This document shows, in pieces, positions 1-58,368 of a DNA stretch of 58,368 nt. The stretch is from Desulfobacterium sp. GTDB taxonomy: Bacteria; Desulfobacterota; Desulfobacteria; Desulfobacterales; Desulfobacteraceae. How positions within the stretch are numbered: position 1 is the first letter of the stretch; each line of letters starts with the position of its first letter. The notes under the pieces are model-generated. The model did not search any database. It was not told where the DNA came from and saw nothing but the letters and a program-made list of their open reading frames with translations. The translations under genes were made by a program, and so were the position numbers. Location: positions 1 to 58,368 of the forward strand of contig JAEINR010000028.1 of NCBI GenBank assembly GCA_016342325.1. Reading direction: 5' to 3'.

Positions 1-367
1 GTTCGTGTCCCGTAGTTTTTTGATTTGAAGAACAATCAGATTTTACAGCATGAATGACTAAGCCGAACATTTACAAAATTTTTTAAAAATACTCTTTGAT
101 TGAAGGGTGTTGAAAACGATCTGTTGTCTTTTTGTTTCTTTTAAAAAGCCTTGGGTTTGGGCAAATGATGCCCGGATAACTATTGTTATTTACTCTCTAT
201 AACGACTTTAAATCATGGCGGTTGATTGGTGGTAGTCATATTTACATGCCAGGGAAACCGTAGTGGTTTTTCTTGATTTTTTTCCCCATAAACTATATTA
301 CTTAAAGGTTTTCACAAATATTGTATGGTGATAATCATTAATTGATTTATAACAGATTGGATGGGGT
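1..367. other. AT-rich spacer before uppP
   Basis: No convincing gene, RNA or repeat is visible in this leading spacer. It is distinctly AT-rich with many A/T tracts and probably carries the uppP promoter in its last 100 bases, but no clear -35/-10 pair with normal spacing could be picked. The window edge cuts whatever lies upstream. Confidence 0.5.
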
Positions 368-1198
368 ATGGAACTATATCAGGGGGTGGTGCTTGGCATC
401 CTCCAGGGGCTTACCGAGTTTCTTCCGGTGAGCAGCTCGGGTCACCTTGTGCTCGGCCAAAATTTTTTCGGTATCACCGAGCCTGCGCTCTCGTTTGACA
501 TCAGCCTTCACCTTGGCACCCTTTTTGCCGTTGCGGTTGTTTTTTATGGCGATATCAAGGGGATGCTGCTGGCGCTGCTTCGGCTGACCCGGGCAGGGGG
601 CTCAACCGGTCGGGTCAAAAGACTTCTCATGGAAGATCGCGATGTCAGGCTTGGCGCCCTCATTCTCGTGGGCTCGGTGCCCACGGCCGTTCTTGGACTC
701 ATTTTAAAAGAATATGCCCATGCCCTGTTTTCGTCCATCTTGATCGTCGGGGTGATGCTCATGGTCACCGGCACCTTTCTCTGGTTCACCAAAAGGGTGA
801 CGGACCAGGGCCGTGGGATCAGGGAATTTGGATTTGGTACGGCCCTGCTCATCGGTTTCTGCCAGGGGCTTGCCGTGATGCCGGGGATCTCAAGGTCTGG
901 CGCGACCATCGCGGTAGGGCTGTTTTCAGGACTTGATCGGGAGACGGCGGCACGCTACTCGTTTCTTCTGTCCATGCCCGCCATTGTCGGGGCCGAGATT
1001 CTGAGCCTCAGGGAGTCGTTTGCGGCAGGGGTCGGGATCGATTCGGTCACCCTCTGGGGTACCCTGGCCGCTTTTGTTGCTGGGTTCTTTGCCCTGAAGG
1101 TGCTGCTGAAGATCGTCAGGCAGGGAAGAATTTACATGTTTGCCCCCTATTGCTGGGCGGCTGGAATAATCGCCATTGTATCGGGCGTGATATCATAA
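368..1198 (+). CDS. uppP: Undecaprenyl-diphosphatase (UppP/BacA)
   Basis: This integral membrane enzyme dephosphorylates undecaprenyl diphosphate to recycle the lipid carrier for peptidoglycan and other envelope polymers; overproduction classically gives bacitracin resistance. The 276-aa length is normal for the family. Both signature motifs are present: EFLPVSSSGH at about residues 17-26 with the catalytic Glu, and PGISRSGAT at about 172-180 with the conserved Ser and Arg. Several hydrophobic segments fit a polytopic protein. The ATG follows a purine-rich GGATGGGG. The next gene starts only 10 bases after the stop, so the two are probably co-transcribed, which fits since both serve envelope polysaccharide synthesis. 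Identification is by motif and is secure. Confidence 0.95.
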   Translation: MELYQGVVLGILQGLTEFLPVSSSGHLVLGQNFFGITEPALSFDISLHLGTLFAVAVVFYGDIKGMLLALLRLTRAGGSTGRVKRLLMEDRDVRLGALILVGSVPTAVLGLILKEYAHALFSSILIVGVMLMVTGTFLWFTKRVTDQGRGIREFGFGTALLIGFCQGLAVMPGISRSGATIAVGLFSGLDRETAARYSFLLSMPAIVGAEILSLRESFAAGVGIDSVTLWGTLAAFVAGFFALKVLLKIVRQGRIYMFAPYCWAAGIIAIVSGVIS

Positions 1199-1208
1199 AG
1201 GAGAATCT

Positions 1209-2558
1209 ATGAATCCGGGAATTTTCAGGGAGTATGACATCCGTGGTATTGCAGGTGAGGAGATCACGGAGGAGGATGTCGTTAAAATCGGCAGGGCCTA
1301 CGGGACCATGCTGCAACGGGACAACAACTGGCGGGTCACCGTGGGTCGGGATTGCAGGCTCACCTCGGAACTTTATTCCAAGCGCTTTATCGAGGGCATC
1401 CTGTCAACGGGATGTGACGTTATCGATCTTGGCGTCATACCAACGCCGGTGCTCTATTTTTCCATTCATCACCTTGGGACCCAGGGCGGCGCCATGGTGA
1501 CCGCCAGCCACAATCCGCCGGAGTATAACGGTTTCAAGCTGATGAGCGGGTTTGACAGCATCCACAGCCAGGGGCTCCAGGAGGTCAGACAGATCATTGA
1601 GACCAAAGGCTATGCAACGGGCAAGGGAACCCTTGAGACCGTTGACGTGCTGCCGCCCTACATGGCGTACCTCCAGGAGAACATCTCCATCAAGCGTCCC
1701 CTGCGCATCGGCATTGATGCGGGAAACGGCACTGGCGGGGTCACTGCTCTTCCGGTCCTCAAGGCCCTGGGGTGCGAGGTCCACGACCTTTATTGCGACA
1801 TGGACGGCACTTTTCCCAACCACGAGTCCGATCCCACGGTCAAGGCCAACATGCTTGAGCTCATCGACCTTGTCAAAGAGAAAAAACTGGATCTCGGGGT
1901 GGGGTATGACGGCGATGCCGACCGCATCGGCGTTGTGGATGAGAAGGGCAACATCATATACGGCGACCAGCTCCTGGTGATCTTTGCACGGGAGATTCTT
2001 TCAAGAAGACCCGGGGTTACCTTCATCTCCGAGGTGAAGTGCTCCATGTCCATGTACGACGATATTGAAAAACACGGGGGCCGGGCCATCATGTGGCGCA
2101 CGGGCCACTCCCTGATCAAGAAGAAGATGAAGGAGGAAAATGCGGCCCTGGCTGGGGAGATGAGCGGTCACATGTTCTTCAAAGACAGATATTTCGGGTT
2201 TGACGACGCCCTCTACGCCACCTGTCGCCTCCTTGAGATCATGGCAGATACGGGCAAGACCGTGTCCCAGCTCCTGGAGGGCCTGCCCGTCACCTACACA
2301 ACCCCCGAGATCCGGGTCGAGTGCGATGACGCCCGGAAGTTCGAGGTGGTCAAGACCATCACCGAGCAGTTCAAGAAGACCCATGAGGTGATCGACATCG
2401 ACGGCATGCGCGCCCTGTTTGGGGACGGCTGGGGACTTGTGAGGGCGTCCAACACCCAGCCCGCACTGGTGTTGAGGTTTGAAGCATTAACAGAAGCAAG
2501 GCTTGATGAGATCAGAACCCTGGTGGAAACAGCCTTGAAAAAGATCATAGGGACCTAG
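1209..2558 (+). CDS. Phosphomannomutase/phosphoglucomutase (AlgC type)
   Basis: This is an alpha-D-phosphohexomutase interconverting hexose 1- and 6-phosphates (mannose and/or glucose), feeding nucleotide sugars for envelope polysaccharide. All four family loops are visible in 449 aa: the phosphoserine loop TASHNPPEYNG with catalytic Ser100, the Mg-binding DGDAD at 234-238, the sugar-binding GEMSGH at 316-321, and the phosphate-binding RASNTQP at 412-418. GEMSGH is typical of bifunctional PMM/PGM enzymes rather than phosphoglucosamine mutase. A strong AAAGGAG ribosome site lies just before the ATG, immediately after uppP. Exact substrate preference (manB, algC or pgm) cannot be settled from sequence alone. 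Confidence 0.93.
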   Translation: MNPGIFREYDIRGIAGEEITEEDVVKIGRAYGTMLQRDNNWRVTVGRDCRLTSELYSKRFIEGILSTGCDVIDLGVIPTPVLYFSIHHLGTQGGAMVTASHNPPEYNGFKLMSGFDSIHSQGLQEVRQIIETKGYATGKGTLETVDVLPPYMAYLQENISIKRPLRIGIDAGNGTGGVTALPVLKALGCEVHDLYCDMDGTFPNHESDPTVKANMLELIDLVKEKKLDLGVGYDGDADRIGVVDEKGNIIYGDQLLVIFAREILSRRPGVTFISEVKCSMSMYDDIEKHGGRAIMWRTGHSLIKKKMKEENAALAGEMSGHMFFKDRYFGFDDALYATCRLLEIMADTGKTVSQLLEGLPVTYTTPEIRVECDDARKFEVVKTITEQFKKTHEVIDIDGMRALFGDGWGLVRASNTQPALVLRFEALTEARLDEIRTLVETALKKIIGT

Positions 2559-2570
2559 AGAACAGCATCC

Positions 2571-4430
2571 ATGGAATTATCAGAACAACAGCAAATGGCT
2601 GTCAACCACAGCGGTTCCCCGGCCCTGGTCGTTGCCGGGGCAGGATCCGGCAAGACCCGGACCCTCACTGCAAAGATTATGCACCTGATCAATCAGGGGT
2701 TTGAGCCCGAGAGAATCCTTGCCATCACCTTTACCAACAAGGCGGCCCAGGAGATGAAGAGCCGCCTCTACAAGTTGACGGGCCTCGGTTATGCCAAGTT
2801 CCCCTGGGTGAGGACTTACCATTCGGCCTGCCTCATGATTTTCAAGACCCACGGCCATGTGCTGGGATACCGCTCCCCCATCCAGATCTGTTCGATTTAC
2901 CAGCAGAAAAAGATCGTGACCGAGATCCTGGTGAACAATAACTTTGAGAAGAAACACGCCGGTAACCTCATCTCGGTGATCTCCCGGGCAAAGAACTCGG
3001 GTAATACGGACCGCTATTTTGATGAGCACCCCAGGATGGGCATGATCCGGGTGCTGGATCTGTTCAAAGAGTATGAAAAGCGGTTGTTTGACGGTAATCT
3101 CGTGGATTTTGATAATATTCTCCTCAAAACCCGGGACATCCTTCGGGACCACGAGGAGATCCAGGACCGGTACAAAAAACAGTTCACCCATATCCTTGTG
3201 GACGAATACCAGGACACCAACAACCTCCAGGACGAGCTGACTCGGCTGTTCCTCGGGGACCATGGCAATCTCTTTTGTGTGGGGGACGACTGGCAGGCGG
3301 TGTACGGGTTCCGGGGCAGCAACGTCAATCATTTTCTCCAGTTTTCCAACCGGTACGAGAACGCAAAGATCTTCCGGCTTGAGGAGAACTACCGCTCAGC
3401 CGACGAAATCGTCCAGGCGGCCAATGGCTTGATCGATTTCAACGCCGATAAGATGGACAAGAAGTGCTTTTCCAAGAAGCGGGGCGGGGTGGTGGAGATC
3501 CACGAGTTCTTCTCTGAAAACGAGGAGGCCGAGTGGGTGGCCAAGCGCCTTAATGCCATCCACTGCAAGGGCGAGGGCATTGATCTGGACAAGATCGCCG
3601 TGGTCTACCGCACCAAGTTCTGCTCCCTTGCCTTTGAGAAGATCTTCCGGTTTTTCAAGATTCCCTACCGGCTCATGGGCGCCCAGGGCTTTTTCGAGCG
3701 CAAGGAGGTCCTGGACCTGAACTCCTACCTGAGTGCGGCCCAGTTTCCCAACGACGATGTCTCCTTTGATCGGATCCTCAACACCCCCAAGCGGGGCATC
3801 GGGCCAGCCATGGTCAAGAAGATCGGGGCCATTAAGGAGGAGGGGATGAGTCTTCAGCAGGCGGCCGCCAAGATGGTTTCCGAGCGGGTGCTTTCCCCCA
3901 AGATCCATGAAAAGCTGTCCGCGCTTCTCGATCTTCTTGAATCCCTGTGGGACCTGGCTCCCAGCCAGGCCATGGAGCGGGTGATCGATGGGACCGACTA
4001 CTACACCTACTTGAGAACAACCGTGAAGACCGAGGCCGAGTTTATCTCCAAAAAAGAGAACCTGGAGCAGCTCATCCACACGGCCAAGGAGAAGTCCACC
4101 ATCCACGACTACCTGGAGGAGGCAGCCCTGATACGGGAGGATACCAAGGACGAAGACGATGCCGAGGAGGGGGTTGCGTTACTGACCATCCACTCAGCCA
4201 AGGGCCTTGAGTTTGACTCGGTATTTGTGGTGGGGTGCGAGGAGAAGTTGTTTCCCCACTGGCGGTCCATTGACGCCGGTGCCCAGGCCATCCAGGAGGA
4301 AAGGCGGCTGATGTATGTGGCCATGACACGGGCCGAGCGGTTCCTCTACCTCTCCCATTCAAGTTATCGAAAGGGACAGTTTGCCGTAAAATCGAGATTC
4401 ATCGACCAGATCGAGGAGTGTATCAGCTGA
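2571..4430 (+). CDS. Superfamily I DNA helicase, Rep/UvrD/PcrA type
   Basis: ATP-dependent 3'-5' DNA helicase acting in repair or replication restart. In 619 aa the SF1A motifs appear in order: Walker A AGAGSGKT (22-29), Walker B with DEYQDT (211-216), GDDWQAVYGFRG (about 239-249), EENYRS (271-276), TIHSAKGLEF (from about 539), and YVAMTRA near 585-590. The protein is shorter than E. coli UvrD (720 aa) and Rep (673 aa) and lacks the long C-terminal RNAP/UvrB-binding tail, so Rep or a compact PcrA-like role is as likely as UvrD. It starts 12 bases after the mutase gene with a weak ribosome site. Part of its coding sequence is duplicated, in decayed form, just downstream. Confidence 0.92.
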   Translation: MELSEQQQMAVNHSGSPALVVAGAGSGKTRTLTAKIMHLINQGFEPERILAITFTNKAAQEMKSRLYKLTGLGYAKFPWVRTYHSACLMIFKTHGHVLGYRSPIQICSIYQQKKIVTEILVNNNFEKKHAGNLISVISRAKNSGNTDRYFDEHPRMGMIRVLDLFKEYEKRLFDGNLVDFDNILLKTRDILRDHEEIQDRYKKQFTHILVDEYQDTNNLQDELTRLFLGDHGNLFCVGDDWQAVYGFRGSNVNHFLQFSNRYENAKIFRLEENYRSADEIVQAANGLIDFNADKMDKKCFSKKRGGVVEIHEFFSENEEAEWVAKRLNAIHCKGEGIDLDKIAVVYRTKFCSLAFEKIFRFFKIPYRLMGAQGFFERKEVLDLNSYLSAAQFPNDDVSFDRILNTPKRGIGPAMVKKIGAIKEEGMSLQQAAAKMVSERVLSPKIHEKLSALLDLLESLWDLAPSQAMERVIDGTDYYTYLRTTVKTEAEFISKKENLEQLIHTAKEKSTIHDYLEEAALIREDTKDEDDAEEGVALLTIHSAKGLEFDSVFVVGCEEKLFPHWRSIDAGAQAIQEERRLMYVAMTRAERFLYLSHSSYRKGQFAVKSRFIDQIEECIS

Positions 4431-4502
4431 TTCTTTCGCTTCAGGGGCTTTCCTGCATCATGTACCCCCTTGCTGCATTCAGAACAAAAAGTAAGGCGGA
4501 TT

Positions 4503-4546
4503 GAAAAAAGGCTTTCCCGGATCGCGATTCCAGCCGCGATCCGGGA
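4503..4546 (-). terminator. Rho-independent terminator of the 170-aa protein gene
   Basis: A perfect 12-bp stem (arms 4515-4526 and 4535-4546, TCCCGGATCGCG and its complement) with an 8-nt loop is followed, reading the - strand, by CCTTTTTTC at 4511-4503. It lies about 160 bases past the stop of the - strand gene, and the T-run orientation shows it serves that strand. Confidence 0.7.
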
Positions 4547-4596
4547 GAACCACCTCAACATCACATCCGCACCTGTTCGCGGGTATGATACAAATT

Positions 4597-4690
4597 CCCT
4601 GGAGCAGGTGTCCTGATACGGGAGGATACCAAGGACGAGGATGATAACGAGGAGGGGGTGCATTACTGATCATCCATTCCAAGGACATAT
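4597..4690 (+). pseudogene. Decayed duplicate fragment of the upstream helicase gene
   Basis: This spacer matches helicase coding positions of about 4111-4205, directly upstream. Both copies contain CTGATACGGGAGGATACC followed by AAGGACGA, then GAGGAGGGGGT and the stretch equivalent to TTACTGACCATCCA. The copy differs by scattered substitutions and lacks one T after the G-run, so its frame is broken. No other part of the gene is repeated. It encodes nothing and is best read as a remnant of a local duplication followed by decay, or of an older tandem paralogue now mostly deleted. Confidence 0.8.
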
Positions 4691-4707
4691 GGAACCCCAT
4701 TTGCCTA

Positions 4708-5220
4708 TTATTTTTTCATCATGGTGAGGAGCTGTGATGTTAAAACGCTTAACTCTTTTTCCGAAGTGCTGATCTTATCCGCGACGGCTTGATCCTGCTG
4801 CGCCCGTTGCTTCAACTCCTGAATTTTCGCTTTAAGTACTTTGATTTTTTCCTTGAGCTTTTTGGTCAATTTGTCTTTGGAGGATGATTCCGACGCTGAT
4901 GTTTCGCCAGCACCTTCTGCGGTTTTTTCCTTGTCCGACTTTCCTGCTTCCTTGGCACCCGACGATCCATCGACTTCTTCAGCACCTTTAGCGGTTTTTT
5001 CTCCTGTGGCTGCCGCCTCACCCTTCTTGCCGTTGCTGTCGGAAGATGATGCGGCCGCTTTTTTGCCATCATCGGAAATGGTTACGGTGTCTCCACGGGG
5101 CGTGGTTTTACCATCCATCGGGTTTGCAGAGGTACCATCGGTCTGAATTTTCCCCTGGTTTTCAACCAGGGAAGTACCTAAATTAGCTTGCTGTTGAGAA
5201 AGCGTAGGTTCGATTTTCAT
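4708..5220 (-). CDS. Small low-complexity and coiled-coil protein, function unknown
   Basis: This 170-aa protein is not a family I recognise. Residues of about 1-110 are rich in Ser, Gly, Ala, Lys, Glu and Asp and should be disordered; residues of about 112-165 (KLTKKLKEKIKVLKAKIQEL onward) form a charged heptad-rich coiled coil. There is no signal peptide or membrane segment. A short DTVTISDDGKKA motif near residue 44 resembles motifs in small regulators and motility-related proteins, but that is not enough for a call. The ATG is preceded by GGAGGA with good spacing and the gene ends in its own terminator, so it is very probably expressed. Codon use resembles its neighbours. Confidence 0.7.
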   Translation of the reverse strand: MKIEPTLSQQQANLGTSLVENQGKIQTDGTSANPMDGKTTPRGDTVTISDDGKKAAASSSDSNGKKGEAAATGEKTAKGAEEVDGSSGAKEAGKSDKEKTAEGAGETSASESSSKDKLTKKLKEKIKVLKAKIQELKQRAQQDQAVADKISTSEKELSVLTSQLLTMMKK

Positions 5221-5722
5221 TTAATCCTCCAATGTGAAGTTCGGATGCTGTTTGCCCAAGTTAATACGGATTAAGTTGATGCCTCCCTGACAAAATGGTT
5301 AAAATGTTACACGTCAAATGGAAGCTTTTTCCAAGTACCATAAAGACGTACACTATATTTACCCAACAGGTCTATTGTGATTTTGTATCAAATTGCATCA
5401 AGCTGTATCGAGTTGTAACAAGATGTATACGTTGCGACCTTTGATGGACCCGGTTAACGTTGATTTAACAGGTCCACGAAGATGATGCCGTGCTGGAGCT
5501 GGCATCTGCCCTGGGAGCAGTATGGGATAATCAGGCGATGGATTTAGCATCCTATCGCTGCTTTTCGTGTTGTCTTGGCCAAAGAACCTAAAAAACGTTT
5601 TGGCCCTGGCTTGTCAATGGTAGGTTGTAAGTACCCCTTCCTTTTTTCACGAATACAGGATATAGAAAAGACTCTTTTTGTTTGATAAACCAGTACTCTG
5701 GAACTGAAAAGGCCCTTTTTTT
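5221..5722. other. Divergent regulatory spacer with phased repeats
   Basis: No supported gene lies in this half-kilobase between the 170-aa protein and the AraC regulator. It holds the promoters of both divergent genes, five tandem 10-bp repeats (listed separately) and, from about 5470, a short open stretch without a start or recognisable homology that I do not call. Confidence 0.5.
5383..5432 (+). repeat. Five tandem 10-bp repeats, period one helical turn
   Basis: Successive units are TTGTATCAAA, TTGCATCAAG, CTGTATCGAG, TTGTAACAAG and ATGTATACGT, with consensus TTGTATCAAG and exactly 10-bp spacing. The same face of the helix would be presented five times, which suits cooperative binding by a regulator. 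The array lies between divergent genes, one of which encodes an AraC-family protein. Confidence 0.65.
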
Positions 5723-6526
5723 ATGGGTATCGTCTACAGAACAGAACGGATTCATGGAATCGAGGTGCTGTCCTGCACGGAGCCCTTTGAGTTCAGGCCC
5801 CACATCCACGACCGGTATGTGGTGTGGTTGAATACGGGAGGCAGTGAACACTACCGCGTCTGCGGCACGTCGGACATCCTTGCCCCCGGCAGTATCTCTG
5901 TGATCGAACCCGGCACGGTGCACGCCAATCGCCCCTGTGAAAATACGCACCGGCATCTTCGCAGCTTTTATATCGAGGCCGAATTTTTTGAAAAGATATG
6001 TCAGCAGGTGGGCGATCAGAATGCCGGTCAATTTCATTTATCGGACAAGCCCCTGAAAGATAAACACCTTTGGACGCAGTTGGCCTTTCTCCATGGGTTG
6101 ATGCTTGGCGATGTGCCGGAACTGGAACTGAACACCCAAGTGATTCAGGTCTTTGGGGACTTTCTTAGGCGTCATGGTCATCTCAAAGAGGTCTCCCGGA
6201 AAGTAGAGGTGGGGGATATTCGGATTAACCGGATCATCGAGTCTTTCCATGACTGTATTAATGAACCGGCCTCCCTTGAAACCCTTGCCAATCTTGTCGG
6301 CTGCACCCAATATCACCTGATCCGCCTGTTTAAAGAGGCAAAAGGGATGACCCCCCATGCCTACCTGATGCAGCTGCGGCTTGAAAACGCCCGCCGTATG
6401 TTGGAGAAGGGGGCAACCATTGTGGACAGTGCCCTTGACTCCGGCTTTTCGGATCAGAGCCATCTGACCCGGGCATTCCGGCAAAGATACGGACTGACGC
6501 CCGGCACCTATCGAAAATTCCTGTAA
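5723..6526 (+). CDS. AraC-family transcriptional regulator
   Basis: This 267-aa DNA-binding regulator has an N-terminal AraC-type cupin sensing domain (about 5-130; HIHDRYVVW and PGSISVIEPGTVHA show the histidine-rich beta-barrel) and a C-terminal double helix-turn-helix (about 165-265; QYHLIRLFKEAKGMTPHAY, and SGFSDQSHLTRAFRQRYGLTPG for the second helix pair). The cupin predicts a small-molecule ligand, not identifiable from sequence. The ATG at 5723 follows a T-tract and has only a weak ribosome site. It faces glpB tail to tail, so a role in glycerol control is possible, but the adjacent 10-bp repeat array suggests control of itself or the divergent gene. Confidence 0.88.
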   Translation: MGIVYRTERIHGIEVLSCTEPFEFRPHIHDRYVVWLNTGGSEHYRVCGTSDILAPGSISVIEPGTVHANRPCENTHRHLRSFYIEAEFFEKICQQVGDQNAGQFHLSDKPLKDKHLWTQLAFLHGLMLGDVPELELNTQVIQVFGDFLRRHGHLKEVSRKVEVGDIRINRIIESFHDCINEPASLETLANLVGCTQYHLIRLFKEAKGMTPHAYLMQLRLENARRMLEKGATIVDSALDSGFSDQSHLTRAFRQRYGLTPGTYRKFL

Positions 6527-6541
6527 ATTTTTCCATGTCAA

Positions 6542-6649
6542 TTGTGTTCAAGAAAGGAGAGGGGTGAAGCCACCTTTGTCCCCCTGGGGTTCCGGCTATC
6601 CGGCAAAGAGTGGGAGCAAGCTGTTCTAAGGGCGGGTAAAGGCACATAA
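6542..6649 (+). pseudogene. Possible remnant of a formylglycine-generating-enzyme-like (SUMF1) domain
   Basis: An open frame without a start codon encodes GFRLSGKEWEQAVLRAGKGT before a stop. This resembles the family signature GFRLPTEAEWEYAARAG in about 20 residues. Nothing else of the domain survives between the convergent AraC and glpB genes. The match is short and could be chance. Confidence 0.2.
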
Positions 6650-6677
6650 GTGACTGTTACCCGCCATGGGCCGTGAT

Positions 6678-7967
6678 TCAAGCCGTGGTTTTCTTGAAGG
6701 CGGTAACTGCGGCAAAAGCGCTTGCCATGGCAACCCCTGCACCGGATTTTGTCCGGGTCCAGTCGCTGTGGGCCAAAATCGAACCGGCACAAAAGAGGTT
6801 TTCGAGAACCGGCGATTTTGATTCATTTACCGGCCTGAACATCGGGTCTGTTTCAATGCCCGCCCTGTTGACCGGATGGCCCTGGGGATCAAAAAGATCC
6901 TGCTTGTGCCACGTATTTCTATCCCCGGGCTGGTAAACGGGAAGATCCAGGAGGCTCTCTTTGATACCGGTTCGCTCTGCCGTAAGGCCCTTGCCGAGGA
7001 ATCGTCCGGTGGCAAGTAAAACGCCCTTTGCTTCCAGGGTCTTTTCCGTGTCGCCTTTTCCAAGGGTGATTCTGAAACCCTGGCCGGGAAGCGGTGTGAT
7101 TTGGTTGATCATTTCCGGCATGGCCTGGAACAGGTCTCGCTTTTCCAGGCCCGTCATAAGGGTCTCCTTGAGTCGGACGCCGGGAACGGAGACAGGGGGT
7201 GTGGGGATCTCAAAGACGGGCAGACCCAGGAGCGCTTCCAGCTCTTTTATGGTTTCGCTTGATCGATACATGCCAAGAACAGCCGGAAAACCGATATACT
7301 CAGCATCGTTTATGAGGGGCTTGATGCGTTCAGCCAGTTTGACCCGGTTGGCGGAGAGGTCCAGGCTTCTTGCCAGGTGTTCCCCATGGAGCTCCTCCAG
7401 GTGTTCGGTGCCGGGAAACTCCAGGCGTTCGGCCCTGAGTCCGGGCCATTGGTCCTCCAGGGCGGAAGCGATCTGTTTTGCGCTGTATATCTTCAGGCCT
7501 GAAAAATCAATGAGAAGGGTGGGGGCCTTTTTTTCCAGTGCGACAATGCCATTCCACATTCCTTTGGGTACCATGTAGCTCTTTTTAATGCTGCCAAGGG
7601 AGGTGATGGTATTGACGTTCTTGTGGGAGTCCTCTTTATGATAGGCAAGCCCCTGGCCGTTCAGAAAGTCATGGACTTCCTGGAAGGCGGTGCCGATCTC
7701 GGTGTTCCCGATCTTGGCATAGGGGTGGCCCGGGACCTCTTTTCGCAGTCTCTCCATACCTGCCCAGGGATCATCCCAGGTGGTTTCGCCGGGGTGCACC
7801 CCCAGAAGATCCATGAGACCGCTTGCAAAGCCGATGGCCTTGCTTTGCCCGGCAAGAACGGTGGGGATGCCGCGATTGGTTGCAAATATGGCTGCGGCAA
7901 GGCCGGTCAGGCCCGACCCCAGGATGGCCAGTTCCGTTTTGATTGTGGTGTTCGCTTTGTTCGTCAT
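6678..7967 (-). CDS. glpB: Anaerobic glycerol-3-phosphate dehydrogenase subunit B
   Basis: This is the second subunit of the anaerobic G3P dehydrogenase, which with GlpA oxidises glycerol 3-phosphate to dihydroxyacetone phosphate. The N-terminus has a Rossmann dinucleotide motif LAILGSGLTGLAAA for flavin, and the 429-aa length is close to the E. coli subunit (419 aa). I start at the ATG at 7967, behind AAGGAAG; an upstream in-frame GTG would add 15 residues overlapping glpA and has no ribosome site. The start is 10 bases after the glpA stop, so the pair is translationally linked. In enterobacteria glpC, the membrane anchor with Fe-S clusters, follows; here the next gene is a convergent AraC regulator and glpC is absent. 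Confidence 0.85.
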   Translation of the reverse strand: MTNKANTTIKTELAILGSGLTGLAAAIFATNRGIPTVLAGQSKAIGFASGLMDLLGVHPGETTWDDPWAGMERLRKEVPGHPYAKIGNTEIGTAFQEVHDFLNGQGLAYHKEDSHKNVNTITSLGSIKKSYMVPKGMWNGIVALEKKAPTLLIDFSGLKIYSAKQIASALEDQWPGLRAERLEFPGTEHLEELHGEHLARSLDLSANRVKLAERIKPLINDAEYIGFPAVLGMYRSSETIKELEALLGLPVFEIPTPPVSVPGVRLKETLMTGLEKRDLFQAMPEMINQITPLPGQGFRITLGKGDTEKTLEAKGVLLATGRFLGKGLTAERTGIKESLLDLPVYQPGDRNTWHKQDLFDPQGHPVNRAGIETDPMFRPVNESKSPVLENLFCAGSILAHSDWTRTKSGAGVAMASAFAAVTAFKKTTA

Positions 7968-7977
7968 CAATGCTTCC

Positions 7978-9531
7978 TTATTCCTTGCAAAGTTCAAGGT
8001 CAAACAGGCCACAGTGGATCGCTTCGGTCAGTTCTGCCTGGACGAGCTGATCTCCCCAGAAGATGGGGTGCTGACCCTTCCATCTTTCGTTCAGAAATGC
8101 CTTGATGTCATGGATGCCGCTGTCGCCTGTCAAAGACCCCTTGTCATACATGTGAGCCAGGACCCGTACGCTGCAAAAGGCGCCCTGGCACGGGCCTTTT
8201 CCAAGCCTGCTGCGCTTGCCGATGGTCAGAAGATCCGGCGTCTCGCCGTTTTTTTTGAGTTCCTGTTCAATATCGTCAATGGTATTTTCAGATATCATTT
8301 CACATTCGCACAGGATTTTGTCTTTGACCCCGGTGTTTTTGGTGATCCATCTTTTGGGGGCAAGTCCGGGTTCGGTCCATTTGCCTTCCATGGATGACGG
8401 AAGGGGTTCCGTGCGGGTCAGGCAGGGATTTGTATTGCCAAGCCGCTTGCAAACCAGGTCTGATGTCCGTTCTGCCATGAGGCGGAAGGTGGTGAGTTTG
8501 CCGCCGGTGATGGTGGCAAAATTATTAAGGTCACTGTCTGCATGGTCCAGCAGTACAAAGCCCCGGCTGACATTCCTTCCGTCACCGCCTTCACCATGGG
8601 TGACCAGGGGCCTGACGCCTGAATAGGCACGGATATACCGTGTTGTTTCAAGGCTTGGGATCATCTCGGCCCCTTTCCGAACGATGAGATCCGTCTCAGC
8701 CACGGTGGGGATGATCAGGTTGGGATCTTCAACCGTAACCGAGGTGGTGCCAAGGATGGATACGGTGCCGCCGGGAACAAGGATATCTGCGTCGGAGGGG
8801 GGTCTCAGGCGGTTCACCACGCCGTTGGTCAGCCTGGACTGGGTTACCAGCAGGGTGCCCATGGAGTAGAGAATATTGATGTTCGCCTTGACCTGGGAGG
8901 CGACCTGGCCGGCCCAGGCGCCGGCGGCATTCACGACCTGGTCCGGTTCCACGAAAAATTCGTTGCCCGTGCGGGTGTCCTTGAGCCATACCTTTGTTAT
9001 ACGGTTGCCGCTTGTCTCAAATTTAACCGCTTCTGTGTGGCATAGCTGCTTGGATCCCAAGGCTTTTGCATGGGCAATGTTTTCAAGGGAAAGCATGAAC
9101 GGATCAATGGCCGCATCTTCCACCCCATAGGCGGCGATGGTCTTTTCTGAGAGTACGGGCTCCAGTTCAAGGGCCTCTTTCACAGAGAGCTTTTGACAGG
9201 CAAGGCCACTTTTTTCACAGAACCCGGGGAAGTTGGCTGCATATTGTTCATCGTCCCCTTCCACAGCCACAAAGAGCCCTTTGCAGTCATCAATACAGGT
9301 GGGGGCGATTCGCTTGAGTATCTTGCCCTCTTCCATGCACTCGATGGCGCTTTCCGAATCGTTTGCAACATACCGGGCGCCGCTGTGAAGGAGGCCATGG
9401 TTGCCGCCAGAAGCCCCGGCATTGATGTCGTTTTTTTCCACGAGAAGGGTCTTTACGCCCCTGAGGGCAAGATCCCTGGCAATACCGGTGCCTGTGGCAC
9501 CGCCGCCGATAATGAGTACCTCGGTTTTCAC
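7978..9531 (-). CDS. glpA: Anaerobic glycerol-3-phosphate dehydrogenase subunit A
   Basis: Catalytic FAD subunit oxidising glycerol 3-phosphate to DHAP. The 517-aa chain has the FAD motif IIGGGATGTGIARD at about 6-19, a DAO-type oxidoreductase body, and a C-terminal BFD-like [2Fe-2S] domain with Cys408, Cys410, Cys448 and Cys453 (CEC, then GPCQGAFC). That domain separates anaerobic GlpA from aerobic GlpD. The start is GTG at 9531, supported by AGGAG six bases upstream and by the FAD motif close behind. It lies downstream of tpiA and directly before glpB. Electrons would normally pass through GlpC to menaquinone; with no glpC nearby the electron acceptor is open. Confidence 0.9.
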   Translation of the reverse strand: MKTEVLIIGGGATGTGIARDLALRGVKTLLVEKNDINAGASGGNHGLLHSGARYVANDSESAIECMEEGKILKRIAPTCIDDCKGLFVAVEGDDEQYAANFPGFCEKSGLACQKLSVKEALELEPVLSEKTIAAYGVEDAAIDPFMLSLENIAHAKALGSKQLCHTEAVKFETSGNRITKVWLKDTRTGNEFFVEPDQVVNAAGAWAGQVASQVKANINILYSMGTLLVTQSRLTNGVVNRLRPPSDADILVPGGTVSILGTTSVTVEDPNLIIPTVAETDLIVRKGAEMIPSLETTRYIRAYSGVRPLVTHGEGGDGRNVSRGFVLLDHADSDLNNFATITGGKLTTFRLMAERTSDLVCKRLGNTNPCLTRTEPLPSSMEGKWTEPGLAPKRWITKNTGVKDKILCECEMISENTIDDIEQELKKNGETPDLLTIGKRSRLGKGPCQGAFCSVRVLAHMYDKGSLTGDSGIHDIKAFLNERWKGQHPIFWGDQLVQAELTEAIHCGLFDLELCKE

Positions 9532-9546
9532 TTTTTCTCTCCTAAA

Positions 9547-9618
9547 CTGGACAAGCCAGAACCAAAAAAAATCTAATCGTCTTGCTCAAATAACACGAAA
9601 ATCAGTGCTAAAAGGCTG
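9547..9618 (+). repeat. Dispersed ~70-bp repeat family 1, copy A
   Basis: This spacer copy begins CTGGACAAGCCAGAACCAAA and ends near AATCAGTGCTAAAAGGCTG. It matches copies at 10399-10470 (opposite strand) and 26119-26189 at most positions, plus a shortened copy at 32530-32547. The family has an internal CTGATT...AATCAG inverted repeat; here the left arm is mutated to CTAATC. It lies between tpiA and glpA. Confidence 0.75.
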
Positions 9619-9620
9619 TT

Positions 9621-10367
9621 TTAGAAATCCATGAGTCCAAGAAAATTTTCCGGATCAAGGCTTGCTCCGCCCACAAGGGCACCGTCAATGTCTGATTCAG
9701 CCATAAGGGTCTTAACGTTGGCGGGTTTGACACTGCCACCGTATTGAATGCGAACGGCTTCGGAAACCGTTGTGCCGTAGAGGGCGCCGACGCTTTCCCG
9801 GATAAAGGAGATGACCGTATTGGCATCTTCGCTGGTGGATGTCTTTCCCGTGCCAATGGCCCAGATGGGTTCATAGGCGATCACAACGGTTTTGACCGTT
9901 TCGGCCGGGATGCCTTCAAGGCCTGCTAAAACCTGGCTTTTGACCCGCTCTTTTGTTTTGCCGGCCTCCCTCTCTTCAAGGGTTTCGCCACAGCACATGA
10001 TCGGGGTGATGCCCGATGCCAGGGCCTTGGCGACTTTTCGGTTGACACTCTGATCGGTCTCGTTGAAGTATTCCCGTCTTTCCGAGTGACCGATGATGGC
10101 ATAATCGATCTTGAGATCGGATAACATGCCAGCGGATAGTTCGCCGGTAAATGCACCGTCTTCTTCCTGGTGCATGTTCTGGGCGCCGATTTTTATGTTT
10201 GTTCCCCGGGTGGCCTTTTTCAGGTGGTCAAGCATGATGGCAGGCGGGCAGATGACAACTTCAACATCGGTTCCCGCGATTTTCTCTTTTATCTCATTGA
10301 CAAAGTTGATCCCCTGGTCAATGGTTTTGTTCATTTTCCAGTTTCCGGCGATAATGGGTTTTCTCAT
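9621..10367 (-). CDS. tpiA: Triosephosphate isomerase
   Basis: Interconverts DHAP and glyceraldehyde 3-phosphate. In 248 aa the TIM-barrel active site is intact: GNWKMNK with Asn9 and Lys11, IGHSERR with His94, [12 protein letters not shown] with Glu166, and the phosphate-binding YGGSVKPAN and VGGASL. A good AGAGGAT site precedes the ATG. Its position between glpK and glpAB is functionally apt, because it turns the DHAP made by GlpAB into the substrate of the gapA product encoded upstream on the same strand. It is flanked on both sides by copies of dispersed repeat family 1. Confidence 0.96.
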
Positions 10368-10398
10368 TTCATCCTCTTGATTTGTGGGGTGGCTTTTC

Positions 10399-10470
10399 GC
10401 TTCTTGGCTCTGATTTTCGTGTTATTTCGGCAAGAGAATCAGAATTTTTTTTGGTTCCGGCTTGTCCAGG
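10399..10470 (-). repeat. Dispersed ~70-bp repeat family 1, copy B
   Basis: Read on the - strand this copy begins CCTGGACAAGCCGGAACCAA, contains CTGATTCTCTTGCC, and ends AATCAGAGCCAAGAAGC. It is the best-conserved copy and lies in opposite orientation to copies A and C. It sits in the 270-bp spacer between glpK and tpiA, so it would be transcribed as part of any glp message. Confidence 0.78.
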
Positions 10471-10637
10471 TCAGGCGGACCACGATTGATGAATCCGGGA
10501 TCGGCCGTTTCCAGGCCATGGGTAGATGCTGCAACAAACTTAAAAAAAATAATGGCTGACGGCTGAAGAATTCAAAAACTTCAGCCGCCAGGCCGGGTAT
10601 TCAGCTCACTCCATGGGAGTAAACTGTCATGGCTCGT

Positions 10638-12170
<1,533 letters not shown>

Positions 12171-12202
12171 TCACAATGTTCTATTCTTGATAGCTGTGTC
12201 GG

Positions 12203-12910
12203 CTATAGACAGACCAATCTATAGAGAAAGGCACCGGATACACCACCGACTATGGGACCCACAACCGGAATCCAGGCATAGGACCAGTCGGAATCCCGCT
12301 TGCCTGCGATGGGGAGAAAGAAGTGGGCGATTCTCGGTCCAAGATCCCGGGCAGGGTTGATGGCATAGCCTGTGGTGCCGCCCAGGGATAGGCCGATGGC
12401 GGTAATGAAAAAACCGACGACCAGGGGGTTGAGACCATTGCTGAACTCGTTTACCCCGATGCCGAGGAGGCCAAAGACCAGAACGGCGGTACCGATGATT
12501 TCGCTGATCAGGTTGGCAACCGGATTGTTGATGGCAGGACCTGTTGCAAAAACGGCAAGTTTTGCATCCTTGTCTTCAGTGGCTTCCCAGTGGGGGAGGT
12601 AGTGGAGGTATACGATGACACCACCAATGAATGCGCCGAGCATCTGGGCGGCGACATACATGGGAACCTTTGCCCAGGGGAATTCTCCGATGGATGCAAG
12701 ACCGATGGTCACAGCAGGGTTGATGTGCGCACCGGAATATTTTCCCACAATGTAAACTGCAAATGCGACTGCGAAACCCCAGCCCATGGTTATCACGATC
12801 CAGCCCGAATTCTGGGCCTTGGATTTGTTGAGAACAACACCGCCGACAACACCGCCGCCAAAGATGATGAGGATCATTGTTCCAATCAGTTCACCCATAA
12901 AACTTGACAT
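12203..12910 (-). CDS. glpF: Glycerol facilitator (aquaglyceroporin)
   Basis: Inner-membrane MIP-family channel for passive glycerol entry. Both half-helix pore motifs are present, NPA at 64-66 and NPA at 185-187, the latter followed by Arg188 of the selectivity filter. Six hydrophobic helices fit in 235 aa, shorter than E. coli GlpF (281 aa), mainly in loops and termini. GGAGG lies five bases before the ATG. As first gene of the glp block it has the long regulatory spacer upstream with candidate GlpR operators. Water versus glycerol preference is inferred from the neighbour glpK. Confidence 0.93.
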   Translation of the reverse strand: MSSFMGELIGTMILIIFGGGVVGGVVLNKSKAQNSGWIVITMGWGFAVAFAVYIVGKYSGAHINPAVTIGLASIGEFPWAKVPMYVAAQMLGAFIGGVIVYLHYLPHWEATEDKDAKLAVFATGPAINNPVANLISEIIGTAVLVFGLLGIGVNEFSNGLNPLVVGFFITAIGLSLGGTTGYAINPARDLGPRIAHFFLPIAGKRDSDWSYAWIPVVGPIVGGVSGAFLYRLVCL

Positions 12911-12954
12911 ACATACCTCCGCAAAACATTTTAAAAAAATAATAATACCGTTGG

Positions 12955-12960
12955 ATTATA
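12955..12960 (-). promoter_or_regulatory. Candidate -10 box of the glpF promoter
   Basis: Reading the - strand, TATAAT stands about 45 bases upstream of the glpF ATG, a reasonable leader length. A matching -35 at 17 bp is poor, consistent with a promoter that needs other factors. Confidence 0.35.
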
Positions 12961-13047
12961 GCCATTTGTTATTGGTAATTCCTTACAATAACACTAAATT
13001 GTAAAAGCAATTTATAGTTGTAATGTGAAAATTGCAAGAAAAATTTA

Positions 13048-13059
13048 TTCGAAAACGAA
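13048..13059. promoter_or_regulatory. Candidate GlpR operator upstream of glpF (proximal)
   Basis: TTCGAAAACGAA has half-sites TTCG and CGAA separated by four bases, the core architecture of E. coli glp operators. The identical 12-mer occurs upstream of gapA at 18379-18390, and a GlpR homologue is encoded at 20787-21536. The distance to the glpF start is about 140 bases. Confidence 0.55.
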
Positions 13060-13179
13060 AATAATGTTGATCGCGATACAAACGGTTCTAATTGTTTAAT
13101 TATTCAGTATATATTGACTTTATAATTGATAAACCCATTCTTCTTATCCATTTCAAGAGTGAAAAATTTAGGTTTGTAG

Positions 13180-13191
13180 TTCGTATACGAA
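13180..13191. promoter_or_regulatory. Candidate GlpR operator upstream of glpF (distal)
   Basis: TTCGTATACGAA is a perfect 12-bp palindrome with the same TTCG-N4-CGAA arrangement. It lies just past the 3' end of eno and 270 bases before glpF, so it could act with the proximal site through looping. Confidence 0.5.
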
Positions 13192-13232
13192 TATGGAATT
13201 TTCTAATCAGAACACTGTTGGCGTGTCAATGG

Positions 13233-14507
13233 TTACGACACGAAGGGCATGGACGCCAGCCTTGCCCCGGTGTCAAGCTGCTCTTCAATTCGGATCAGTT
13301 GGTTGTATTTGGCGACCCTGTCGCTTCTGGACATTGATCCTGTCTTGATCTGTCCGCCGCAAACACCCACGGCAAGGTCCGAGATAAAGGCGTCTTCGGT
13401 TTCGCCGGATCTGTGGGAAATGACGGTGGTGTATCCTGCGTCCTTTGCAAGCCAGATGGCATCAAGGGTCTCGGTGACCGTTCCGATCTGATTGAGCTTT
13501 ATCAGCACGGAATTGGCGAGACCATCCCTGATCCCCTGTTTGATGATTGCAGGGTTGGTGACAAAAACGTCATCCCCCACCAGCTGGATGCGTTCCCCGA
13601 GCCTTTGGGTCATCACTGCCCAGTTCTCCCAGTCTCCTTCTGCAAGTCCATCCTCGATGGAGCAAATGGGGTAGGTGTTGATCAGCTTTTCGTAATAATC
13701 GATCATCTCGACGGCGGACAGGGTCTTATTTTCAGCATCAAGCCTATAACTGCCGTCTTTGTACAGCTCGCTGGCCGCCACATCCATGGCCAGGAAAACA
13801 TCTTGACCCGGAACATATCCAGCCGCCTCAATGGCTTTGATGATAAATTGAATCGCCGTTTCATTGGAGTTGAGATCCGGGGCAAAACCGCCTTCATCCC
13901 CCACAGCGGTGCTCAACCCTTTCTCTTTTAAGAGGCCTTTCAGGCGGTGGAACACCTCGGTGCCCATTTGAACGGCATGCTTAAGGTTGGCGGCGCCTGC
14001 GGGAACGATCATGAACTCCTGGATATCAAGGCTGTTCGCCGCATGCATACCGCCATTGATGATGTTCATCATGGGAAGGGGAAGTTCGGTTGCGACCATT
14101 CCGCCAAGATATCTGTACAGGGGAAGATTGTAGGCGCTTGCAGCAGCCCGGGTTGCAGCCATGGATACTCCCAGGGTGGCATTGGCGCCCAGCACGGACT
14201 TGTTCGGTGTTCCATCAAGGGTGATCAGATGTTGATCCAGAAACGTCTGATCACCGGCATCCATGCCGATGATGGTCGGTGTGATGATGGTGTTGATGTT
14301 TTCAACCGCAGTCAGCACCCCTTTTCCAAGGAAGCGGTTGTCGTCCTTGTCCCTCAACTCCAGGGCTTCCCGGGTGCCGGTGGATGCCCCGGAAGGCACG
14401 GATGCCCTTCCCATTGCACCGGATTTGAGAAAGATGTCTACTTCAACGGTTGGATTTCCCCTGGAATCCAGGATTTCACGGGCCATAACATTTACGATGG
14501 TGGTCAT
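13233..14507 (-). CDS. eno: Enolase
   Basis: Converts 2-phosphoglycerate to phosphoenolpyruvate. The 424-aa chain has the mobile loop SGASTG around residues 40-45, Mg-ligand regions, and the signature [18 protein letters not shown] from about 364. Spacing to pyk is 24 bases, and the ATG follows GGGGAGA, so it is the last gene of a gapA-pgk-pyk-eno unit. Its coupling to pyk and pgk leaves phosphoglycerate mutase as the only lower-glycolysis step not encoded in the window. Confidence 0.96.
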
Positions 14508-14531
14508 GATGTCTCCCCAAAAAAAGATGTT

Positions 14532-15935
14532 CTATATTTGTTTTACTTTGACCATATTGGTTGTTCCGGGAACCCACATGGGGTGTCCCGCGGTGATGAT
14601 GATGGTGTCGTTTTTGTTCACCAGGCCGGTGCGCAATGCGCCTTTTGTACCCTTTTCGATCATTTCGTCCGTATCTTTCGGGTCGCAGATATAGCTTGGC
14701 ACACATCCCCAGTAGAGGCAGAGCTGCCTCAAGGCCTTCTTGTCCGGAGAGAGAGCGATGATATCAGCGTCAGGCCGGCACCTTGATATCTGCCGTGCTG
14801 TAAATCCTGATTTTGTCGATGCGACAATGGCTTTGGCATCCAGGCTTTCGGCGAGCACAGAGGCGGCATAGGATACGGAAGCTGCGATATCTCGGGTCTT
14901 GCTTGTGTCAAGAAACTTGTCATGCCTGTAGTTGCCTTCGGCTTTGAGGGCGATTTTGCCCATGAATGTGAGGGCTTCAACCGGAAAATTGCCGTTGGCC
15001 GTCTCTTCCGAAAGCATCAGGGCATCTGTGCCGTCGATGACGGCGTTTGCAACATCTGCCGCTTCTGCCCGGGTGGGCCTTGGAGAATCCACCATGGACT
15101 TTAACATCTGGGTGGCGATGATAACAGGTTTTCCTGCTGCCACGGATTTTTTGACAAGCATTTTCTGGATGCCCGGCACATCTTCAAGGGGGATTTCAAC
15201 CCCCAGATCCCCCCTTGCCACCATGATGCCGTCGGAGGCCTTGAGAATCTCGTCTATGTTTTCGATGGCCTCATGTTTCTCGATCTTTGAGATAACCGGG
15301 GTCTTTTTCCCGGCCGCTTTGATCTCTTCCTTGATCTCCATGACGTCATCACTGCTTTTAACAAAAGAAAGGGCAATGAAATCAACATCGTTTTTTAATC
15401 CAAAACAAAGGTCTTCTTTGTCTTTTGCCGTGAGTGCCGGAATCTTGAGGGAGGTGCCGGGCAGATTGATGCCCTTGTGGGAGGTGAGAAGACCGCCATA
15501 CACGATCTCACAGCATATGTCGGTGGTTGTTTTCTCTTTTACGCAAAGTTCGAACATGCCGTCGGCAAGGAGGATGGCGTCTCCTTTTTTCACTTCACCA
15601 GGAAGGCTGGAATAGGAGACCGAAACCCGGTTGCCCGTCCCCTTGACCTCCTGGTTGGTCAGGATAAGTTCCTTGCCTGGCACAAGTTCAATGCCGGCTC
15701 CCTCGATGATTCCGGTCCGTATTTTGGGACCGCACAGGTCCTGGAGAATGGCCACCGGTTTTTCAAGTTCCCGGGAAATCTGCCGGATGGTTTCGATTTT
15801 CTTCAGGTGTTCCCCATGGGTGCCATGGGAAAAATTCATTCGGGCAACGTTCATGCCGTTTTGGATCAGTTCCCTTAACACTTCAGGGGATTCACTGGCG
15901 GGTCCGATGGTGCAAACGATTTTGGTACGGCGCAT
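14532..15935 (-). CDS. pyk: Pyruvate kinase
   Basis: Transfers phosphate from PEP to ADP. The 467-aa protein shows KIVCTIGPAS at the N-terminus, the Asn/Ser/His motif MNFSHGTHGEH, the signature VISKIEKHEAI with catalytic Lys217, and IMVARGDLGVEIP near 237-249. Length is normal, with a C-terminal regulatory domain but no extra PEP-utilising domain. It starts 18 bases after pgk and ends 24 before eno, so it is co-transcribed. Confidence 0.96.
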   Translation of the reverse strand: MRRTKIVCTIGPASESPEVLRELIQNGMNVARMNFSHGTHGEHLKKIETIRQISRELEKPVAILQDLCGPKIRTGIIEGAGIELVPGKELILTNQEVKGTGNRVSVSYSSLPGEVKKGDAILLADGMFELCVKEKTTTDICCEIVYGGLLTSHKGINLPGTSLKIPALTAKDKEDLCFGLKNDVDFIALSFVKSSDDVMEIKEEIKAAGKKTPVISKIEKHEAIENIDEILKASDGIMVARGDLGVEIPLEDVPGIQKMLVKKSVAAGKPVIIATQMLKSMVDSPRPTRAEAADVANAVIDGTDALMLSEETANGNFPVEALTFMGKIALKAEGNYRHDKFLDTSKTRDIAASVSYAASVLAESLDAKAIVASTKSGFTARQISRCRPDADIIALSPDKKALRQLCLYWGCVPSYICDPKDTDEMIEKGTKGALRTGLVNKNDTIIITAGHPMWVPGTTNMVKVKQI

Positions 15936-15953
15936 AAAAAAATCCTATTTCAT

Positions 15954-17150
15954 CTATTTACTGGAAAGGGCTTCAATTCCGGGAAGGGGTTTTCCCTCAA
16001 GGAACTGGAGGGAGGCGCCGCCGCCGGTTGATACATGGGAGACCTGATCCCCAAGTCCTGTTCTTTCAATGGCTGCGGCTGAGTCCCCGCCACCGATGAC
16101 GGTGATGGCGCCCCTTTGGGTCGCCCCTGCCAGGGCCTGGGCAATGCCCAGGGTTCCCTGGGCCGACGCATCTATTTCAGCCACTCCCATGGGGCCGTTC
16201 CAGACAACGGTTTTTGATTCAAGGATAATTTCCGAAAACAATTTTATGGAAGCAGGGCCAATGTCCACGGCCATCATTTTCTTGGGAATTTCATCCTCTT
16301 TGACCTGTCGGGTGGGGTTCATGGTGCGGGTGTCGAGATCAAAGTGATCGGTTACCGTGTAGTCCAGGGGGAGGACGATCTTATCGCCACCTTGGGCCAT
16401 CAGCTCTTTCGCAAGGGAAAGTTTATCGTCCTCGCACAGGGACCCACCGATTTCAGCCCCCTTTGCCTTTAGAAAGGTGCAGGCCATGCCGCCGCCGATG
16501 ATGAGCCGATGGACTTTGGGAAGAAGCGCCTGGATGACATCGATTTTTCCGGTAATCTTGGCACCGCCAATGATGGCGACAAAGGGGGGCTTGGGCTTAC
16601 CAAGGGCTTTACCCAGGAAGTCGAGCTCTTTTTTTACAAGATAACCGCAGGCCGCCTGTTTTACATGGCGGGTGATGGCCTGGGTGGAGGCATGGGCCCT
16701 GTGGGCCGAGCCAAAGGCGTCGTTGACATAGATATCTGCCAGTTGTGCCAGACTTGCAGCAAAACCGGGGTCATTGTCGGTCTCCTCTCCATGGAATCTC
16801 AGATTCTCCAGGAGAAGTACCTGGCCGTCATCAAGTTCATTCACAGTGGCTTCAACAACTTTGCCGTAGCAGTCATTGACGAATTTCACCGGGGTTTTTA
16901 AAAGATCGCCAAGGTGCTCGGCCACCGGCTTGAGGCTTAGGGTATCTACGACCCTGCGGTCCGGTCGGCCCAGGTGGGAGATGAGTACGACCCGTGCCCC
17001 TTTTGATCTTAAATACTGGATGGTGGGCAGGGCAGCCCGGATTCTTTTGTCGTTATCAACCCTGCCGTCTTTCAGGGGTACATTGAAATCGACCCGTGTG
17101 ATCACGGTCTTACCCTGAACTTCTAGATCTTCTACAAAAAGCGTTTCCAT
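15954..17150 (-). CDS. pgk: Phosphoglycerate kinase
   Basis: Makes ATP from 1,3-bisphosphoglycerate. The 398-aa chain has RVDFNVPL at about 19-26, the adenine-site region GGAKITGKIDVI, and the C-terminal nucleotide-binding GGGDSAAAI at about 353-361. It follows gapA by 95 bases containing a strong inverted repeat, and the ribosome site before the ATG is weak, so its expression may be tuned relative to gapA. It is encoded separately; there is no fusion with tpiA as seen in some bacteria. Confidence 0.96.
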   Translation of the reverse strand: METLFVEDLEVQGKTVITRVDFNVPLKDGRVDNDKRIRAALPTIQYLRSKGARVVLISHLGRPDRRVVDTLSLKPVAEHLGDLLKTPVKFVNDCYGKVVEATVNELDDGQVLLLENLRFHGEETDNDPGFAASLAQLADIYVNDAFGSAHRAHASTQAITRHVKQAACGYLVKKELDFLGKALGKPKPPFVAIIGGAKITGKIDVIQALLPKVHRLIIGGGMACTFLKAKGAEIGGSLCEDDKLSLAKELMAQGGDKIVLPLDYTVTDHFDLDTRTMNPTRQVKEDEIPKKMMAVDIGPASIKLFSEIILESKTVVWNGPMGVAEIDASAQGTLGIAQALAGATQRGAITVIGGGDSAAAIERTGLGDQVSHVSTGGGASLQFLEGKPLPGIEALSSK

Positions 17151-17166
17151 GGTTCAACATCCCTTG

Positions 17167-17193
17167 AAGCCCGATCCAGGCTGGATCGGGCTT
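17167..17193. repeat. Inverted repeat between gapA and pgk
   Basis: Arms AAGCCCGATCCAG (17167-17179) and CTGGATCGGGCTT (17181-17193) are perfectly complementary over 13 bp with a single central base. On the transcribed - strand it is not followed by a T-run, so it is more likely an mRNA-stabilising or attenuating hairpin than a full terminator. Confidence 0.55.
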
Positions 17194-17201
17194 TGTGGTT
17201 T

Positions 17202-18253
<1,052 letters not shown>

Positions 18254-18320
18254 CTATCCGAGATTAATATTTCCGTTGGGCGTTCACTCCCAGGATTTGT
18301 AAAAATTCAGATGCGAGGGT

Positions 18321-18349
18321 TTAATAATATATGGCTTCGTTAAAATCAA
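18321..18349 (-). promoter_or_regulatory. Candidate sigma-70 promoter of gapA
   Basis: On the - strand TTGATT (18349-18344) and TATTAA (18326-18321) are separated by 17 bp, about 80 bases before the gapA start. The candidate GlpR sites lie just upstream of this -35. Confidence 0.4.
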
Positions 18350-18357
18350 GAAAAATA

Positions 18358-18369
18358 TTCAAAGTCGAA
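18358..18369. promoter_or_regulatory. Candidate GlpR operator upstream of gapA, one mismatch
   Basis: TTCAAAGTCGAA keeps TTC and CGAA at the right spacing with one mismatch to TTCG-N4-CGAA, and continues CGAACAT as in enterobacterial operators. It is 21 bp, two helical turns, from the perfect site next to it. Confidence 0.4.
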
Positions 18370-18378
18370 CATTTCCGT

Positions 18379-18390
18379 TTCGAAAACGAA
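18379..18390. promoter_or_regulatory. Candidate GlpR operator upstream of gapA
   Basis: TTCGAAAACGAA is identical over 12 bases to the site upstream of glpF at 13048-13059. It stands 30 bases upstream of the candidate gapA -35. Confidence 0.55.
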
Positions 18391-18749
18391 AAGATGCAGT
18401 TGGGGGTGTTCAATGGGTTGGTTTTTAAAAATTTAAATGAAACCCCCTTTAAATAGTGCTTGTACGTTTTGTTAAGGGGGTGTGATGGACCGAATGGATA
18501 ATGTTGGAAAATACCCATTGTTAGGGTGGGTGGGATCTTTTTTTCGAAAAATATCATGGCCGAAAGTCCCCTATAAGAGGCGCTTTCCTGCCATTTGTCC
18601 GGCGCCGTTGAAACCAGCACTGGGCCAAGGCAAGACTTGCTCCGGCCATAATTGTGTTTCCATATCCCCGGGTTTTTGCTTATAATCGGCGCCGGATTGC
18701 TTTATTTGGCTGCCTGCAAAGGTATAAACGGATAGCAGAAGAGGGTTTT

Positions 18750-19043
18750 ATGGAAGAAACTGAGATAACAGGAACAGACAAACGGTTCATTCAGGCCAAC
18801 AAAGAGGCTTTATGGGCCACCGCCCTTGCCCTTTGCTATTTTGCCTGGTGGTATTTATCCGCATACATTCCCGGGGATGTGCCGGTGGAAGCGTACACTT
18901 ATATTTTCGGGTTTCCCACTTGGTTTTTTCTGAGCTGCATCGTGGGATTTGTTCTATTTTCTATTCTGGCAGCCCTGATGGTGACCACCGTCTTTAAAGA
19001 CATCTCCCTTGCAAGCTCAGACAAAGGAGTGGAAAAAACATGA
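18750..19043 (+). CDS. yhdT: YhdT-family small membrane protein (PanF partner)
   Basis: This 97-aa protein has two hydrophobic segments (about 20-42 and 52-80) separated by a short polar turn and matches the DUF997/YhdT pattern, including ALCYFAWWYLSAYIP. In enterobacteria yhdT precedes panF, and the same order is seen here with an ATGA overlap into the symporter gene, strong evidence for a matched pair. Its function is not established; an accessory role for the symporter is likely. I start at 18750 behind GAGG. Confidence 0.8.
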   Translation: MEETEITGTDKRFIQANKEALWATALALCYFAWWYLSAYIPGDVPVEAYTYIFGFPTWFFLSCIVGFVLFSILAALMVTTVFKDISLASSDKGVEKT

Positions 19044-20545
19044 TCAACTACCAGGTTGTGATACCGCTTTTTTTCTATCTGCTGCTGGTGTATCTCATGG
19101 CTATCTACGCAAACAGAATCCTTTCGAAATCGGATAATTTCCTTGAAGAGTACTTCATCGGAAGCCGGGACATGGGGGGATTTGTCCTTGCCATGACCCT
19201 TGTTGCCACCTACGCCAGTGCCAGCAGTTTTGTGGGCGGACCCGGGGTAGCCTACAAGATGGGGCTTGGCTGGGTCCTTCTGGCCATGATCCAGGTGCCC
19301 GCTGCCTGGCTTTCCCTTGGGGTCCTCGGGAAAAAATACGCCATCATCGCCCGGCGGGTCCGGGCGGTCACCATTAATGATATCCTCCATGCCCGCTACC
19401 AAAACAGGTGGGTGGTGATCCTGGGGTCCCTGAGCCTGGTGCTCTTTTTCATTGCCGCCATGGTGGCCCAGTTTGTTGGCGGCGCCCGCCTGTTCGAAGG
19501 GATCACGGGTCTTTCCTACAATACCGGATTGATTCTCTTTGCGGCCACGGTGATCATTTACACCACCATCGGGGGATTCCGGGCGGTGGCGCTGACGGAT
19601 GCGGTCCAGGGGGTGGTGATGATGATCGGCACCACGGCCTTGCTGGCAGGGGTTGTTGTGGCAGGCGGCGGGATCCCGGCCATCATGGCCAAACTGTCCG
19701 CCATTGATCCGGCCCTGATCACTCCGGCCGGGCCCGACCACTTTCTCAGTAAACCCTTTATTCTCTCATTCTGGGTCCTGGTCTGCTTCGGCGTCATCGG
19801 CATTCCCCATACGGCGGTCCGGTGTTTTGGATACAAAGACAGCCGCGCCATGCACAGGGCCATTGTCATGGGTACCTTTATCCTGGGTTTTCTCATGCTT
19901 GGGATGCATCTTTGCGGGGCCCTTGGCCGCGCCATCATTCCGGAACTTGCCGTGGGCGACATGATCATGCCGGCCCTGACCCTCAAGGTGCTGCCGCCCT
20001 TTTTTGCGGGCATATTCCTGGCAGGCCCCCTGGCCGCCATCATGTCCACCATAGACTCCCAGTTGATCCTGGCCTCGGCAACCATTGTCAAGGACATCTA
20101 CCTCAACTACATCCGCCCTGAAGCCAACACCCAACGTTCCTCGACCGGCGGGAAAAACCCCCTCCATCGCTTGAGTTTTTACACCACAACCATCATCGGG
20201 CTCATCGTTTTTGCCGCTTCCTTTAATCCGCCGGATCTCATTGTGTGGCTCAACCTCTTTGCATTCGGCGGGCTCCAGGCCGCTTTTTTATGGCCCCTTG
20301 TCCTGGGTCTCTACTGGAAGCGGGCCAATGCCGCCGGCGCCATGGCCGCCATGGTGACGGGGGTTGCCTCTTACATGATCCTTGCGGTTTTCGTTAAGCG
20401 GGTTGCAGGCATGCACGTGATCGTGCCGACCCTGCTCATCACCCTTGGGGTTTTTATCCTGGCAAGCCTTTTGACACCAAAACCCGATGCAAGTATCATC
20501 CGTCTTTTCTGGGGAGATGGACAGGAGCGGGAGCATGGGCAGTGA
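19040..20545 (+). CDS. panF: Sodium:pantothenate symporter-like SSS transporter
   Basis: This 501-aa sodium/solute symporter is strikingly like E. coli PanF: EYFIGSRDMGGFVLAMTL, ATYASASSFVGGPG, YKMGLGWVLLAMIQ, GVIGIPHTAVRC and the helix 8-9 region IMSTIDSQLILASATIVKD with the conserved Na-site serines. About 13 membrane helices are expected. It overlaps yhdT by four bases and has AAAGGAG upstream. Pantothenate uptake for coenzyme A is the best call, but its location beside a glycerol/glycolysis block and glpR leaves open that this branch carries another small acid. Confidence 0.82.
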   Translation: MINYQVVIPLFFYLLLVYLMAIYANRILSKSDNFLEEYFIGSRDMGGFVLAMTLVATYASASSFVGGPGVAYKMGLGWVLLAMIQVPAAWLSLGVLGKKYAIIARRVRAVTINDILHARYQNRWVVILGSLSLVLFFIAAMVAQFVGGARLFEGITGLSYNTGLILFAATVIIYTTIGGFRAVALTDAVQGVVMMIGTTALLAGVVVAGGGIPAIMAKLSAIDPALITPAGPDHFLSKPFILSFWVLVCFGVIGIPHTAVRCFGYKDSRAMHRAIVMGTFILGFLMLGMHLCGALGRAIIPELAVGDMIMPALTLKVLPPFFAGIFLAGPLAAIMSTIDSQLILASATIVKDIYLNYIRPEANTQRSSTGGKNPLHRLSFYTTTIIGLIVFAASFNPPDLIVWLNLFAFGGLQAAFLWPLVLGLYWKRANAAGAMAAMVTGVASYMILAVFVKRVAGMHVIVPTLLITLGVFILASLLTPKPDASIIRLFWGDGQEREHGQ

Positions 20546-20786
20546 CACCCCAGGCAGGCTGGAGGTGAACGTAAGGTCGGAAAAATTCCCACGGCTCGCC
20601 CACGGGCTGAATCGCCGGGTGGGCCGGCTCAGGATCTGATCCGGGTGGGGGGGGAGAATCGCCGGGTGTGACGCCTTAATTAAGGTGTTACGGTTTCTGA
20701 TCCGGGAGCATCTTTACAAATCCTTTCGATATTGGTACACAAGCAGTGGATTTGCGATTGTTTACGGATATGAGAACGGAGAAGTG

Positions 20787-21536
20787 ATGCAGAAACGACA
20801 GCTTAAAATTGTTGAACAGGTTCAGGCACTGGGGTACGTGTCCATCGAGGATCTTGCCCATAATTTCAAGGTCACCCCCCAGACCATACGGAGGGATATC
20901 AACCTGCTGAGCAAGGAGGGGGTGCTTCGACGCTACCATGGCGGAGCGGGGCTTGCCTCCTCTGCTGAAAATATCCGGTATTCAGCCCGGCAGATCCTCT
21001 GCCAGGATGAGAAGCGCGCCATCGCGGTAAAGGTTGCCCAGCGTATTCCACCCATGGCCTCGGTGTTCATCAACATCGGCACCACCACCGAGGAGGTTGC
21101 AAGGGAGCTTGTGAAAAAAGACGGACTCAGGGTCATCACCAACAACCTGAACGTGGCCGTCATCCTGAGCCGTAATCCAGAGATCGAGATTTACATGGCC
21201 GGCGGGGTGGTGCGGCACAGGGATTGTGGCCTCACGGGTCATGCCACCCTTGAGTTCATCCGCCAGTTCAGGACCGACTTCTGCGTCATCGGCATCAGCG
21301 GTATCGGCCAGGACGGAGATCTTCTCGACTTTGACTACCGGGAGGTCCAGGTGGCCAAGGCGATCATCACCAACTCATCAAAAGTATTACTTGCTGCGGA
21401 TCACTCCAAGTTCGGGCGGGAGGCCATGGTTCGCCTGGGCCATGTTTCGGACATCGACGAGCTTTTTACCGACACCATGCCTTCGGAGTCCATGGTGGAG
21501 ATCCTGACGGAGAACGGCGTAAAACTCCATGTCTAA
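20787..21536 (+). CDS. glpR: Glycerol-3-phosphate regulon repressor GlpR (DeoR family)
   Basis: This DeoR-type repressor (249 aa from the chosen start) has an N-terminal winged helix (about 5-60; VSIEDLAHNFKVTPQTIRRD then LRRYHGGA) and a C-terminal sugar-phosphate sensor. Close matches to E. coli GlpR include NIGTTTEEVA, VITNNLNVAVIL, EFIRQFRTDFCVIGISGI, LDFDYREVQVAKAII and ADHSKFGREAMVRLG. In E. coli glycerol 3-phosphate releases it from operators. The ATG at 20787 follows GGAG; an upstream in-frame start would add 34 residues with no homology. TTCG-N4-CGAA sites before glpF and gapA are its likely targets. It is downstream of panF on the opposite strand to the glp genes. Confidence 0.88.
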   Translation: MQKRQLKIVEQVQALGYVSIEDLAHNFKVTPQTIRRDINLLSKEGVLRRYHGGAGLASSAENIRYSARQILCQDEKRAIAVKVAQRIPPMASVFINIGTTTEEVARELVKKDGLRVITNNLNVAVILSRNPEIEIYMAGGVVRHRDCGLTGHATLEFIRQFRTDFCVIGISGIGQDGDLLDFDYREVQVAKAIITNSSKVLLAADHSKFGREAMVRLGHVSDIDELFTDTMPSESMVEILTENGVKLHV

Positions 21537-21564
21537 CCGTTCCCATTATTCAGTAACCGGGTTG

Positions 21565-22218
21565 CTATTTAAACTGTAGTTTGATGCCTGAAGCCGTTTC
21601 CCTGGCGGTAAACCCAAGGGGGGCCAGCAACTGGAAAAGCGGGCGGCCAAAATAGAACAGCTCTTCTGCAACAGAGAGATTGAGCCCACCGATTGCCCGG
21701 ATGCGCCAGGCGAGATCTTTGTTGTTGATCCGTTCAAGCTTTTTAATGGTTTTCTTGGAAGAACGGGAAATCGTTTTTGAGATGGCTTTCAGGTCCGGTA
21801 ATGGAAACAGCGCTTCATGCTCGATCAGTCGTTCTCTCAAGGGATTGCCCTCCTTCACGATATCAAGCCGTGAAAGGAGATCCTTACCGGAAAGCTTGAG
21901 GATCTCGTCCGTATCCCAGCACTTAAGAACCCCGCAGGCAAGGGGACGATGGTCGTATATGGTGCATCCATTCCGGGTTTTATCGTAAAAGATACAGGCC
22001 CATGACCCCTTTTTTCCGCTGATTTTCAGTAGCTCGGTTTTTACAGGTTCAATGGACTCTGTGACCGGATCATGGGCAAGCTCACCCTTCCTGATGGTTA
22101 TCAGCTGTTCAACGGACAACAACCCTTTTTCGATTAAAGGCAGGTCCTGGCTGTGCAATGCCGGGCCGCCGTTTTCGCAGCAGGTGCCGCACCGCTTACA
22201 TTCAGTCTGATGAGTCAT
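21565..22218 (-). CDS. YkgJ-family cysteine-cluster protein
   Basis: The N-terminus has CKRCGTCC (Cys7, 10, 13, 14) and further on a CTIYDHRPLACGVLKC segment, the paired motifs of the YkgJ/CxxCxxCC family (PF03692), thought to bind a metal or Fe-S cluster. The protein has 217 aa; the C-terminal half is helical with no recognised domain. Function is unknown for the family. The ATG is preceded by AGGGACC. It stands alone, convergent with glpR. Confidence 0.8.
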   Translation of the reverse strand: MTHQTECKRCGTCCENGGPALHSQDLPLIEKGLLSVEQLITIRKGELAHDPVTESIEPVKTELLKISGKKGSWACIFYDKTRNGCTIYDHRPLACGVLKCWDTDEILKLSGKDLLSRLDIVKEGNPLRERLIEHEALFPLPDLKAISKTISRSSKKTIKKLERINNKDLAWRIRAIGGLNLSVAEELFYFGRPLFQLLAPLGFTARETASGIKLQFK

Positions 22219-22333
22219 AAGGTCCCTATCCCGGTGAAAAATTAAAATGCTGAAAATTTTAAAAAAGGCAACTATATCTCTATTCTCTATTCCTGTATAG
22301 GGTTTTATCCCGGGTCACCTGGGGTGGGGATCA

Positions 22334-22362
22334 TTGACAAGGGTTGGAATTTCTGGCATATT
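22334..22362 (+). promoter_or_regulatory. Candidate sigma-70 promoter of rapA
   Basis: A consensus TTGACA (22334-22339) is 17 bp from CATATT (22357-22362), four of six matches to the -10 consensus. Transcription would begin about 30 bases before the rapA ATG. Confidence 0.55.
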
Positions 22363-22398
22363 TCACCCTTTTTTTACCTTCTGGGAAACCCTTAGTCG

Positions 22399-25059
22399 AT
22401 GATACAATTGAAAAAAGGCCAGCGCTTCACAAGCGAAATGGAACCGGAACTGGGGCTTGGCGCCCTTGTTGAGAGCGATGCACGGACGCTTACCATCAAT
22501 TTTGCAGCAAGCAACTGCGTCCGGCGCTACACCGCAACCAACGCCCCTTTACGGCGGGTCCGGTTTGATGTGGGGGACACCGTGATCTTCCGTGACAACA
22601 CCACCATGGTGGTTGACACCGTGGAGGAGGTGGATGGTCTTCTTCGCTATAAGGGAGAGGGCAGGAGCGTTCTTGAGCCGGATCTTTCCGACGCCATGAG
22701 TGTTTCTGCACCCAGGGACCGGCTTTCCGCCGGCATGTTCGACCCGGTTGACACCTTTGATCTTAGGTTTGAGGCCAATCGCTTGAGGTATGAGCACGAA
22801 CGTTCGGAGACCATGGGCTTCATGGGCGGCCGGGTGGAGCTTGTGCCCCACCAGTTCTATATTGCTGGCGAGGTCGCATCCAGGCAGGTGCCCCGGATTC
22901 TTCTTGCCGATGAAACAGGTCTTGGCAAGACCATTGAGGCCTGCCTCATTCTCCACAGGCTCCTGTTGAGCGAGCGTATCTCCCGGGTGGTCATCCTGGT
23001 GCCCGACTCCCTGGTTCACCAGTGGTTTGTCGAGTTCTACAGGCGGTTCAACCTTGTCTTCAGGATCTTCGATGAGGAACATTGCCGGGATATGGAGCGA
23101 TCCGAGCCCGGCGCCAATCCCTTTTTATCGGATCAGCTTATTCTCTGCTCCCTTGATGGTGTGGCGGTGGACAATCGTCGACGGGCCCAGCTCATGGAAG
23201 CGGGATGGGACATGGTGGTGGTGGATGAGGCCCACCATGTGGAAGAGGGGGACAGGGCCTATTCCCTGTTAGAGGGACTTGGCAGTCAACAGACCGGGAT
23301 GATGCTGTTGAGCGCTACCCCGGAACAGCTGGGCCAACGGACCCACTTTTCCCATCTAAAGCTTCTCGATCCTGCCCGGTACTCAGACTTTGAGGCCTAT
23401 CTCCGGGAAAGCCAAACCTATCGACACACGGCTACAGCCATGGACGACCTCCTGGCCCTTGAAGCGGATTCTCCAAAAATGAGGGAGCTGCTGGATTGCC
23501 ACGGGCCGGGCCGGGCCGTTTTCAGGAATACCCGGGCTGTGATCAAGGGGTTTCCCGAGCGCCGGGGCATCCTCTATCCATTGGCAACGGCTGTGCTAAC
23601 CCATGATGCGGTAACCTTTCAAAAAATTCAGTGGCTTGTCACGCTTTTAAAAAAAATGAATACCGACAAGGTGCTCTTGATCTGCAGCTCGCCTGAAACC
23701 GTGGCCCGGGTCGAAGGGGCCATCAGAAAGATCGTCACCTTCAAGATCGCCCTGTTCACCGAGACCATGACCATCCTGCAACGGGACAGGAGCGCGGCAT
23801 GGTTTTCCGAACCGTCCGGGGCACAGCTCATGATCTGCTCGGAGATCGGGAGTGAAGGGCGAAATTTTCAGTTCTCCCATCATCTGGTGATGTTCGACCT
23901 TCCCATGGGCCCGGAACTTGTGGAGCAGCGGATCGGACGGCTGGACAGGATCGGCCAGCGCCACCCGATCTCCATCCATGTGCCCTATGCCAAGGGGAGC
24001 GGCCAGGAGATCCTGGCCCGGTGGTACAAGGCGGGCACCGGCATCTTTGAGAACAACATCAGCGGAATTCACCAGATCCACAAACGGTTTGAATCAACCC
24101 TTGGGACCCTGTTTACCCGGTGTGAAAACGAGGGGAAATTCCCGGAGGCGGAACTCCAGGAACTCATCGAACATACCCGGCAGTTTTCTTGCGAGATAGC
24201 CGAACAACTCGCTTCAGGCCGGGATCGGCTGCTTGAACTCAACTCTTTCCGGCCCAGGAAAGCCCTGGGGCTTGTCAACACCATTCGATCCATGGACGGG
24301 GACACGGTCATCGATGGGTTCATGGCAAGGATGTTCAAGTTCTACGGCATTTCGCCGGAACCCGTCATGGATCGAACCTACCGGCTTGAGGTTCTCAATG
24401 CCTCGGAGATGGCGTTTCCCGGCCTCAAGGCGGACAAAATGGTGGTGACCTTTGACAGAAAGGTGGCCGTGACCCGGGACGACATCGAATTTCTAACCTG
24501 GGACCATCCCATGGTGACCGGCGCCATGGAGCTGTTTCTCGGCAGCGACAACGGTAATGTCTCCATTGCCGAGATCCGCGGCACTGGTGAATTTCAGATT
24601 CTTTTGGAGTCGGTTTACATCCTGGAGTGCATCGCGCCCAGGGAGCTTCACATCAACCGATTCCTTGCAAGAACGCCCATACGGACCCTGGTGGATCACA
24701 CCCTTGCCGACCTGACCCGGGAGGTGCCGGCCAAGACCCTCAATAAACGGGTTTCCACCAGTGCAAGGTCCTGGTTGGGCCAGTTTCCGGAGATAAAGGA
24801 GAAGCTGCTGCCCCAGCTCTTAGATGCCGGGTTTAAACTTGCAGAAAAAGAGACGGCCAGGGCCATTGATCAGGCAAAGGAAGCAGTGGTTAATCTGGTC
24901 GGGGGCGAGGCTCAGCGGCTTGCCCGGCTCAAAGAACTCAATCCCGCCATAAGGGAAGATGAGATCGCGGCAGCCCGGGAGGAGGCCCGGGGGCTCCTGG
25001 TCCACATGGACACGGCACGGCTCAGGCTCGATTCCCTCCGCCTCATCAAGGTGGATTGA
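22399..25059 (+). CDS. rapA: RNA polymerase-associated SNF2-type ATPase RapA
   Basis: A Swi2/Snf2 translocase that recycles stalled RNA polymerase. In 886 aa (E. coli 968) it has N-terminal Tudor-like beta domains (about 1-110), helicase lobe 1 with Walker A DETGLGKT (171-178) and box DEAH (276-279), LLSATPEQLGQ, lobe 2 with GSEGRNFQFSHHLVMFDLP and QRIGRLDRIGQ, and a RapA C-terminal region. Several segments, such as LVPDSLVHQWFVE and RLLDPARYSDF equivalents, closely follow E. coli RapA. The ribosome site is weak; a sigma-70 promoter is visible upstream. It appears monocistronic. Confidence 0.93.
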   Translation: MIQLKKGQRFTSEMEPELGLGALVESDARTLTINFAASNCVRRYTATNAPLRRVRFDVGDTVIFRDNTTMVVDTVEEVDGLLRYKGEGRSVLEPDLSDAMSVSAPRDRLSAGMFDPVDTFDLRFEANRLRYEHERSETMGFMGGRVELVPHQFYIAGEVASRQVPRILLADETGLGKTIEACLILHRLLLSERISRVVILVPDSLVHQWFVEFYRRFNLVFRIFDEEHCRDMERSEPGANPFLSDQLILCSLDGVAVDNRRRAQLMEAGWDMVVVDEAHHVEEGDRAYSLLEGLGSQQTGMMLLSATPEQLGQRTHFSHLKLLDPARYSDFEAYLRESQTYRHTATAMDDLLALEADSPKMRELLDCHGPGRAVFRNTRAVIKGFPERRGILYPLATAVLTHDAVTFQKIQWLVTLLKKMNTDKVLLICSSPETVARVEGAIRKIVTFKIALFTETMTILQRDRSAAWFSEPSGAQLMICSEIGSEGRNFQFSHHLVMFDLPMGPELVEQRIGRLDRIGQRHPISIHVPYAKGSGQEILARWYKAGTGIFENNISGIHQIHKRFESTLGTLFTRCENEGKFPEAELQELIEHTRQFSCEIAEQLASGRDRLLELNSFRPRKALGLVNTIRSMDGDTVIDGFMARMFKFYGISPEPVMDRTYRLEVLNASEMAFPGLKADKMVVTFDRKVAVTRDDIEFLTWDHPMVTGAMELFLGSDNGNVSIAEIRGTGEFQILLESVYILECIAPRELHINRFLARTPIRTLVDHTLADLTREVPAKTLNKRVSTSARSWLGQFPEIKEKLLPQLLDAGFKLAEKETARAIDQAKEAVVNLVGGEAQRLARLKELNPAIREDEIAAAREEARGLLVHMDTARLRLDSLRLIKVD

Positions 25060-25096
25060 TCACCCCCTGGGGCAAGTAAACCTGGCTGCCGACCCC

Positions 25097-25136
25097 TTTT
25101 TTGTTGTGGCCGAAGCGCAAATACCATGCTCCGGCC
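25097..25136 (+). repeat. Palindromic repeat family 2, copy 1
   Basis: TTGTTGTGGCCGAAGCGC followed by AAATACCATGCTCCGGCC is the reverse complement, with few differences, of 40914-40950. The core is an imperfect inverted repeat around AAATACCA. It sits between the convergent rapA and S1-protein genes and may act as a bidirectional transcription end. Confidence 0.65.
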
Positions 25137-25143
25137 ATGGCGG

Positions 25144-26046
25144 TTATTTGGCGTGCTTTTTCATTGCTGCGTCCCAGGGCGAGGGCGCATGGTCTGCCTG
25201 GGGGGCTTCTTCGGACGGATCCGTAAGGGTGATGCCGGTGTCGGTGATCCGGATGAGTCGCTTTTTGTACAGCCCGCCGATGGTTCGTTTGAATTCTTTT
25301 TTGCTCATGGAGAACCGCTCCTTGATGGCGTCGGGAGCGCTCTTGTCGTTGATGGGAATAAAGCCGCCCTCCTTTTCCAGGCGTTCAAGGATACCGGTGG
25401 CAGAGTCCGATACAGAGTCGTACCCGGGTTTTTTCAGGAGAAGATCGATCTTGCCGTCTTCCTTTATGCGCTGGATGTACCCGACGGTCTTTTCCCCCAC
25501 TGCGAGATCCCTGAAGGTCTCATTTTGGTATAGAATGCCCGTGTACCTGTCGTTGATGATGGCCTTGGTGCCAAGGGTGGTGATGCCGTAGATCAGGAGA
25601 TCCACCATCTCCCCCTGGGACAGTTCTTCCAGATCTTTATCCGTGTGCAGGGTTATTTTGGCTGTGGCATAGACCCGGTTGGTGCTCTTGTCAAGGCAGG
25701 CCTTTACAACAACCTTATCCCCGGGTTTCACCTGGTCCTGCATTTCCGATTTGGGCAGGAAAAGGTCCTTTTCAAGTCCCCACTCCAGGAAGGCGCCAAA
25801 CGGCTGGACATCCTTGACCTCCAGGCAGACAAAGTCGCCCACCACGGCCAGGGGGGGCAGGGTGGTTGCAACGGGGCGATCCTCAGAATCGGTGTAGACA
25901 AACACCCGGATGGTGTCCCCAGGGGCGAGCCCCTCGGGGGCATACTTGATCGGAAGCAGGACCTCGTCCTCTTTGGGATTGAGGTAAAAACCGAAATCTA
26001 CCTTCCGTTCAACAACAAGTTCGTTATAGCTGCCGATTACTAGCAT
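25144..26046 (-). CDS. CvfB/YitL-like S1 RNA-binding protein
   Basis: This 300-aa protein is built from S1-like beta-barrel domains (VVGDFVCLEVKDVQPFGAFLEWG at about 70-92, then a second barrel VKPGDKVVVKACLD) and a C-terminal winged-helix segment (FSMSKKEFKRTIGGLYKKRLI), the layout of the CvfB/YitL family, which binds RNA and affects virulence-gene expression in staphylococci. I use the ATG at 26046 because TTGGAG stands nine bases before it; starting at the in-frame TTG at 26061 would consume that ribosome site. The upstream spacer holds a copy of repeat family 1. Confidence 0.85.
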   Translation of the reverse strand: MLVIGSYNELVVERKVDFGFYLNPKEDEVLLPIKYAPEGLAPGDTIRVFVYTDSEDRPVATTLPPLAVVGDFVCLEVKDVQPFGAFLEWGLEKDLFLPKSEMQDQVKPGDKVVVKACLDKSTNRVYATAKITLHTDKDLEELSQGEMVDLLIYGITTLGTKAIINDRYTGILYQNETFRDLAVGEKTVGYIQRIKEDGKIDLLLKKPGYDSVSDSATGILERLEKEGGFIPINDKSAPDAIKERFSMSKKEFKRTIGGLYKKRLIRITDTGITLTDPSEEAPQADHAPSPWDAAMKKHAK

Positions 26047-26118
26047 TGTTTTTTTCTCCAAAAAAATATTTTTAATAAATCATTATATGGCATATTCAAG
26101 GTTTGTAAAACCCTAATC

Positions 26119-26189
26119 AGGACAAGCCAGAACCAAAAAACTTTCTGATTCTCTTGCCAGAATAACGCGATAATCAGAGCTAAGAAGCT
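26119..26189 (+). repeat. Dispersed ~70-bp repeat family 1, copy C
   Basis: AGGACAAGCCAGAACCAAAA, then CTGATTCTCTTGCC and AATAACGCGATAATCAGAGC matches copies A and B. The internal CTGATT (26145-26150) and AATCAG (26173-26178) arms are intact. It lies upstream of the S1 protein gene. Confidence 0.78.
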
Positions 26190-26224
26190 AAACCCGGGGG
26201 GGCGTGTCCAGGCCCTGTTGCGCA

Positions 26225-26458
26225 TTATTTTAGGGGCTTTAGCAGATACTCGAGCCCGTTTACCTTGATCTCGTAGAGCATCTTCAACAGCTCCCCCAGT
26301 TCCCCCGTGGGAAACCCCTTTTGGGCAAACCACACCACATAGGGTTCGGGAAGATCCACCAGGGGAAGATCCTTGTATTTCCCAAAGGGCATGGGGGTGC
26401 GGGCGAGCTTGAGAAGCAGTGTCGGATCCGGGATCGGTGAATGGCGCTTGTGTGTCAT
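26225..26458 (-). CDS. DUF3820-family small protein
   Basis: The 77-aa product carries MPFGKYKDLPLVDLP and EPYVVWFAQKGFPTGELG, the conserved core of the DUF3820 family (annotated elsewhere as putative quorum-sensing-regulated virulence factor, of unknown function). An AGGAG lies about 11 bases before the ATG; Met23 before PFGKYK is an alternative start. It is 37 bases downstream of the MATE gene on the same strand and could be the tail of that transcript. Confidence 0.75.
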   Translation of the reverse strand: MTHKRHSPIPDPTLLLKLARTPMPFGKYKDLPLVDLPEPYVVWFAQKGFPTGELGELLKMLYEIKVNGLEYLLKPLK

Positions 26459-26495
26459 GGACGATGGACTCTCCTGGGGGTTAGAAAGATTGGCA

Positions 26496-27908
26496 TTAGA
26501 CCAGGTCCTTCCGGTACTGGTTTTTGATATGGTTTGTGCTGACCCTGTAGAGGCGCGATGAGAGCAGCAGGCCGGAAATGGTAAGGCCTGCGATAAGACT
26601 CAGCCAGAATCCCTTGGCCCCCATTGCCGGCACCACAAGGTCGGTCATGGCAAGGACATAGCCCAGGGGAAGGGTGATGACCCAGTAAGCCGTAAAGGTT
26701 AAAAGCAGGGTCATGTTGGCATCCTTATATCCCCGGAGCGCGCCCTGGGAGGTGGTCATGATGGCGTCGGAGACCTGGTAAAGGGCGCCGATGTTCAAGA
26801 GCGCCACGGCAATGGCGGACACCTGGGGATCCTTGGTGTAGATGGCGACGATGGCATGGGAAAAAAACCTGGTGAAGGTAAGGGTCAAAAGGGAGAGCCC
26901 CATGGCCAGGGCGCAGCCCATGATACAGGAGAACCGGGCCGCTTCAGGATCCTTCCGGCCGATGGCGTGTCCCGCCCGGATGGTGATGGACATGCCGATG
27001 CTCAAGGGAAGGGCAAAAACAAGGCCTGAATAGTTGAGGGTGATCTGGTGGCCACCCACGATTACGGGGCCCAGCACGCCGATGAACAGTGTGATGCAGG
27101 CAAATATGCTGCACTCCATGAAGATGGTGCCGCCGATGGGGAGTCCCAGTCGCAGAATCTCCATGAGTCCTTTTCCAGAGGGCAGCGACAGGGTTGAAAA
27201 GAGTCGGGTCCTTTTGCACCGTTTGTTTACAAGGGTGTAGGCAAGGATGCAGATGAAAAAGACCCAGAAGGTCAGCCCGCTTGCATAGCCGCACCCGGCT
27301 CCCCCAAGTTCGGGAAAACCGAATTTCCCGTGGATGAGGATGTCGTTGGCCATATAGTTGAAGGCAACGGTGATGACGGAGATGACCATCTGGGGCTTTG
27401 TGTCGCCAAGGCCCTCCACAAAGGATTTAAGGACAAAATAACCGGCGGCGGCCGGTAACCCTAAGGAGAGACCGGCAAGATAGCCTTTGACCACCGAAAT
27501 CACCTCGGTGTTGAGTTTCATCATTTCAAGGACGGTGTCCATGTGTCCGAACACCACAAAAAGGAGGGCGGCAAATACAAGGCCGAGCCATAGGGCCTGT
27601 CTCACCATAGGGCCGATCTCGTCCAGTTTCCCCGCTCCCGTGAGCTGGGCCGTGATCGGGGTGACAGCCATCATCACCCCGTTCAGGGCAATGATACAGG
27701 GAAAGCCGATGCTTGAACCGACAGCGGTCCCTGCCAGGGCGGTGTTGCTGTAATGGCCAGCCATCATGGTGTCGATGAATCCCACGGCTGAAACACCGAG
27801 CTGGGTCACCAGCATGGGAAAGGCAAGCTTGATGATGTCGGCAAGCTCTCCCAGGTATCGGTTTCCAGTTGAAATGGGTTTTACTATGGAGTGAATCAGG
27901 GTTGTCAT
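26496..27908 (-). CDS. MATE-family multidrug/cation antiporter (NorM-like)
   Basis: A 470-aa polytopic membrane protein with the duplicated six-helix architecture of MATE exporters. LAFPMLVTQLGVSAVGFIDTMMAGHYS at the N-terminus and GVLGPVIVGGHQITLNYSGLVFALPLSIG in the second half are typical of NorM-type proteins, with the conserved acidic residue in the first helix. It would export cationic drugs or metabolites using Na+ or H+. The ribosome site is weak. It lies between the mntP and DUF3820 genes on one strand; the 71-base gap from mntP allows co-transcription. Confidence 0.9.
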   Translation of the reverse strand: MTTLIHSIVKPISTGNRYLGELADIIKLAFPMLVTQLGVSAVGFIDTMMAGHYSNTALAGTAVGSSIGFPCIIALNGVMMAVTPITAQLTGAGKLDEIGPMVRQALWLGLVFAALLFVVFGHMDTVLEMMKLNTEVISVVKGYLAGLSLGLPAAAGYFVLKSFVEGLGDTKPQMVISVITVAFNYMANDILIHGKFGFPELGGAGCGYASGLTFWVFFICILAYTLVNKRCKRTRLFSTLSLPSGKGLMEILRLGLPIGGTIFMECSIFACITLFIGVLGPVIVGGHQITLNYSGLVFALPLSIGMSITIRAGHAIGRKDPEAARFSCIMGCALAMGLSLLTLTFTRFFSHAIVAIYTKDPQVSAIAVALLNIGALYQVSDAIMTTSQGALRGYKDANMTLLLTFTAYWVITLPLGYVLAMTDLVVPAMGAKGFWLSLIAGLTISGLLLSSRLYRVSTNHIKNQYRKDLV

Positions 27909-27979
27909 GGCTTACTCGTTTAAGGTCTTTATGGTTGCGGGTTGAAATCTCCGGAACAAGGGTGCAAGGAAACAAAAAA

Positions 27980-28546
27980 TTAAAACACGTTGTGCTCATG
28001 GAGGATTCTGATGCCGATGATGATGAGGACGGTTCCGCCGAGAAGTTCGGCCCTTTTCCCCAACCGTTCAGTGGAGAGGAACCGGCTTCCCAGGATCAGG
28101 CCCAGCCAGGTGAAACAGAGGGCAACCACGCCGATGATCACCACGGGCAGGAGGATGGGGACGTTGAGGGCGGCCAGGCTGAATCCCACGGCCAGGGCAT
28201 CGATGCTTGTGGCAACCGATAGAAGAACGAGCCGGGTTCCCCGTGTGGGGTCTTTCAAGGGCTTGTCCTCGTTTGTGTCAAAGGATTCCCGGATCATGTT
28301 GGCACCGATCCAGAAGAGAAGGAGAAAGGCGGCCCAGTGGTCGTAGCGCTCGATGTATGGGAGTACGGCCCTGCCCGAGCACCAGCCGATCACCGGCATC
28401 AGGGCCTGGAAAAGTCCGAAATGCCAGGAGAGCCTGAAAATGTGCCGGGCCGTCAGCCGTTGGATCTGGAAACCGGCGGTTACGGCAACGGCAAAGGCAT
28501 CCATTGCCAGGGCAACTGCGATAAGAATGATTGTTGGTATGTCCAT
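27980..28546 (-). CDS. mntP: Manganese efflux pump MntP
   Basis: This 188-aa six-helix membrane protein has the duplicated motif of the family: ALAMDAFAV with Asp16 and [12 protein letters not shown] in the second repeat. It exports Mn2+ and protects against manganese stress. No yybP-ykoY manganese riboswitch, frequently found before mntP, can be seen in the leader. It is followed by the MATE exporter on the same strand. Confidence 0.92.
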
Positions 28547-28874
28547 GTGTCTATTATTTCTAATAAGGTTAAAAAACAGCCCACCTAAGTATCAATTTTA
28601 AAAACAAACCGCAATGAAATTCGCGATCCTGGATCCTTGGCCTGATTTTTCCATACTGTTCCCAGGGTCTTTTGGAAGATTTTTTTTTGATGGTGGATGA
28701 CGGTGGGGACGTCCATGAAAATACGTGACGGTGGGGACGTGACGGTGGGGACGCCCATAAAATTATAAAAATATCGAAACGGTCTCGTATTTTGACTTTA
28801 TGTCAAAACTTGGGTATTACAGTATCAGTATTGGCATGATGGGAAAATTTTACTTTTACAGGGCAGTTGTAAAT
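28547..28874. other. Divergent spacer between mntP and tyrA with short repeats
   Basis: This spacer between divergent genes contains no supported gene. Its tyrA-proximal third holds three copies of GACGGTGGGGACG (listed separately). The mntP-proximal part is AT-rich without a recognisable riboswitch. Confidence 0.5.
28699..28753 (+). repeat. Three copies of a GACGGTGGGGACG motif
   Basis: Copies at 28699-28712, 28727-28740 and 28741-28753 share GACGGTGGGGACGT/C; the first and third are followed by CCCAT-like sequence. The last two are directly adjacent. G-rich motifs of this sort resemble REP-type elements. Confidence 0.65.
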
Positions 28875-30008
28875 ATGGACACAGCATTTGAACTTGAGAT
28901 AAAAAAGTTAAGATCTAATATTGACCAAATCGACCGGCAAATTCTGGAATTGATTTCCCGGAGACTGGGCGAAGTTCAAAAGGTCGTTGCCCTGAAAAAA
29001 GTACACAACATCCCTGTCTACCACCCAGCAAGGGAAGAGGATCTGATTTCAAAGCTTCGCAATCAGGCCTCCGCATCCGGAATCAATCCCGATTTTATGG
29101 AGGAGATGTATCGGGTTATACTCAGGAATTCCAGGATGGAACAGACCGTGGAAATGAAACAGCAGGGCATCAAGGCTGGATCAACTATTCTTATCGTGGG
29201 CGGAGCAGGGCAGATGGGACAGTTCTTCGCCGGCATGTTCCGTTCATCGGGTTACAATGTCAAAATCCTCACCGAAGACAACTGGGACGATGTTGAATCC
29301 CTTTGTCGGGATACCGCACTTGTGCTGGTATCCGTTCCCATCAATGTCACACTAAAGACCATCGAACGAATTGCCCCGTTCATCCCTTCCACCGCCATCC
29401 TTGCCGACATAACCAGCACTAAGATTGCTCCGGTGAAAGGAATGATGGAACAGTTCAACGGTCCTGTCATCGGCCTCCACCCCTTGTTCGGTCCCTCCTG
29501 CGCAAGTCTGGACAAACAGATAATCGCCGTGGTCCCCGGCAGGAAGAATACAGCATGCAGGTGGCTGATTGATCAGCTCACCATCTGGGGAGCGATTATT
29601 GTCAGTTCCAATGCCGATGAGCACGATGAAATAATGGACCTTGTCCAGGCCCTTCGCCATTTTGCCACCTTTTGTTTTGGTCAGTTCCTTTCCCAACGAA
29701 AAATAAACCTGGAAAGAACCCTTGAGTTTTCAAGCCCCATCTATCGCCTGGAGCTGGGGATGGTGGGACGACTCTTTGCCCAGAACAGCAGCCTATATGC
29801 GGAAATCATCTTTGCCACCCCTTCCCGCAGAAACCTGTTAAAGGAGTATGTGGCTTGCATGAACGAACAGATGGCCCTTGTGGAAAATAACAACAAGCCT
29901 CTTTTTGAAGAACGATTTTCCGAAATTGCCGACTGGTTCGGTTCTTTTAGCGAACAGGCCATGCGGGAAAGTGACTTTATCATAGATAAGCTCATAGAAA
30001 GATTTTAA
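28875..30008 (+). CDS. tyrA: Chorismate mutase/prephenate dehydrogenase (T-protein)
   Basis: Fused tyrosine-pathway enzyme: chorismate to prephenate, then oxidative decarboxylation to 4-hydroxyphenylpyruvate. From the chosen start (377 aa; E. coli 373) it has an AroQ-type mutase at about 6-90 (IDQIDRQILELISRRL, VYHPAREEDL), then a Rossmann motif IVGGAGQMG (107-115), LVSVPINVT, HPLFGP (202-207) and QALRHFATF, all very like the E. coli T-protein. A longer in-frame start at 28800 adds 25 residues without family support. Neither start has a strong ribosome site. The T-protein fusion is best known from gammaproteobacteria, so acquisition by transfer is possible; base composition is slightly lower in GC than nearby genes. 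Confidence 0.9.
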   Translation: MDTAFELEIKKLRSNIDQIDRQILELISRRLGEVQKVVALKKVHNIPVYHPAREEDLISKLRNQASASGINPDFMEEMYRVILRNSRMEQTVEMKQQGIKAGSTILIVGGAGQMGQFFAGMFRSSGYNVKILTEDNWDDVESLCRDTALVLVSVPINVTLKTIERIAPFIPSTAILADITSTKIAPVKGMMEQFNGPVIGLHPLFGPSCASLDKQIIAVVPGRKNTACRWLIDQLTIWGAIIVSSNADEHDEIMDLVQALRHFATFCFGQFLSQRKINLERTLEFSSPIYRLELGMVGRLFAQNSSLYAEIIFATPSRRNLLKEYVACMNEQMALVENNNKPLFEERFSEIADWFGSFSEQAMRESDFIIDKLIERF

Positions 30009-30105
30009 ATTCTTAAATAGAACCAATTCCATACAATTTTCCATTCAAGATGGGAGAACACTATAAAAAAAAGTACCACAATGTAAATAGTCATATGGGG
30101 AACCT

Positions 30106-32520
30106 ATGAACATTGAAAAATCATATATCAGAATCAAGCACGCCCACAATCATATGAAGATATCCGGTAAATTCCCCTGGGTACAAAAAAGCATAAAAAG
30201 CGTTCTCTATCTGACCCTGTTATCATTCATATTTTATTTGGTTATCTCGCCTTTGGGTTTCCCTGTTAACGCCTCAGACAAAACAAACCAGATTGTTTTA
30301 CAACTGGCATGGAAACATCAATTCCAGTTTGCAGGCTATTATGCTGCTTTATCAAAGGGCTACTATAAGGAAGCCGGTCTTGATGTGGTCCTGGTCGAAG
30401 GAGGAGAAGGCCATTTCGCAAGGGAGGAGGTCCTTGGGGGCCATGCCCAATATGGTGTTGCCGGCAGCGAGCTTATTCTTCACAAGGCTGAGGGAAATCC
30501 CTTTGTTGTGTTGGCCCCGATTTTCCAGCACTCCCCTTCCATTCTTTTGATTCTGGCGAATTCAGGCATTTCAACTTACTCGGATCTTATTGGGAAACGG
30601 GTCATGCTTTTGCCCGGGAAAAAAGATGCGGATATCCTGGCGGCCTTCCAAAACGAGGGGATCGATATTGACCATGATTCATTCATTCGAATGGATCAGT
30701 CGTATAATCTGGATGACCTCATTAACGGCAGAACGGATTCCGTATCCGCCTATGTTACCAATGAGCCGTGGATCCTTGAACAGGAAGGCATAAAACCGGG
30801 AATTCTTTCACCCTTGACCTATGGCGTCGATTTTTACAGTGACTGCCTTTTTACAACCGAAGAAGAAATAACCAAGCACCCCGAACGGGTCAGCCTTTTT
30901 TTAAAGGCCACCTTAAAGGGATGGGCGTATGCCATGGACAACAAGGAAGAAATTATTGATCTTATTATTGATCAATACGGTGTTCATAAAGCAAAGGATC
31001 ATTTGCGATATGAGGCCGCAACCATGGAGAAACTAATATTCCCCCATCTGGTGGAGATCGGGCATATGAATCCCGGGAGATGGCGTCATATCGCAGACAC
31101 CTATGGCAAACTCGGCATGCTTGAAACCGATTTTTCCCTGGACGGATTCCTCTATGATCCCAATCCTGTTCCTGACCATTCAAGGCTTATCGGGGTTATT
31201 TTCCTCTTATTTATGATCAGCCTGGTGACAAGCATCATCACCATCGTTCTTTCTATTTTCAACAAAAAACTTAAAAAAGAATCCCATGACCGAAAACTTG
31301 CTGTAAAGGCGCTCCAGGAAAGTGAAGCAAAATTCAAAGAATTCATGTTACACCTTCCTGCCTATGCATTTATAAAGGATAGATCAGGGGAATATTTATA
31401 TGTAAATAAAGCCTTTGGTTCTATAACAAAATCAAGCCCCCTTGACAGACTTGGAAAAACAGATAACGATATTTTTCAATCAGACATTGCAAAACAATTG
31501 AGAGCGAATGATGCAGAGGTGTTCAGAACCGGCAAATCAATTGAAAAAAACGAGACGATTACGGATGCAGATGGAAATTATCGAACGAACCTGGTTATTA
31601 AATTTCCCATCATCAGGGATGGCGTACCCCTTTTGTTGGGAGGGATTGCCCTTGATGTTACCGAAAGGGTGAAAATGGAAAAAATGCTTGTCCAGTCCGA
31701 AAAAATGCTCTCTGTGGGGGGGCTGGCGGCAGGTATGGCCCATGAACTGAACAACCCCCTGGGCGGAATGATTCAGAATGCACAGGTTATTTACAATCGC
31801 TTTACAAAGGATCTTCCCGCCAATAGAAAGGCAGCAAATGAGCTTGATATTTCACTAAGTTCAATCACGGACTACATGGAAAAAAGGGAAATTTTAAAGC
31901 TGCTTTCATCCATCAGCGAAGCCGGGGACAGGGCCGCCCACATCGTGGAAAACATGCTCTCTTTCAGCCAGCAGCCCGGACACCATTCTTCCCATTATAA
32001 CCTGGGCGATCTTCTTGACAAAACCATTGAACTTGCTGAAAATGATTATAATTTAAAGCAAAAATATGACTTTAAAAAGATAAAAATCATCCGTGAATAT
32101 GAACCGTCAATCCCTGAAGTACAGTGCGAGGGGAGTACCATTCAGCAGGTTTTTTTTAACATTCTTAGAAACGGAGCTGAAGCCATGGCTGAATCAAATA
32201 CCCAAATGGAGGAGACACAAAAAGTAGAATTCTCATATCCAAAAAATAAATTCATTCTTCGAATAAAGGCGGAAAACGGCTTGGCTTGCATTGAAATAGA
32301 GGACAACGGGCCGGGTATGAAAGAGAATATCAGAAAACGGATATTTGACCCCTTTTTCACCACAAAACCCACTGGTATCGGCACAGGGCTTGGCCTTTCT
32401 GTTTCATATTTTATCATTACCGAAAACCATGGCGGTGAAATAAATGTGAGATCAGAACCCGGTAAGGGAACAACGTTTATCATTTGCCTGCCCTTTGAAA
32501 AAAGTATGGAAACACAGTGA
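30106..32520 (+). CDS. Sensor histidine kinase with NMT1/THI5-like periplasmic sensor and PAS
   Basis: An 804-aa membrane sensor. Order: membrane segment 31-50; periplasmic NMT1/THI5-like substrate-binding domain (about 60-345; LAWKHQFQFAGYYAALSKGYYKEAGLDV); second membrane segment 360-385; PAS (about 402-520); HisKA with AHELNNP and His546; HATPase_c with N-box ILRNGAEAMAE, IEDNGPGMKE, DPFFTTKPTGIGTGLGL. The sensor resembles binding proteins for thiamine-pyrimidine precursors or sulfonates, so a small organic ligand is likely. No response regulator is adjacent; an ABC exporter follows 40 bases later. Lower GC than its neighbours hints at separate ancestry. Confidence 0.88.
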   Translation: MNIEKSYIRIKHAHNHMKISGKFPWVQKSIKSVLYLTLLSFIFYLVISPLGFPVNASDKTNQIVLQLAWKHQFQFAGYYAALSKGYYKEAGLDVVLVEGGEGHFAREEVLGGHAQYGVAGSELILHKAEGNPFVVLAPIFQHSPSILLILANSGISTYSDLIGKRVMLLPGKKDADILAAFQNEGIDIDHDSFIRMDQSYNLDDLINGRTDSVSAYVTNEPWILEQEGIKPGILSPLTYGVDFYSDCLFTTEEEITKHPERVSLFLKATLKGWAYAMDNKEEIIDLIIDQYGVHKAKDHLRYEAATMEKLIFPHLVEIGHMNPGRWRHIADTYGKLGMLETDFSLDGFLYDPNPVPDHSRLIGVIFLLFMISLVTSIITIVLSIFNKKLKKESHDRKLAVKALQESEAKFKEFMLHLPAYAFIKDRSGEYLYVNKAFGSITKSSPLDRLGKTDNDIFQSDIAKQLRANDAEVFRTGKSIEKNETITDADGNYRTNLVIKFPIIRDGVPLLLGGIALDVTERVKMEKMLVQSEKMLSVGGLAAGMAHELNNPLGGMIQNAQVIYNRFTKDLPANRKAANELDISLSSITDYMEKREILKLLSSISEAGDRAAHIVENMLSFSQQPGHHSSHYNLGDLLDKTIELAENDYNLKQKYDFKKIKIIREYEPSIPEVQCEGSTIQQVFFNILRNGAEAMAESNTQMEETQKVEFSYPKNKFILRIKAENGLACIEIEDNGPGMKENIRKRIFDPFFTTKPTGIGTGLGLSVSYFIITENHGGEINVRSEPGKGTTFIICLPFEKSMETQ

Positions 32521-32529
32521 GGCGCTTCG

Positions 32530-32547
32530 GGTTCTGGCTTGTCCAGG
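32530..32547 (-). repeat. Repeat family 1, short derivative (copy D)
   Basis: GGTTCTGGCTTGTCCAGG matches the terminal segment of copies A-C. GCGCTTC just before it recalls the other end of the element, so this may be an internally deleted copy. It fills the gap between the kinase stop and the ABC gene. Confidence 0.5.
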
Positions 32548-32560
32548 TTGGGAGACGACT

Positions 32561-33175
32561 ATGATTCACATGGATAAAATCGATCTTGCCTTTGACGGCA
32601 GGGTGTTGTTCAAACATTTTTCCCTGGCCGTGGAAAAAGGAGAGAAGGTGCTCATCTCGGCCCCGTCGGGAACAGGGAAGTCCTCCCTTGTCAAAATGAT
32701 GCTGGGGTTTGTACGGCCGGACAGGGGCAGGATCGTCATTGACGACCAGGTACTTTCCCGGAAAACCCTGGCCGCCTGCCGGGGGAAGATCTGTTACGTG
32801 AGCCAGGATGTGGACCTGAGGGATGAGGTGGTGGCGCTGCTTCTCACCGAGATCTTTTCCTACAAGAGTAATCGGGACGCCCCCTACACCCCTGTTGCCC
32901 TTGCCCGTGAGATGGAGCGGTTGGACCTTGACCCCCGGGTGCTGAAGAAAACAGTGGGACAACTTTCAGGGGGAGAACGCCAGCGATTAGGGATCATCAT
33001 CTGCCTGCTCTTGAACCGGCCGATCTGGATCCTGGACGAAGTCACCTCTGCCCTGGACGAGACCTTGAAGCAACGGGTGATCCAGGCGGTGGTGGATGCC
33101 GACAGCACGGTGGTGATCATTTCCCACGATGACCTTTGGAACGCTTCAGGAACGCCCCGGCGGGTTGCCTGGTAA
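32561..33175 (+). CDS. fetA: ABC transporter ATP-binding protein, FetA-like
   Basis: This 204-aa ATPase has Walker A APSGTGKS (34-41), signature LSGGERQR (135-142), Walker B IWILDE (155-160) and switch His189. The compact size and the pairing with an UPF0014-type permease nine bases downstream match the FetAB (YbbL/YbbM) iron exporter of E. coli. I start at ATG 32561 behind GGGAG; the longer frame reads through a dispersed repeat. The metal specificity is inferred from the permease. Confidence 0.82.
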   Translation: MIHMDKIDLAFDGRVLFKHFSLAVEKGEKVLISAPSGTGKSSLVKMMLGFVRPDRGRIVIDDQVLSRKTLAACRGKICYVSQDVDLRDEVVALLLTEIFSYKSNRDAPYTPVALAREMERLDLDPRVLKKTVGQLSGGERQRLGIIICLLLNRPIWILDEVTSALDETLKQRVIQAVVDADSTVVIISHDDLWNASGTPRRVAW

Positions 33176-33184
33176 GGAGAAATA

Positions 33185-33958
33185 ATGGAGACCGGAACCG
33201 TAACCTATGGCAGCCTCTGCTATCTGCTTGTGCTGCTTGTGCCCATCATTGCCATAAATCTTAAATTAAAGATCTTTATCAACAAAAAGCTTGTCTGGGC
33301 CGTGTTTCGCATGGTGGTCCAGCTGAGCCTTGTGGGGCTGTTTCTCAAGTTTGTCTTTGAACTCGACAACCCCTTGATCAATGTTGCCTATGTCTGCTGC
33401 ATGATCCTCGTTGCCGCCATTTCCGGCATCAAGAGCTGCGACATGGGGGGCGCCAGGCTCTTTTTTCCCATATTGGTCGCCTTTGCCCTGCCAAGCCTCT
33501 CCATGCTGGTTTTTTTCAACATGTTTGTGGCTGACCTGGATCACCTTTTAAACGCCAGGCATACCATTCCCATTGCCGGCATGCTCCTTGGCAACAGCTT
33601 GAGCAGCATCATCATCGGGGTGAACACCTTTTATAAGGGGGTTAGAAACAACCGGAAGGAGTACCTCTATTCGTTGAGTCTTTCAAACGCTAGGGTCGAG
33701 GCCCTCATGCCCTATTTCAGAAAGGGGCTTCTTGCCGTGGCCAATCCCATGCTCGCCGGTATGGAAACCATCGGGCTCGTGGCCCTGCCCGGCATGATGA
33801 CGGGCCAGATCCTGGGCGGCGCCCTTCCCATGACCGCCATCAAGTATCAGATCGCCATCATGCTTGCCATCTTCATGGTCCAGTATCTTGCCGTGATCGT
33901 TGCCATCGTTCTCACCTCCATGCGCACCTTTGACAGCTATGACCAGTTGATTGCATAG
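33185..33958 (+). CDS. fetB: ABC transporter permease, FetB-like (UPF0014)
   Basis: A 257-aa membrane protein with about seven helices and the family hallmark ALPGMMTGQILGG, plus RMVVQLSLVG and AGMLLGNSLSS. In E. coli FetAB exports iron and confers peroxide resistance. AAGGAG precedes the ATG and the gene follows fetA directly, so the two form one operon. Downstream lies a cluster of REP-like repeats. Confidence 0.87.
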   Translation: METGTVTYGSLCYLLVLLVPIIAINLKLKIFINKKLVWAVFRMVVQLSLVGLFLKFVFELDNPLINVAYVCCMILVAAISGIKSCDMGGARLFFPILVAFALPSLSMLVFFNMFVADLDHLLNARHTIPIAGMLLGNSLSSIIIGVNTFYKGVRNNRKEYLYSLSLSNARVEALMPYFRKGLLAVANPMLAGMETIGLVALPGMMTGQILGGALPMTAIKYQIAIMLAIFMVQYLAVIVAIVLTSMRTFDSYDQLIA

Positions 33959-33959
33959 C

Positions 33960-34112
33960 GGGGTCAGGCCTAGCTTATTAGCTTATTGCGCATTAACGTA
34001 CCAACGGGGTCAGGCTTAGCTTATTGTAATATTCCTGGGACCAGGTTTGGTTTATTGTGCTATCGATTCTTGTGGTTAGGGAATTGTATGGCAATAAGCT
34101 AAGCCTGACCCC
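33960..34112. repeat. Cluster of REP-like GGGGTCAGGC repeats
   Basis: Direct copies begin at 33960 (GGGGTCAGGCCTAGCTTATT), 34006 (GGGGTCAGGCTTAGCTTATT) and, more diverged, 34037 (GGGACCAGGTTTGGTTTATT). The copy at 34092-34112 is the exact reverse complement of 34006-34026, giving a 21-bp perfect inverted repeat around a 65-base loop. Such G-rich inverted pairs are typical of REP/BIME elements mobilised by RAYT (Y1) transposases; no transposase is present here. It lies between convergent fetB and the RluA-type gene. Confidence 0.75.
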
Positions 34113-34130
34113 AGCTGATGTGACTTCGGA

Positions 34131-34850
34131 TTAGCGGTCCTGGTCAAGGAGCGCCTGGATCTCCCGGGGAATCGACCGGGAACGGATGGCATGGGGAACC
34201 GCGTCCATAACGAATTCAATGCTGAAGGCGTGGAGTCCCAGGCGATGAAAGTCATGGTTCTCCCCTAAAAAGGCCACGGAACGTTTTGACCCGTACCGCC
34301 GGTCTCCGGTGACAGGGTGTCGGCCAAGTTTTGCATGGCGCCGGATCTGGTGCTTCCGCCCGGTCAGAAGTTCAATCTCCAATAGCGCGTAGTGGACGCT
34401 CTGGTCCAGGACCGTGTACCGGGTTTCCGCCTTGACCCGTTTGCCCCGGCCCTTGGGATCGGTTCTGCCGCCTGCCTCCTTGGAAAGGGGGGTGTCCCAG
34501 ACCTGAACGGCACCGGCGGGGAGGTCGAAATTGCCGTGGACAAGGGCGATGTAGGTCTTTTTCACCGCCCCTGTTTGAAAGAGGGTGGAGAGGGCGGAAA
34601 GGGCCTCCGGTTGTGTTGCAACGAGGATTACGCCGCTGGTGTCCCGGTCCAGCCGGTGAACCGGGTGGATCTGAAACTCTCCGTCAATGCCAAGGGTGGT
34701 CATGAGTGCTTCATCGCCACGGATTTGAGTGGCGAGGATCGAGAGGAGATCGTGGCCGGGCTCGTTGTGAACGCTCATGCCAGAGGGCTTTTCAACACAG
34801 AGCCAGCCCTGGCCGGTTTTCAGGATATCTATGGTATCAATTTGAGTCAT
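34131..34850 (-). CDS. RluA-family RNA pseudouridine synthase
   Basis: Isomerises uridine to pseudouridine in rRNA or tRNA. The 239-aa protein has the motif HRLDRDTSG with catalytic Asp68 and the C-terminal ELLTGRKHQIRRHAKLGRHPVTGDRRYG. It lacks an N-terminal S4 domain, as in RluA and TruC-like members, so the exact target cannot be named. It stands alone, convergent with fetB and following the MFS gene on the same strand after a 97-base spacer. Confidence 0.9.
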   Translation of the reverse strand: MTQIDTIDILKTGQGWLCVEKPSGMSVHNEPGHDLLSILATQIRGDEALMTTLGIDGEFQIHPVHRLDRDTSGVILVATQPEALSALSTLFQTGAVKKTYIALVHGNFDLPAGAVQVWDTPLSKEAGGRTDPKGRGKRVKAETRYTVLDQSVHYALLEIELLTGRKHQIRRHAKLGRHPVTGDRRYGSKRSVAFLGENHDFHRLGLHAFSIEFVMDAVPHAIRSRSIPREIQALLDQDR

Positions 34851-34947
34851 AATAGCTTTTCTTTTTCCTGTCCTTCAGGGTTAATAACGCTTGAATTTTA
34901 ACACACATTGCGGGCAAGGTTGGCAACCTTACCCCAGGTTCTTATGA

Positions 34948-36168
34948 TTAATGTGATGGGGGCAACGCCAGGTGGAATACGGCTCCTCCCAGGAGCATGA
35001 GAACTGCGCCAAGGGGAAAGACCACCACCAGGTCGGCATGGTCCATGGCAATGCCGGCAGCCATGGCCCCGGTCAGCATGCCCAGGCTGTGGGACATGGT
35101 GATGAAGGATATGACAGCGCCCATGGCCCCTTTCTCGTGGCCCTTGATCACGGCCATGGCCATGATGGAGGGCATGGAAATCCCCCCGCCGATGCCGAAG
35201 AGGCAGACCGCACCCACAAGGCCTGCATAGGAGGTGGCTACAACGATCAGGCCCATGGCAATGGCGCAGAGTACGCCCCCGGTTGAAATGATGATCCGTG
35301 TATTGAACCGGTCCGCCGCATATCCCATGGGCAGCTGGAGTAGTCCGCTGATAAAGACCCCCAGCATCACCAGGATCCCGGTCAGGCTGTCTGACAAGGC
35401 AAACCGGGAATGGACAAATATGGGAAGAAAGCTCCAGATGATGCCGATGCAGGCGGTGTAGGAAAACCGGTAGGCAAACAGACCGATAAGCCCTGGGTCT
35501 TTGATGATGGATAGCCAGGAAAGGGGGGCTTGCGATCTGTGGCGGATCTGTTCGTCGGTGGTGGGGGGCAACAGGGTGATGGAGAGGCATAGCCCGATGG
35601 CGGAGAGAACCCCCATGCAGACAAAGGCGGCATCCATGGAGAGAAGATCGGAAATCACGCCCCCCATGAGCGGCCCCAGGCTCAGGCTTGCAAACATGGA
35701 CATGTTGAACAGCCCCATGGAGTAGCCCTCCCTTCCCCGGGGGGTGATCTCTCCCACATAGGCCTGGACCACGGGCATGATCATGGCCGAGGCGATGCCC
35801 TGGATAAACCTGAACAGGATCAGGCCGGCCACCGAGTCGCTGTAAACAAAAGCCATGGAGACAAGGATGTATCCCGAAAGGCCTGCAACAATAAAGGGCT
35901 TGCGCCCGTGGCGGTCTGAGGCCCGGCCGAACCAGGGGAGAAAAAGGGTACGGGAGAGGGCAAAGGCGCCGAAGATCATGCCGATATATACGCCCTTTGC
36001 CCCAAGGTCGTTGGCATAGACCGGCAGCAGGGGGACAACGATCCCAACCCCGGTCACCGTGGTGAAGATGGTGAAAAAGAGGGTCAAAAAGACTTTTTTT
36101 TGGGGGGAGGGGATGATGGGGAAATTCCGGTCCTTACCCTTCAATAGATTGATGAATTCTGATTTCAT
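34948..36168 (-). CDS. MFS transporter, DHA1-like exporter
   Basis: A 406-aa protein with about 12 membrane helices. MFS motif A appears as GRASDRHGRKPF between helices 2 and 3, and motif C-like glycines as FNMSMFASLSLGPLMGG in helix 5, typical of 12-helix drug:proton antiporters. The substrate is unknown. It is divergent from the receiver gene at 36309. Confidence 0.88.
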   Translation of the reverse strand: MKSEFINLLKGKDRNFPIIPSPQKKVFLTLFFTIFTTVTGVGIVVPLLPVYANDLGAKGVYIGMIFGAFALSRTLFLPWFGRASDRHGRKPFIVAGLSGYILVSMAFVYSDSVAGLILFRFIQGIASAMIMPVVQAYVGEITPRGREGYSMGLFNMSMFASLSLGPLMGGVISDLLSMDAAFVCMGVLSAIGLCLSITLLPPTTDEQIRHRSQAPLSWLSIIKDPGLIGLFAYRFSYTACIGIIWSFLPIFVHSRFALSDSLTGILVMLGVFISGLLQLPMGYAADRFNTRIIISTGGVLCAIAMGLIVVATSYAGLVGAVCLFGIGGGISMPSIMAMAVIKGHEKGAMGAVISFITMSHSLGMLTGAMAAGIAMDHADLVVVFPLGAVLMLLGGAVFHLALPPSH

Positions 36169-36308
36169 CGTCTTTTAATATCTACTTTTCCCCTGATTGG
36201 CAACCGGTGCTTTGGGCAGGCGCGGATATAATTTGTTTGAAATCCCTGGGAACAGATGATAAACGAAATATGAATTTTTTGCTATTCTGATAAATAGGGA
36301 GAAAATCT

Positions 36309-36668
36309 ATGGGTGCGACAACTGTCCTGTTGGTGGATGATGAGAAGGAGTTCGTGGATACCTTGGCTGAACGGATCAGCATTCGAAGTCTGTGTCCCCA
36401 TGTGGCCTACAGCGGTGAACAGGCCCTGGAGATGATCGATGCCACGGTTCCCGACGTTATGGTGTTGGACCTGAAAATGCCGGGCATGGGCGGTACCGAC
36501 GTCCTTGCCAGGGTCAAGGTCTCACACCCTGAAATCAGCATCATCATCCTCACCGGCCACGGCGACGCCAAGGACCGGATCCTTGTCGAGGGTATGGGCG
36601 CGTCGGGGTATTTCCAGAAACCGGTTGACATCGACCGACTCGTTGCCAAGATCCAGGCCCTTGTCTGA
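36309..36668 (+). CDS. Single-domain response regulator (receiver only)
   Basis: A 119-aa CheY-like receiver with no output domain. The acidic pair is Asp10-Asp11, phospho-acceptor Asp54 in VLDLKMPG, switch Thr82 in ILTGHG and Lys104 in FQKPVD. Its helix 1 LLVDDEKEFVDTLAERI is nearly shared with three other receivers in this island (40.4, 42.8 and 44.0 kb), so they form one paralogous set. Such receivers act as phosphorelay intermediates or bind partner proteins. It is separated from the following TetR operon by a promoter/operator region. Confidence 0.92.
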   Translation: MGATTVLLVDDEKEFVDTLAERISIRSLCPHVAYSGEQALEMIDATVPDVMVLDLKMPGMGGTDVLARVKVSHPEISIIILTGHGDAKDRILVEGMGASGYFQKPVDIDRLVAKIQALV

Positions 36669-36741
36669 CCCCCTTCTTTTTGTAAAGAATTCCCCCTGAA
36701 AAATAATGGTTTTTTTTAACGGTGGGCAAGGATAATTTTTG

Positions 36742-36770
36742 TTGACCCTTTTGGATTTTGTTGATAAAAA
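36742..36770 (+). promoter_or_regulatory. Candidate promoter of the TetR-SulP operon
   Basis: TTGACC (36742-36747) and TAAAAA (36765-36770) at 17-bp spacing lie directly upstream of two inverted repeats. Confidence 0.4.
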
Positions 36771-36777
36771 AAAACTG

Positions 36778-36814
36778 ACTGACCAATCAGTAGTGTTGAC
36801 TGATTGAATAGTCA
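36778..36814. promoter_or_regulatory. Two inverted repeats, likely TetR autoregulatory operators
   Basis: ACTGA-CCAA-TCAGT (36778-36791) and TGACT-N8-AGTCA (36797-36814) overlap the expected transcription start before the TetR gene. The TGACTGA core occurs in both, typical of a TetR-dimer operator. Confidence 0.6.
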
Positions 36815-36852
36815 GTACCGGAAGCGGTTGGGTCTAAAATTCAAACGGAGCG

Positions 36853-37440
36853 ATGATGTCCAAGAAAGACGATATTTTAAAGTCGGCAATAACCCTCTTT
36901 GCCGACAGGGGATTCCAAGACGCTTCCATGACCGAAGTGGCCAAGATGGCCGGCGTTTCCGGCGCCACCGTGTTTTATCATTTCAAGAGCAAGGAGGCGC
37001 TGTTCCTCATCGCCCTTGAGACCGTCAAAGACGGCATCATTAAGGAGTTTGACCACTACCTTTCTGAACACGATTTTGAGTCGGGAATCGAACTTGCGGA
37101 AGGGATCATCTCTTTCTACCTCTATCTGGCCGGAACCATGGAAGAGTGGTTTCTGCTCCTCCACAGCCATTACCCCTACAAGCTTGCCCTGGTCAATAAA
37201 GAGTGCCGCAGTCACCTTGAAAAAATTTACAACAGCCTGGTGGACATTTTTGAACGGGCCGTTGCCCTGGGCCGGGAGGACGGCTCCATTAATGCTGGGG
37301 ATACCAGAAAAACAGCTCTGGTTATTTTTTCCATGGTGGATGGTGTGGTTCGTTTCAAGATTTACAACCTCTACGATACGGGTGCCCTGTTTAATGAACT
37401 TATCAATTCATGCAGGAAGATCCTAAAATATAAAACGTAA
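36853..37440 (+). CDS. TetR-family regulator
   Basis: This 195-aa protein has an N-terminal helix-turn-helix (about 7-52; ILKSAITLFADRGFQDASMTEVAKMAGVSGATVFYHFKSKEAL split across it) and an all-helical ligand domain. GGAG precedes a double ATG; the second (36856) gives better spacing. It starts an operon with the SulP permease 26 bases downstream, and inverted repeats overlap its promoter, so it probably represses itself and sulP. Ligand unknown. Confidence 0.9.
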   Translation: MMSKKDDILKSAITLFADRGFQDASMTEVAKMAGVSGATVFYHFKSKEALFLIALETVKDGIIKEFDHYLSEHDFESGIELAEGIISFYLYLAGTMEEWFLLLHSHYPYKLALVNKECRSHLEKIYNSLVDIFERAVALGREDGSINAGDTRKTALVIFSMVDGVVRFKIYNLYDTGALFNELINSCRKILKYKT

Positions 37441-37466
37441 AATAACCTTAACAATTAGGTGGTTAA

Positions 37467-39593
37467 ATGCTAACAAAATTTTTTCCGTTTCTTCTATGGT
37501 TCAAGGACTATGGCGTTGACAAGTTCAGGATCGATTTTTTGGCGGGGCTGACAGTGGCCCTGGTGCTTATCCCCCAATCCATGGCCTATGCACAGCTGGC
37601 CGGGATGCCTTCCTATTTCGGCCTTTACGCCTCTTTTCTCCCCCCCATGATCGCAGCGCTGTTCGGTTCCAGCCGCCAGCTTGCAACCGGCCCTGTGGCC
37701 GTGGTCTCCCTCATGACCGCAGCGAGTCTTGAACCCCTGGCAACGGCCGGCAGCGAAGGCTTTATCGCCTATGCCATTGTTCTTGCCTTGATGGTGGGTG
37801 TGTTCCAGCTTTCCCTGGGTATCTTGAAACTCGGGGTCGTGGTTAACTTTCTCTCCCATCCGGTCGTCAACGGTTTTACCAACGCGGCCGCCATCATCAT
37901 CGCATCCTCCCAGCTTTCCAAGATGTTCGGCGTCTATGTGGACAAGTCCGCCCACCACTACGAAACCATCATCAACGTGTGTAAGGCGGCTGTTCACTAT
38001 ACCCACTGGCCTACGCTGTTCATGGGCGTCCTCGCTTTTGCCATCATGTACGGGCTCAAGAAGGTGATGCCCAAGGTTCCCAACGTCCTTGTGGCCGTTG
38101 CCGTGACCATTGTTCTCTCCTGGGCCATGGGGTTTGAGCACAACACCCGGGTGGATCTCTCTGCCATCGACTCCCCTGAGGTTCGTGCCCAGATCGAGTT
38201 CTTCAATGGCATCAATGCAAATATCCCCGTGCTTTCGGACCAAAGAACGGCCCAATCCGATGGCGTGGACGAGGCCAAGAAAGCCAATGATACCATCCTG
38301 GAGCTGGATGCGGTCCATGACTTCAATGTCACGGCTGTTAAACTGGAGCGCCTGAAGCACGAGGCCCACATCCAGCGGGAACAGTTGAGGGCCCATCTCT
38401 TTTCCGGGATCGAGCAGGCGGACGGCTCCTTGAAATTGTACCTCCAGGGCCAGGAGCCCCAGGGCGTTGAAACCGACGGCAGGACCTGGCGCATCAAGGT
38501 GGGCAACCGGCTGCTGGATACCACCAATCTCTTGATAATGGGCGGCGGCGCTGTCGTCAGCACCGTTCCCAAGGGACTTCCGTCACTCAGCATTCCAAAG
38601 TTCGATATGAAGATTATTCTCCGTCTGCTTCCCTTTGCCGCCATCATCTCCCTGCTGGGTTTCATGGAGGCCATCTCCATTGCCAAGGCCATGGCTGCAA
38701 AGACGGGCCAGCGTCTTGATCCCAACCAGGAGCTCATCGGTCAGGGGCTTGCCAACATCCTTGGTGCCGTTGGAAAGAGTTATCCCACATCGGGCTCTTT
38801 TTCACGGTCGGCGGTTAACCTCCAGGCTGGCGCCGTCACCGGGCTTTCCAGTGTGTTTACCAGTCTTGCCGTTGTTGTGGTGCTTCTCTTTTTTACGCCC
38901 CTTCTCTACCATCTGCCCCAGAGTGTGCTGGCCGCTGTCATCATGATGGCCGTTATCGGGCTTGTTAATGTGTCCGGTTTCATCCATGCCTGGAAAGCCC
39001 AGTGGTATGACGGCGCCATTTCCATCATCACCTTTCTGTGCACCCTGGCCTTTGCTCCCCATCTTGACAAGGGGATCATGGTGGGTGTCGCTTTGTCCTT
39101 GGCGGTCTTTCTTTACAAGAGCATGCGTCCCAAGGTGCCTTCCCTGTCGCGGTTTGACGACGATGCCCTGCGCTGTTCCGTGACCCACGGACTCCAGGAG
39201 TGCGAGTATGTGGATCTTGTCCGTTTTGAAGGCCCCCTGTTTTTTGCCAATGCAAGCTATCTTGAGGACCAGATCAACGAGCGGATGACGAACAAGAAAA
39301 AATTAAGGGATATTATTATTGTCTCCAACGCCATCAACGACATCGATGCATCGGGTGAAGAGTTGCTCTCCCTTTTGATCGATAATGTCAGGAGTGCCGG
39401 CGTGGATATCTCGTTTTCCGGGGTCAACGAGTCTGTGACAAAGGTGTTTGAAAGAACCCATCTCATCGAGAAGATCGGAAGGGATCACATCTATACAACC
39501 ATGGAACAGGCCATATGCGCGGTCCACGAACATGCCCACCAGGATGATCCGGATCACCAGTGCCCACTTTCAACCACCTGCAAACTGGTATAA
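37467..39593 (+). CDS. SulP-family anion permease with STAS domain and a large insertion
   Basis: A 708-aa SLC26/SulP transporter: the membrane domain begins FLAGLTVALVLIPQSMAYAQLAGMP, has GPVAVVSLM, and ends in a cytoplasmic STAS domain (about 575-700) with the DIDASGEELL loop. Usual SulP proteins are 550-600 aa; the excess is a ~130-aa polar, partly coiled-coil insertion at about 229-365 between membrane helices, just before GLPSLSIPKFD. Substrate is probably sulfate, bicarbonate or another small anion. It is co-transcribed with the TetR gene before and the kinase-like/receiver fusion 21 bases after it. Confidence 0.87.
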   Translation: MLTKFFPFLLWFKDYGVDKFRIDFLAGLTVALVLIPQSMAYAQLAGMPSYFGLYASFLPPMIAALFGSSRQLATGPVAVVSLMTAASLEPLATAGSEGFIAYAIVLALMVGVFQLSLGILKLGVVVNFLSHPVVNGFTNAAAIIIASSQLSKMFGVYVDKSAHHYETIINVCKAAVHYTHWPTLFMGVLAFAIMYGLKKVMPKVPNVLVAVAVTIVLSWAMGFEHNTRVDLSAIDSPEVRAQIEFFNGINANIPVLSDQRTAQSDGVDEAKKANDTILELDAVHDFNVTAVKLERLKHEAHIQREQLRAHLFSGIEQADGSLKLYLQGQEPQGVETDGRTWRIKVGNRLLDTTNLLIMGGGAVVSTVPKGLPSLSIPKFDMKIILRLLPFAAIISLLGFMEAISIAKAMAAKTGQRLDPNQELIGQGLANILGAVGKSYPTSGSFSRSAVNLQAGAVTGLSSVFTSLAVVVVLLFFTPLLYHLPQSVLAAVIMMAVIGLVNVSGFIHAWKAQWYDGAISIITFLCTLAFAPHLDKGIMVGVALSLAVFLYKSMRPKVPSLSRFDDDALRCSVTHGLQECEYVDLVRFEGPLFFANASYLEDQINERMTNKKKLRDIIIVSNAINDIDASGEELLSLLIDNVRSAGVDISFSGVNESVTKVFERTHLIEKIGRDHIYTTMEQAICAVHEHAHQDDPDHQCPLSTTCKLV

Positions 39594-39614
39594 TTTTAAG
39601 ATAAGGGAGTTATC

Positions 39615-40829
39615 ATGTCTGTCATAACACTATTTAGCGGCAGTTTTTGTAATAATGAGAACGTCGAGGCAGCTCTTGTCAAGACAACGGGTGCCCAGCT
39701 GGTCACAGAACAGGAGATCGTGGAAAAAGCCAGCAGCATCTCCTCCATCAGCGCAACAAAGATCAAGGAGGCGTTTCTCGAAAAAACGTCGATTTTTAAT
39801 AAATTTACCCATGAAAAAGAGCGCTCCATTGCCTATCTGCGCCTGGCCCTGGCTGAGATGCTTGCCCAGGATAACCTTGTCATCACAGGGTTTCCCGCTC
39901 ATTTGATTCCCGTCAGTCTCAGCCATGTCCTGCGGGTCTGCCTCATTGCCGATCTCAAACACCGGCTGGGACAGGCGGCTGCACTTGGCACCGGGGAAAA
40001 AGAAGCCCTCAAGCTGATCAATGGGAGTGACAAGGATAGTTCAAACTGGGTCAGCACCCTTGTTGGCAACAACGATCCCTGGAACAAGGCGCTCTACGAC
40101 ATTGTCGTTCCCATGAACGCAACCTCTGTTGAGGAGGCGGTCGCCCTTATCAGCGAAAAATCACAAAGCCCTGCCGTTGCCTCTTCCGACGCCTCGGCCC
40201 AGGCGGTCAAGGATTTTCTCCTGGCTGCAAGGGTTGAAACGACCCTGGCCGATGAGGGGCACAATGTTGCTGTGGCTGCAAAAGAGGGAAAGGTGGTACT
40301 GACCATCAACAAGAACGTGTTGATGCTCAAGCGCCTGGAGGAGGATCTCCAGTCCATTGTCCACAAGATCGAAGGGGTTAAGGCGGTGGAGACCCAGATC
40401 GGTAAAGGGTTTTACCAGACCGACATCTACCGGCAGTTTGATTTCGAGACGCCTTCAAAGGTGCTGCTGGTGGATGATGAGCGGGAATTTGTCCAGACCC
40501 TGTCTGAACGGTTGATGATGCGGGAGATGAGTTCGGCCGTTGCCTATGACGGCGAGTCCGCCCTCAGCATCGTGGACGAGGATGAGCCCGAGGTGATGAT
40601 CCTGGATCTTAAGATGCCCGGCATCGACGGCATCGAGGTGTTGAAAAAGGTCAAGGCCACCAAGCCCGAGATCGAGGTGATCATCCTCACCGGCCACGGC
40701 AGCGAGGCGGACAAGAAGGTCTGCATGGATCTGGGGGCGTTTGCCTATCTCCAGAAGCCGGTTGATATCGATCTGTTGAGCAAGACACTCAAGCTTGCCA
40801 ATGATAAGATAAAGAAACAGGGTGCTTAG
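39615..40829 (+). CDS. Fusion: cytidylate-kinase-like domain, BON-like domain, receiver
   Basis: A 404-aa protein of unusual design. Residues of about 1-180 resemble the cytidylate-kinase-like family (GAQLVTEQEIVEKAS; ALYDIVVPMNATSVEEAVALI) but the P-loop is degenerate (GSFCNNENV). Residues 195-265 look BON-like (VVLTINKNVLMLKRLEEDLQSIVHKIEGVKAVETQIG spread over it). Residues 282-400 are a receiver with Asp331 in LDLKMPGIDG, switch Thr and Lys intact, closely related to the 36309 receiver. It follows the SulP gene with GGGAG upstream. A phosphorylation-controlled nucleotide- or ligand-binding partner of the permease is an inference; no characterised homologue comes to mind. Confidence 0.75.
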   Translation: MSVITLFSGSFCNNENVEAALVKTTGAQLVTEQEIVEKASSISSISATKIKEAFLEKTSIFNKFTHEKERSIAYLRLALAEMLAQDNLVITGFPAHLIPVSLSHVLRVCLIADLKHRLGQAAALGTGEKEALKLINGSDKDSSNWVSTLVGNNDPWNKALYDIVVPMNATSVEEAVALISEKSQSPAVASSDASAQAVKDFLLAARVETTLADEGHNVAVAAKEGKVVLTINKNVLMLKRLEEDLQSIVHKIEGVKAVETQIGKGFYQTDIYRQFDFETPSKVLLVDDEREFVQTLSERLMMREMSSAVAYDGESALSIVDEDEPEVMILDLKMPGIDGIEVLKKVKATKPEIEVIILTGHGSEADKKVCMDLGAFAYLQKPVDIDLLSKTLKLANDKIKKQGA

Positions 40830-40913
40830 GACCGCAGATGAAATAAGGTGAACAGAAATAGCGCCGCAATTTCGTTTAGCTTATAAAATTTGCGGTGCTT
40901 AAATACCCGGCGG

Positions 40914-40950
40914 GGCCGGAGCATGGTATTTGTGCTCCGGCCACAACGAA
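40914..40950 (-). repeat. Palindromic repeat family 2, copy 2
   Basis: GGCCGGAGCA (40914-40923) and TGCTCCGGCC (40933-40942) form a perfect 10-bp stem around TGGTATTTG. The element matches 25097-25136 in opposite orientation, including the flanking CACAACGAAAAA. It lies in the 250-base spacer after the CMK/BON/REC gene. Confidence 0.7.
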
Positions 40951-41008
40951 AAATGGGTCGAAGACGCGGAGTCAACGTCACTGATACCGCAGCTTTAGCC
41001 AGCGTTTC

Positions 41009-41027
41009 ATATAAACGCTGAAATAAG
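41009..41027. repeat. Short inverted repeat AGCGTTT/AAACGCT
   Basis: A 7-bp stem around CATAT lies just upstream of the kinase gene. A related GTTTCATATAAAAC occurs before the first Usp gene near 54366. It may be a weak hairpin or protein site. Confidence 0.35.
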
Positions 41028-41078
41028 ATGATCAAGGGGAGTCGGGGCGTCAATCGTTATCTGGAAACAGGGGGTAGC

Positions 41079-42830
41079 ATGTCCATTGTTGAAAAATTGA
41101 AGCCGGTCTTTTTGGAATATCCGGCCACGGGAGAGGGGCGGTACAAGTATACCTTTAATTACCGTAAAATATGGCAGATGGTGATTATGCTCACTGCCGC
41201 CGTTACCCTGATTCCCCTGATTATCATCACTTGCATCGACTATAATGTGACCCAGCGGTCCATTGAGTCGGAGATCTCCCTCAGGGCCAGGCGGACCGCC
41301 TCCAACACCAAGCGGGCCATTTCGTTTTTTCTTTCCGAACGCAAAGCGGCCCTGGATTTCATCATCCATGATAACGCGCGCAAGGCCTTGACCGATATGG
41401 ATCGGTTGTCAACCATCCTCAAGAACCTCCAGGCCGGGTTCGGCGGGTTTATGGACATTGGCGTGATCAATGATCACGGCATCCAGGTCGCCTATTCAGG
41501 TACCCACAACCTCGGGGGAAAGGATTACTCGGACCAGGCCTGGTTCAACAAGGTGGTGGCCCGGGGTGTTTACATCAGCGAGGTGTTCCTGGGGTTCAGA
41601 AATAAGCCCCACCTGGTGATTGCGGTGAAGTCCCAGCTGGATCAAGGTGCTTTTTATGTGCTCCGGGCCACCATCGACACGGACCAGTTCAATGAGATCC
41701 TTTCGAGTCTTGAGCTGAACGGCAAGGGGGACGTGTTTCTCATCAACCGTAATCAGGTGATCCAGACACCCAGTCGCCACCATGGGGATGTGCTTTCCTT
41801 GGTTGACATCCCGGTGCCGGAATATTCGGACCGGACCCGGGTGAAGGTGTTCCAGGATCAGAAAATGGAGCAGTATGTGGTGGGGTATGCCTATATCCCG
41901 GACACGGATTTCATCCTGATGATCGTCAAGCAAAAGGCCGCCCTGATGAAGTCATGGTATGCGACCCGGTCCAATCTCATCGGGTTCCTTTTGATCAGCA
42001 TCACCGTGATTCTCGGGGTGATCGTCTTTGTTACCACCTACCTTGTCAACCAGATGTTTTTTTCAGACAGGAAGCGGGCCAAGGCCATGCACCGGATCGA
42101 GTATGACAACAAGCTTGCAACCGTGGGAAGACTTGCCGCAGGCGTTGCCCACGAGATCAACAATCCCCTTGCCATCATCAATGAAAAGGCCGGGCTGATC
42201 AAGGACATCTTTGTCTTTCGGGAGAAGTATTCGGCCGACGACAAGCTCATGGGCCTTGTGGATTCGGTGATCTCCTCGGTGGCCCGGTGCGGGACCATCA
42301 CCAAGCGGCTGCTCAATTTTGCCCGGCACATGGACGAATCCTTCCAGGTCGTGGAGATCGGTACGGTGATCCGGGAGGTGCTGGGGTTCCTGGGCAAAGA
42401 GGCCGAGTACCGAAGCATCGAAATCTCGGTGGAGGTGCCCAATTCTTTTCCAAAGATCGAGTGCGACCGGGGAAAGCTCCAGCAGGTGCTGTTGAACATT
42501 GTGAACAACGCCTTTTTTGCCATCGAGTCCGAGGGCAAGCTCTCCATCCAGGTGAAGCAGCGGGATGAGAAGTACCTGACCGTTACCATCTCTGACTCGG
42601 GGTGCGGTATTCCGGAAAAAGAGCTGGAACTCATCTTTGAGCCGTTCTTTACCAAGAAGTCGGATCAGGGCGGAACAGGCCTGGGCCTTTCCATCACCTA
42701 CCAGTTGGTAGAGGAGGCGGGTGGCTGCATCAAGGTCAAGAGCGAAGTCGGTGTGGGAACAAGTTTTATTGTGAACCTGCCGTTTAAACCCAAACCAAGA
42801 AAGGAGGCAAACACGTGCGAGTCCTTTTAG
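41079..42830 (+). CDS. dCache sensor histidine kinase
   Basis: This 583-aa membrane kinase has membrane segments at about 33-52 and 300-322, an extracellular double-Cache domain between them (about 60-290; DYSDQAWFNKVVARGVYISEVFLG and similar), a HisKA helix pair with VAHEINNPLAIINEKAG and His358, and an intact ATPase domain (N-box VNNAFFAIE, SDSGCGIPEKE, FFTKKSDQGGTGLGLS). The start at 41079 follows GGGGG; an in-frame ATG at 41028 lacks a ribosome site. Its last codons overlap the receiver gene that follows, so the two are a cognate pair. Confidence 0.92.
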   Translation: MSIVEKLKPVFLEYPATGEGRYKYTFNYRKIWQMVIMLTAAVTLIPLIIITCIDYNVTQRSIESEISLRARRTASNTKRAISFFLSERKAALDFIIHDNARKALTDMDRLSTILKNLQAGFGGFMDIGVINDHGIQVAYSGTHNLGGKDYSDQAWFNKVVARGVYISEVFLGFRNKPHLVIAVKSQLDQGAFYVLRATIDTDQFNEILSSLELNGKGDVFLINRNQVIQTPSRHHGDVLSLVDIPVPEYSDRTRVKVFQDQKMEQYVVGYAYIPDTDFILMIVKQKAALMKSWYATRSNLIGFLLISITVILGVIVFVTTYLVNQMFFSDRKRAKAMHRIEYDNKLATVGRLAAGVAHEINNPLAIINEKAGLIKDIFVFREKYSADDKLMGLVDSVISSVARCGTITKRLLNFARHMDESFQVVEIGTVIREVLGFLGKEAEYRSIEISVEVPNSFPKIECDRGKLQQVLLNIVNNAFFAIESEGKLSIQVKQRDEKYLTVTISDSGCGIPEKELELIFEPFFTKKSDQGGTGLGLSITYQLVEEAGGCIKVKSEVGVGTSFIVNLPFKPKPRKEANTCESF

Positions 42831-43177
42831 TTGACGATGAAGTGGAATATGTCTCAACCCTGGCTGAACGGCTTTCCTTCAGGGGGATCGATGCGATTTG
42901 GGTGTCCAGTGCAATGGATGCCCTGGAGCGCATCCGGCAGGAACGCTTTGACATCGCCGTGCTGGATGTGAAGATGCCAAAGATGGGGGGGATTGAGCTG
43001 AAACAGATCATCGAAAAGATCCACCCGGACATGAAATTTATTTATCTCACGGGCCACGGATCGGAGCACGACTATCAAAAAGGGGTGACGGACGGGGTCT
43101 CCTACCTGATCAAACCCGTTAATCTTGATAAGTTGATGAGCACCATGAACCAAGCCATGATAAACGGGGGAAGTTGA
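42815..43177 (+). CDS. Single-domain response regulator, GTG start
   Basis: A 120-aa receiver with acidic pair near Asp7-Asp8, VLDVKMPKMGG phospho-acceptor, YLTGHG switch and IKPVN lysine. It starts with GTG at 42815 behind a perfect AAGGAGG that lies inside the kinase gene, overlapping it by 16 bases, and ends three bases before the next start. Its helix 1 resembles the other receivers in this island. It is probably the direct phosphate acceptor of the kinase before it. Confidence 0.92.
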   Translation: MRVLLVDDEVEYVSTLAERLSFRGIDAIWVSSAMDALERIRQERFDIAVLDVKMPKMGGIELKQIIEKIHPDMKFIYLTGHGSEHDYQKGVTDGVSYLIKPVNLDKLMSTMNQAMINGGS

Positions 43178-43179
43178 CA

Positions 43180-43836
43180 ATGAAGATGGAAACAGAGGCG
43201 CCGACAGATATTGGACTGCGCTATTTTGGAAAGATGACGGCCGCCATCAGCCATGAGCTCAAAAACTCACTGGCCATCATCAATGAAAACGCAGGCTTGA
43301 TGGAAGATCTGAGCCTGATGGCAAAGCGGGGTCAACAACTGGATCCCCAGCGGGTCGAGGACCTCTCCGGCCGGGTGATCAAGCAGGTCCAGCGGGCGGA
43401 TACCATCGTTAAAAAAATGAACCGGCTGGCCCACAGCGTGGATGATCCCATAAAAGAGATCGATGTGGCTGACCTTCTGGCCTTTACCATGGAACTTGGG
43501 AAGAAATCGGTCTCCTCCCTGGGGGTGGATCTCCAGATGACACCGCCTGAAAGCCCTGTGCGAATTAACGCCAATCCGTTTCTGGTGATGAACCTCTTCT
43601 GGGAGGTCATGGGGTATGCCTGTACCCGGGTCAACGGGGCACCCTGCATCACGATTTCCATTGTTCGGAACGCCGGCGGGGTTGAACTTGTTTTTGCGCC
43701 TGTCAGCGATGCCGGGCATGACGGGTTTTCATTTGATCAGGCGCCTTTTAGTGGGCTTGCGTCCTGTTTGAAAGCAGAAATATTAGCCCTTGCCGACAGG
43801 AAGGCACTTGTGTTAACACTTCCTGAAACAGTGTAA
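43180..43836 (+). CDS. Histidine-kinase-like protein with degenerate ATPase domain (ChpT-like?)
   Basis: The 218-aa product keeps a DHp helix pair with ISHELKNSLAIINENAGL and the phosphorylatable histidine (His25), clearly related to the preceding kinase, but the rest lacks the N, G1, F and G2 boxes of an ATP-binding domain (the N-box position reads NLFWEVMGYA). It cannot be an ordinary kinase. Architecture resembles histidine phosphotransferases such as ChpT, which evolved from kinases. I start at ATG 43180 behind GGGGGAAG, three bases after the receiver stop. A phosphorelay kinase-receiver-phosphotransferase-receiver within this locus is a reasonable inference. Confidence 0.75.
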   Translation: MKMETEAPTDIGLRYFGKMTAAISHELKNSLAIINENAGLMEDLSLMAKRGQQLDPQRVEDLSGRVIKQVQRADTIVKKMNRLAHSVDDPIKEIDVADLLAFTMELGKKSVSSLGVDLQMTPPESPVRINANPFLVMNLFWEVMGYACTRVNGAPCITISIVRNAGGVELVFAPVSDAGHDGFSFDQAPFSGLASCLKAEILALADRKALVLTLPETV

Positions 43837-43887
43837 AAAGTGTAATATGAAATTGATGTATGCAGTAATCGATGTTTTCGAAACCCC

Positions 43888-43915
43888 TTATTGTCATACG
43901 GAACCAAGTTATAAT
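43888..43915 (+). promoter_or_regulatory. Candidate promoter before the 43955 receiver
   Basis: A perfect TATAAT (43910-43915) with a poor -35 TTATTG at 16 bp stands about 40 bases before the ATG, suggesting this receiver has its own promoter. Confidence 0.35.
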
Positions 43916-43954
43916 CACTATAGCTTCTAATATAAATATGAAAGGAGAATTGCC

Positions 43955-44383
43955 ATGTCTGAGAAAATATTATTAGTTGATGATGAAAAAGAGTTTCTGG
44001 AAGCCATGTCCGAGAGAATGACCAACCGGGGTATGGACGTGACAACAGCACTCTCCGCAAAAGAGGCCATTGAAAAGGTCAAGCACGAGAACTTTGACGC
44101 CATCATCGTTGATCTGCTCATGCCTGAGATGGACGGGCTTGAGGCCCTTGAGACCTTTAAAAAAATTAACGCAGACCTTCAGGTCATCCTGTTGACCGGC
44201 AATGCCACGGTTGAAAAGGGGATCGAGGCCATGAAACTCGGGGCCATGGATCTGTTGGAAAAACCGGCCGATCTCAATAATCTTACAGAGCGGATCAAAA
44301 AAGCCAAGGCCCGCAAGATGATCCTCGTTGAAAAACACACTGAAGAGAAGATCAAGAAGATCATCAGTTCCAAGGGGTGGTAG
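43955..44383 (+). CDS. Single-domain response regulator with C-terminal helical tail
   Basis: A 142-aa receiver: LLVDDEKEFLEAMSERM, VDLLMPEMDG phospho-acceptor, LLTGNA switch and EKPAD lysine, followed by a ~25-residue basic helical tail (AKARKMILVEKHTEEKIKKII). It has a strong AAGGAG ribosome site and probably its own promoter. It is the fourth member of the paralogous receiver set. No DNA-binding domain is present. Confidence 0.92.
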   Translation: MSEKILLVDDEKEFLEAMSERMTNRGMDVTTALSAKEAIEKVKHENFDAIIVDLLMPEMDGLEALETFKKINADLQVILLTGNATVEKGIEAMKLGAMDLLEKPADLNNLTERIKKAKARKMILVEKHTEEKIKKIISSKGW

Positions 44384-44391
44384 CGATTGGC

Positions 44392-45627
44392 CTAAAGCCT
44401 GTAAACCGTTGGGATTTCATCCTTGTTGATGAAAATTCCAACGGTGTCCCCGGTGCTGAACCCAAGTTCTTTGAACCGGGTGGTAAAGGCTTCATGCTTG
44501 TCCCCGTGCCAAAACACATTCCACATGGGGTTTCTCACCGTATCGATCCCATAGGCATCGTGGCTGCAGAGGTTGACCCTGAACCGGTCCTTTGCGATCA
44601 GGGTGTCGGCCTCGGATAGAAAAAAGTCGATCTGGTAGAGGTTGTTGTTGAGTTCCCTGGCGAGTGCCTTCTGGAGTTCGGGAAAATCGTCCAGGTAGTG
44701 GTTGGCAATCTGGTAGAGCTCCTCAGGCTCTTTGATGGACATGCCCAGGATGGCAAACCGCTCGTTTCGCATGGCAAAGGTTTCAAGTTCCGCCTGGAAC
44801 GTGCGGATCACTCCGATGGCTTTTTCAAGGCCCTTTTTCGGCTCAATCCCCCCCAGCACGATCATCTCACACTTGGCAATGATGTCGAGGTAGAGTGCCT
44901 TGGTGTTCATCACGTAGATGTTGCGTTCCCGGTAGCTTCTTCGTTTCCGTATCCGCTTGATGCCGTTGAGGCGTATGGAGATGATCCCCTTTTTTTGCTC
45001 AAGGATCTCGATGTTGGAGATGTCCTTTGCCTGGACCACAAAGATATCACCGGTTTCCGAGATGATGTACTCGATCTCGCAGGGAAATCCTAGAAGTTCC
45101 TGTATCTCCCTGGAGACGGCCATCAACTTTCTGTCATGGGGGGTCTTGGTGATATAGGGTTCGGACTGGACCCTGGATTTGCGATCCCGGCAGTAGCCGA
45201 ACTCCCAGTCCCCGGAGATCACTTTGGCCATGACGCTGGACCCTTCCACAAAGGGCATGACGATGATGCCCATCTCGTCAAGGTCTAGCCCGGGGGCGTT
45301 GAGGAACTTCTGCTGCCGCTTGATGGACAAGGCCTTGGTGGTCGTTCCCGAGCGGATGATCTTTGATCTGGCGTACTTGATCCCCATGATGTCGGCATAG
45401 GTCTCCATGGAGTCGAAGGTTCCGCCCTTGAAGCAGTATTCCATGGGGTGGGCGCTCCGTGCGATCACCTTGTAGTTTTCCTGGTGCCGGGAGAGAAAGC
45501 GTTTCAGGGGGTCGAAGCTGTCGTTGTTGAAATCCGCTGCCGAAACATAGATAAAGTCCGGAACGTTGAACCCCTCGTCCTTGAGCTGTGCCAGAAGTCG
45601 GGCCTTTTCCGGAAACGGCTTGTCCAT
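44392..45627 (-). CDS. Stand-alone PEP-synthase/PPDK N-terminal-type ATP-binding protein
   Basis: This 411-aa protein resembles only the ATP-grasp N-terminal domain of PEP synthase/pyruvate phosphate dikinase: ARSAHPMEYCFKGGTFDSMETY matches the family region around its first nucleotide loop, IIVMPFVEGSSVMAKVISGD the central strand, and CEIEYIISETGDIFVVQAKD the catalytic strand. The swivelling phosphohistidine domain and the PEP-binding barrel are absent, replaced by ~190 residues of unknown fold. It cannot make PEP alone. I start at ATG 45627 behind AAGGAG; upstream in-frame starts lack a ribosome site. An adenylate-sensing or regulatory phosphotransfer role is inference. Confidence 0.7.
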   Translation of the reverse strand: MDKPFPEKARLLAQLKDEGFNVPDFIYVSAADFNNDSFDPLKRFLSRHQENYKVIARSAHPMEYCFKGGTFDSMETYADIMGIKYARSKIIRSGTTTKALSIKRQQKFLNAPGLDLDEMGIIVMPFVEGSSVMAKVISGDWEFGYCRDRKSRVQSEPYITKTPHDRKLMAVSREIQELLGFPCEIEYIISETGDIFVVQAKDISNIEILEQKKGIISIRLNGIKRIRKRRSYRERNIYVMNTKALYLDIIAKCEMIVLGGIEPKKGLEKAIGVIRTFQAELETFAMRNERFAILGMSIKEPEELYQIANHYLDDFPELQKALARELNNNLYQIDFFLSEADTLIAKDRFRVNLCSHDAYGIDTVRNPMWNVFWHGDKHEAFTTRFKELGFSTGDTVGIFINKDEIPTVYRL

Positions 45628-45786
45628 GAACGACTCCTTGCTTTCTGTTTCTTCTCTTTTCATATCCATTTTCGCGATCAATGATGGTGGTTTATATCTA
45701 TCGATTTGTAAAATTTATGGATAGCACGATTTTCCTTGAATGTACATGGCTCTCCAATGGATTTGGACTTTTGGACGGATGAAACT

Positions 45787-45820
45787 AAAAAGGCGGCCGG
45801 GCTGAATAGCCCGGCCGCCT
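45787..45820 (-). terminator. Rho-independent terminator of the DASS transporter gene
   Basis: A 13-bp perfect GC-rich stem (AGGCGGCCGGGCT 45791-45803; AGCCCGGCCGCCT 45808-45820) with loop GAAT is followed on the - strand by TTTTTAG. It lies 35 bases past the transporter stop. Confidence 0.85.
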
Positions 45821-45854
45821 TCATGGGGTTGAACGATTGTTTTGGGTTAACGCG

Positions 45855-47339
45855 TTACCCCAGGGTGATGGGCATTCCCATCAGGGGCCACAGCACATAG
45901 ACGGCAAACCCCGTAACAATCATGAGGATGATACTGGCCGGGATGCCGTAGAGAAAGAACTCTCCGGTGGTGAACTGCTTTGAGTCATAGGCGATGGCGT
46001 TGGGGGCCGCCCCCACAAGAAGCAGGAAGGGCATGCCAGCAACCACCAGGGAGGAGAAGAGGATGGCCTCTCCGGTTACGCCGAGGTAGGGGGCGATGAC
46101 CAGGGCCACGGGAAGGGAGATGGCAATGGCGGCAACGTTCATGATGAAGTTGGTCATCATCATGACAAAGAATGCGATGCTCATTACAAAGACGAACCAG
46201 TGGGACTCCTTGAAGATGGTGAGCCAGTTGATCGCCATCCACTCCGCAGCGCCAGTGTCCCAGAGGCAGAAACCGATGCTCATGGCGCCTGCAAAGAGCA
46301 GGATGATGTTCCAGGGAATTTCTTCCAGGTCGTCGATGTCAAGGATGCCGGTGACAAAAAAGAGAATGGTGGAGATGAGAATGACAGCCGTCTTGTGGGG
46401 CGGAACAAACCCGGGGATAAAGGCCTTGAGAATGGCAAAGGTGCCCAGGGCCAGGATGCAGGTGCCCACGATGGTTGCCGCAATGACCTCCTTTCGGGTG
46501 ATGCCGCCAAGCTCGATGTACAGGCGCTTTGCCTTTTCCTTGAGCCCGGGAATGGTTTTCTTTTCAGGCTTCATCACGATCATGAAGTAGGCCCACAGGA
46601 GAATCACCATGATCCAACCCACCGGAAGCATGTAGTAGGTGAGCTCGAAGAAGCCGATGTCCTTGTCCATGATATCTTTGAAAAAGCCGATGGCAACAGC
46701 ACCCCGGGCAGCCCCCAGCAGGGTGACGATGGAGCCGGCACCTGCCACGTAGGCCATGCCCATGAAGAGCCCTTTTCCGAATTTTGTCTGCTTGTCTCCT
46801 TCGCCGTATAGGGAGTAGATGGCCACAAGCAGGGGATAGATGGTGGCGGCAACGGCGGTGTGGGCCATGATGTGGGAAAGGGCTGCGGTAACAACAAAGC
46901 AGCCCAGATAGATCATGCTGGTTCTTTCCCCGACAATGGAGAGCATCTTATAGGCCAGGCGCTTGGTGAGCCCCGTCTTGGTAAACACCAGCCCGATGAC
47001 GATGGAGCCAAAGATGAACATGACAGACGGATCCATGAAATCCTTGAACGCCACCTTGGCCGGCCGGATGAGGAACAACGCCTGCATCACGCCGATGGCA
47101 AGACTTGTCACGCCGATGGGAACCACCTCAAACACCCACCAGGTGCCGGCCATGAGAAATACGGCGATGGCGCCTTTGCCTGCCTTGGACAGGGCAAAGT
47201 GTTTGCCCATGGGATCGATGGCATCGGGCCACATGGGGGAAAAATAGACAATTACAAAAAGTCCTACACCTGCAAGCAGGGCAATTATTTTTGGCCAGTT
47301 TACACTGGTTGCTTCACTTACTTCTACTTCAACGGCCAT
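45855..47339 (-). CDS. DASS-family (SLC13/CitT-like) anion symporter
   Basis: A 494-aa membrane protein with about 11-12 helices; WWVFEVVPIGVTSLAIGVMQALFLI, IFGSIVIGLVFTKTGLTKRLA and near the end VGAAPNAIAYDSKQFTTGEF mark the divalent-anion:Na symporter family (the second SNT-like Na/substrate motif reads APNAIAY). It takes up di- or tricarboxylates, or possibly sulfate, using sodium. AGGAGG precedes the ATG and a strong terminator follows. It lies downstream of the CBS-pair gene on the same strand (57-base gap), so CBS control of this transporter is plausible. Confidence 0.9.
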   Translation of the reverse strand: MAVEVEVSEATSVNWPKIIALLAGVGLFVIVYFSPMWPDAIDPMGKHFALSKAGKGAIAVFLMAGTWWVFEVVPIGVTSLAIGVMQALFLIRPAKVAFKDFMDPSVMFIFGSIVIGLVFTKTGLTKRLAYKMLSIVGERTSMIYLGCFVVTAALSHIMAHTAVAATIYPLLVAIYSLYGEGDKQTKFGKGLFMGMAYVAGAGSIVTLLGAARGAVAIGFFKDIMDKDIGFFELTYYMLPVGWIMVILLWAYFMIVMKPEKKTIPGLKEKAKRLYIELGGITRKEVIAATIVGTCILALGTFAILKAFIPGFVPPHKTAVILISTILFFVTGILDIDDLEEIPWNIILLFAGAMSIGFCLWDTGAAEWMAINWLTIFKESHWFVFVMSIAFFVMMMTNFIMNVAAIAISLPVALVIAPYLGVTGEAILFSSLVVAGMPFLLLVGAAPNAIAYDSKQFTTGEFFLYGIPASIILMIVTGFAVYVLWPLMGMPITLG

Positions 47340-47396
47340 TGGGAACTACCTCCTCAATATGTAATCTTTTGATTCTAACTCAATGTGTTACAGCAG

Positions 47397-47963
47397 CTAT
47401 TCACCCGCATCCGTTGGGCACTGCTCAATTATTTTGGAAAACGCATCAAATACATCGGTTAAGCGAAGCACTCCCGTGACGGTGCCGTCCTTCAGGACAA
47501 GCAGGGATTGGTGGTGTCCAAGGACCATCTGGTGGATCGCTTCATCCAGGTTGGCAGTCTCTTCGATGAACTCACCATCCGTGGGGGTTTCCATGAAGCT
47601 TGATACCGGGATGGAGGCCCCTTTCCGACAGATATTTTGAAGGGGGGTGTCCCAGAGGTGATGGTGGGTCAACAACGATTTCATGAATTTTCTTGAGAAA
47701 CCGTATTTGGCAAGGCCGGTTCTGTCGTGCATCTCCTGGTATTTGGGTTCCAGGGCTTTCAGAACATCCAGTTGGCTCACCTTACCCACCACCTGGTTGT
47801 CTTTGTCCAGAATGATCACCGCCCTGTGGGGGTATTGGGAATTGCTAAATTCCTTCTGGGCTTTCTTAAGGGCTTGCACTGCATCGTATAACGACGCATC
47901 TTCGGTCACTGTCGCATATTTCGACAACGAGACCATCAGATCCTTAACTGTATTGGTTTTCAA
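47397..47963 (-). CDS. CBS-domain pair protein, TTG start
   Basis: A 188-aa protein made of two CBS motifs (about 8-75 with VVGKVSQLDVLKAL, and 115-180 with VTGVLRLTDVFDAF), a module that binds AMP/ATP-type ligands. No further domain. It starts with TTG: AGGAGG stands eight bases upstream, and the resulting N-terminus aligns with its paralogue at 48387 (VKDLMVSLSKYAT versus VKDFMVPLSDYAT). It precedes the DASS transporter on the same strand and is divergent from the paralogue, implying duplication. Confidence 0.85.
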   Translation of the reverse strand: MKTNTVKDLMVSLSKYATVTEDASLYDAVQALKKAQKEFSNSQYPHRAVIILDKDNQVVGKVSQLDVLKALEPKYQEMHDRTGLAKYGFSRKFMKSLLTHHHLWDTPLQNICRKGASIPVSSFMETPTDGEFIEETANLDEAIHQMVLGHHQSLLVLKDGTVTGVLRLTDVFDAFSKIIEQCPTDAGE

Positions 47964-48386
47964 TTTAACTTCCTCCTATTATATATTTAGCACTAACGGT
48001 GCTTTTCAATCTTGGTTGTGAAACACGTCCTTCCTATCTATATATGTGCCCGGGCTCAATTTGCCCTTTTTCATCAAAAGGCAGGTATTTAAATTAAAAT
48101 ACGCCTACCATGTAAAAAAAAAAAGATCAAGGAAATGCGACGTTGGGGGTGCGATTGTGTAACACGCTGTATTTATAGGAATGCGCCCGTGGGAAAAAGG
48201 TGGGAATTCACTGTTTTCAGGCCTTGATACGGGTCAAAATGTGCCGGATATTGGGCTTAGATTACAGGGGCTTGATATAATCGGGAAGACGTGATAAACC
48301 CTCTGTCATATTTTGGGAAGGAGTACCCAATTTCCCTGGGTCGTTTTTGAGGTCAGTTTATTAACCTGATAACGGAGTGTTTTTTA
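47964..48386. other. Divergent spacer between two CBS-pair genes
   Basis: No gene is seen in these 423 bases. A TATAAT at 48276-48281 with TTGGGC 19 bp upstream is a weak promoter candidate for the + gene, and ACCCA-N7-TGGGT near 48326-48342 is a short inverted repeat before it. No sigma-54 site was found. Confidence 0.45.
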
Positions 48387-48947
48387 ATGAACTCTATTGT
48401 AAAAGATTTTATGGTGCCGCTCTCCGACTATGCCACCATTTCCAAAGGTTCCACCCTGTACGAGGCCGTGCTTGCCCTGGAAAATATCAAGAAAGATAAG
48501 AATGTTGATCAATCTGTTCATCCCCATTGGATTGTGCTGGTTCTGGATAAGAATCAAGAGGTCATTGGAAAAATGAGCCAGCTCAATGTGGTGCGGGCCC
48601 TTGAGCCCATCACCGAGCAGACGGAAATCGTGGACCGGATCAGCAACTTTGGGTTTAGCGCTAATTTTATTGGCGCCATCAGGGAAGAGAGCTTCCAGAA
48701 CGGGAATGCCCGGGACTATGTTTACACCGACCCTACCAAGATGGAGATGAAGGTGGAGGATTTCATGGAGACCCTTGTCGAAAATGAGTTCATCGATGAG
48801 AACACCTCCCTTAATTCGGCTGCCCATCAGTTAACGGTACGAAACCGCCTCTCCCTCCTGGTAACAAGGGAAGACAAAGTGGTTGGGGTGTTGCGGCTTT
48901 CCGATGTCTTTACTGCATTGATCACGGCCATGAAAAAAGCGCATTAA
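48387..48947 (+). CDS. CBS-domain pair protein
   Basis: This 186-aa CBS-pair protein is paralogous to the divergent 47397-47963 gene, with the same spacing of the motifs VIGKMSQLNVVRAL and VVGVLRLSDVFTAL. It follows CGGAG and is 13 bases ahead of the beta-helix protein gene, with which it is surely co-transcribed. It probably senses adenine nucleotides and acts on a partner. Confidence 0.88.
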   Translation: MNSIVKDFMVPLSDYATISKGSTLYEAVLALENIKKDKNVDQSVHPHWIVLVLDKNQEVIGKMSQLNVVRALEPITEQTEIVDRISNFGFSANFIGAIREESFQNGNARDYVYTDPTKMEMKVEDFMETLVENEFIDENTSLNSAAHQLTVRNRLSLLVTREDKVVGVLRLSDVFTALITAMKKAH

Positions 48948-48960
48948 CAAGGGGTATGCC

Positions 48961-50382
48961 ATGAAAGAGATTGAAAAACTTTTCGATAGGATTGTCCAGC
49001 GGGTAAATATAAATCTTCGGGAGCTTGAGTACGATGTCAATCCCTATGTGAATAAGCTTATTCCCTTCAACCAGATGGTGAAGTTCTACGGGTTCTACGG
49101 GGTTTCTCCCCATCATCCCTTGAGCTTTGAATTCAAGAACTCAAATCTTGCCGGCAGCTATTTCCTTGGCCGGTGCCGGGTGAGTAATTCCCTGCTCTAC
49201 AAGAGCGATATCCGGGGGGATGAGCTCAAGAAGGAGAAGGATCTGTTCCAATACCAGGATTTTGAGATTCCGGTGGTGGACGACGAAGAGATCCATATTG
49301 AGGACAGCTTTCTCATCAAGACCCTGGTCCATAATTTTTCCCACGATCCCGAGACCCTGGAGCGGTTCTTCATCAAGGACACCATCTCCATGAACTATGC
49401 AAACATCCACGGCGCACCGTCGGACGGATGTTTTCTCGGGGTCTTTTCCACGGTGGACCTGACCACCATGCGGGACTGCGTCATTGGCAATTTTTCCTAT
49501 GTCCAGGCCGGGGAGATCAACCATCTCCACATTCCACCGGGAACCGTGTGGGTCCGGAACCCCGGGGAGTTTAATTTTTACTACCAGTATCCCGAGAATA
49601 TGTTGAACGACTATGTCTTTCTTCCTGCAGGTTCCCCGCCCCAGGGAATGCTCATCGATTTTGTCGAGGACCGGAAAGAGGCGTTCCAGCGGATTTTTGA
49701 TGTGGTAAATATCGAGCAGTCCGTGGATGTTCCCTCCAGTGCGTCCCTTGACCGCTACTCCGTGACAAAGGGCCATACCACCATCGGAGAAAATGTCCTG
49801 GTGGCCCAGCGGGCCTATCTCCAGAACGCCTGGCTCGGTAAGGGGGCCAATGTCCAGGAAAACTGCTTTATCATCAACTCCAGGCTCGAAGGAAATGATG
49901 TAACGGCCCATGGTGCAAAGATCATAGAGGCTGATGTGGGTACCATGGTGTTTGTCGGGTTTAACAGCTTTTTACGGGGCCGTCCGGACAGCCGGATTGT
50001 CATTGGCGAGGACAGTATCGTCATGCCCCACACCATCATTGATGTCAAAGAACCCTTGACCATTCCCCCCGGCCACCTGGTGTGGGGACTGATCCAGGAT
50101 GAGACGGATCTTGCGACCAACTCCATCTCCATTGAGCGGCTCAAAACCATCGATTCAAAGCTGACCGTGGGCAACATGTTCTTTGAAGGAAACGGCGCAG
50201 GGTTTGTGGCGGCGTTCCAGGAGCGGATCCACCATATCCTCGACGCCAACGGTGCCTTCTTTAACGGTGCCGAGCATAAGGGCCATGCCCAGAAAAACCA
50301 GTTCATCTCTTTCAATACCATCCAGCCCTATCCCGAGGGCAACAAAAAAGGGATGTTCCCGACCATTGTGATCCAACCCTAG
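48961..50382 (+). CDS. Left-handed beta-helix (hexapeptide-repeat) protein
   Basis: A 473-aa protein I cannot assign to a characterised enzyme. Residues of about 270-400 show hexapeptide-like periodicity (TTIGENVLVAQRAYLQNAWLG, NVQENCFIINSRL, DSIVMPHTIIDVKEPLTIPPGHLVWG), the left-handed beta-helix of acyl/nucleotidyl transferases; a second repeat set is in the N-terminal half (NLAGSYFLGRCRV, SYVQAGEINHLHIPPG). There is no signal peptide. It is co-transcribed with the CBS-pair gene and ends in a strong terminator. Acyl transfer or ligand binding controlled by the CBS partner is only a guess. Confidence 0.7.
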   Translation: MKEIEKLFDRIVQRVNINLRELEYDVNPYVNKLIPFNQMVKFYGFYGVSPHHPLSFEFKNSNLAGSYFLGRCRVSNSLLYKSDIRGDELKKEKDLFQYQDFEIPVVDDEEIHIEDSFLIKTLVHNFSHDPETLERFFIKDTISMNYANIHGAPSDGCFLGVFSTVDLTTMRDCVIGNFSYVQAGEINHLHIPPGTVWVRNPGEFNFYYQYPENMLNDYVFLPAGSPPQGMLIDFVEDRKEAFQRIFDVVNIEQSVDVPSSASLDRYSVTKGHTTIGENVLVAQRAYLQNAWLGKGANVQENCFIINSRLEGNDVTAHGAKIIEADVGTMVFVGFNSFLRGRPDSRIVIGEDSIVMPHTIIDVKEPLTIPPGHLVWGLIQDETDLATNSISIERLKTIDSKLTVGNMFFEGNGAGFVAAFQERIHHILDANGAFFNGAEHKGHAQKNQFISFNTIQPYPEGNKKGMFPTIVIQP

Positions 50383-50401
50383 CGGTTGCTTCAACCATCA
50401 T

Positions 50402-50436
50402 GGGGCGGTGTCAATACGACACCGCCCCTTTTTTTT
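50402..50436 (+). terminator. Rho-independent terminator after the beta-helix protein gene
   Basis: An 11-bp perfect stem (GGGGCGGTGTC 50402-50412; GACACCGCCCC 50418-50428), loop AATAC and eight Ts form a textbook terminator 20 bases past the stop. Confidence 0.95.
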
Positions 50437-50485
50437 GGCTGTTTGTTGACAAACTCGGTAAATTTTGATCAGGAATAGATCGGGC

Positions 50486-50501
50486 TGGACAGGAAATTGC
50501 A
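50486..50501 (+). promoter_or_regulatory. Sigma-54 promoter of the NtrB/NtrC-like operon
   Basis: TGGACA-N5-TTGCA keeps the invariant GG and GC at exact sigma-54 spacing and most flanking consensus (TGGCAC-N5-TTGCA). It lies 44 bases before the kinase ATG, after the strong terminator. The regulator encoded in the operon is a sigma-54 activator, so autoregulation is likely. Confidence 0.65.
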
Positions 50502-50544
50502 TGAAGGTGGTTTTGATACGTTGATTTAAGGACACCCATAAGCG

Positions 50545-52035
50545 ATGATACATTATTTCAGTCTCAGATCGAAAATTGTCTATATCTTTTCCGCCATGGC
50601 AGGGATCGCCCTTGCCGGCGGCATCGGCCTTCTCTGGTATTCCTACGAGATTGATACGATGTTGGTGACCATGGTGGAAAAGGAGGTGGTGCTTTATAAA
50701 ACGGCCCAGGACATGGAGCTTGCCCTTGCCAACCAGAAGGGGTTTTTGACCTACTACTTTGTGGATGGCCAGGCCAAGTGGCTCAAGTCCCTGGGTCGGT
50801 ACAGGGAGGTGTTCCGCCAGAGCCTCAACCGGGCCTTTTCCCTGAATCTGAACGATGAACAGCGAAGGACCCTGGGCCTGATTGCCGCCGAGTATGCCAC
50901 CTATGTGGAGACCAAGGATAATGTCATAGAGAAGTACAGCCGGGGTGATGTTCAGCAGCACATCTCCCTTCTCCACGAAAAGCAGCGGGGGGTGTTCTTC
51001 AATCTCCTGGATCTGTGCCGCAGGTTCAGCCTTGACCAGTGGGACGTGATCCAGGAGACCGAGGCGAAAAACAATGCGCGCTCCACCATCCTGAGAATGG
51101 TGGCCCTGGGTGCCATTGCCGTATTCGTGGCGCTCTGCGGCCTGCTTTTGTTTGTTCTCTACCGGCAGATTCTGATCCCCATCCGGGGGCTCGCCATTGA
51201 GACCGGCAGTTCCCCCAAGGAGAGCTCCCGGGACGAGGTACTCTCCCTGAGTCAGTCCCTCAAGGGGATGATGAAGGACTTTGACGACACCCATGATGCC
51301 CTGGCAAAAAGCCGGCAGCATCTTGTCCAGGCCGAGCGCATGGTGATGGTGGGGGAGATGGCCGCAGGGGTTGCCCACACCATACGGAACCCGTTCACCT
51401 CCATCAAGATGCGGATGTTCTCCTTGAGCCGATCCCTGGATCTGACCGATGTCCAGAACGAGGACCTCCAGGTGATCGCCGACGAGATCGGGCGCATCGA
51501 CAAGATCGTGCAGAATTTCCTCGAGTTTGCAAGGCCCCCAAAACTGAAACTTACCCGGTGCAGCCTCCGAAACGTCATCCGTTCCGTGATCACCCTTTTG
51601 GAGTACCGGCTCAAGGAGTACAATGTGGAACTTGTGTACCGGCCTGATCCCGGGCTATCTGAGATCATGGCGGATTCGGACAGGATCAAGGAGGCCCTGG
51701 TCAATCTCGTCTCCAATGCCTGTGAAGCCATGGACACGGGCGGAGAGATCATTATCTCGGAAACCCGGACCCTTGAGCCCGGCATCGGGGAAGTGGCGGT
51801 TCTCTCCATTGCCGACAACGGGACCGGCATTCCTGATGCCATTGTTCACAAGATCACCAATCCCTTTTTCACCACCAAGGAGGATGGGTCCGGCCTGGGG
51901 CTGAGCATCGTTGCCAGGATCGTCCGGGAGCATGACGGCGTGTTTTCCGTGTCTTCCGACAGGGCACAGGGGGCTGAATTCATCATTAAATTGCCAGCGA
52001 AGGAGCTAGTTCATGGGTCTGATACTGATCATTGA
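50545..52035 (+). CDS. NtrB-type membrane sensor histidine kinase
   Basis: A 496-aa kinase with membrane segments at about 12-31 and 184-206, a helical extracellular sensor of the four-helix-bundle kind between them, a linker, HisKA with AAGVAHTIRNPFTSIKMRM and His278, and an intact ATPase domain (NLVSNACEAMD, IADNGTGIPDA, NPFFTTKEDGSGLGLSI). The His-Thr-Ile-Arg-Asn-Pro motif is typical of NtrB-like kinases that work with sigma-54 activators. It overlaps the regulator gene by 23 bases. Confidence 0.92.
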   Translation: MIHYFSLRSKIVYIFSAMAGIALAGGIGLLWYSYEIDTMLVTMVEKEVVLYKTAQDMELALANQKGFLTYYFVDGQAKWLKSLGRYREVFRQSLNRAFSLNLNDEQRRTLGLIAAEYATYVETKDNVIEKYSRGDVQQHISLLHEKQRGVFFNLLDLCRRFSLDQWDVIQETEAKNNARSTILRMVALGAIAVFVALCGLLLFVLYRQILIPIRGLAIETGSSPKESSRDEVLSLSQSLKGMMKDFDDTHDALAKSRQHLVQAERMVMVGEMAAGVAHTIRNPFTSIKMRMFSLSRSLDLTDVQNEDLQVIADEIGRIDKIVQNFLEFARPPKLKLTRCSLRNVIRSVITLLEYRLKEYNVELVYRPDPGLSEIMADSDRIKEALVNLVSNACEAMDTGGEIIISETRTLEPGIGEVAVLSIADNGTGIPDAIVHKITNPFFTTKEDGSGLGLSIVARIVREHDGVFSVSSDRAQGAEFIIKLPAKELVHGSDTDH

Positions 52036-53443
52036 CGACGACCAGCAGCTGAGTCTGAGTTTTACCAAGATTCTGACCCAGGACGGGTATGAGACGGTTG
52101 CCGCCTATACTGGCCAGGAGGGGATTACCAAGGCCGTCACCCTCTGCCCCGATCTTGTGATCCTGGATATCCGGCTTCCGGATATGAGCGGCATGGAGGT
52201 GTTTGAGAAAGTTCATGCGCGGTTACCCAAGCTGCCCGTGATAATCATCACGGCATTCGGGACCACGGAGACCGCCATCGGGGCGATTAAAAAAGGGGCC
52301 TACGATTATATCTACAAGCCCTTTGATGTGCCCGAGATGCTCCAGCTCATTGAAAAGGGGCTGGTGGCCGGTCGCTGCATGTCTTCTCCCGTGGATGTCA
52401 ATCCCGAGGCAGACCGGCTTTCCGGCCGGGAGGCCCTGGTGGGCAGCAGCAGCCAGATGCTGGATGTGTACAAGGCCATCGGCCGGGTCTCCTCCACCGA
52501 CGCCACGGTTTTAATCCGGGGGGAGTCGGGAACGGGAAAGGAGCTTGCGGCACGGGCCGTGTACAACCATTCCCTCAGGGCTGAAAAGCCCTTCATGGTG
52601 ATCAACTGCGTGGCCATTCCCGAGACCCTGCTTGAGAGTGAATTGTTCGGCTATGAAAAGGGGTCGTTCACCGGTGCCGCCCACCGGCGGGTGGGAAAGA
52701 TCGAGCAGGCCAGGGGCGGCACCGTGTTCCTGGACGAGATCGGGGACATGCCCATGGGCATCCAGGCAAAATTTCTAAGACTTCTCCAGGAGAACAGCAT
52801 CGAGCGGCTGGGGGGCAAGGAGCCCATCAGCGTGGACGTGAGGATTATTGCCGCCACCAACCGGGACCTTGAAAAGGCCGTTGGCCAAGGCAAGTTCAGG
52901 GAGGATCTCTACTACCGTCTCCAGGTGGTCACCATCACCATGCCCCCGTTGCGGGAGCGCAAAGGGGACAGCGTAACCCTGGCCGAATATCTGCTGGCAA
53001 GGCTTTCCTCCGAGATGTCCATGGCAAATCCCGGCATCTCACCCGGAGCGGTGAAAAAGGTAGAACGATACGACTGGCCCGGCAACATCCGGGAACTTGG
53101 CAATGTCTTGAAAAAGGCCCTGATCTTCAACCGGGGGGCCCCGGTCCAGCCCGAGGAGATCACCATCAGTGACCTTGAGAGCCGAAACCGCATCGAGGGC
53201 GTTGCGCCCACGGCTGAAACCTGCGTAAAACAGTGGGTTCGTAATTGCCTCCGGTCGGAAAAAGGGGATAAAATATTTGATTCCTGCCTGGACCATGTAG
53301 CCTCGCTTCTGATCCAAGAGGCCCTGGATATTACCCAGGGGAACCGGTCCCGGGCGGCAAAGCTGTTGGGCATGTCCAGGCCCACCTTTCATTCAAAGAT
53401 CGACAAGTACGGCATCCGTATTGGAACGAGCGCCAGGGAGTAA
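52013..53443 (+). CDS. NtrC-family sigma-54-dependent response regulator
   Basis: A 476-aa activator: receiver 1-120 with Asp52, AAA+ domain with Walker A GESGTGKE (170-177), sigma-54 contact loop GSFTGA (217-222; the usual GAFTGA carries Ser for Ala), sensor and arginine motifs, then a Fis-type helix-turn-helix at the C-terminus (about 436-470; GNRSRAAKLLGMSRPTFHSKI). AAGGAG precedes the ATG within the kinase gene. Targets are probably its own operon (site at 50486) and the CBS-ACT/Usp operon just downstream (site at 53592). Confidence 0.95.
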   Translation: MGLILIIDDDQQLSLSFTKILTQDGYETVAAYTGQEGITKAVTLCPDLVILDIRLPDMSGMEVFEKVHARLPKLPVIIITAFGTTETAIGAIKKGAYDYIYKPFDVPEMLQLIEKGLVAGRCMSSPVDVNPEADRLSGREALVGSSSQMLDVYKAIGRVSSTDATVLIRGESGTGKELAARAVYNHSLRAEKPFMVINCVAIPETLLESELFGYEKGSFTGAAHRRVGKIEQARGGTVFLDEIGDMPMGIQAKFLRLLQENSIERLGGKEPISVDVRIIAATNRDLEKAVGQGKFREDLYYRLQVVTITMPPLRERKGDSVTLAEYLLARLSSEMSMANPGISPGAVKKVERYDWPGNIRELGNVLKKALIFNRGAPVQPEEITISDLESRNRIEGVAPTAETCVKQWVRNCLRSEKGDKIFDSCLDHVASLLIQEALDITQGNRSRAAKLLGMSRPTFHSKIDKYGIRIGTSARE

Positions 53444-53591
53444 TTGTCCTTGTGTTTGTTGTTTAATGCTTTTACAATATGTAAAAAAAGCTGACACCCC
53501 TCCCTTTGGTTCACCCCCATATGGTTTCCCTGACATGCCCATCCCCCCCTTTCCATCTCCTCTGTTTCTATCCTTGGTTTCCTTCCCATAC

Positions 53592-53607
53592 TGGCATGGG
53601 AATTGCT
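53592..53607 (+). promoter_or_regulatory. Sigma-54 promoter of the CBS-ACT/Usp/Usp operon
   Basis: TGGCAT-N5-TTGCT is a nearly perfect sigma-54 -24/-12 element with exact spacing. Transcription would start around 53618, about 50 bases before the CBS-ACT gene. A sigma-54 activator gene ends 150 bases upstream. Confidence 0.82.
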
Positions 53608-53668
53608 ATTTTATGCTGGTGTTTAACACGGTTGGTTGAACGTCACCATCATCTAAGGAGATTGAAAC

Positions 53669-54346
53669 ATGTTGATAAAGAAATGGATGAGCCGATCCGT
53701 TATCACCGTTGAAAAGGACGCATCCCTGGTGGACGTCTCAAATCTGTTCCACAGGAAGATCATCTCCATGGTTCCGGTTGTTAGCAACGGAAAACCCATT
53801 GGGATCGTCACGGACGGAGACATCAAAAAGGCCTCTCCCTCGGAGGCGACCTCCCTTGATATCTATGAACTCATGTCCCTTGTTCGAACCATCCCCATCG
53901 AGCGGGTGATGTCCAGCCCCGTGGTGACGGTTCCCTGTGACCACACCGTTGACGAGGCCGCGGCCATGATGCTCAGCAAAAATATTTCCGGCATGCCCGT
54001 GATGGGCAGGAACGGCACCATGGAGGGGATCATCACAAAGAGTGATATCTTTCGGTGCCTTGTATCGTTTACCGGGGTTGCCAACAAGGGACAGGTTTTT
54101 GCATTCAAAATCAATGACCGCCCTGGAATCGTCCATACCCTCATCGATATCATCCGGGAGAACCGCGGCCGTCTGGGCAGCATCATGACATCCTATGATG
54201 ACACAGATGAGGGGTTTCGAAAAATTTTTATCCACACTTTTGGCTTGGCCTCCGGGTTGTTTGACCCGGTGGTTGGAAAATTGGGGCAGGCCGCGGATAT
54301 GATCTATGCGGCAGACCAGGCAACAGGCCGGAGAATCCTTTTTTAA
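53669..54346 (+). CDS. AcuB-like CBS-pair plus ACT-type domain protein
   Basis: A 225-aa protein with two CBS motifs (about 1-60 with MVPVVSNGKPIGIVTDGDI; 75-135 with GMPVMGRNGTMEGIITKSDIF) and a C-terminal ACT-like fold (about 143-205; INDRPGIVHTLIDIIRENRGRL). This is the layout of AcuB, linked in Bacillus to acetoin use, and of other allosteric regulators. Ligands are likely an adenine nucleotide plus a small amino acid or similar. TAAGGAG precedes the ATG; a sigma-54 promoter lies just upstream, and two Usp genes follow. Confidence 0.87.
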   Translation: MLIKKWMSRSVITVEKDASLVDVSNLFHRKIISMVPVVSNGKPIGIVTDGDIKKASPSEATSLDIYELMSLVRTIPIERVMSSPVVTVPCDHTVDEAAAMMLSKNISGMPVMGRNGTMEGIITKSDIFRCLVSFTGVANKGQVFAFKINDRPGIVHTLIDIIRENRGRLGSIMTSYDDTDEGFRKIFIHTFGLASGLFDPVVGKLGQAADMIYAADQATGRRILF

Positions 54347-54403
54347 TAACCGGCATGGCCGGAGTTTCATATAAAACCGGTGTTTACCTTTAAGGAGGTC
54401 CGT

Positions 54404-54886
54404 ATGAGCAAAATTGAAAAGATCATGGTGTGCGTGGATCTGTCGGAGTACGCCACCGCAGCCATTGACTATGCCGTGGAATTTGCGGGAAATTCCAATG
54501 CCGAGATCCTGCTTCTGAACGTTGTGCACCAGAGGGATCTCAATGCCGTGAAGCTTGCCAGCGCCTATTATCCGGACAAGCTCGATTATGATCGCTATGT
54601 GGCTGATGCCAAAAAAGAGCGGTACGACACCATCCGGTCCCTGGTAAAGGAGCGGTTCTTTGACAAAAAGTCGGCCATGACCATCCAGGTCACCCTGGGG
54701 ATCCCCTTTGAGGCGATCCTGACCGTTGCAGAGGCCGAAAAGGTGGATATCATTGTCATGGGCCACAAGGGAAGAAGCAATCTTTCACTCACCCTGTTCG
54801 GCTCCAATGCAGAAAAGGTGTTCAGGCATTCCCAGTTGCCTGTGGTCAGCGTCAGGAACCGTGAGACACTTAAACGGAATCGCTAA
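54404..54886 (+). CDS. Universal stress protein (UspA family)
   Basis: This 160-aa Usp has the N-terminal IMVCVDLSEYA strand-loop and the C-terminal ATP-binding signature MGHKGRSNLSLTLFGSNAEKVFRHSQLPVVSV (G-2x-G-9x-G-S/N pattern). It should bind ATP. ATG 54404 follows a perfect AAGGAGG; an in-frame GTG upstream would include that site. It is 57 bases after the CBS-ACT gene and 11 before the second Usp, so the three form one operon. Confidence 0.92.
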   Translation: MSKIEKIMVCVDLSEYATAAIDYAVEFAGNSNAEILLLNVVHQRDLNAVKLASAYYPDKLDYDRYVADAKKERYDTIRSLVKERFFDKKSAMTIQVTLGIPFEAILTVAEAEKVDIIVMGHKGRSNLSLTLFGSNAEKVFRHSQLPVVSVRNRETLKRNR

Positions 54887-54897
54887 AAGGAGATAAC

Positions 54898-55368
54898 ATG
54901 AGACAAATAGAGAGAATCGTGGTGGCCCTGGATCTCTCGGTCTATTCCCAGGGGATACTGGAATATGCTTTGACCGTGGCCAGGCGGACGTCATCCGAAC
55001 TGGTCCTTGTTAACGTTATCAACCGTCGCAACCTGGAGGCTGCAAAACAGGCCTTTAATGCAGAGCATCCGGGTGGCTTTTCAATGGATAAATTTGTTGG
55101 GGATGATGTCAGGAGACGCAAGCGCCAGCTCATGGAGATGATGGCGGAGTGCGGGGCTGAGACCGACCCTTGCAGGATCGATATCAGGACCGGTGTGCCC
55201 TTTGAGGAGATCCTGAATGCCGTGGAGGCAGAGGTGGTCGACCTCCTGGTCATGGGCCGGACGGGCCGGACCAATCTGCCGGGGTTCCTTTTCGGCTCCA
55301 CTGCGGAAAAGCTGTTCAGGCATTCGCCTGTTCCCGTGCTGAGCGTCAGGGTGAAACCCTTGTCCTAG
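54898..55368 (+). CDS. Universal stress protein (UspA family)
   Basis: This second Usp of 156 aa is a paralogue of the preceding one (VVALDLSVYS; MGRTGRTNLPGFLFGSTAEKLFRHSPVPVLSV), with the ATP-binding glycines kept. AAGGAG precedes the ATG. Two tandem Usp proteins could form a heterodimer. Under the sigma-54 promoter at 53592 they would respond to the NtrB/NtrC-like pair. Confidence 0.92.
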   Translation: MRQIERIVVALDLSVYSQGILEYALTVARRTSSELVLVNVINRRNLEAAKQAFNAEHPGGFSMDKFVGDDVRRRKRQLMEMMAECGAETDPCRIDIRTGVPFEEILNAVEAEVVDLLVMGRTGRTNLPGFLFGSTAEKLFRHSPVPVLSVRVKPLS

Positions 55369-55403
55369 ACAAGACGTTCATGGGGGCGGCAGGGTGCCGC
55401 CCC

Positions 55404-55766
55404 TCACTTCCTGATAAACGAGGCGATCATCTGCTTTAACGGGGCAATGCTCACTGCACTCTTTTCCACCAGATGGATGTTTTCATCCAAGGGCAGCTCG
55501 TTGAAAAATTCTTTAAAGGTATGGATGATGATATGAACCGGCGGGACCCTGTCCAGGATTTGTTTCAGGAGGGACCGGCCGAAAAAATCGGGAAGTTCAG
55601 GGTCAAGGATGATGATGTCCAGGTGATTGGGGCCGTAGATATAGTTATGGGCCTGTTTCTTGTTGCTGGCCGTGTATATGATGTTCCCCTCCTGTTGCAG
55701 CTCCCGCTTCAAGAGGGTTCTTACATGGTGATTGGTGTCGGTTACAAGTATGTGGAAAGGTTTCAT
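55404..55766 (-). CDS. Divergent receiver-like domain protein
   Basis: This 120-aa receiver-like protein keeps ILDPELPD with the phospho-acceptor position and a C-terminal lysine in VEKSAV, but the N-terminal acidic pair is weakened (ILVTDTN) and the switch region reads IIIHTF. It may be a pseudo-receiver or a poor phospho-acceptor. I use ATG 55766; the preceding in-frame TTG has no better ribosome site. It is convergent with the Usp genes and lies downstream of the MCP gene on the same strand. Confidence 0.72.
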   Translation of the reverse strand: MKPFHILVTDTNHHVRTLLKRELQQEGNIIYTASNKKQAHNYIYGPNHLDIIILDPELPDFFGRSLLKQILDRVPPVHIIIHTFKEFFNELPLDENIHLVEKSAVSIAPLKQMIASFIRK

Positions 55767-55886
55767 GTCAGTCAACCAAGGGGGTTAGATTCATCGTTTG
55801 AAGTTGTTTTTTTGAATTCCTCTTTTAGATACCTCTTTGGGACTTAATACAGCAATAACCATGCCGATGAGAATATGCTCGTAAAA

Positions 55887-55920
55887 GGGGCCAGGCCTTT
55901 CTAAAAAAAAGCCTGGCCCC
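55887..55920 (-). terminator. Hairpin terminator of the MCP gene, also REP-like
   Basis: GGGGCCAGGC (55887-55896) and GCCTGGCCCC (55911-55920) form a perfect 10-bp stem. On the - strand it is followed by TTTTAC, about 90 bases past the MCP stop. The arms resemble the GGGGTCAGGCCT repeats at 33960-34112, so it may derive from the same element family. Confidence 0.6.
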
Positions 55921-56009
55921 GTATAGAGTTGTCCGTTAATGCCGGCGTCTTGACGTTGGGTTTTACACCTTGTCAATTATGCTGACACCGGTTTCCCCGA
56001 AGGAGGGGG

Positions 56010-58205
56010 TTAAACCTTAAAGCGCCCCACAATTTCGGTCAGTCTTTTTGACATCCCATTGAGGCCCTCTGCACTCAATTTTACCTGTTCGCTTCCCAGG
56101 GACATCTCGCCTGCTTCCCTGTTGACATGGGTGATGTCCCGGGCGATCTCTTCTGCCACGGAAGAGCTCTGGCTGATGTTCTTGTTGACCTCACCCAGGC
56201 CCAGGGATGCCTGATTGATATTGTCTGCAATCTCTTTTGTGGCGGCAGACTGCTCTTCCACCGACGCGGCAATGGTGGCAACGATCTCGTTGATACCGTT
56301 GATTACTTGGGAGATCTCGTTGATTTCCGTGATGGAGAGTGTGGCTGTGTGCTGCACATCGTTGATCTGGGTCTTGATGGCAAGGGTGGCACTGGCGGTC
56401 TGGGTGGCCAGATTTTTTATTTCGTTAGCCACAACGGCAAAGCCTTTACCGGCATCACCCGCCCTGGCCGCTTCGATGGTTGCATTCAAGGCAAGCAGAT
56501 TGGTCTGTTCGGATATTTCGGTGATGGTCTGTGTGAACTTGCCGATGGCCAGGGCCGCCCGTTCCAGTTCCGACATCCTTTCCGAAGCGCTGGTGGATCG
56601 ATCCACTGCCGTAATGGAAATGCCCCTGGCCTGTTCTGCGTTTTTGGCGATCTCGTTGATGGTGGCCGTCATCTCTTCTGCTGCCGCAGCTACCATGGTC
56701 GTGCTGGTTGAGGACTGTTCCATGGCTGCGGCCACATTGTTGAGGTTGGCACTCATTTCATCTGTGGCCGTTGCCAGGCTGTTGGATCGGTTGGAACTGT
56801 TCTCGGCGCCTGAAGCGATCTGGGAGGCAATGGCCGAGAGTTCTGTGGAAGAGGTCTCCACCTGTCTTGAGTCCTCTCCGATCTGCCCTATGATTCCCTG
56901 GAGCTTTTCAATAAAGGTGTTGAACCAGAATACCAGTTCCCCGATCTCATCCCGGGTGCTGGCCTGGAGGCGCATGGTCAGGTCTCCTTCTTCTTCTGCT
57001 ATATCCTTGAGGCCGAATATGGCGGCATTGATCGGCTTCACCAGGCTGCCGGCCACGAAAAACCAGACAAAGCTTGTTACGAACATGGCGATCAGGCCGA
57101 CCAGGCCCAATATCATATTGCTCTTTTTGCCCAGGTGCCCCAGCATATCCGAGACCTTTGTAAATTCAGCCGTATCTGCTTCAGCGGTGATGATCCAGTC
57201 CCAGGGTTTAAAGTATACAAACCGGGCATCCCAATTGTTTTCTGTGCCGTCATTTTCTGTATGGATAAAAACCTGACTCCCGATTTCACGGGGGGCAAGG
57301 GCCTTTGCCGATTCGATACGCTCTTTGATGTAGGAATTACCCTTGGCATCCACAACGCTCAAAGCGTCCTGGCCATCTTTTTTGCCCTTGTTTGAAATGG
57401 TGTACCTGCCTGAACTGTCAATGACTGTAACAAATCCGGTGTCACCGATCTTCATCGCCATGATGGCCTGGCGCAGGGATTTAACATTTTCCTGGGGAAT
57501 GCCCACATATAACACCCCCACCACATTCCTGCGGGCGTCAAAGATCGGCTCATAGGCTGTGATGTACCATGCATTTACAACAAACGCCCTGCCGTTGAAG
57601 GTTTCCCCTTTCAACACCTTGGAGATCACAGGGTTGCTGTTGCCGTTGGGATTGACGGCCGGAATATAGGTGCCAATGGCACGCTTGCCATCGGTCTTGA
57701 TTACATTTGTTGAAATCCGCAACATGTCTCCCGCCGGATTCATGCGCTGGAAAACCGTACAGGTCACATCGAGCAGGGTTTGTACCGAGTCCACAAGGGG
57801 GGCTTCCTCATCCGGAGATGAAATTTGCCCCAGCCATTGGTTGCCGACACGCATTTCAGGCAGTTCAATGGTGTTTCTCTTTTTGGAATACTGATTTACG
57901 GCCTGCCAGCTGACGGTTTCATCGGTAAATGAAATTCCACCGGCCGTGTTGACAAGTTCCCGGGCCACATTGAGTGCTGAAACGATATTCTTCTGGGTCA
58001 CTTCCTGGTGGGATTCGGCAAGGGTGTAAAGATTGTCCACAATATGAATCAGGTCCGCATAGGCCAGTTTCAGGCTCTCCTGCTCACCAATTTGGATTAC
58101 TTTTTGGTTCTGATTGAAAACCGTACCAATGACGCAGACCAGTAACAGCAGGGTGACTGCTGCACTTATCAATAATAATTTGGTTCTTATCTTGATTCCT
58201 TGCAT
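56010..58205 (-). CDS. Methyl-accepting chemotaxis protein with Cache sensor
   Basis: A 731-aa chemoreceptor: N-terminal membrane segment (about 10-30), a large extracellular Cache_3/Cache_2-type sensor ([54 protein letters not shown]), a second membrane helix followed by HAMP, and a long signalling coiled coil with the tip [34 protein letters not shown] spread over it. Ligand likely a small carboxylate or similar, inferred from the Cache type. I start at ATG 58205, 10 bases after AAGGAG; a longer in-frame start adds 28 residues without a ribosome site. Confidence 0.93.
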
Positions 58206-58368
58206 TGTTCCATAACTCCTTAAAAAAAAGTGTTCCTGATCCGGACCGGTATTCATCCGGGGTGACTCTTCACCCATCGCTCCCCACATATTGTAAAGTG
58301 GACCCCTGAGTCAAGACAAAAAAACAATTAGTTTAAGCTGCACATGGATATTTATCCACAATCATCGC

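Follow-up and report, generated by a model that had tools for sequence, protein, structure and literature searches.

Dissimilatory sulfate reduction begins with the uptake of sulfate. For the locus studied here, the closest described counterpart is a cluster in Desulfobacteraceae that combines SulP, TetR and two-component proteins, for which the relevant sections of PMC11887813 give a transcriptional, PhoRB-like, promoter-binding model; the original prediction, which knew of no described system of this composition, is not supported on this point. The SulP and DASS clusters of those sections resemble ours in combining SulP, TetR and a palindromic operator with a cache-domain kinase and response regulators, and in the CBS proteins found at DASS, whereas their regulators are of the WalR type and act on promoters and the four receivers here lack a DNA-binding domain. 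In the main text of the same paper the words phosphorelay, cytidylate and receiver are absent, and phosphotransfer appears once, in the title of a reference.

The Spo0F–Spo0B relay of Bacillus subtilis, as outlined in part of PMC5898713, likewise uses a kinase, a single-domain receiver and a dimeric phosphotransfer protein thought to be derived from a kinase. ChpT (in passages of PMC3433190) and PhyT (in passages of PMC5898713) are histidine phosphotransferases of kinase-like build with an altered or degenerate ATPase half; they differ from the protein reported below in their outputs, CtrA and PhyR, and PhyT also in its membrane anchor and HRxxN motif. SulP/SLC26 permeases end in a STAS domain thought to regulate through protein contact (sections of PMC5840216), and what differs here is that relatives have a receiver fused after STAS and that the genes of a relay lie with that of the permease. 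Literature searches returned no report pairing a cytidylate kinase-like protein with a response regulator, and none of a single-domain response regulator with a transporter and SulP.

Organization of the locus

The window, a 58,368-nucleotide stretch from Desulfobacterium sp., contains at 36309–44383 a TetR–SulP pair, four receivers, one dCache histidine kinase and a histidine protein whose ATPase half is dead, all as predicted. Every gene from RRa to RRc is on the + strand. The features of the locus and its flank are as follows.

36309–36668, +, RRa, single-domain receiver (Pfam Response_reg, E 7.6e-25)
36774–36791 and 36799–36816 (within 36774..36816), two tandem 18-bp palindromic sites, likely TetR operators
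36853–37440, +, TetR-family repressor (TetR_N, E 1.6e-15)
37467–39593, +, SulP permease with C-terminal STAS (Sulfate_transp, E 8.5e-102; STAS, E 2.6e-14; TIGR00815, 431.8 bits, cut-off 380.45)
39615–40829, +, Cyt-REC: Cytidylate_kin2-like domain without Walker A, BON-like linker, receiver (Pfam)
41079–42830 (alternative start 41028), +, dCache sensor histidine kinase (HisKA and HATPase_c by Pfam; start by alignment)
42815–43177, +, RRb, single-domain receiver (Response_reg, E 1.8e-20)
43174–43836, +, HPt-like protein: HisKA with invariant His, degenerate ATPase half (Pfam, alignment)
43955–44383, +, RRc, single-domain receiver with C-terminal tail (Response_reg, E 1.1e-28)
44392–45681, −, conserved neighbour of 429 aa with weak PPDK_N similarity (below cut-off)
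45855–47339, −, DASS (SLC13) anion symporter, companion transporter (Na_sulph_symp, E 2e-39; dass, 190.4 bits, slightly below the cut-off of 198.6)
47397–47963, −, CBS-domain protein adjoining DASS (CBS, E 4.3e-14)

The kinase and RRb genes overlap by 16 nt and the RRb and HPt genes by 4 nt. For the kinase, the predicted start at 41079 fits better than 41028, as residues 3–13 of the longer form are gaps in 87–94% of 39 aligned kinases. The predicted block limits, 36309–44383, enclose the genes named, but the conserved block extends further, to the PPDK_N-like gene, which comes next in both other members of the genus that were fetched (G001 and G002). The DASS and CBS genes lie beside the block in G002 and not in G001, where another gene follows, and RRa was seen at its place only in the genus (G000, G001 and G002, with synteny in L055 and L056). 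A sigma-54 regulator and a kinase are also encoded in the window, at 50545–53443.

A promoter and terminator scan gave no excess over shuffles. Both palindromes match ACTGAYTGANNARTCAGT without mismatch; with up to two mismatches to ACTGAYTGANNARTCAGT there are four hits, namely the two sites on both strands, against 0.09 expected, and an ad hoc pattern found similar sites upstream of the TetR gene for 21 of 36 TetR genes of relatives. We regard the palindromes as likely operators of the repressor.

Receivers and the HPt-like protein

The helix-1 pattern predicted to be common to the receivers, DDE-x-EF-x-x-x-x-x-ER (DDE.EF.{5}ER), is exact in three of the four (RRa, RRc and the 39615 protein), but RRb carries EY instead of EF. 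When either residue is allowed (DDE.E[FY].{5}ER), the motif occurs in 4 of 90 distinct own-genome receivers of at least 85 aa, a set drawn from the stretches of the genome that were fetched, which covers a part of the 152 matches in the genome and was taken mostly from the better ones. These are exactly the four of the block, and a looser pattern also gave only four; among the 86 without the motif is that of the sigma-54 regulator at 52013. The motif is locus-specific among these own-genome receivers, and at 4 of 90 receivers the idea that it is a common receiver feature of this genome is ruled out. In a tree the block's receivers formed a single group, separate from 85 others of the same genome (support 0.67), and RRa grouped with the receivers of Cyt-REC proteins. 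Of 46 fused receivers in relatives, 36 have the strict motif, 5 a close variant and 5 neither; for 74 single-domain receivers within 7 kb the corresponding counts are 31, 25 and 18. The phospho-acceptor pockets are intact, the Asp being kept in 68/68 Cyt-REC, 50/50 RRb and 41/41 RRc sequences.

As predicted, Pfam (E up to 0.1) detected no DNA-binding domain in any of the block's four receivers. The sole non-receiver output domain found among them by Pfam is the Cyt domain of Cyt-REC (39615–40829), a protein rightly counted as a receiver module in the original prediction, which overlooked that its residues 4–167 match Cytidylate_kin2 (PF13189, E 5e-12). The BON-like stretch that follows, between the Cyt domain and the receiver, is a weak match, with E up to 0.1 in 3 of 12 members. 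A regex search found a Walker A loop in 0 of 69 receiver-fused Cyt proteins; the stand-alone Cyt paralogue of this genome carries GSYSMGKT. Searching the PDB with the Cyt domain gave no match.

In the HPt-like protein, alignment places the phospho-acceptor His on the DHp helix, where it is kept in 56 of 56 sequences. The kinase ATP-box residues, present in 60 or 61 of 61 kinases, are retained at N490 in 1, N494 in 4, D523 in 0 and G527 in 1 of the same 56, and the glycines G549, G551 and G553 in 1 each; the 56 rows were picked by score, and two kinases, L048 and L077, were excluded from the HPt search profile. Judged by this alignment, the ATP-binding boxes of the HPt-like protein are lost. 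A truncated gene or frameshift is ruled out, as the same form recurs in 55 further sequences. Its ExxN motif is retained (E376 in 50/56, N379 in 56/56), which would suit a phosphatase too.

Kinase and HPt are alike in sequence after the His, the next best own-genome match of HPt is the kinase of the same operon, and the HPt profile matches kinase chains across both halves (3a0r at positions 7–174 and 9jfj at 12–182, of 219); the C-terminal half may still have a residual Bergerat-like fold. For 12 HPt members, Pfam (E up to 1) listed eight families, with HisKA in 11 members; no Spo0B or ChpT model is among the eight, although models of these names presumably exist. The Spo0F–Spo0B relay has a transcription factor, Spo0A, as its output, and a further difference is that HisKA is the one credible Pfam model to match the HPt of this locus. 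A plasmid search with HPt gave no match.

Conservation in relatives

The locus had been called an orphan, a description that does not survive comparison with 67 related loci: the kinase is present in 58, HPt in 54 and a SulP or DASS transporter in 59. A single-domain receiver is found in at least 60, a lower bound because a length filter hid the RRb of G550 inside a longer frame. These loci come from 66 genomes, the window excluded, and were hand-picked from the better matches; L194, the remaining one of the 68 taken, was left out as it yielded no Cyt-REC gene. Counts cover the same strand and 6.5 kb to either side. In 22 of the 67 loci one flank is shorter than this; among the 45 with full flanks, 4 are without such a kinase and 7 without HPt. 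Synteny, the lack of which the original prediction had treated as counter-evidence, extends across much of the phylum.

The composition of the block varies. RRb is absent from some loci (L047, L075, L079, L081 and L082), so the order of the relay cannot be universal, and L077 has the kinase with neither HPt nor single-domain receivers. SulP and Cyt-REC stand alone at some loci (L070, L071); in L070 they are followed by a receiver protein with a match to the sigma-54 regulator of 52013, and no kinase or HPt is nearby. Receiver–sigma-54 regulators lie directly before SulP in L158, L160 and L163. In several DASS-type blocks the kinase is preceded by sigma-54 activators for which no receiver was matched; a transcriptional arm therefore exists, at least at those loci. 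As for transporters, a TauE/SafE protein directly follows the block in L161, and L084 and L195 have SLC13–TrkA_C proteins next to it.

In at least 3 of 146 genomes (G093, G442 and G550, all of family f25), a cassette receiver is fused behind the STAS domain of SulP, a lower bound because at most 16 candidates were scored per genome and fusions were counted among the matches listed. The three fusions adjoin Cyt-REC, kinase, RRb and HPt, and two of them also RRc. G328, of the same family, has an ordinary SulP, and the fusion may have been a single event within f25.

A dsrA match was present in 47 of 50 genomes with a Cyt–receiver gene of fused length, compared with 143 of 345. In a wider set of Cyt matches at E up to 1e-30 the counts were 51 of 56 versus 139 of 339 (p 3e-13), this set including six genomes in which a stand-alone Cyt protein gave the best match, which the 50-genome set leaves out. 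Within the order, dsrA is matched in 57 of 58 relatives (48 over the cut-off), and a gene so nearly universal there is uninformative. In its gene order the locus fits as the counterpart of the SulP/DASS pair of D. autotrophicum HRM2 in PMC5840216, and eight consecutive genes of L056 would fit the tags HRM2_40360 and HRM2_40290. Sections of that paper give high expression at 15 mM sulfate for HRM2_40360 (SulP) and HRM2_40290 (DASS), with its section 16 stating the opposite of its section 24 on the response of HRM2_40290. This expression in the likely HRM2 orthologue and the dsrA association speak only indirectly to the substrate of SulP in this strain, which may be sulfate.

Discussion

We think it probable, with some reserve, that the block encodes a dedicated relay resembling Spo0F/Spo0B through which a sulfate permease is controlled by protein contact. 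The predicted multi-receiver phosphorelay aimed at the permease probably stands, from the synteny, the single group of receivers and the SulP–STAS–receiver fusions. For its working, we infer the direction and order of phosphotransfer, the ligand of the kinase and the sign of control. The periplasmic dCache kinase (41079–42830) would sense a small molecule, perhaps sulfate, and phosphate would pass from it to RRb, then to HPt and on to the output receivers (Cyt-REC and RRc, with RRa in this genus), as in Spo0F–Spo0B. The output receivers would touch SulP, most likely on its cytoplasmic STAS side, and set permease activity, while transcription of the TetR–SulP unit would be governed separately by TetR. 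More tentatively, a complete four-step phosphorelay may end at a membrane transporter rather than a promoter, with receivers that dock on or are fused to STAS and gate sulfate flux directly, and with one and the same relay swapped among the unrelated SulP, DASS and TauE/SafE families.

The model of PMC11887813, proposed there for Desulfosarcina variabilis, would instead have the kinase act on the transporter genes through promoter-binding response regulators, and TetR would add a second level. The predicted TetR operators, the receiver–sigma-54 regulators adjoining SulP in L070, L158, L160 and L163 and the sigma-54 regulator and kinase at 50545–53443 are in keeping with such PhoRB-like control, but we judge it unlikely here, since a DNA-binding domain is missing from all four receivers and none of the 86 other own receivers examined, that of 52013 included, has the helix-1 motif. 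Also improbable is a reading in which the kinase feeds all four receivers directly and a dedicated phosphatase, the HisKA-only protein, resets them: the ExxN motif of this protein, the sequence it has in common with the kinase after the His and the loci with HPt and no RRb would all agree with this, yet a pure phosphatase need not keep the His that is invariant in 56 of 56 sequences, and the analogous PhyT, first held to be a phosphatase, performed phosphotransfer and had no phosphatase activity in vitro (passages of PMC5898713).

Receivers may also serve only as a drain, and CheY1 of Sinorhizobium is one that drains phosphate. Here the extra receivers would take phosphate from the kinase and output would come from Cyt-REC alone, for instance via its pseudo-enzyme domain, as the motif common to all four, the lone non-receiver output domain and the loci with just SulP and Cyt-REC (L070, L071) might suggest; the receiver fused to the permease in G093, G442 and G550 and the retention of HPt in 54 of 67 loci make this distinctly improbable. 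That the receivers merely cluster here, serve kinases elsewhere and have no joint function is hardly credible given phylum-wide synteny and a locus-specific motif, even in a genome with very many receivers (152 matches).

The dedicated relay favoured here bears on a matter that is not settled, namely how sulfate reducers adjust sulfate uptake, for which sections of PMC5840216 describe a switch between low- and high-affinity uptake and suggest regulation at the molecular level. The block matters because this adjustment now becomes testable. A relay whose genes accompany that of the permease, and whose receivers are in some relatives fused to the permease itself, offers concrete proteins and a testable post-translational route, and it does not fit the promoter-binding role that receivers of this cluster have been given in print.

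Organization and conservation of the block

The block lies on the plus strand of contig C144, which makes up the window and belongs to a 6.67-Mb genome in which dsrA is present, and consists of a single-domain receiver (RRa), TetR, SulP-STAS, Cyt-REC (a Cytidylate_kin2-like domain, a BON-like linker and a receiver), a dCache histidine kinase, a second receiver (RRb), a HisKA-only protein and a third receiver (RRc), in that order. The genome is close to Desulfobacterium, its nearest named match being a Desulfobacterium sp. with 92% identity over the best segment. Gaps of 26 nt separate TetR from SulP and 21 nt SulP from Cyt-REC, and there are overlaps of 16 nt between the kinase and RRb and 4 nt between RRb and the HisKA-only protein. 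Two tandem palindromes precede TetR:

36774-36791: first palindrome, upstream of TetR
36799-36816: second palindrome, upstream of TetR

They agree with the operator, a 16-bp palindrome, that PMC11887813 reports at SulP clusters. Downstream, 44392-45681 encodes a protein of 429 aa that resembles PPDK_N only weakly; it follows the block within the genus and has homologues divergent to TetR at six related loci (L052, L075, L079, L080, L081 and L082). A 473-aa hexapeptide-repeat protein (48961-50379) has relatives in SulP/DASS stretches (L063, L076, L081, L083, L086, L089, L091 and L092), DASS being the SLC13 anion symporter.

When the Cyt domain and linker were used as a query, matches were found in 46 of 58 relatives (E up to 1e-3, a count that takes in weaker paralogues) and in 56 of 395 genomes of an even phylum sample at E up to 1e-30; counted by eye, the best match lay in a fused-length frame (at least 359 aa) in 50 of these 56 and in a stand-alone protein in six. 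The block is indeed conserved in other genomes, as the original prediction required: among 67 hand-picked related loci, a kinase accompanies Cyt-REC at 58, the HisKA-only protein at 54 and a single-domain receiver at at least 60, together with SulP at 48, DASS at 15, either transporter at 59 and TetR at 36. At the 45 loci with full flanks the counts are 41, 38 and 41 for the relay proteins, and 32, 12, 40 and 22 for SulP, DASS, either transporter and TetR. Five of these 45 have neither SulP nor DASS in reach: at L161 the block is immediately followed by a TauE/SafE transporter, an SLC13 protein carrying TrkA_C is present at both L084 and L195, and L087 shows a weaker SLC13 match further away; a search near the block of L166 found no transporter. 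The relay thus stays and the transporter changes. Exceptions are L070 and L071 (the latter a short contig), which have SulP and Cyt-REC without kinase or HisKA-only protein, and L077, which lacks the HisKA-only protein. Elsewhere in the same genome (L096, 1590-11305 of contig C79), two divergent units each combine an SLC13 transporter, a dCache kinase and a receiver, one with a receiver-CBS fusion.

Relation to sulfate metabolism and to published clusters

A dsrA match (E up to 1e-60) was found in 47 of 50 genomes with a fused-length gene versus 143 of 345 others (Fisher p 2e-13, species kinship ignored). Among the five Cyt-positive genomes without dsrA, aprA is matched in four, three over the cut-off; one genome (G100) has neither. 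At the locus of a congeneric genome (L056 of G002, 5.59 Mb), DASS, PPDK-like, RRc, HisKA-only, RRb, kinase, Cyt-REC and SulP genes are consecutive, and we infer that these eight correspond to the D. autotrophicum tags HRM2_40290 to HRM2_40360. For the DASS and SulP in this range, section 24 of PMC5840216 reports high expression at 15 mM sulfate, although its sections 16 and 24 give opposite sulfate responses for HRM2_40290 and HRM2_38300.

The claim that no such system had been described is not supported, as PMC11887813 already presents the block as a cluster. That paper describes clusters around DASS and SulP, and in its model the kinase would sense external sulfate and the regulators would bind promoters. 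A text search of its main text found none of the words cytidylate, receiver or phosphorelay, and no other paper describing such a relay was found among the titles and abstract openings listed, mostly outside the subscription literature.

Receivers and the HisKA-only protein

The helix-1 motif said to unite the receivers proved both real and local: among the 90 distinct receivers of the genome that were examined, DDE.E[FY].{5}ER occurs in exactly the four of the block. It lies in helix 1, the face through which a receiver docks onto the helical domain of its kinase. A midpoint-rooted tree was built from 268 receivers, of which cassette loci and the window supplied 183 and the rest of the genome 85; in it, all four block receivers and the SulP-fused receivers described below fall within a group of 168 that contains none of the 85, although its support is only 0.67 and 15 cassette-locus receivers lie outside it. 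RRa clusters with Cyt-REC receivers (support 0.76 to 0.90). The confinement of the motif and the tree grouping make the block receivers look like local duplicates retaining one docking face.

In the HisKA-only protein the phospho-acceptor histidine is invariant (56/56 sequences, window included), whereas residues of the ATP-binding boxes are lost: N490 is kept in one, N494 in four, D523 in none, and G527, G549, G551 and G553 in one each, although 60 or 61 of the 61 kinases encoded in these stretches retain them. Residues following the histidine are common to both proteins (N379, 56/56; A382, G389 and D393, 53/56 each; L390, 55/56). Searched against its own genome, the protein finds, after itself, the same-operon kinase (E 9.6e-11; next 2.8e-6); with an E limit of 1, Pfam HisKA is matched by 11 of 12 members, and with a limit of 0.001 by 8 of 12, and a PDB profile search leads to kinases such as 3a0r. 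These features would be expected if a kinase core had been duplicated and one copy had become a phosphotransfer protein; in kind the protein resembles Spo0B, ChpT and PhyT, with no family membership implied. Because the ExxN motif is retained, a phosphatase role is also possible.

Cyt-REC and receiver-transporter fusions

Cyt-REC comprises Cytidylate_kin2 (residues 4-167) and a receiver (283-392), its best conserved part; both families are matched by 12 of 12 members of the alignment. A regular expression for Walker A matched none of 69 receiver-fused Cyt domains. The stand-alone paralogue of the same genome, on contig C167, has GSYSMGKT; among 13 stand-alone proteins encoded at the loci studied, the strict expression matched two, and GxxxxGK was seen by eye at the printed starts of five. 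Absence from the fused domains and presence in the paralogue suggest that the fused domain is probably a pseudo-enzyme serving binding or contact. On C167 (L095, 5192-7905) and at L098 and L099, stand-alone Cytidylate_kin2 genes lie next to receivers and to an SLC13 transporter carrying TrkA_C; with such neighbours both in this genome and in relatives, the domain appears to be linked with anion transporters generally.

In three genomes (G093, G442 and G550) SulP itself is a Sulfate_transp-STAS-receiver protein of 846, 845 and 857 aa, respectively, assigned by Pfam for the first and by our own profiles for the other two. The three fused receivers all retain the acceptor Asp, Thr and Lys, and they cluster with the receiver of a Cyt-REC protein (support 0.99). 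The fusion occurs in at least three of 146 genomes searched in the order; all three belong to a single family, and SulP is of the ordinary kind in another member, G328, so the fusion is perhaps a single event. Receiver-CBS fusions adjoin DASS-type transporters in the Desulfobacterium genome (L096, 8226-9401) and at L087. Both kinds of fusion argue that the receivers may act on the transport apparatus by contact.

The published promoter-binding mechanism is unsuited to these receivers. The block is made of ordinary parts and is real and conserved; what is new, and testable, is the proposed role of the permease as the end point of a phosphorelay.
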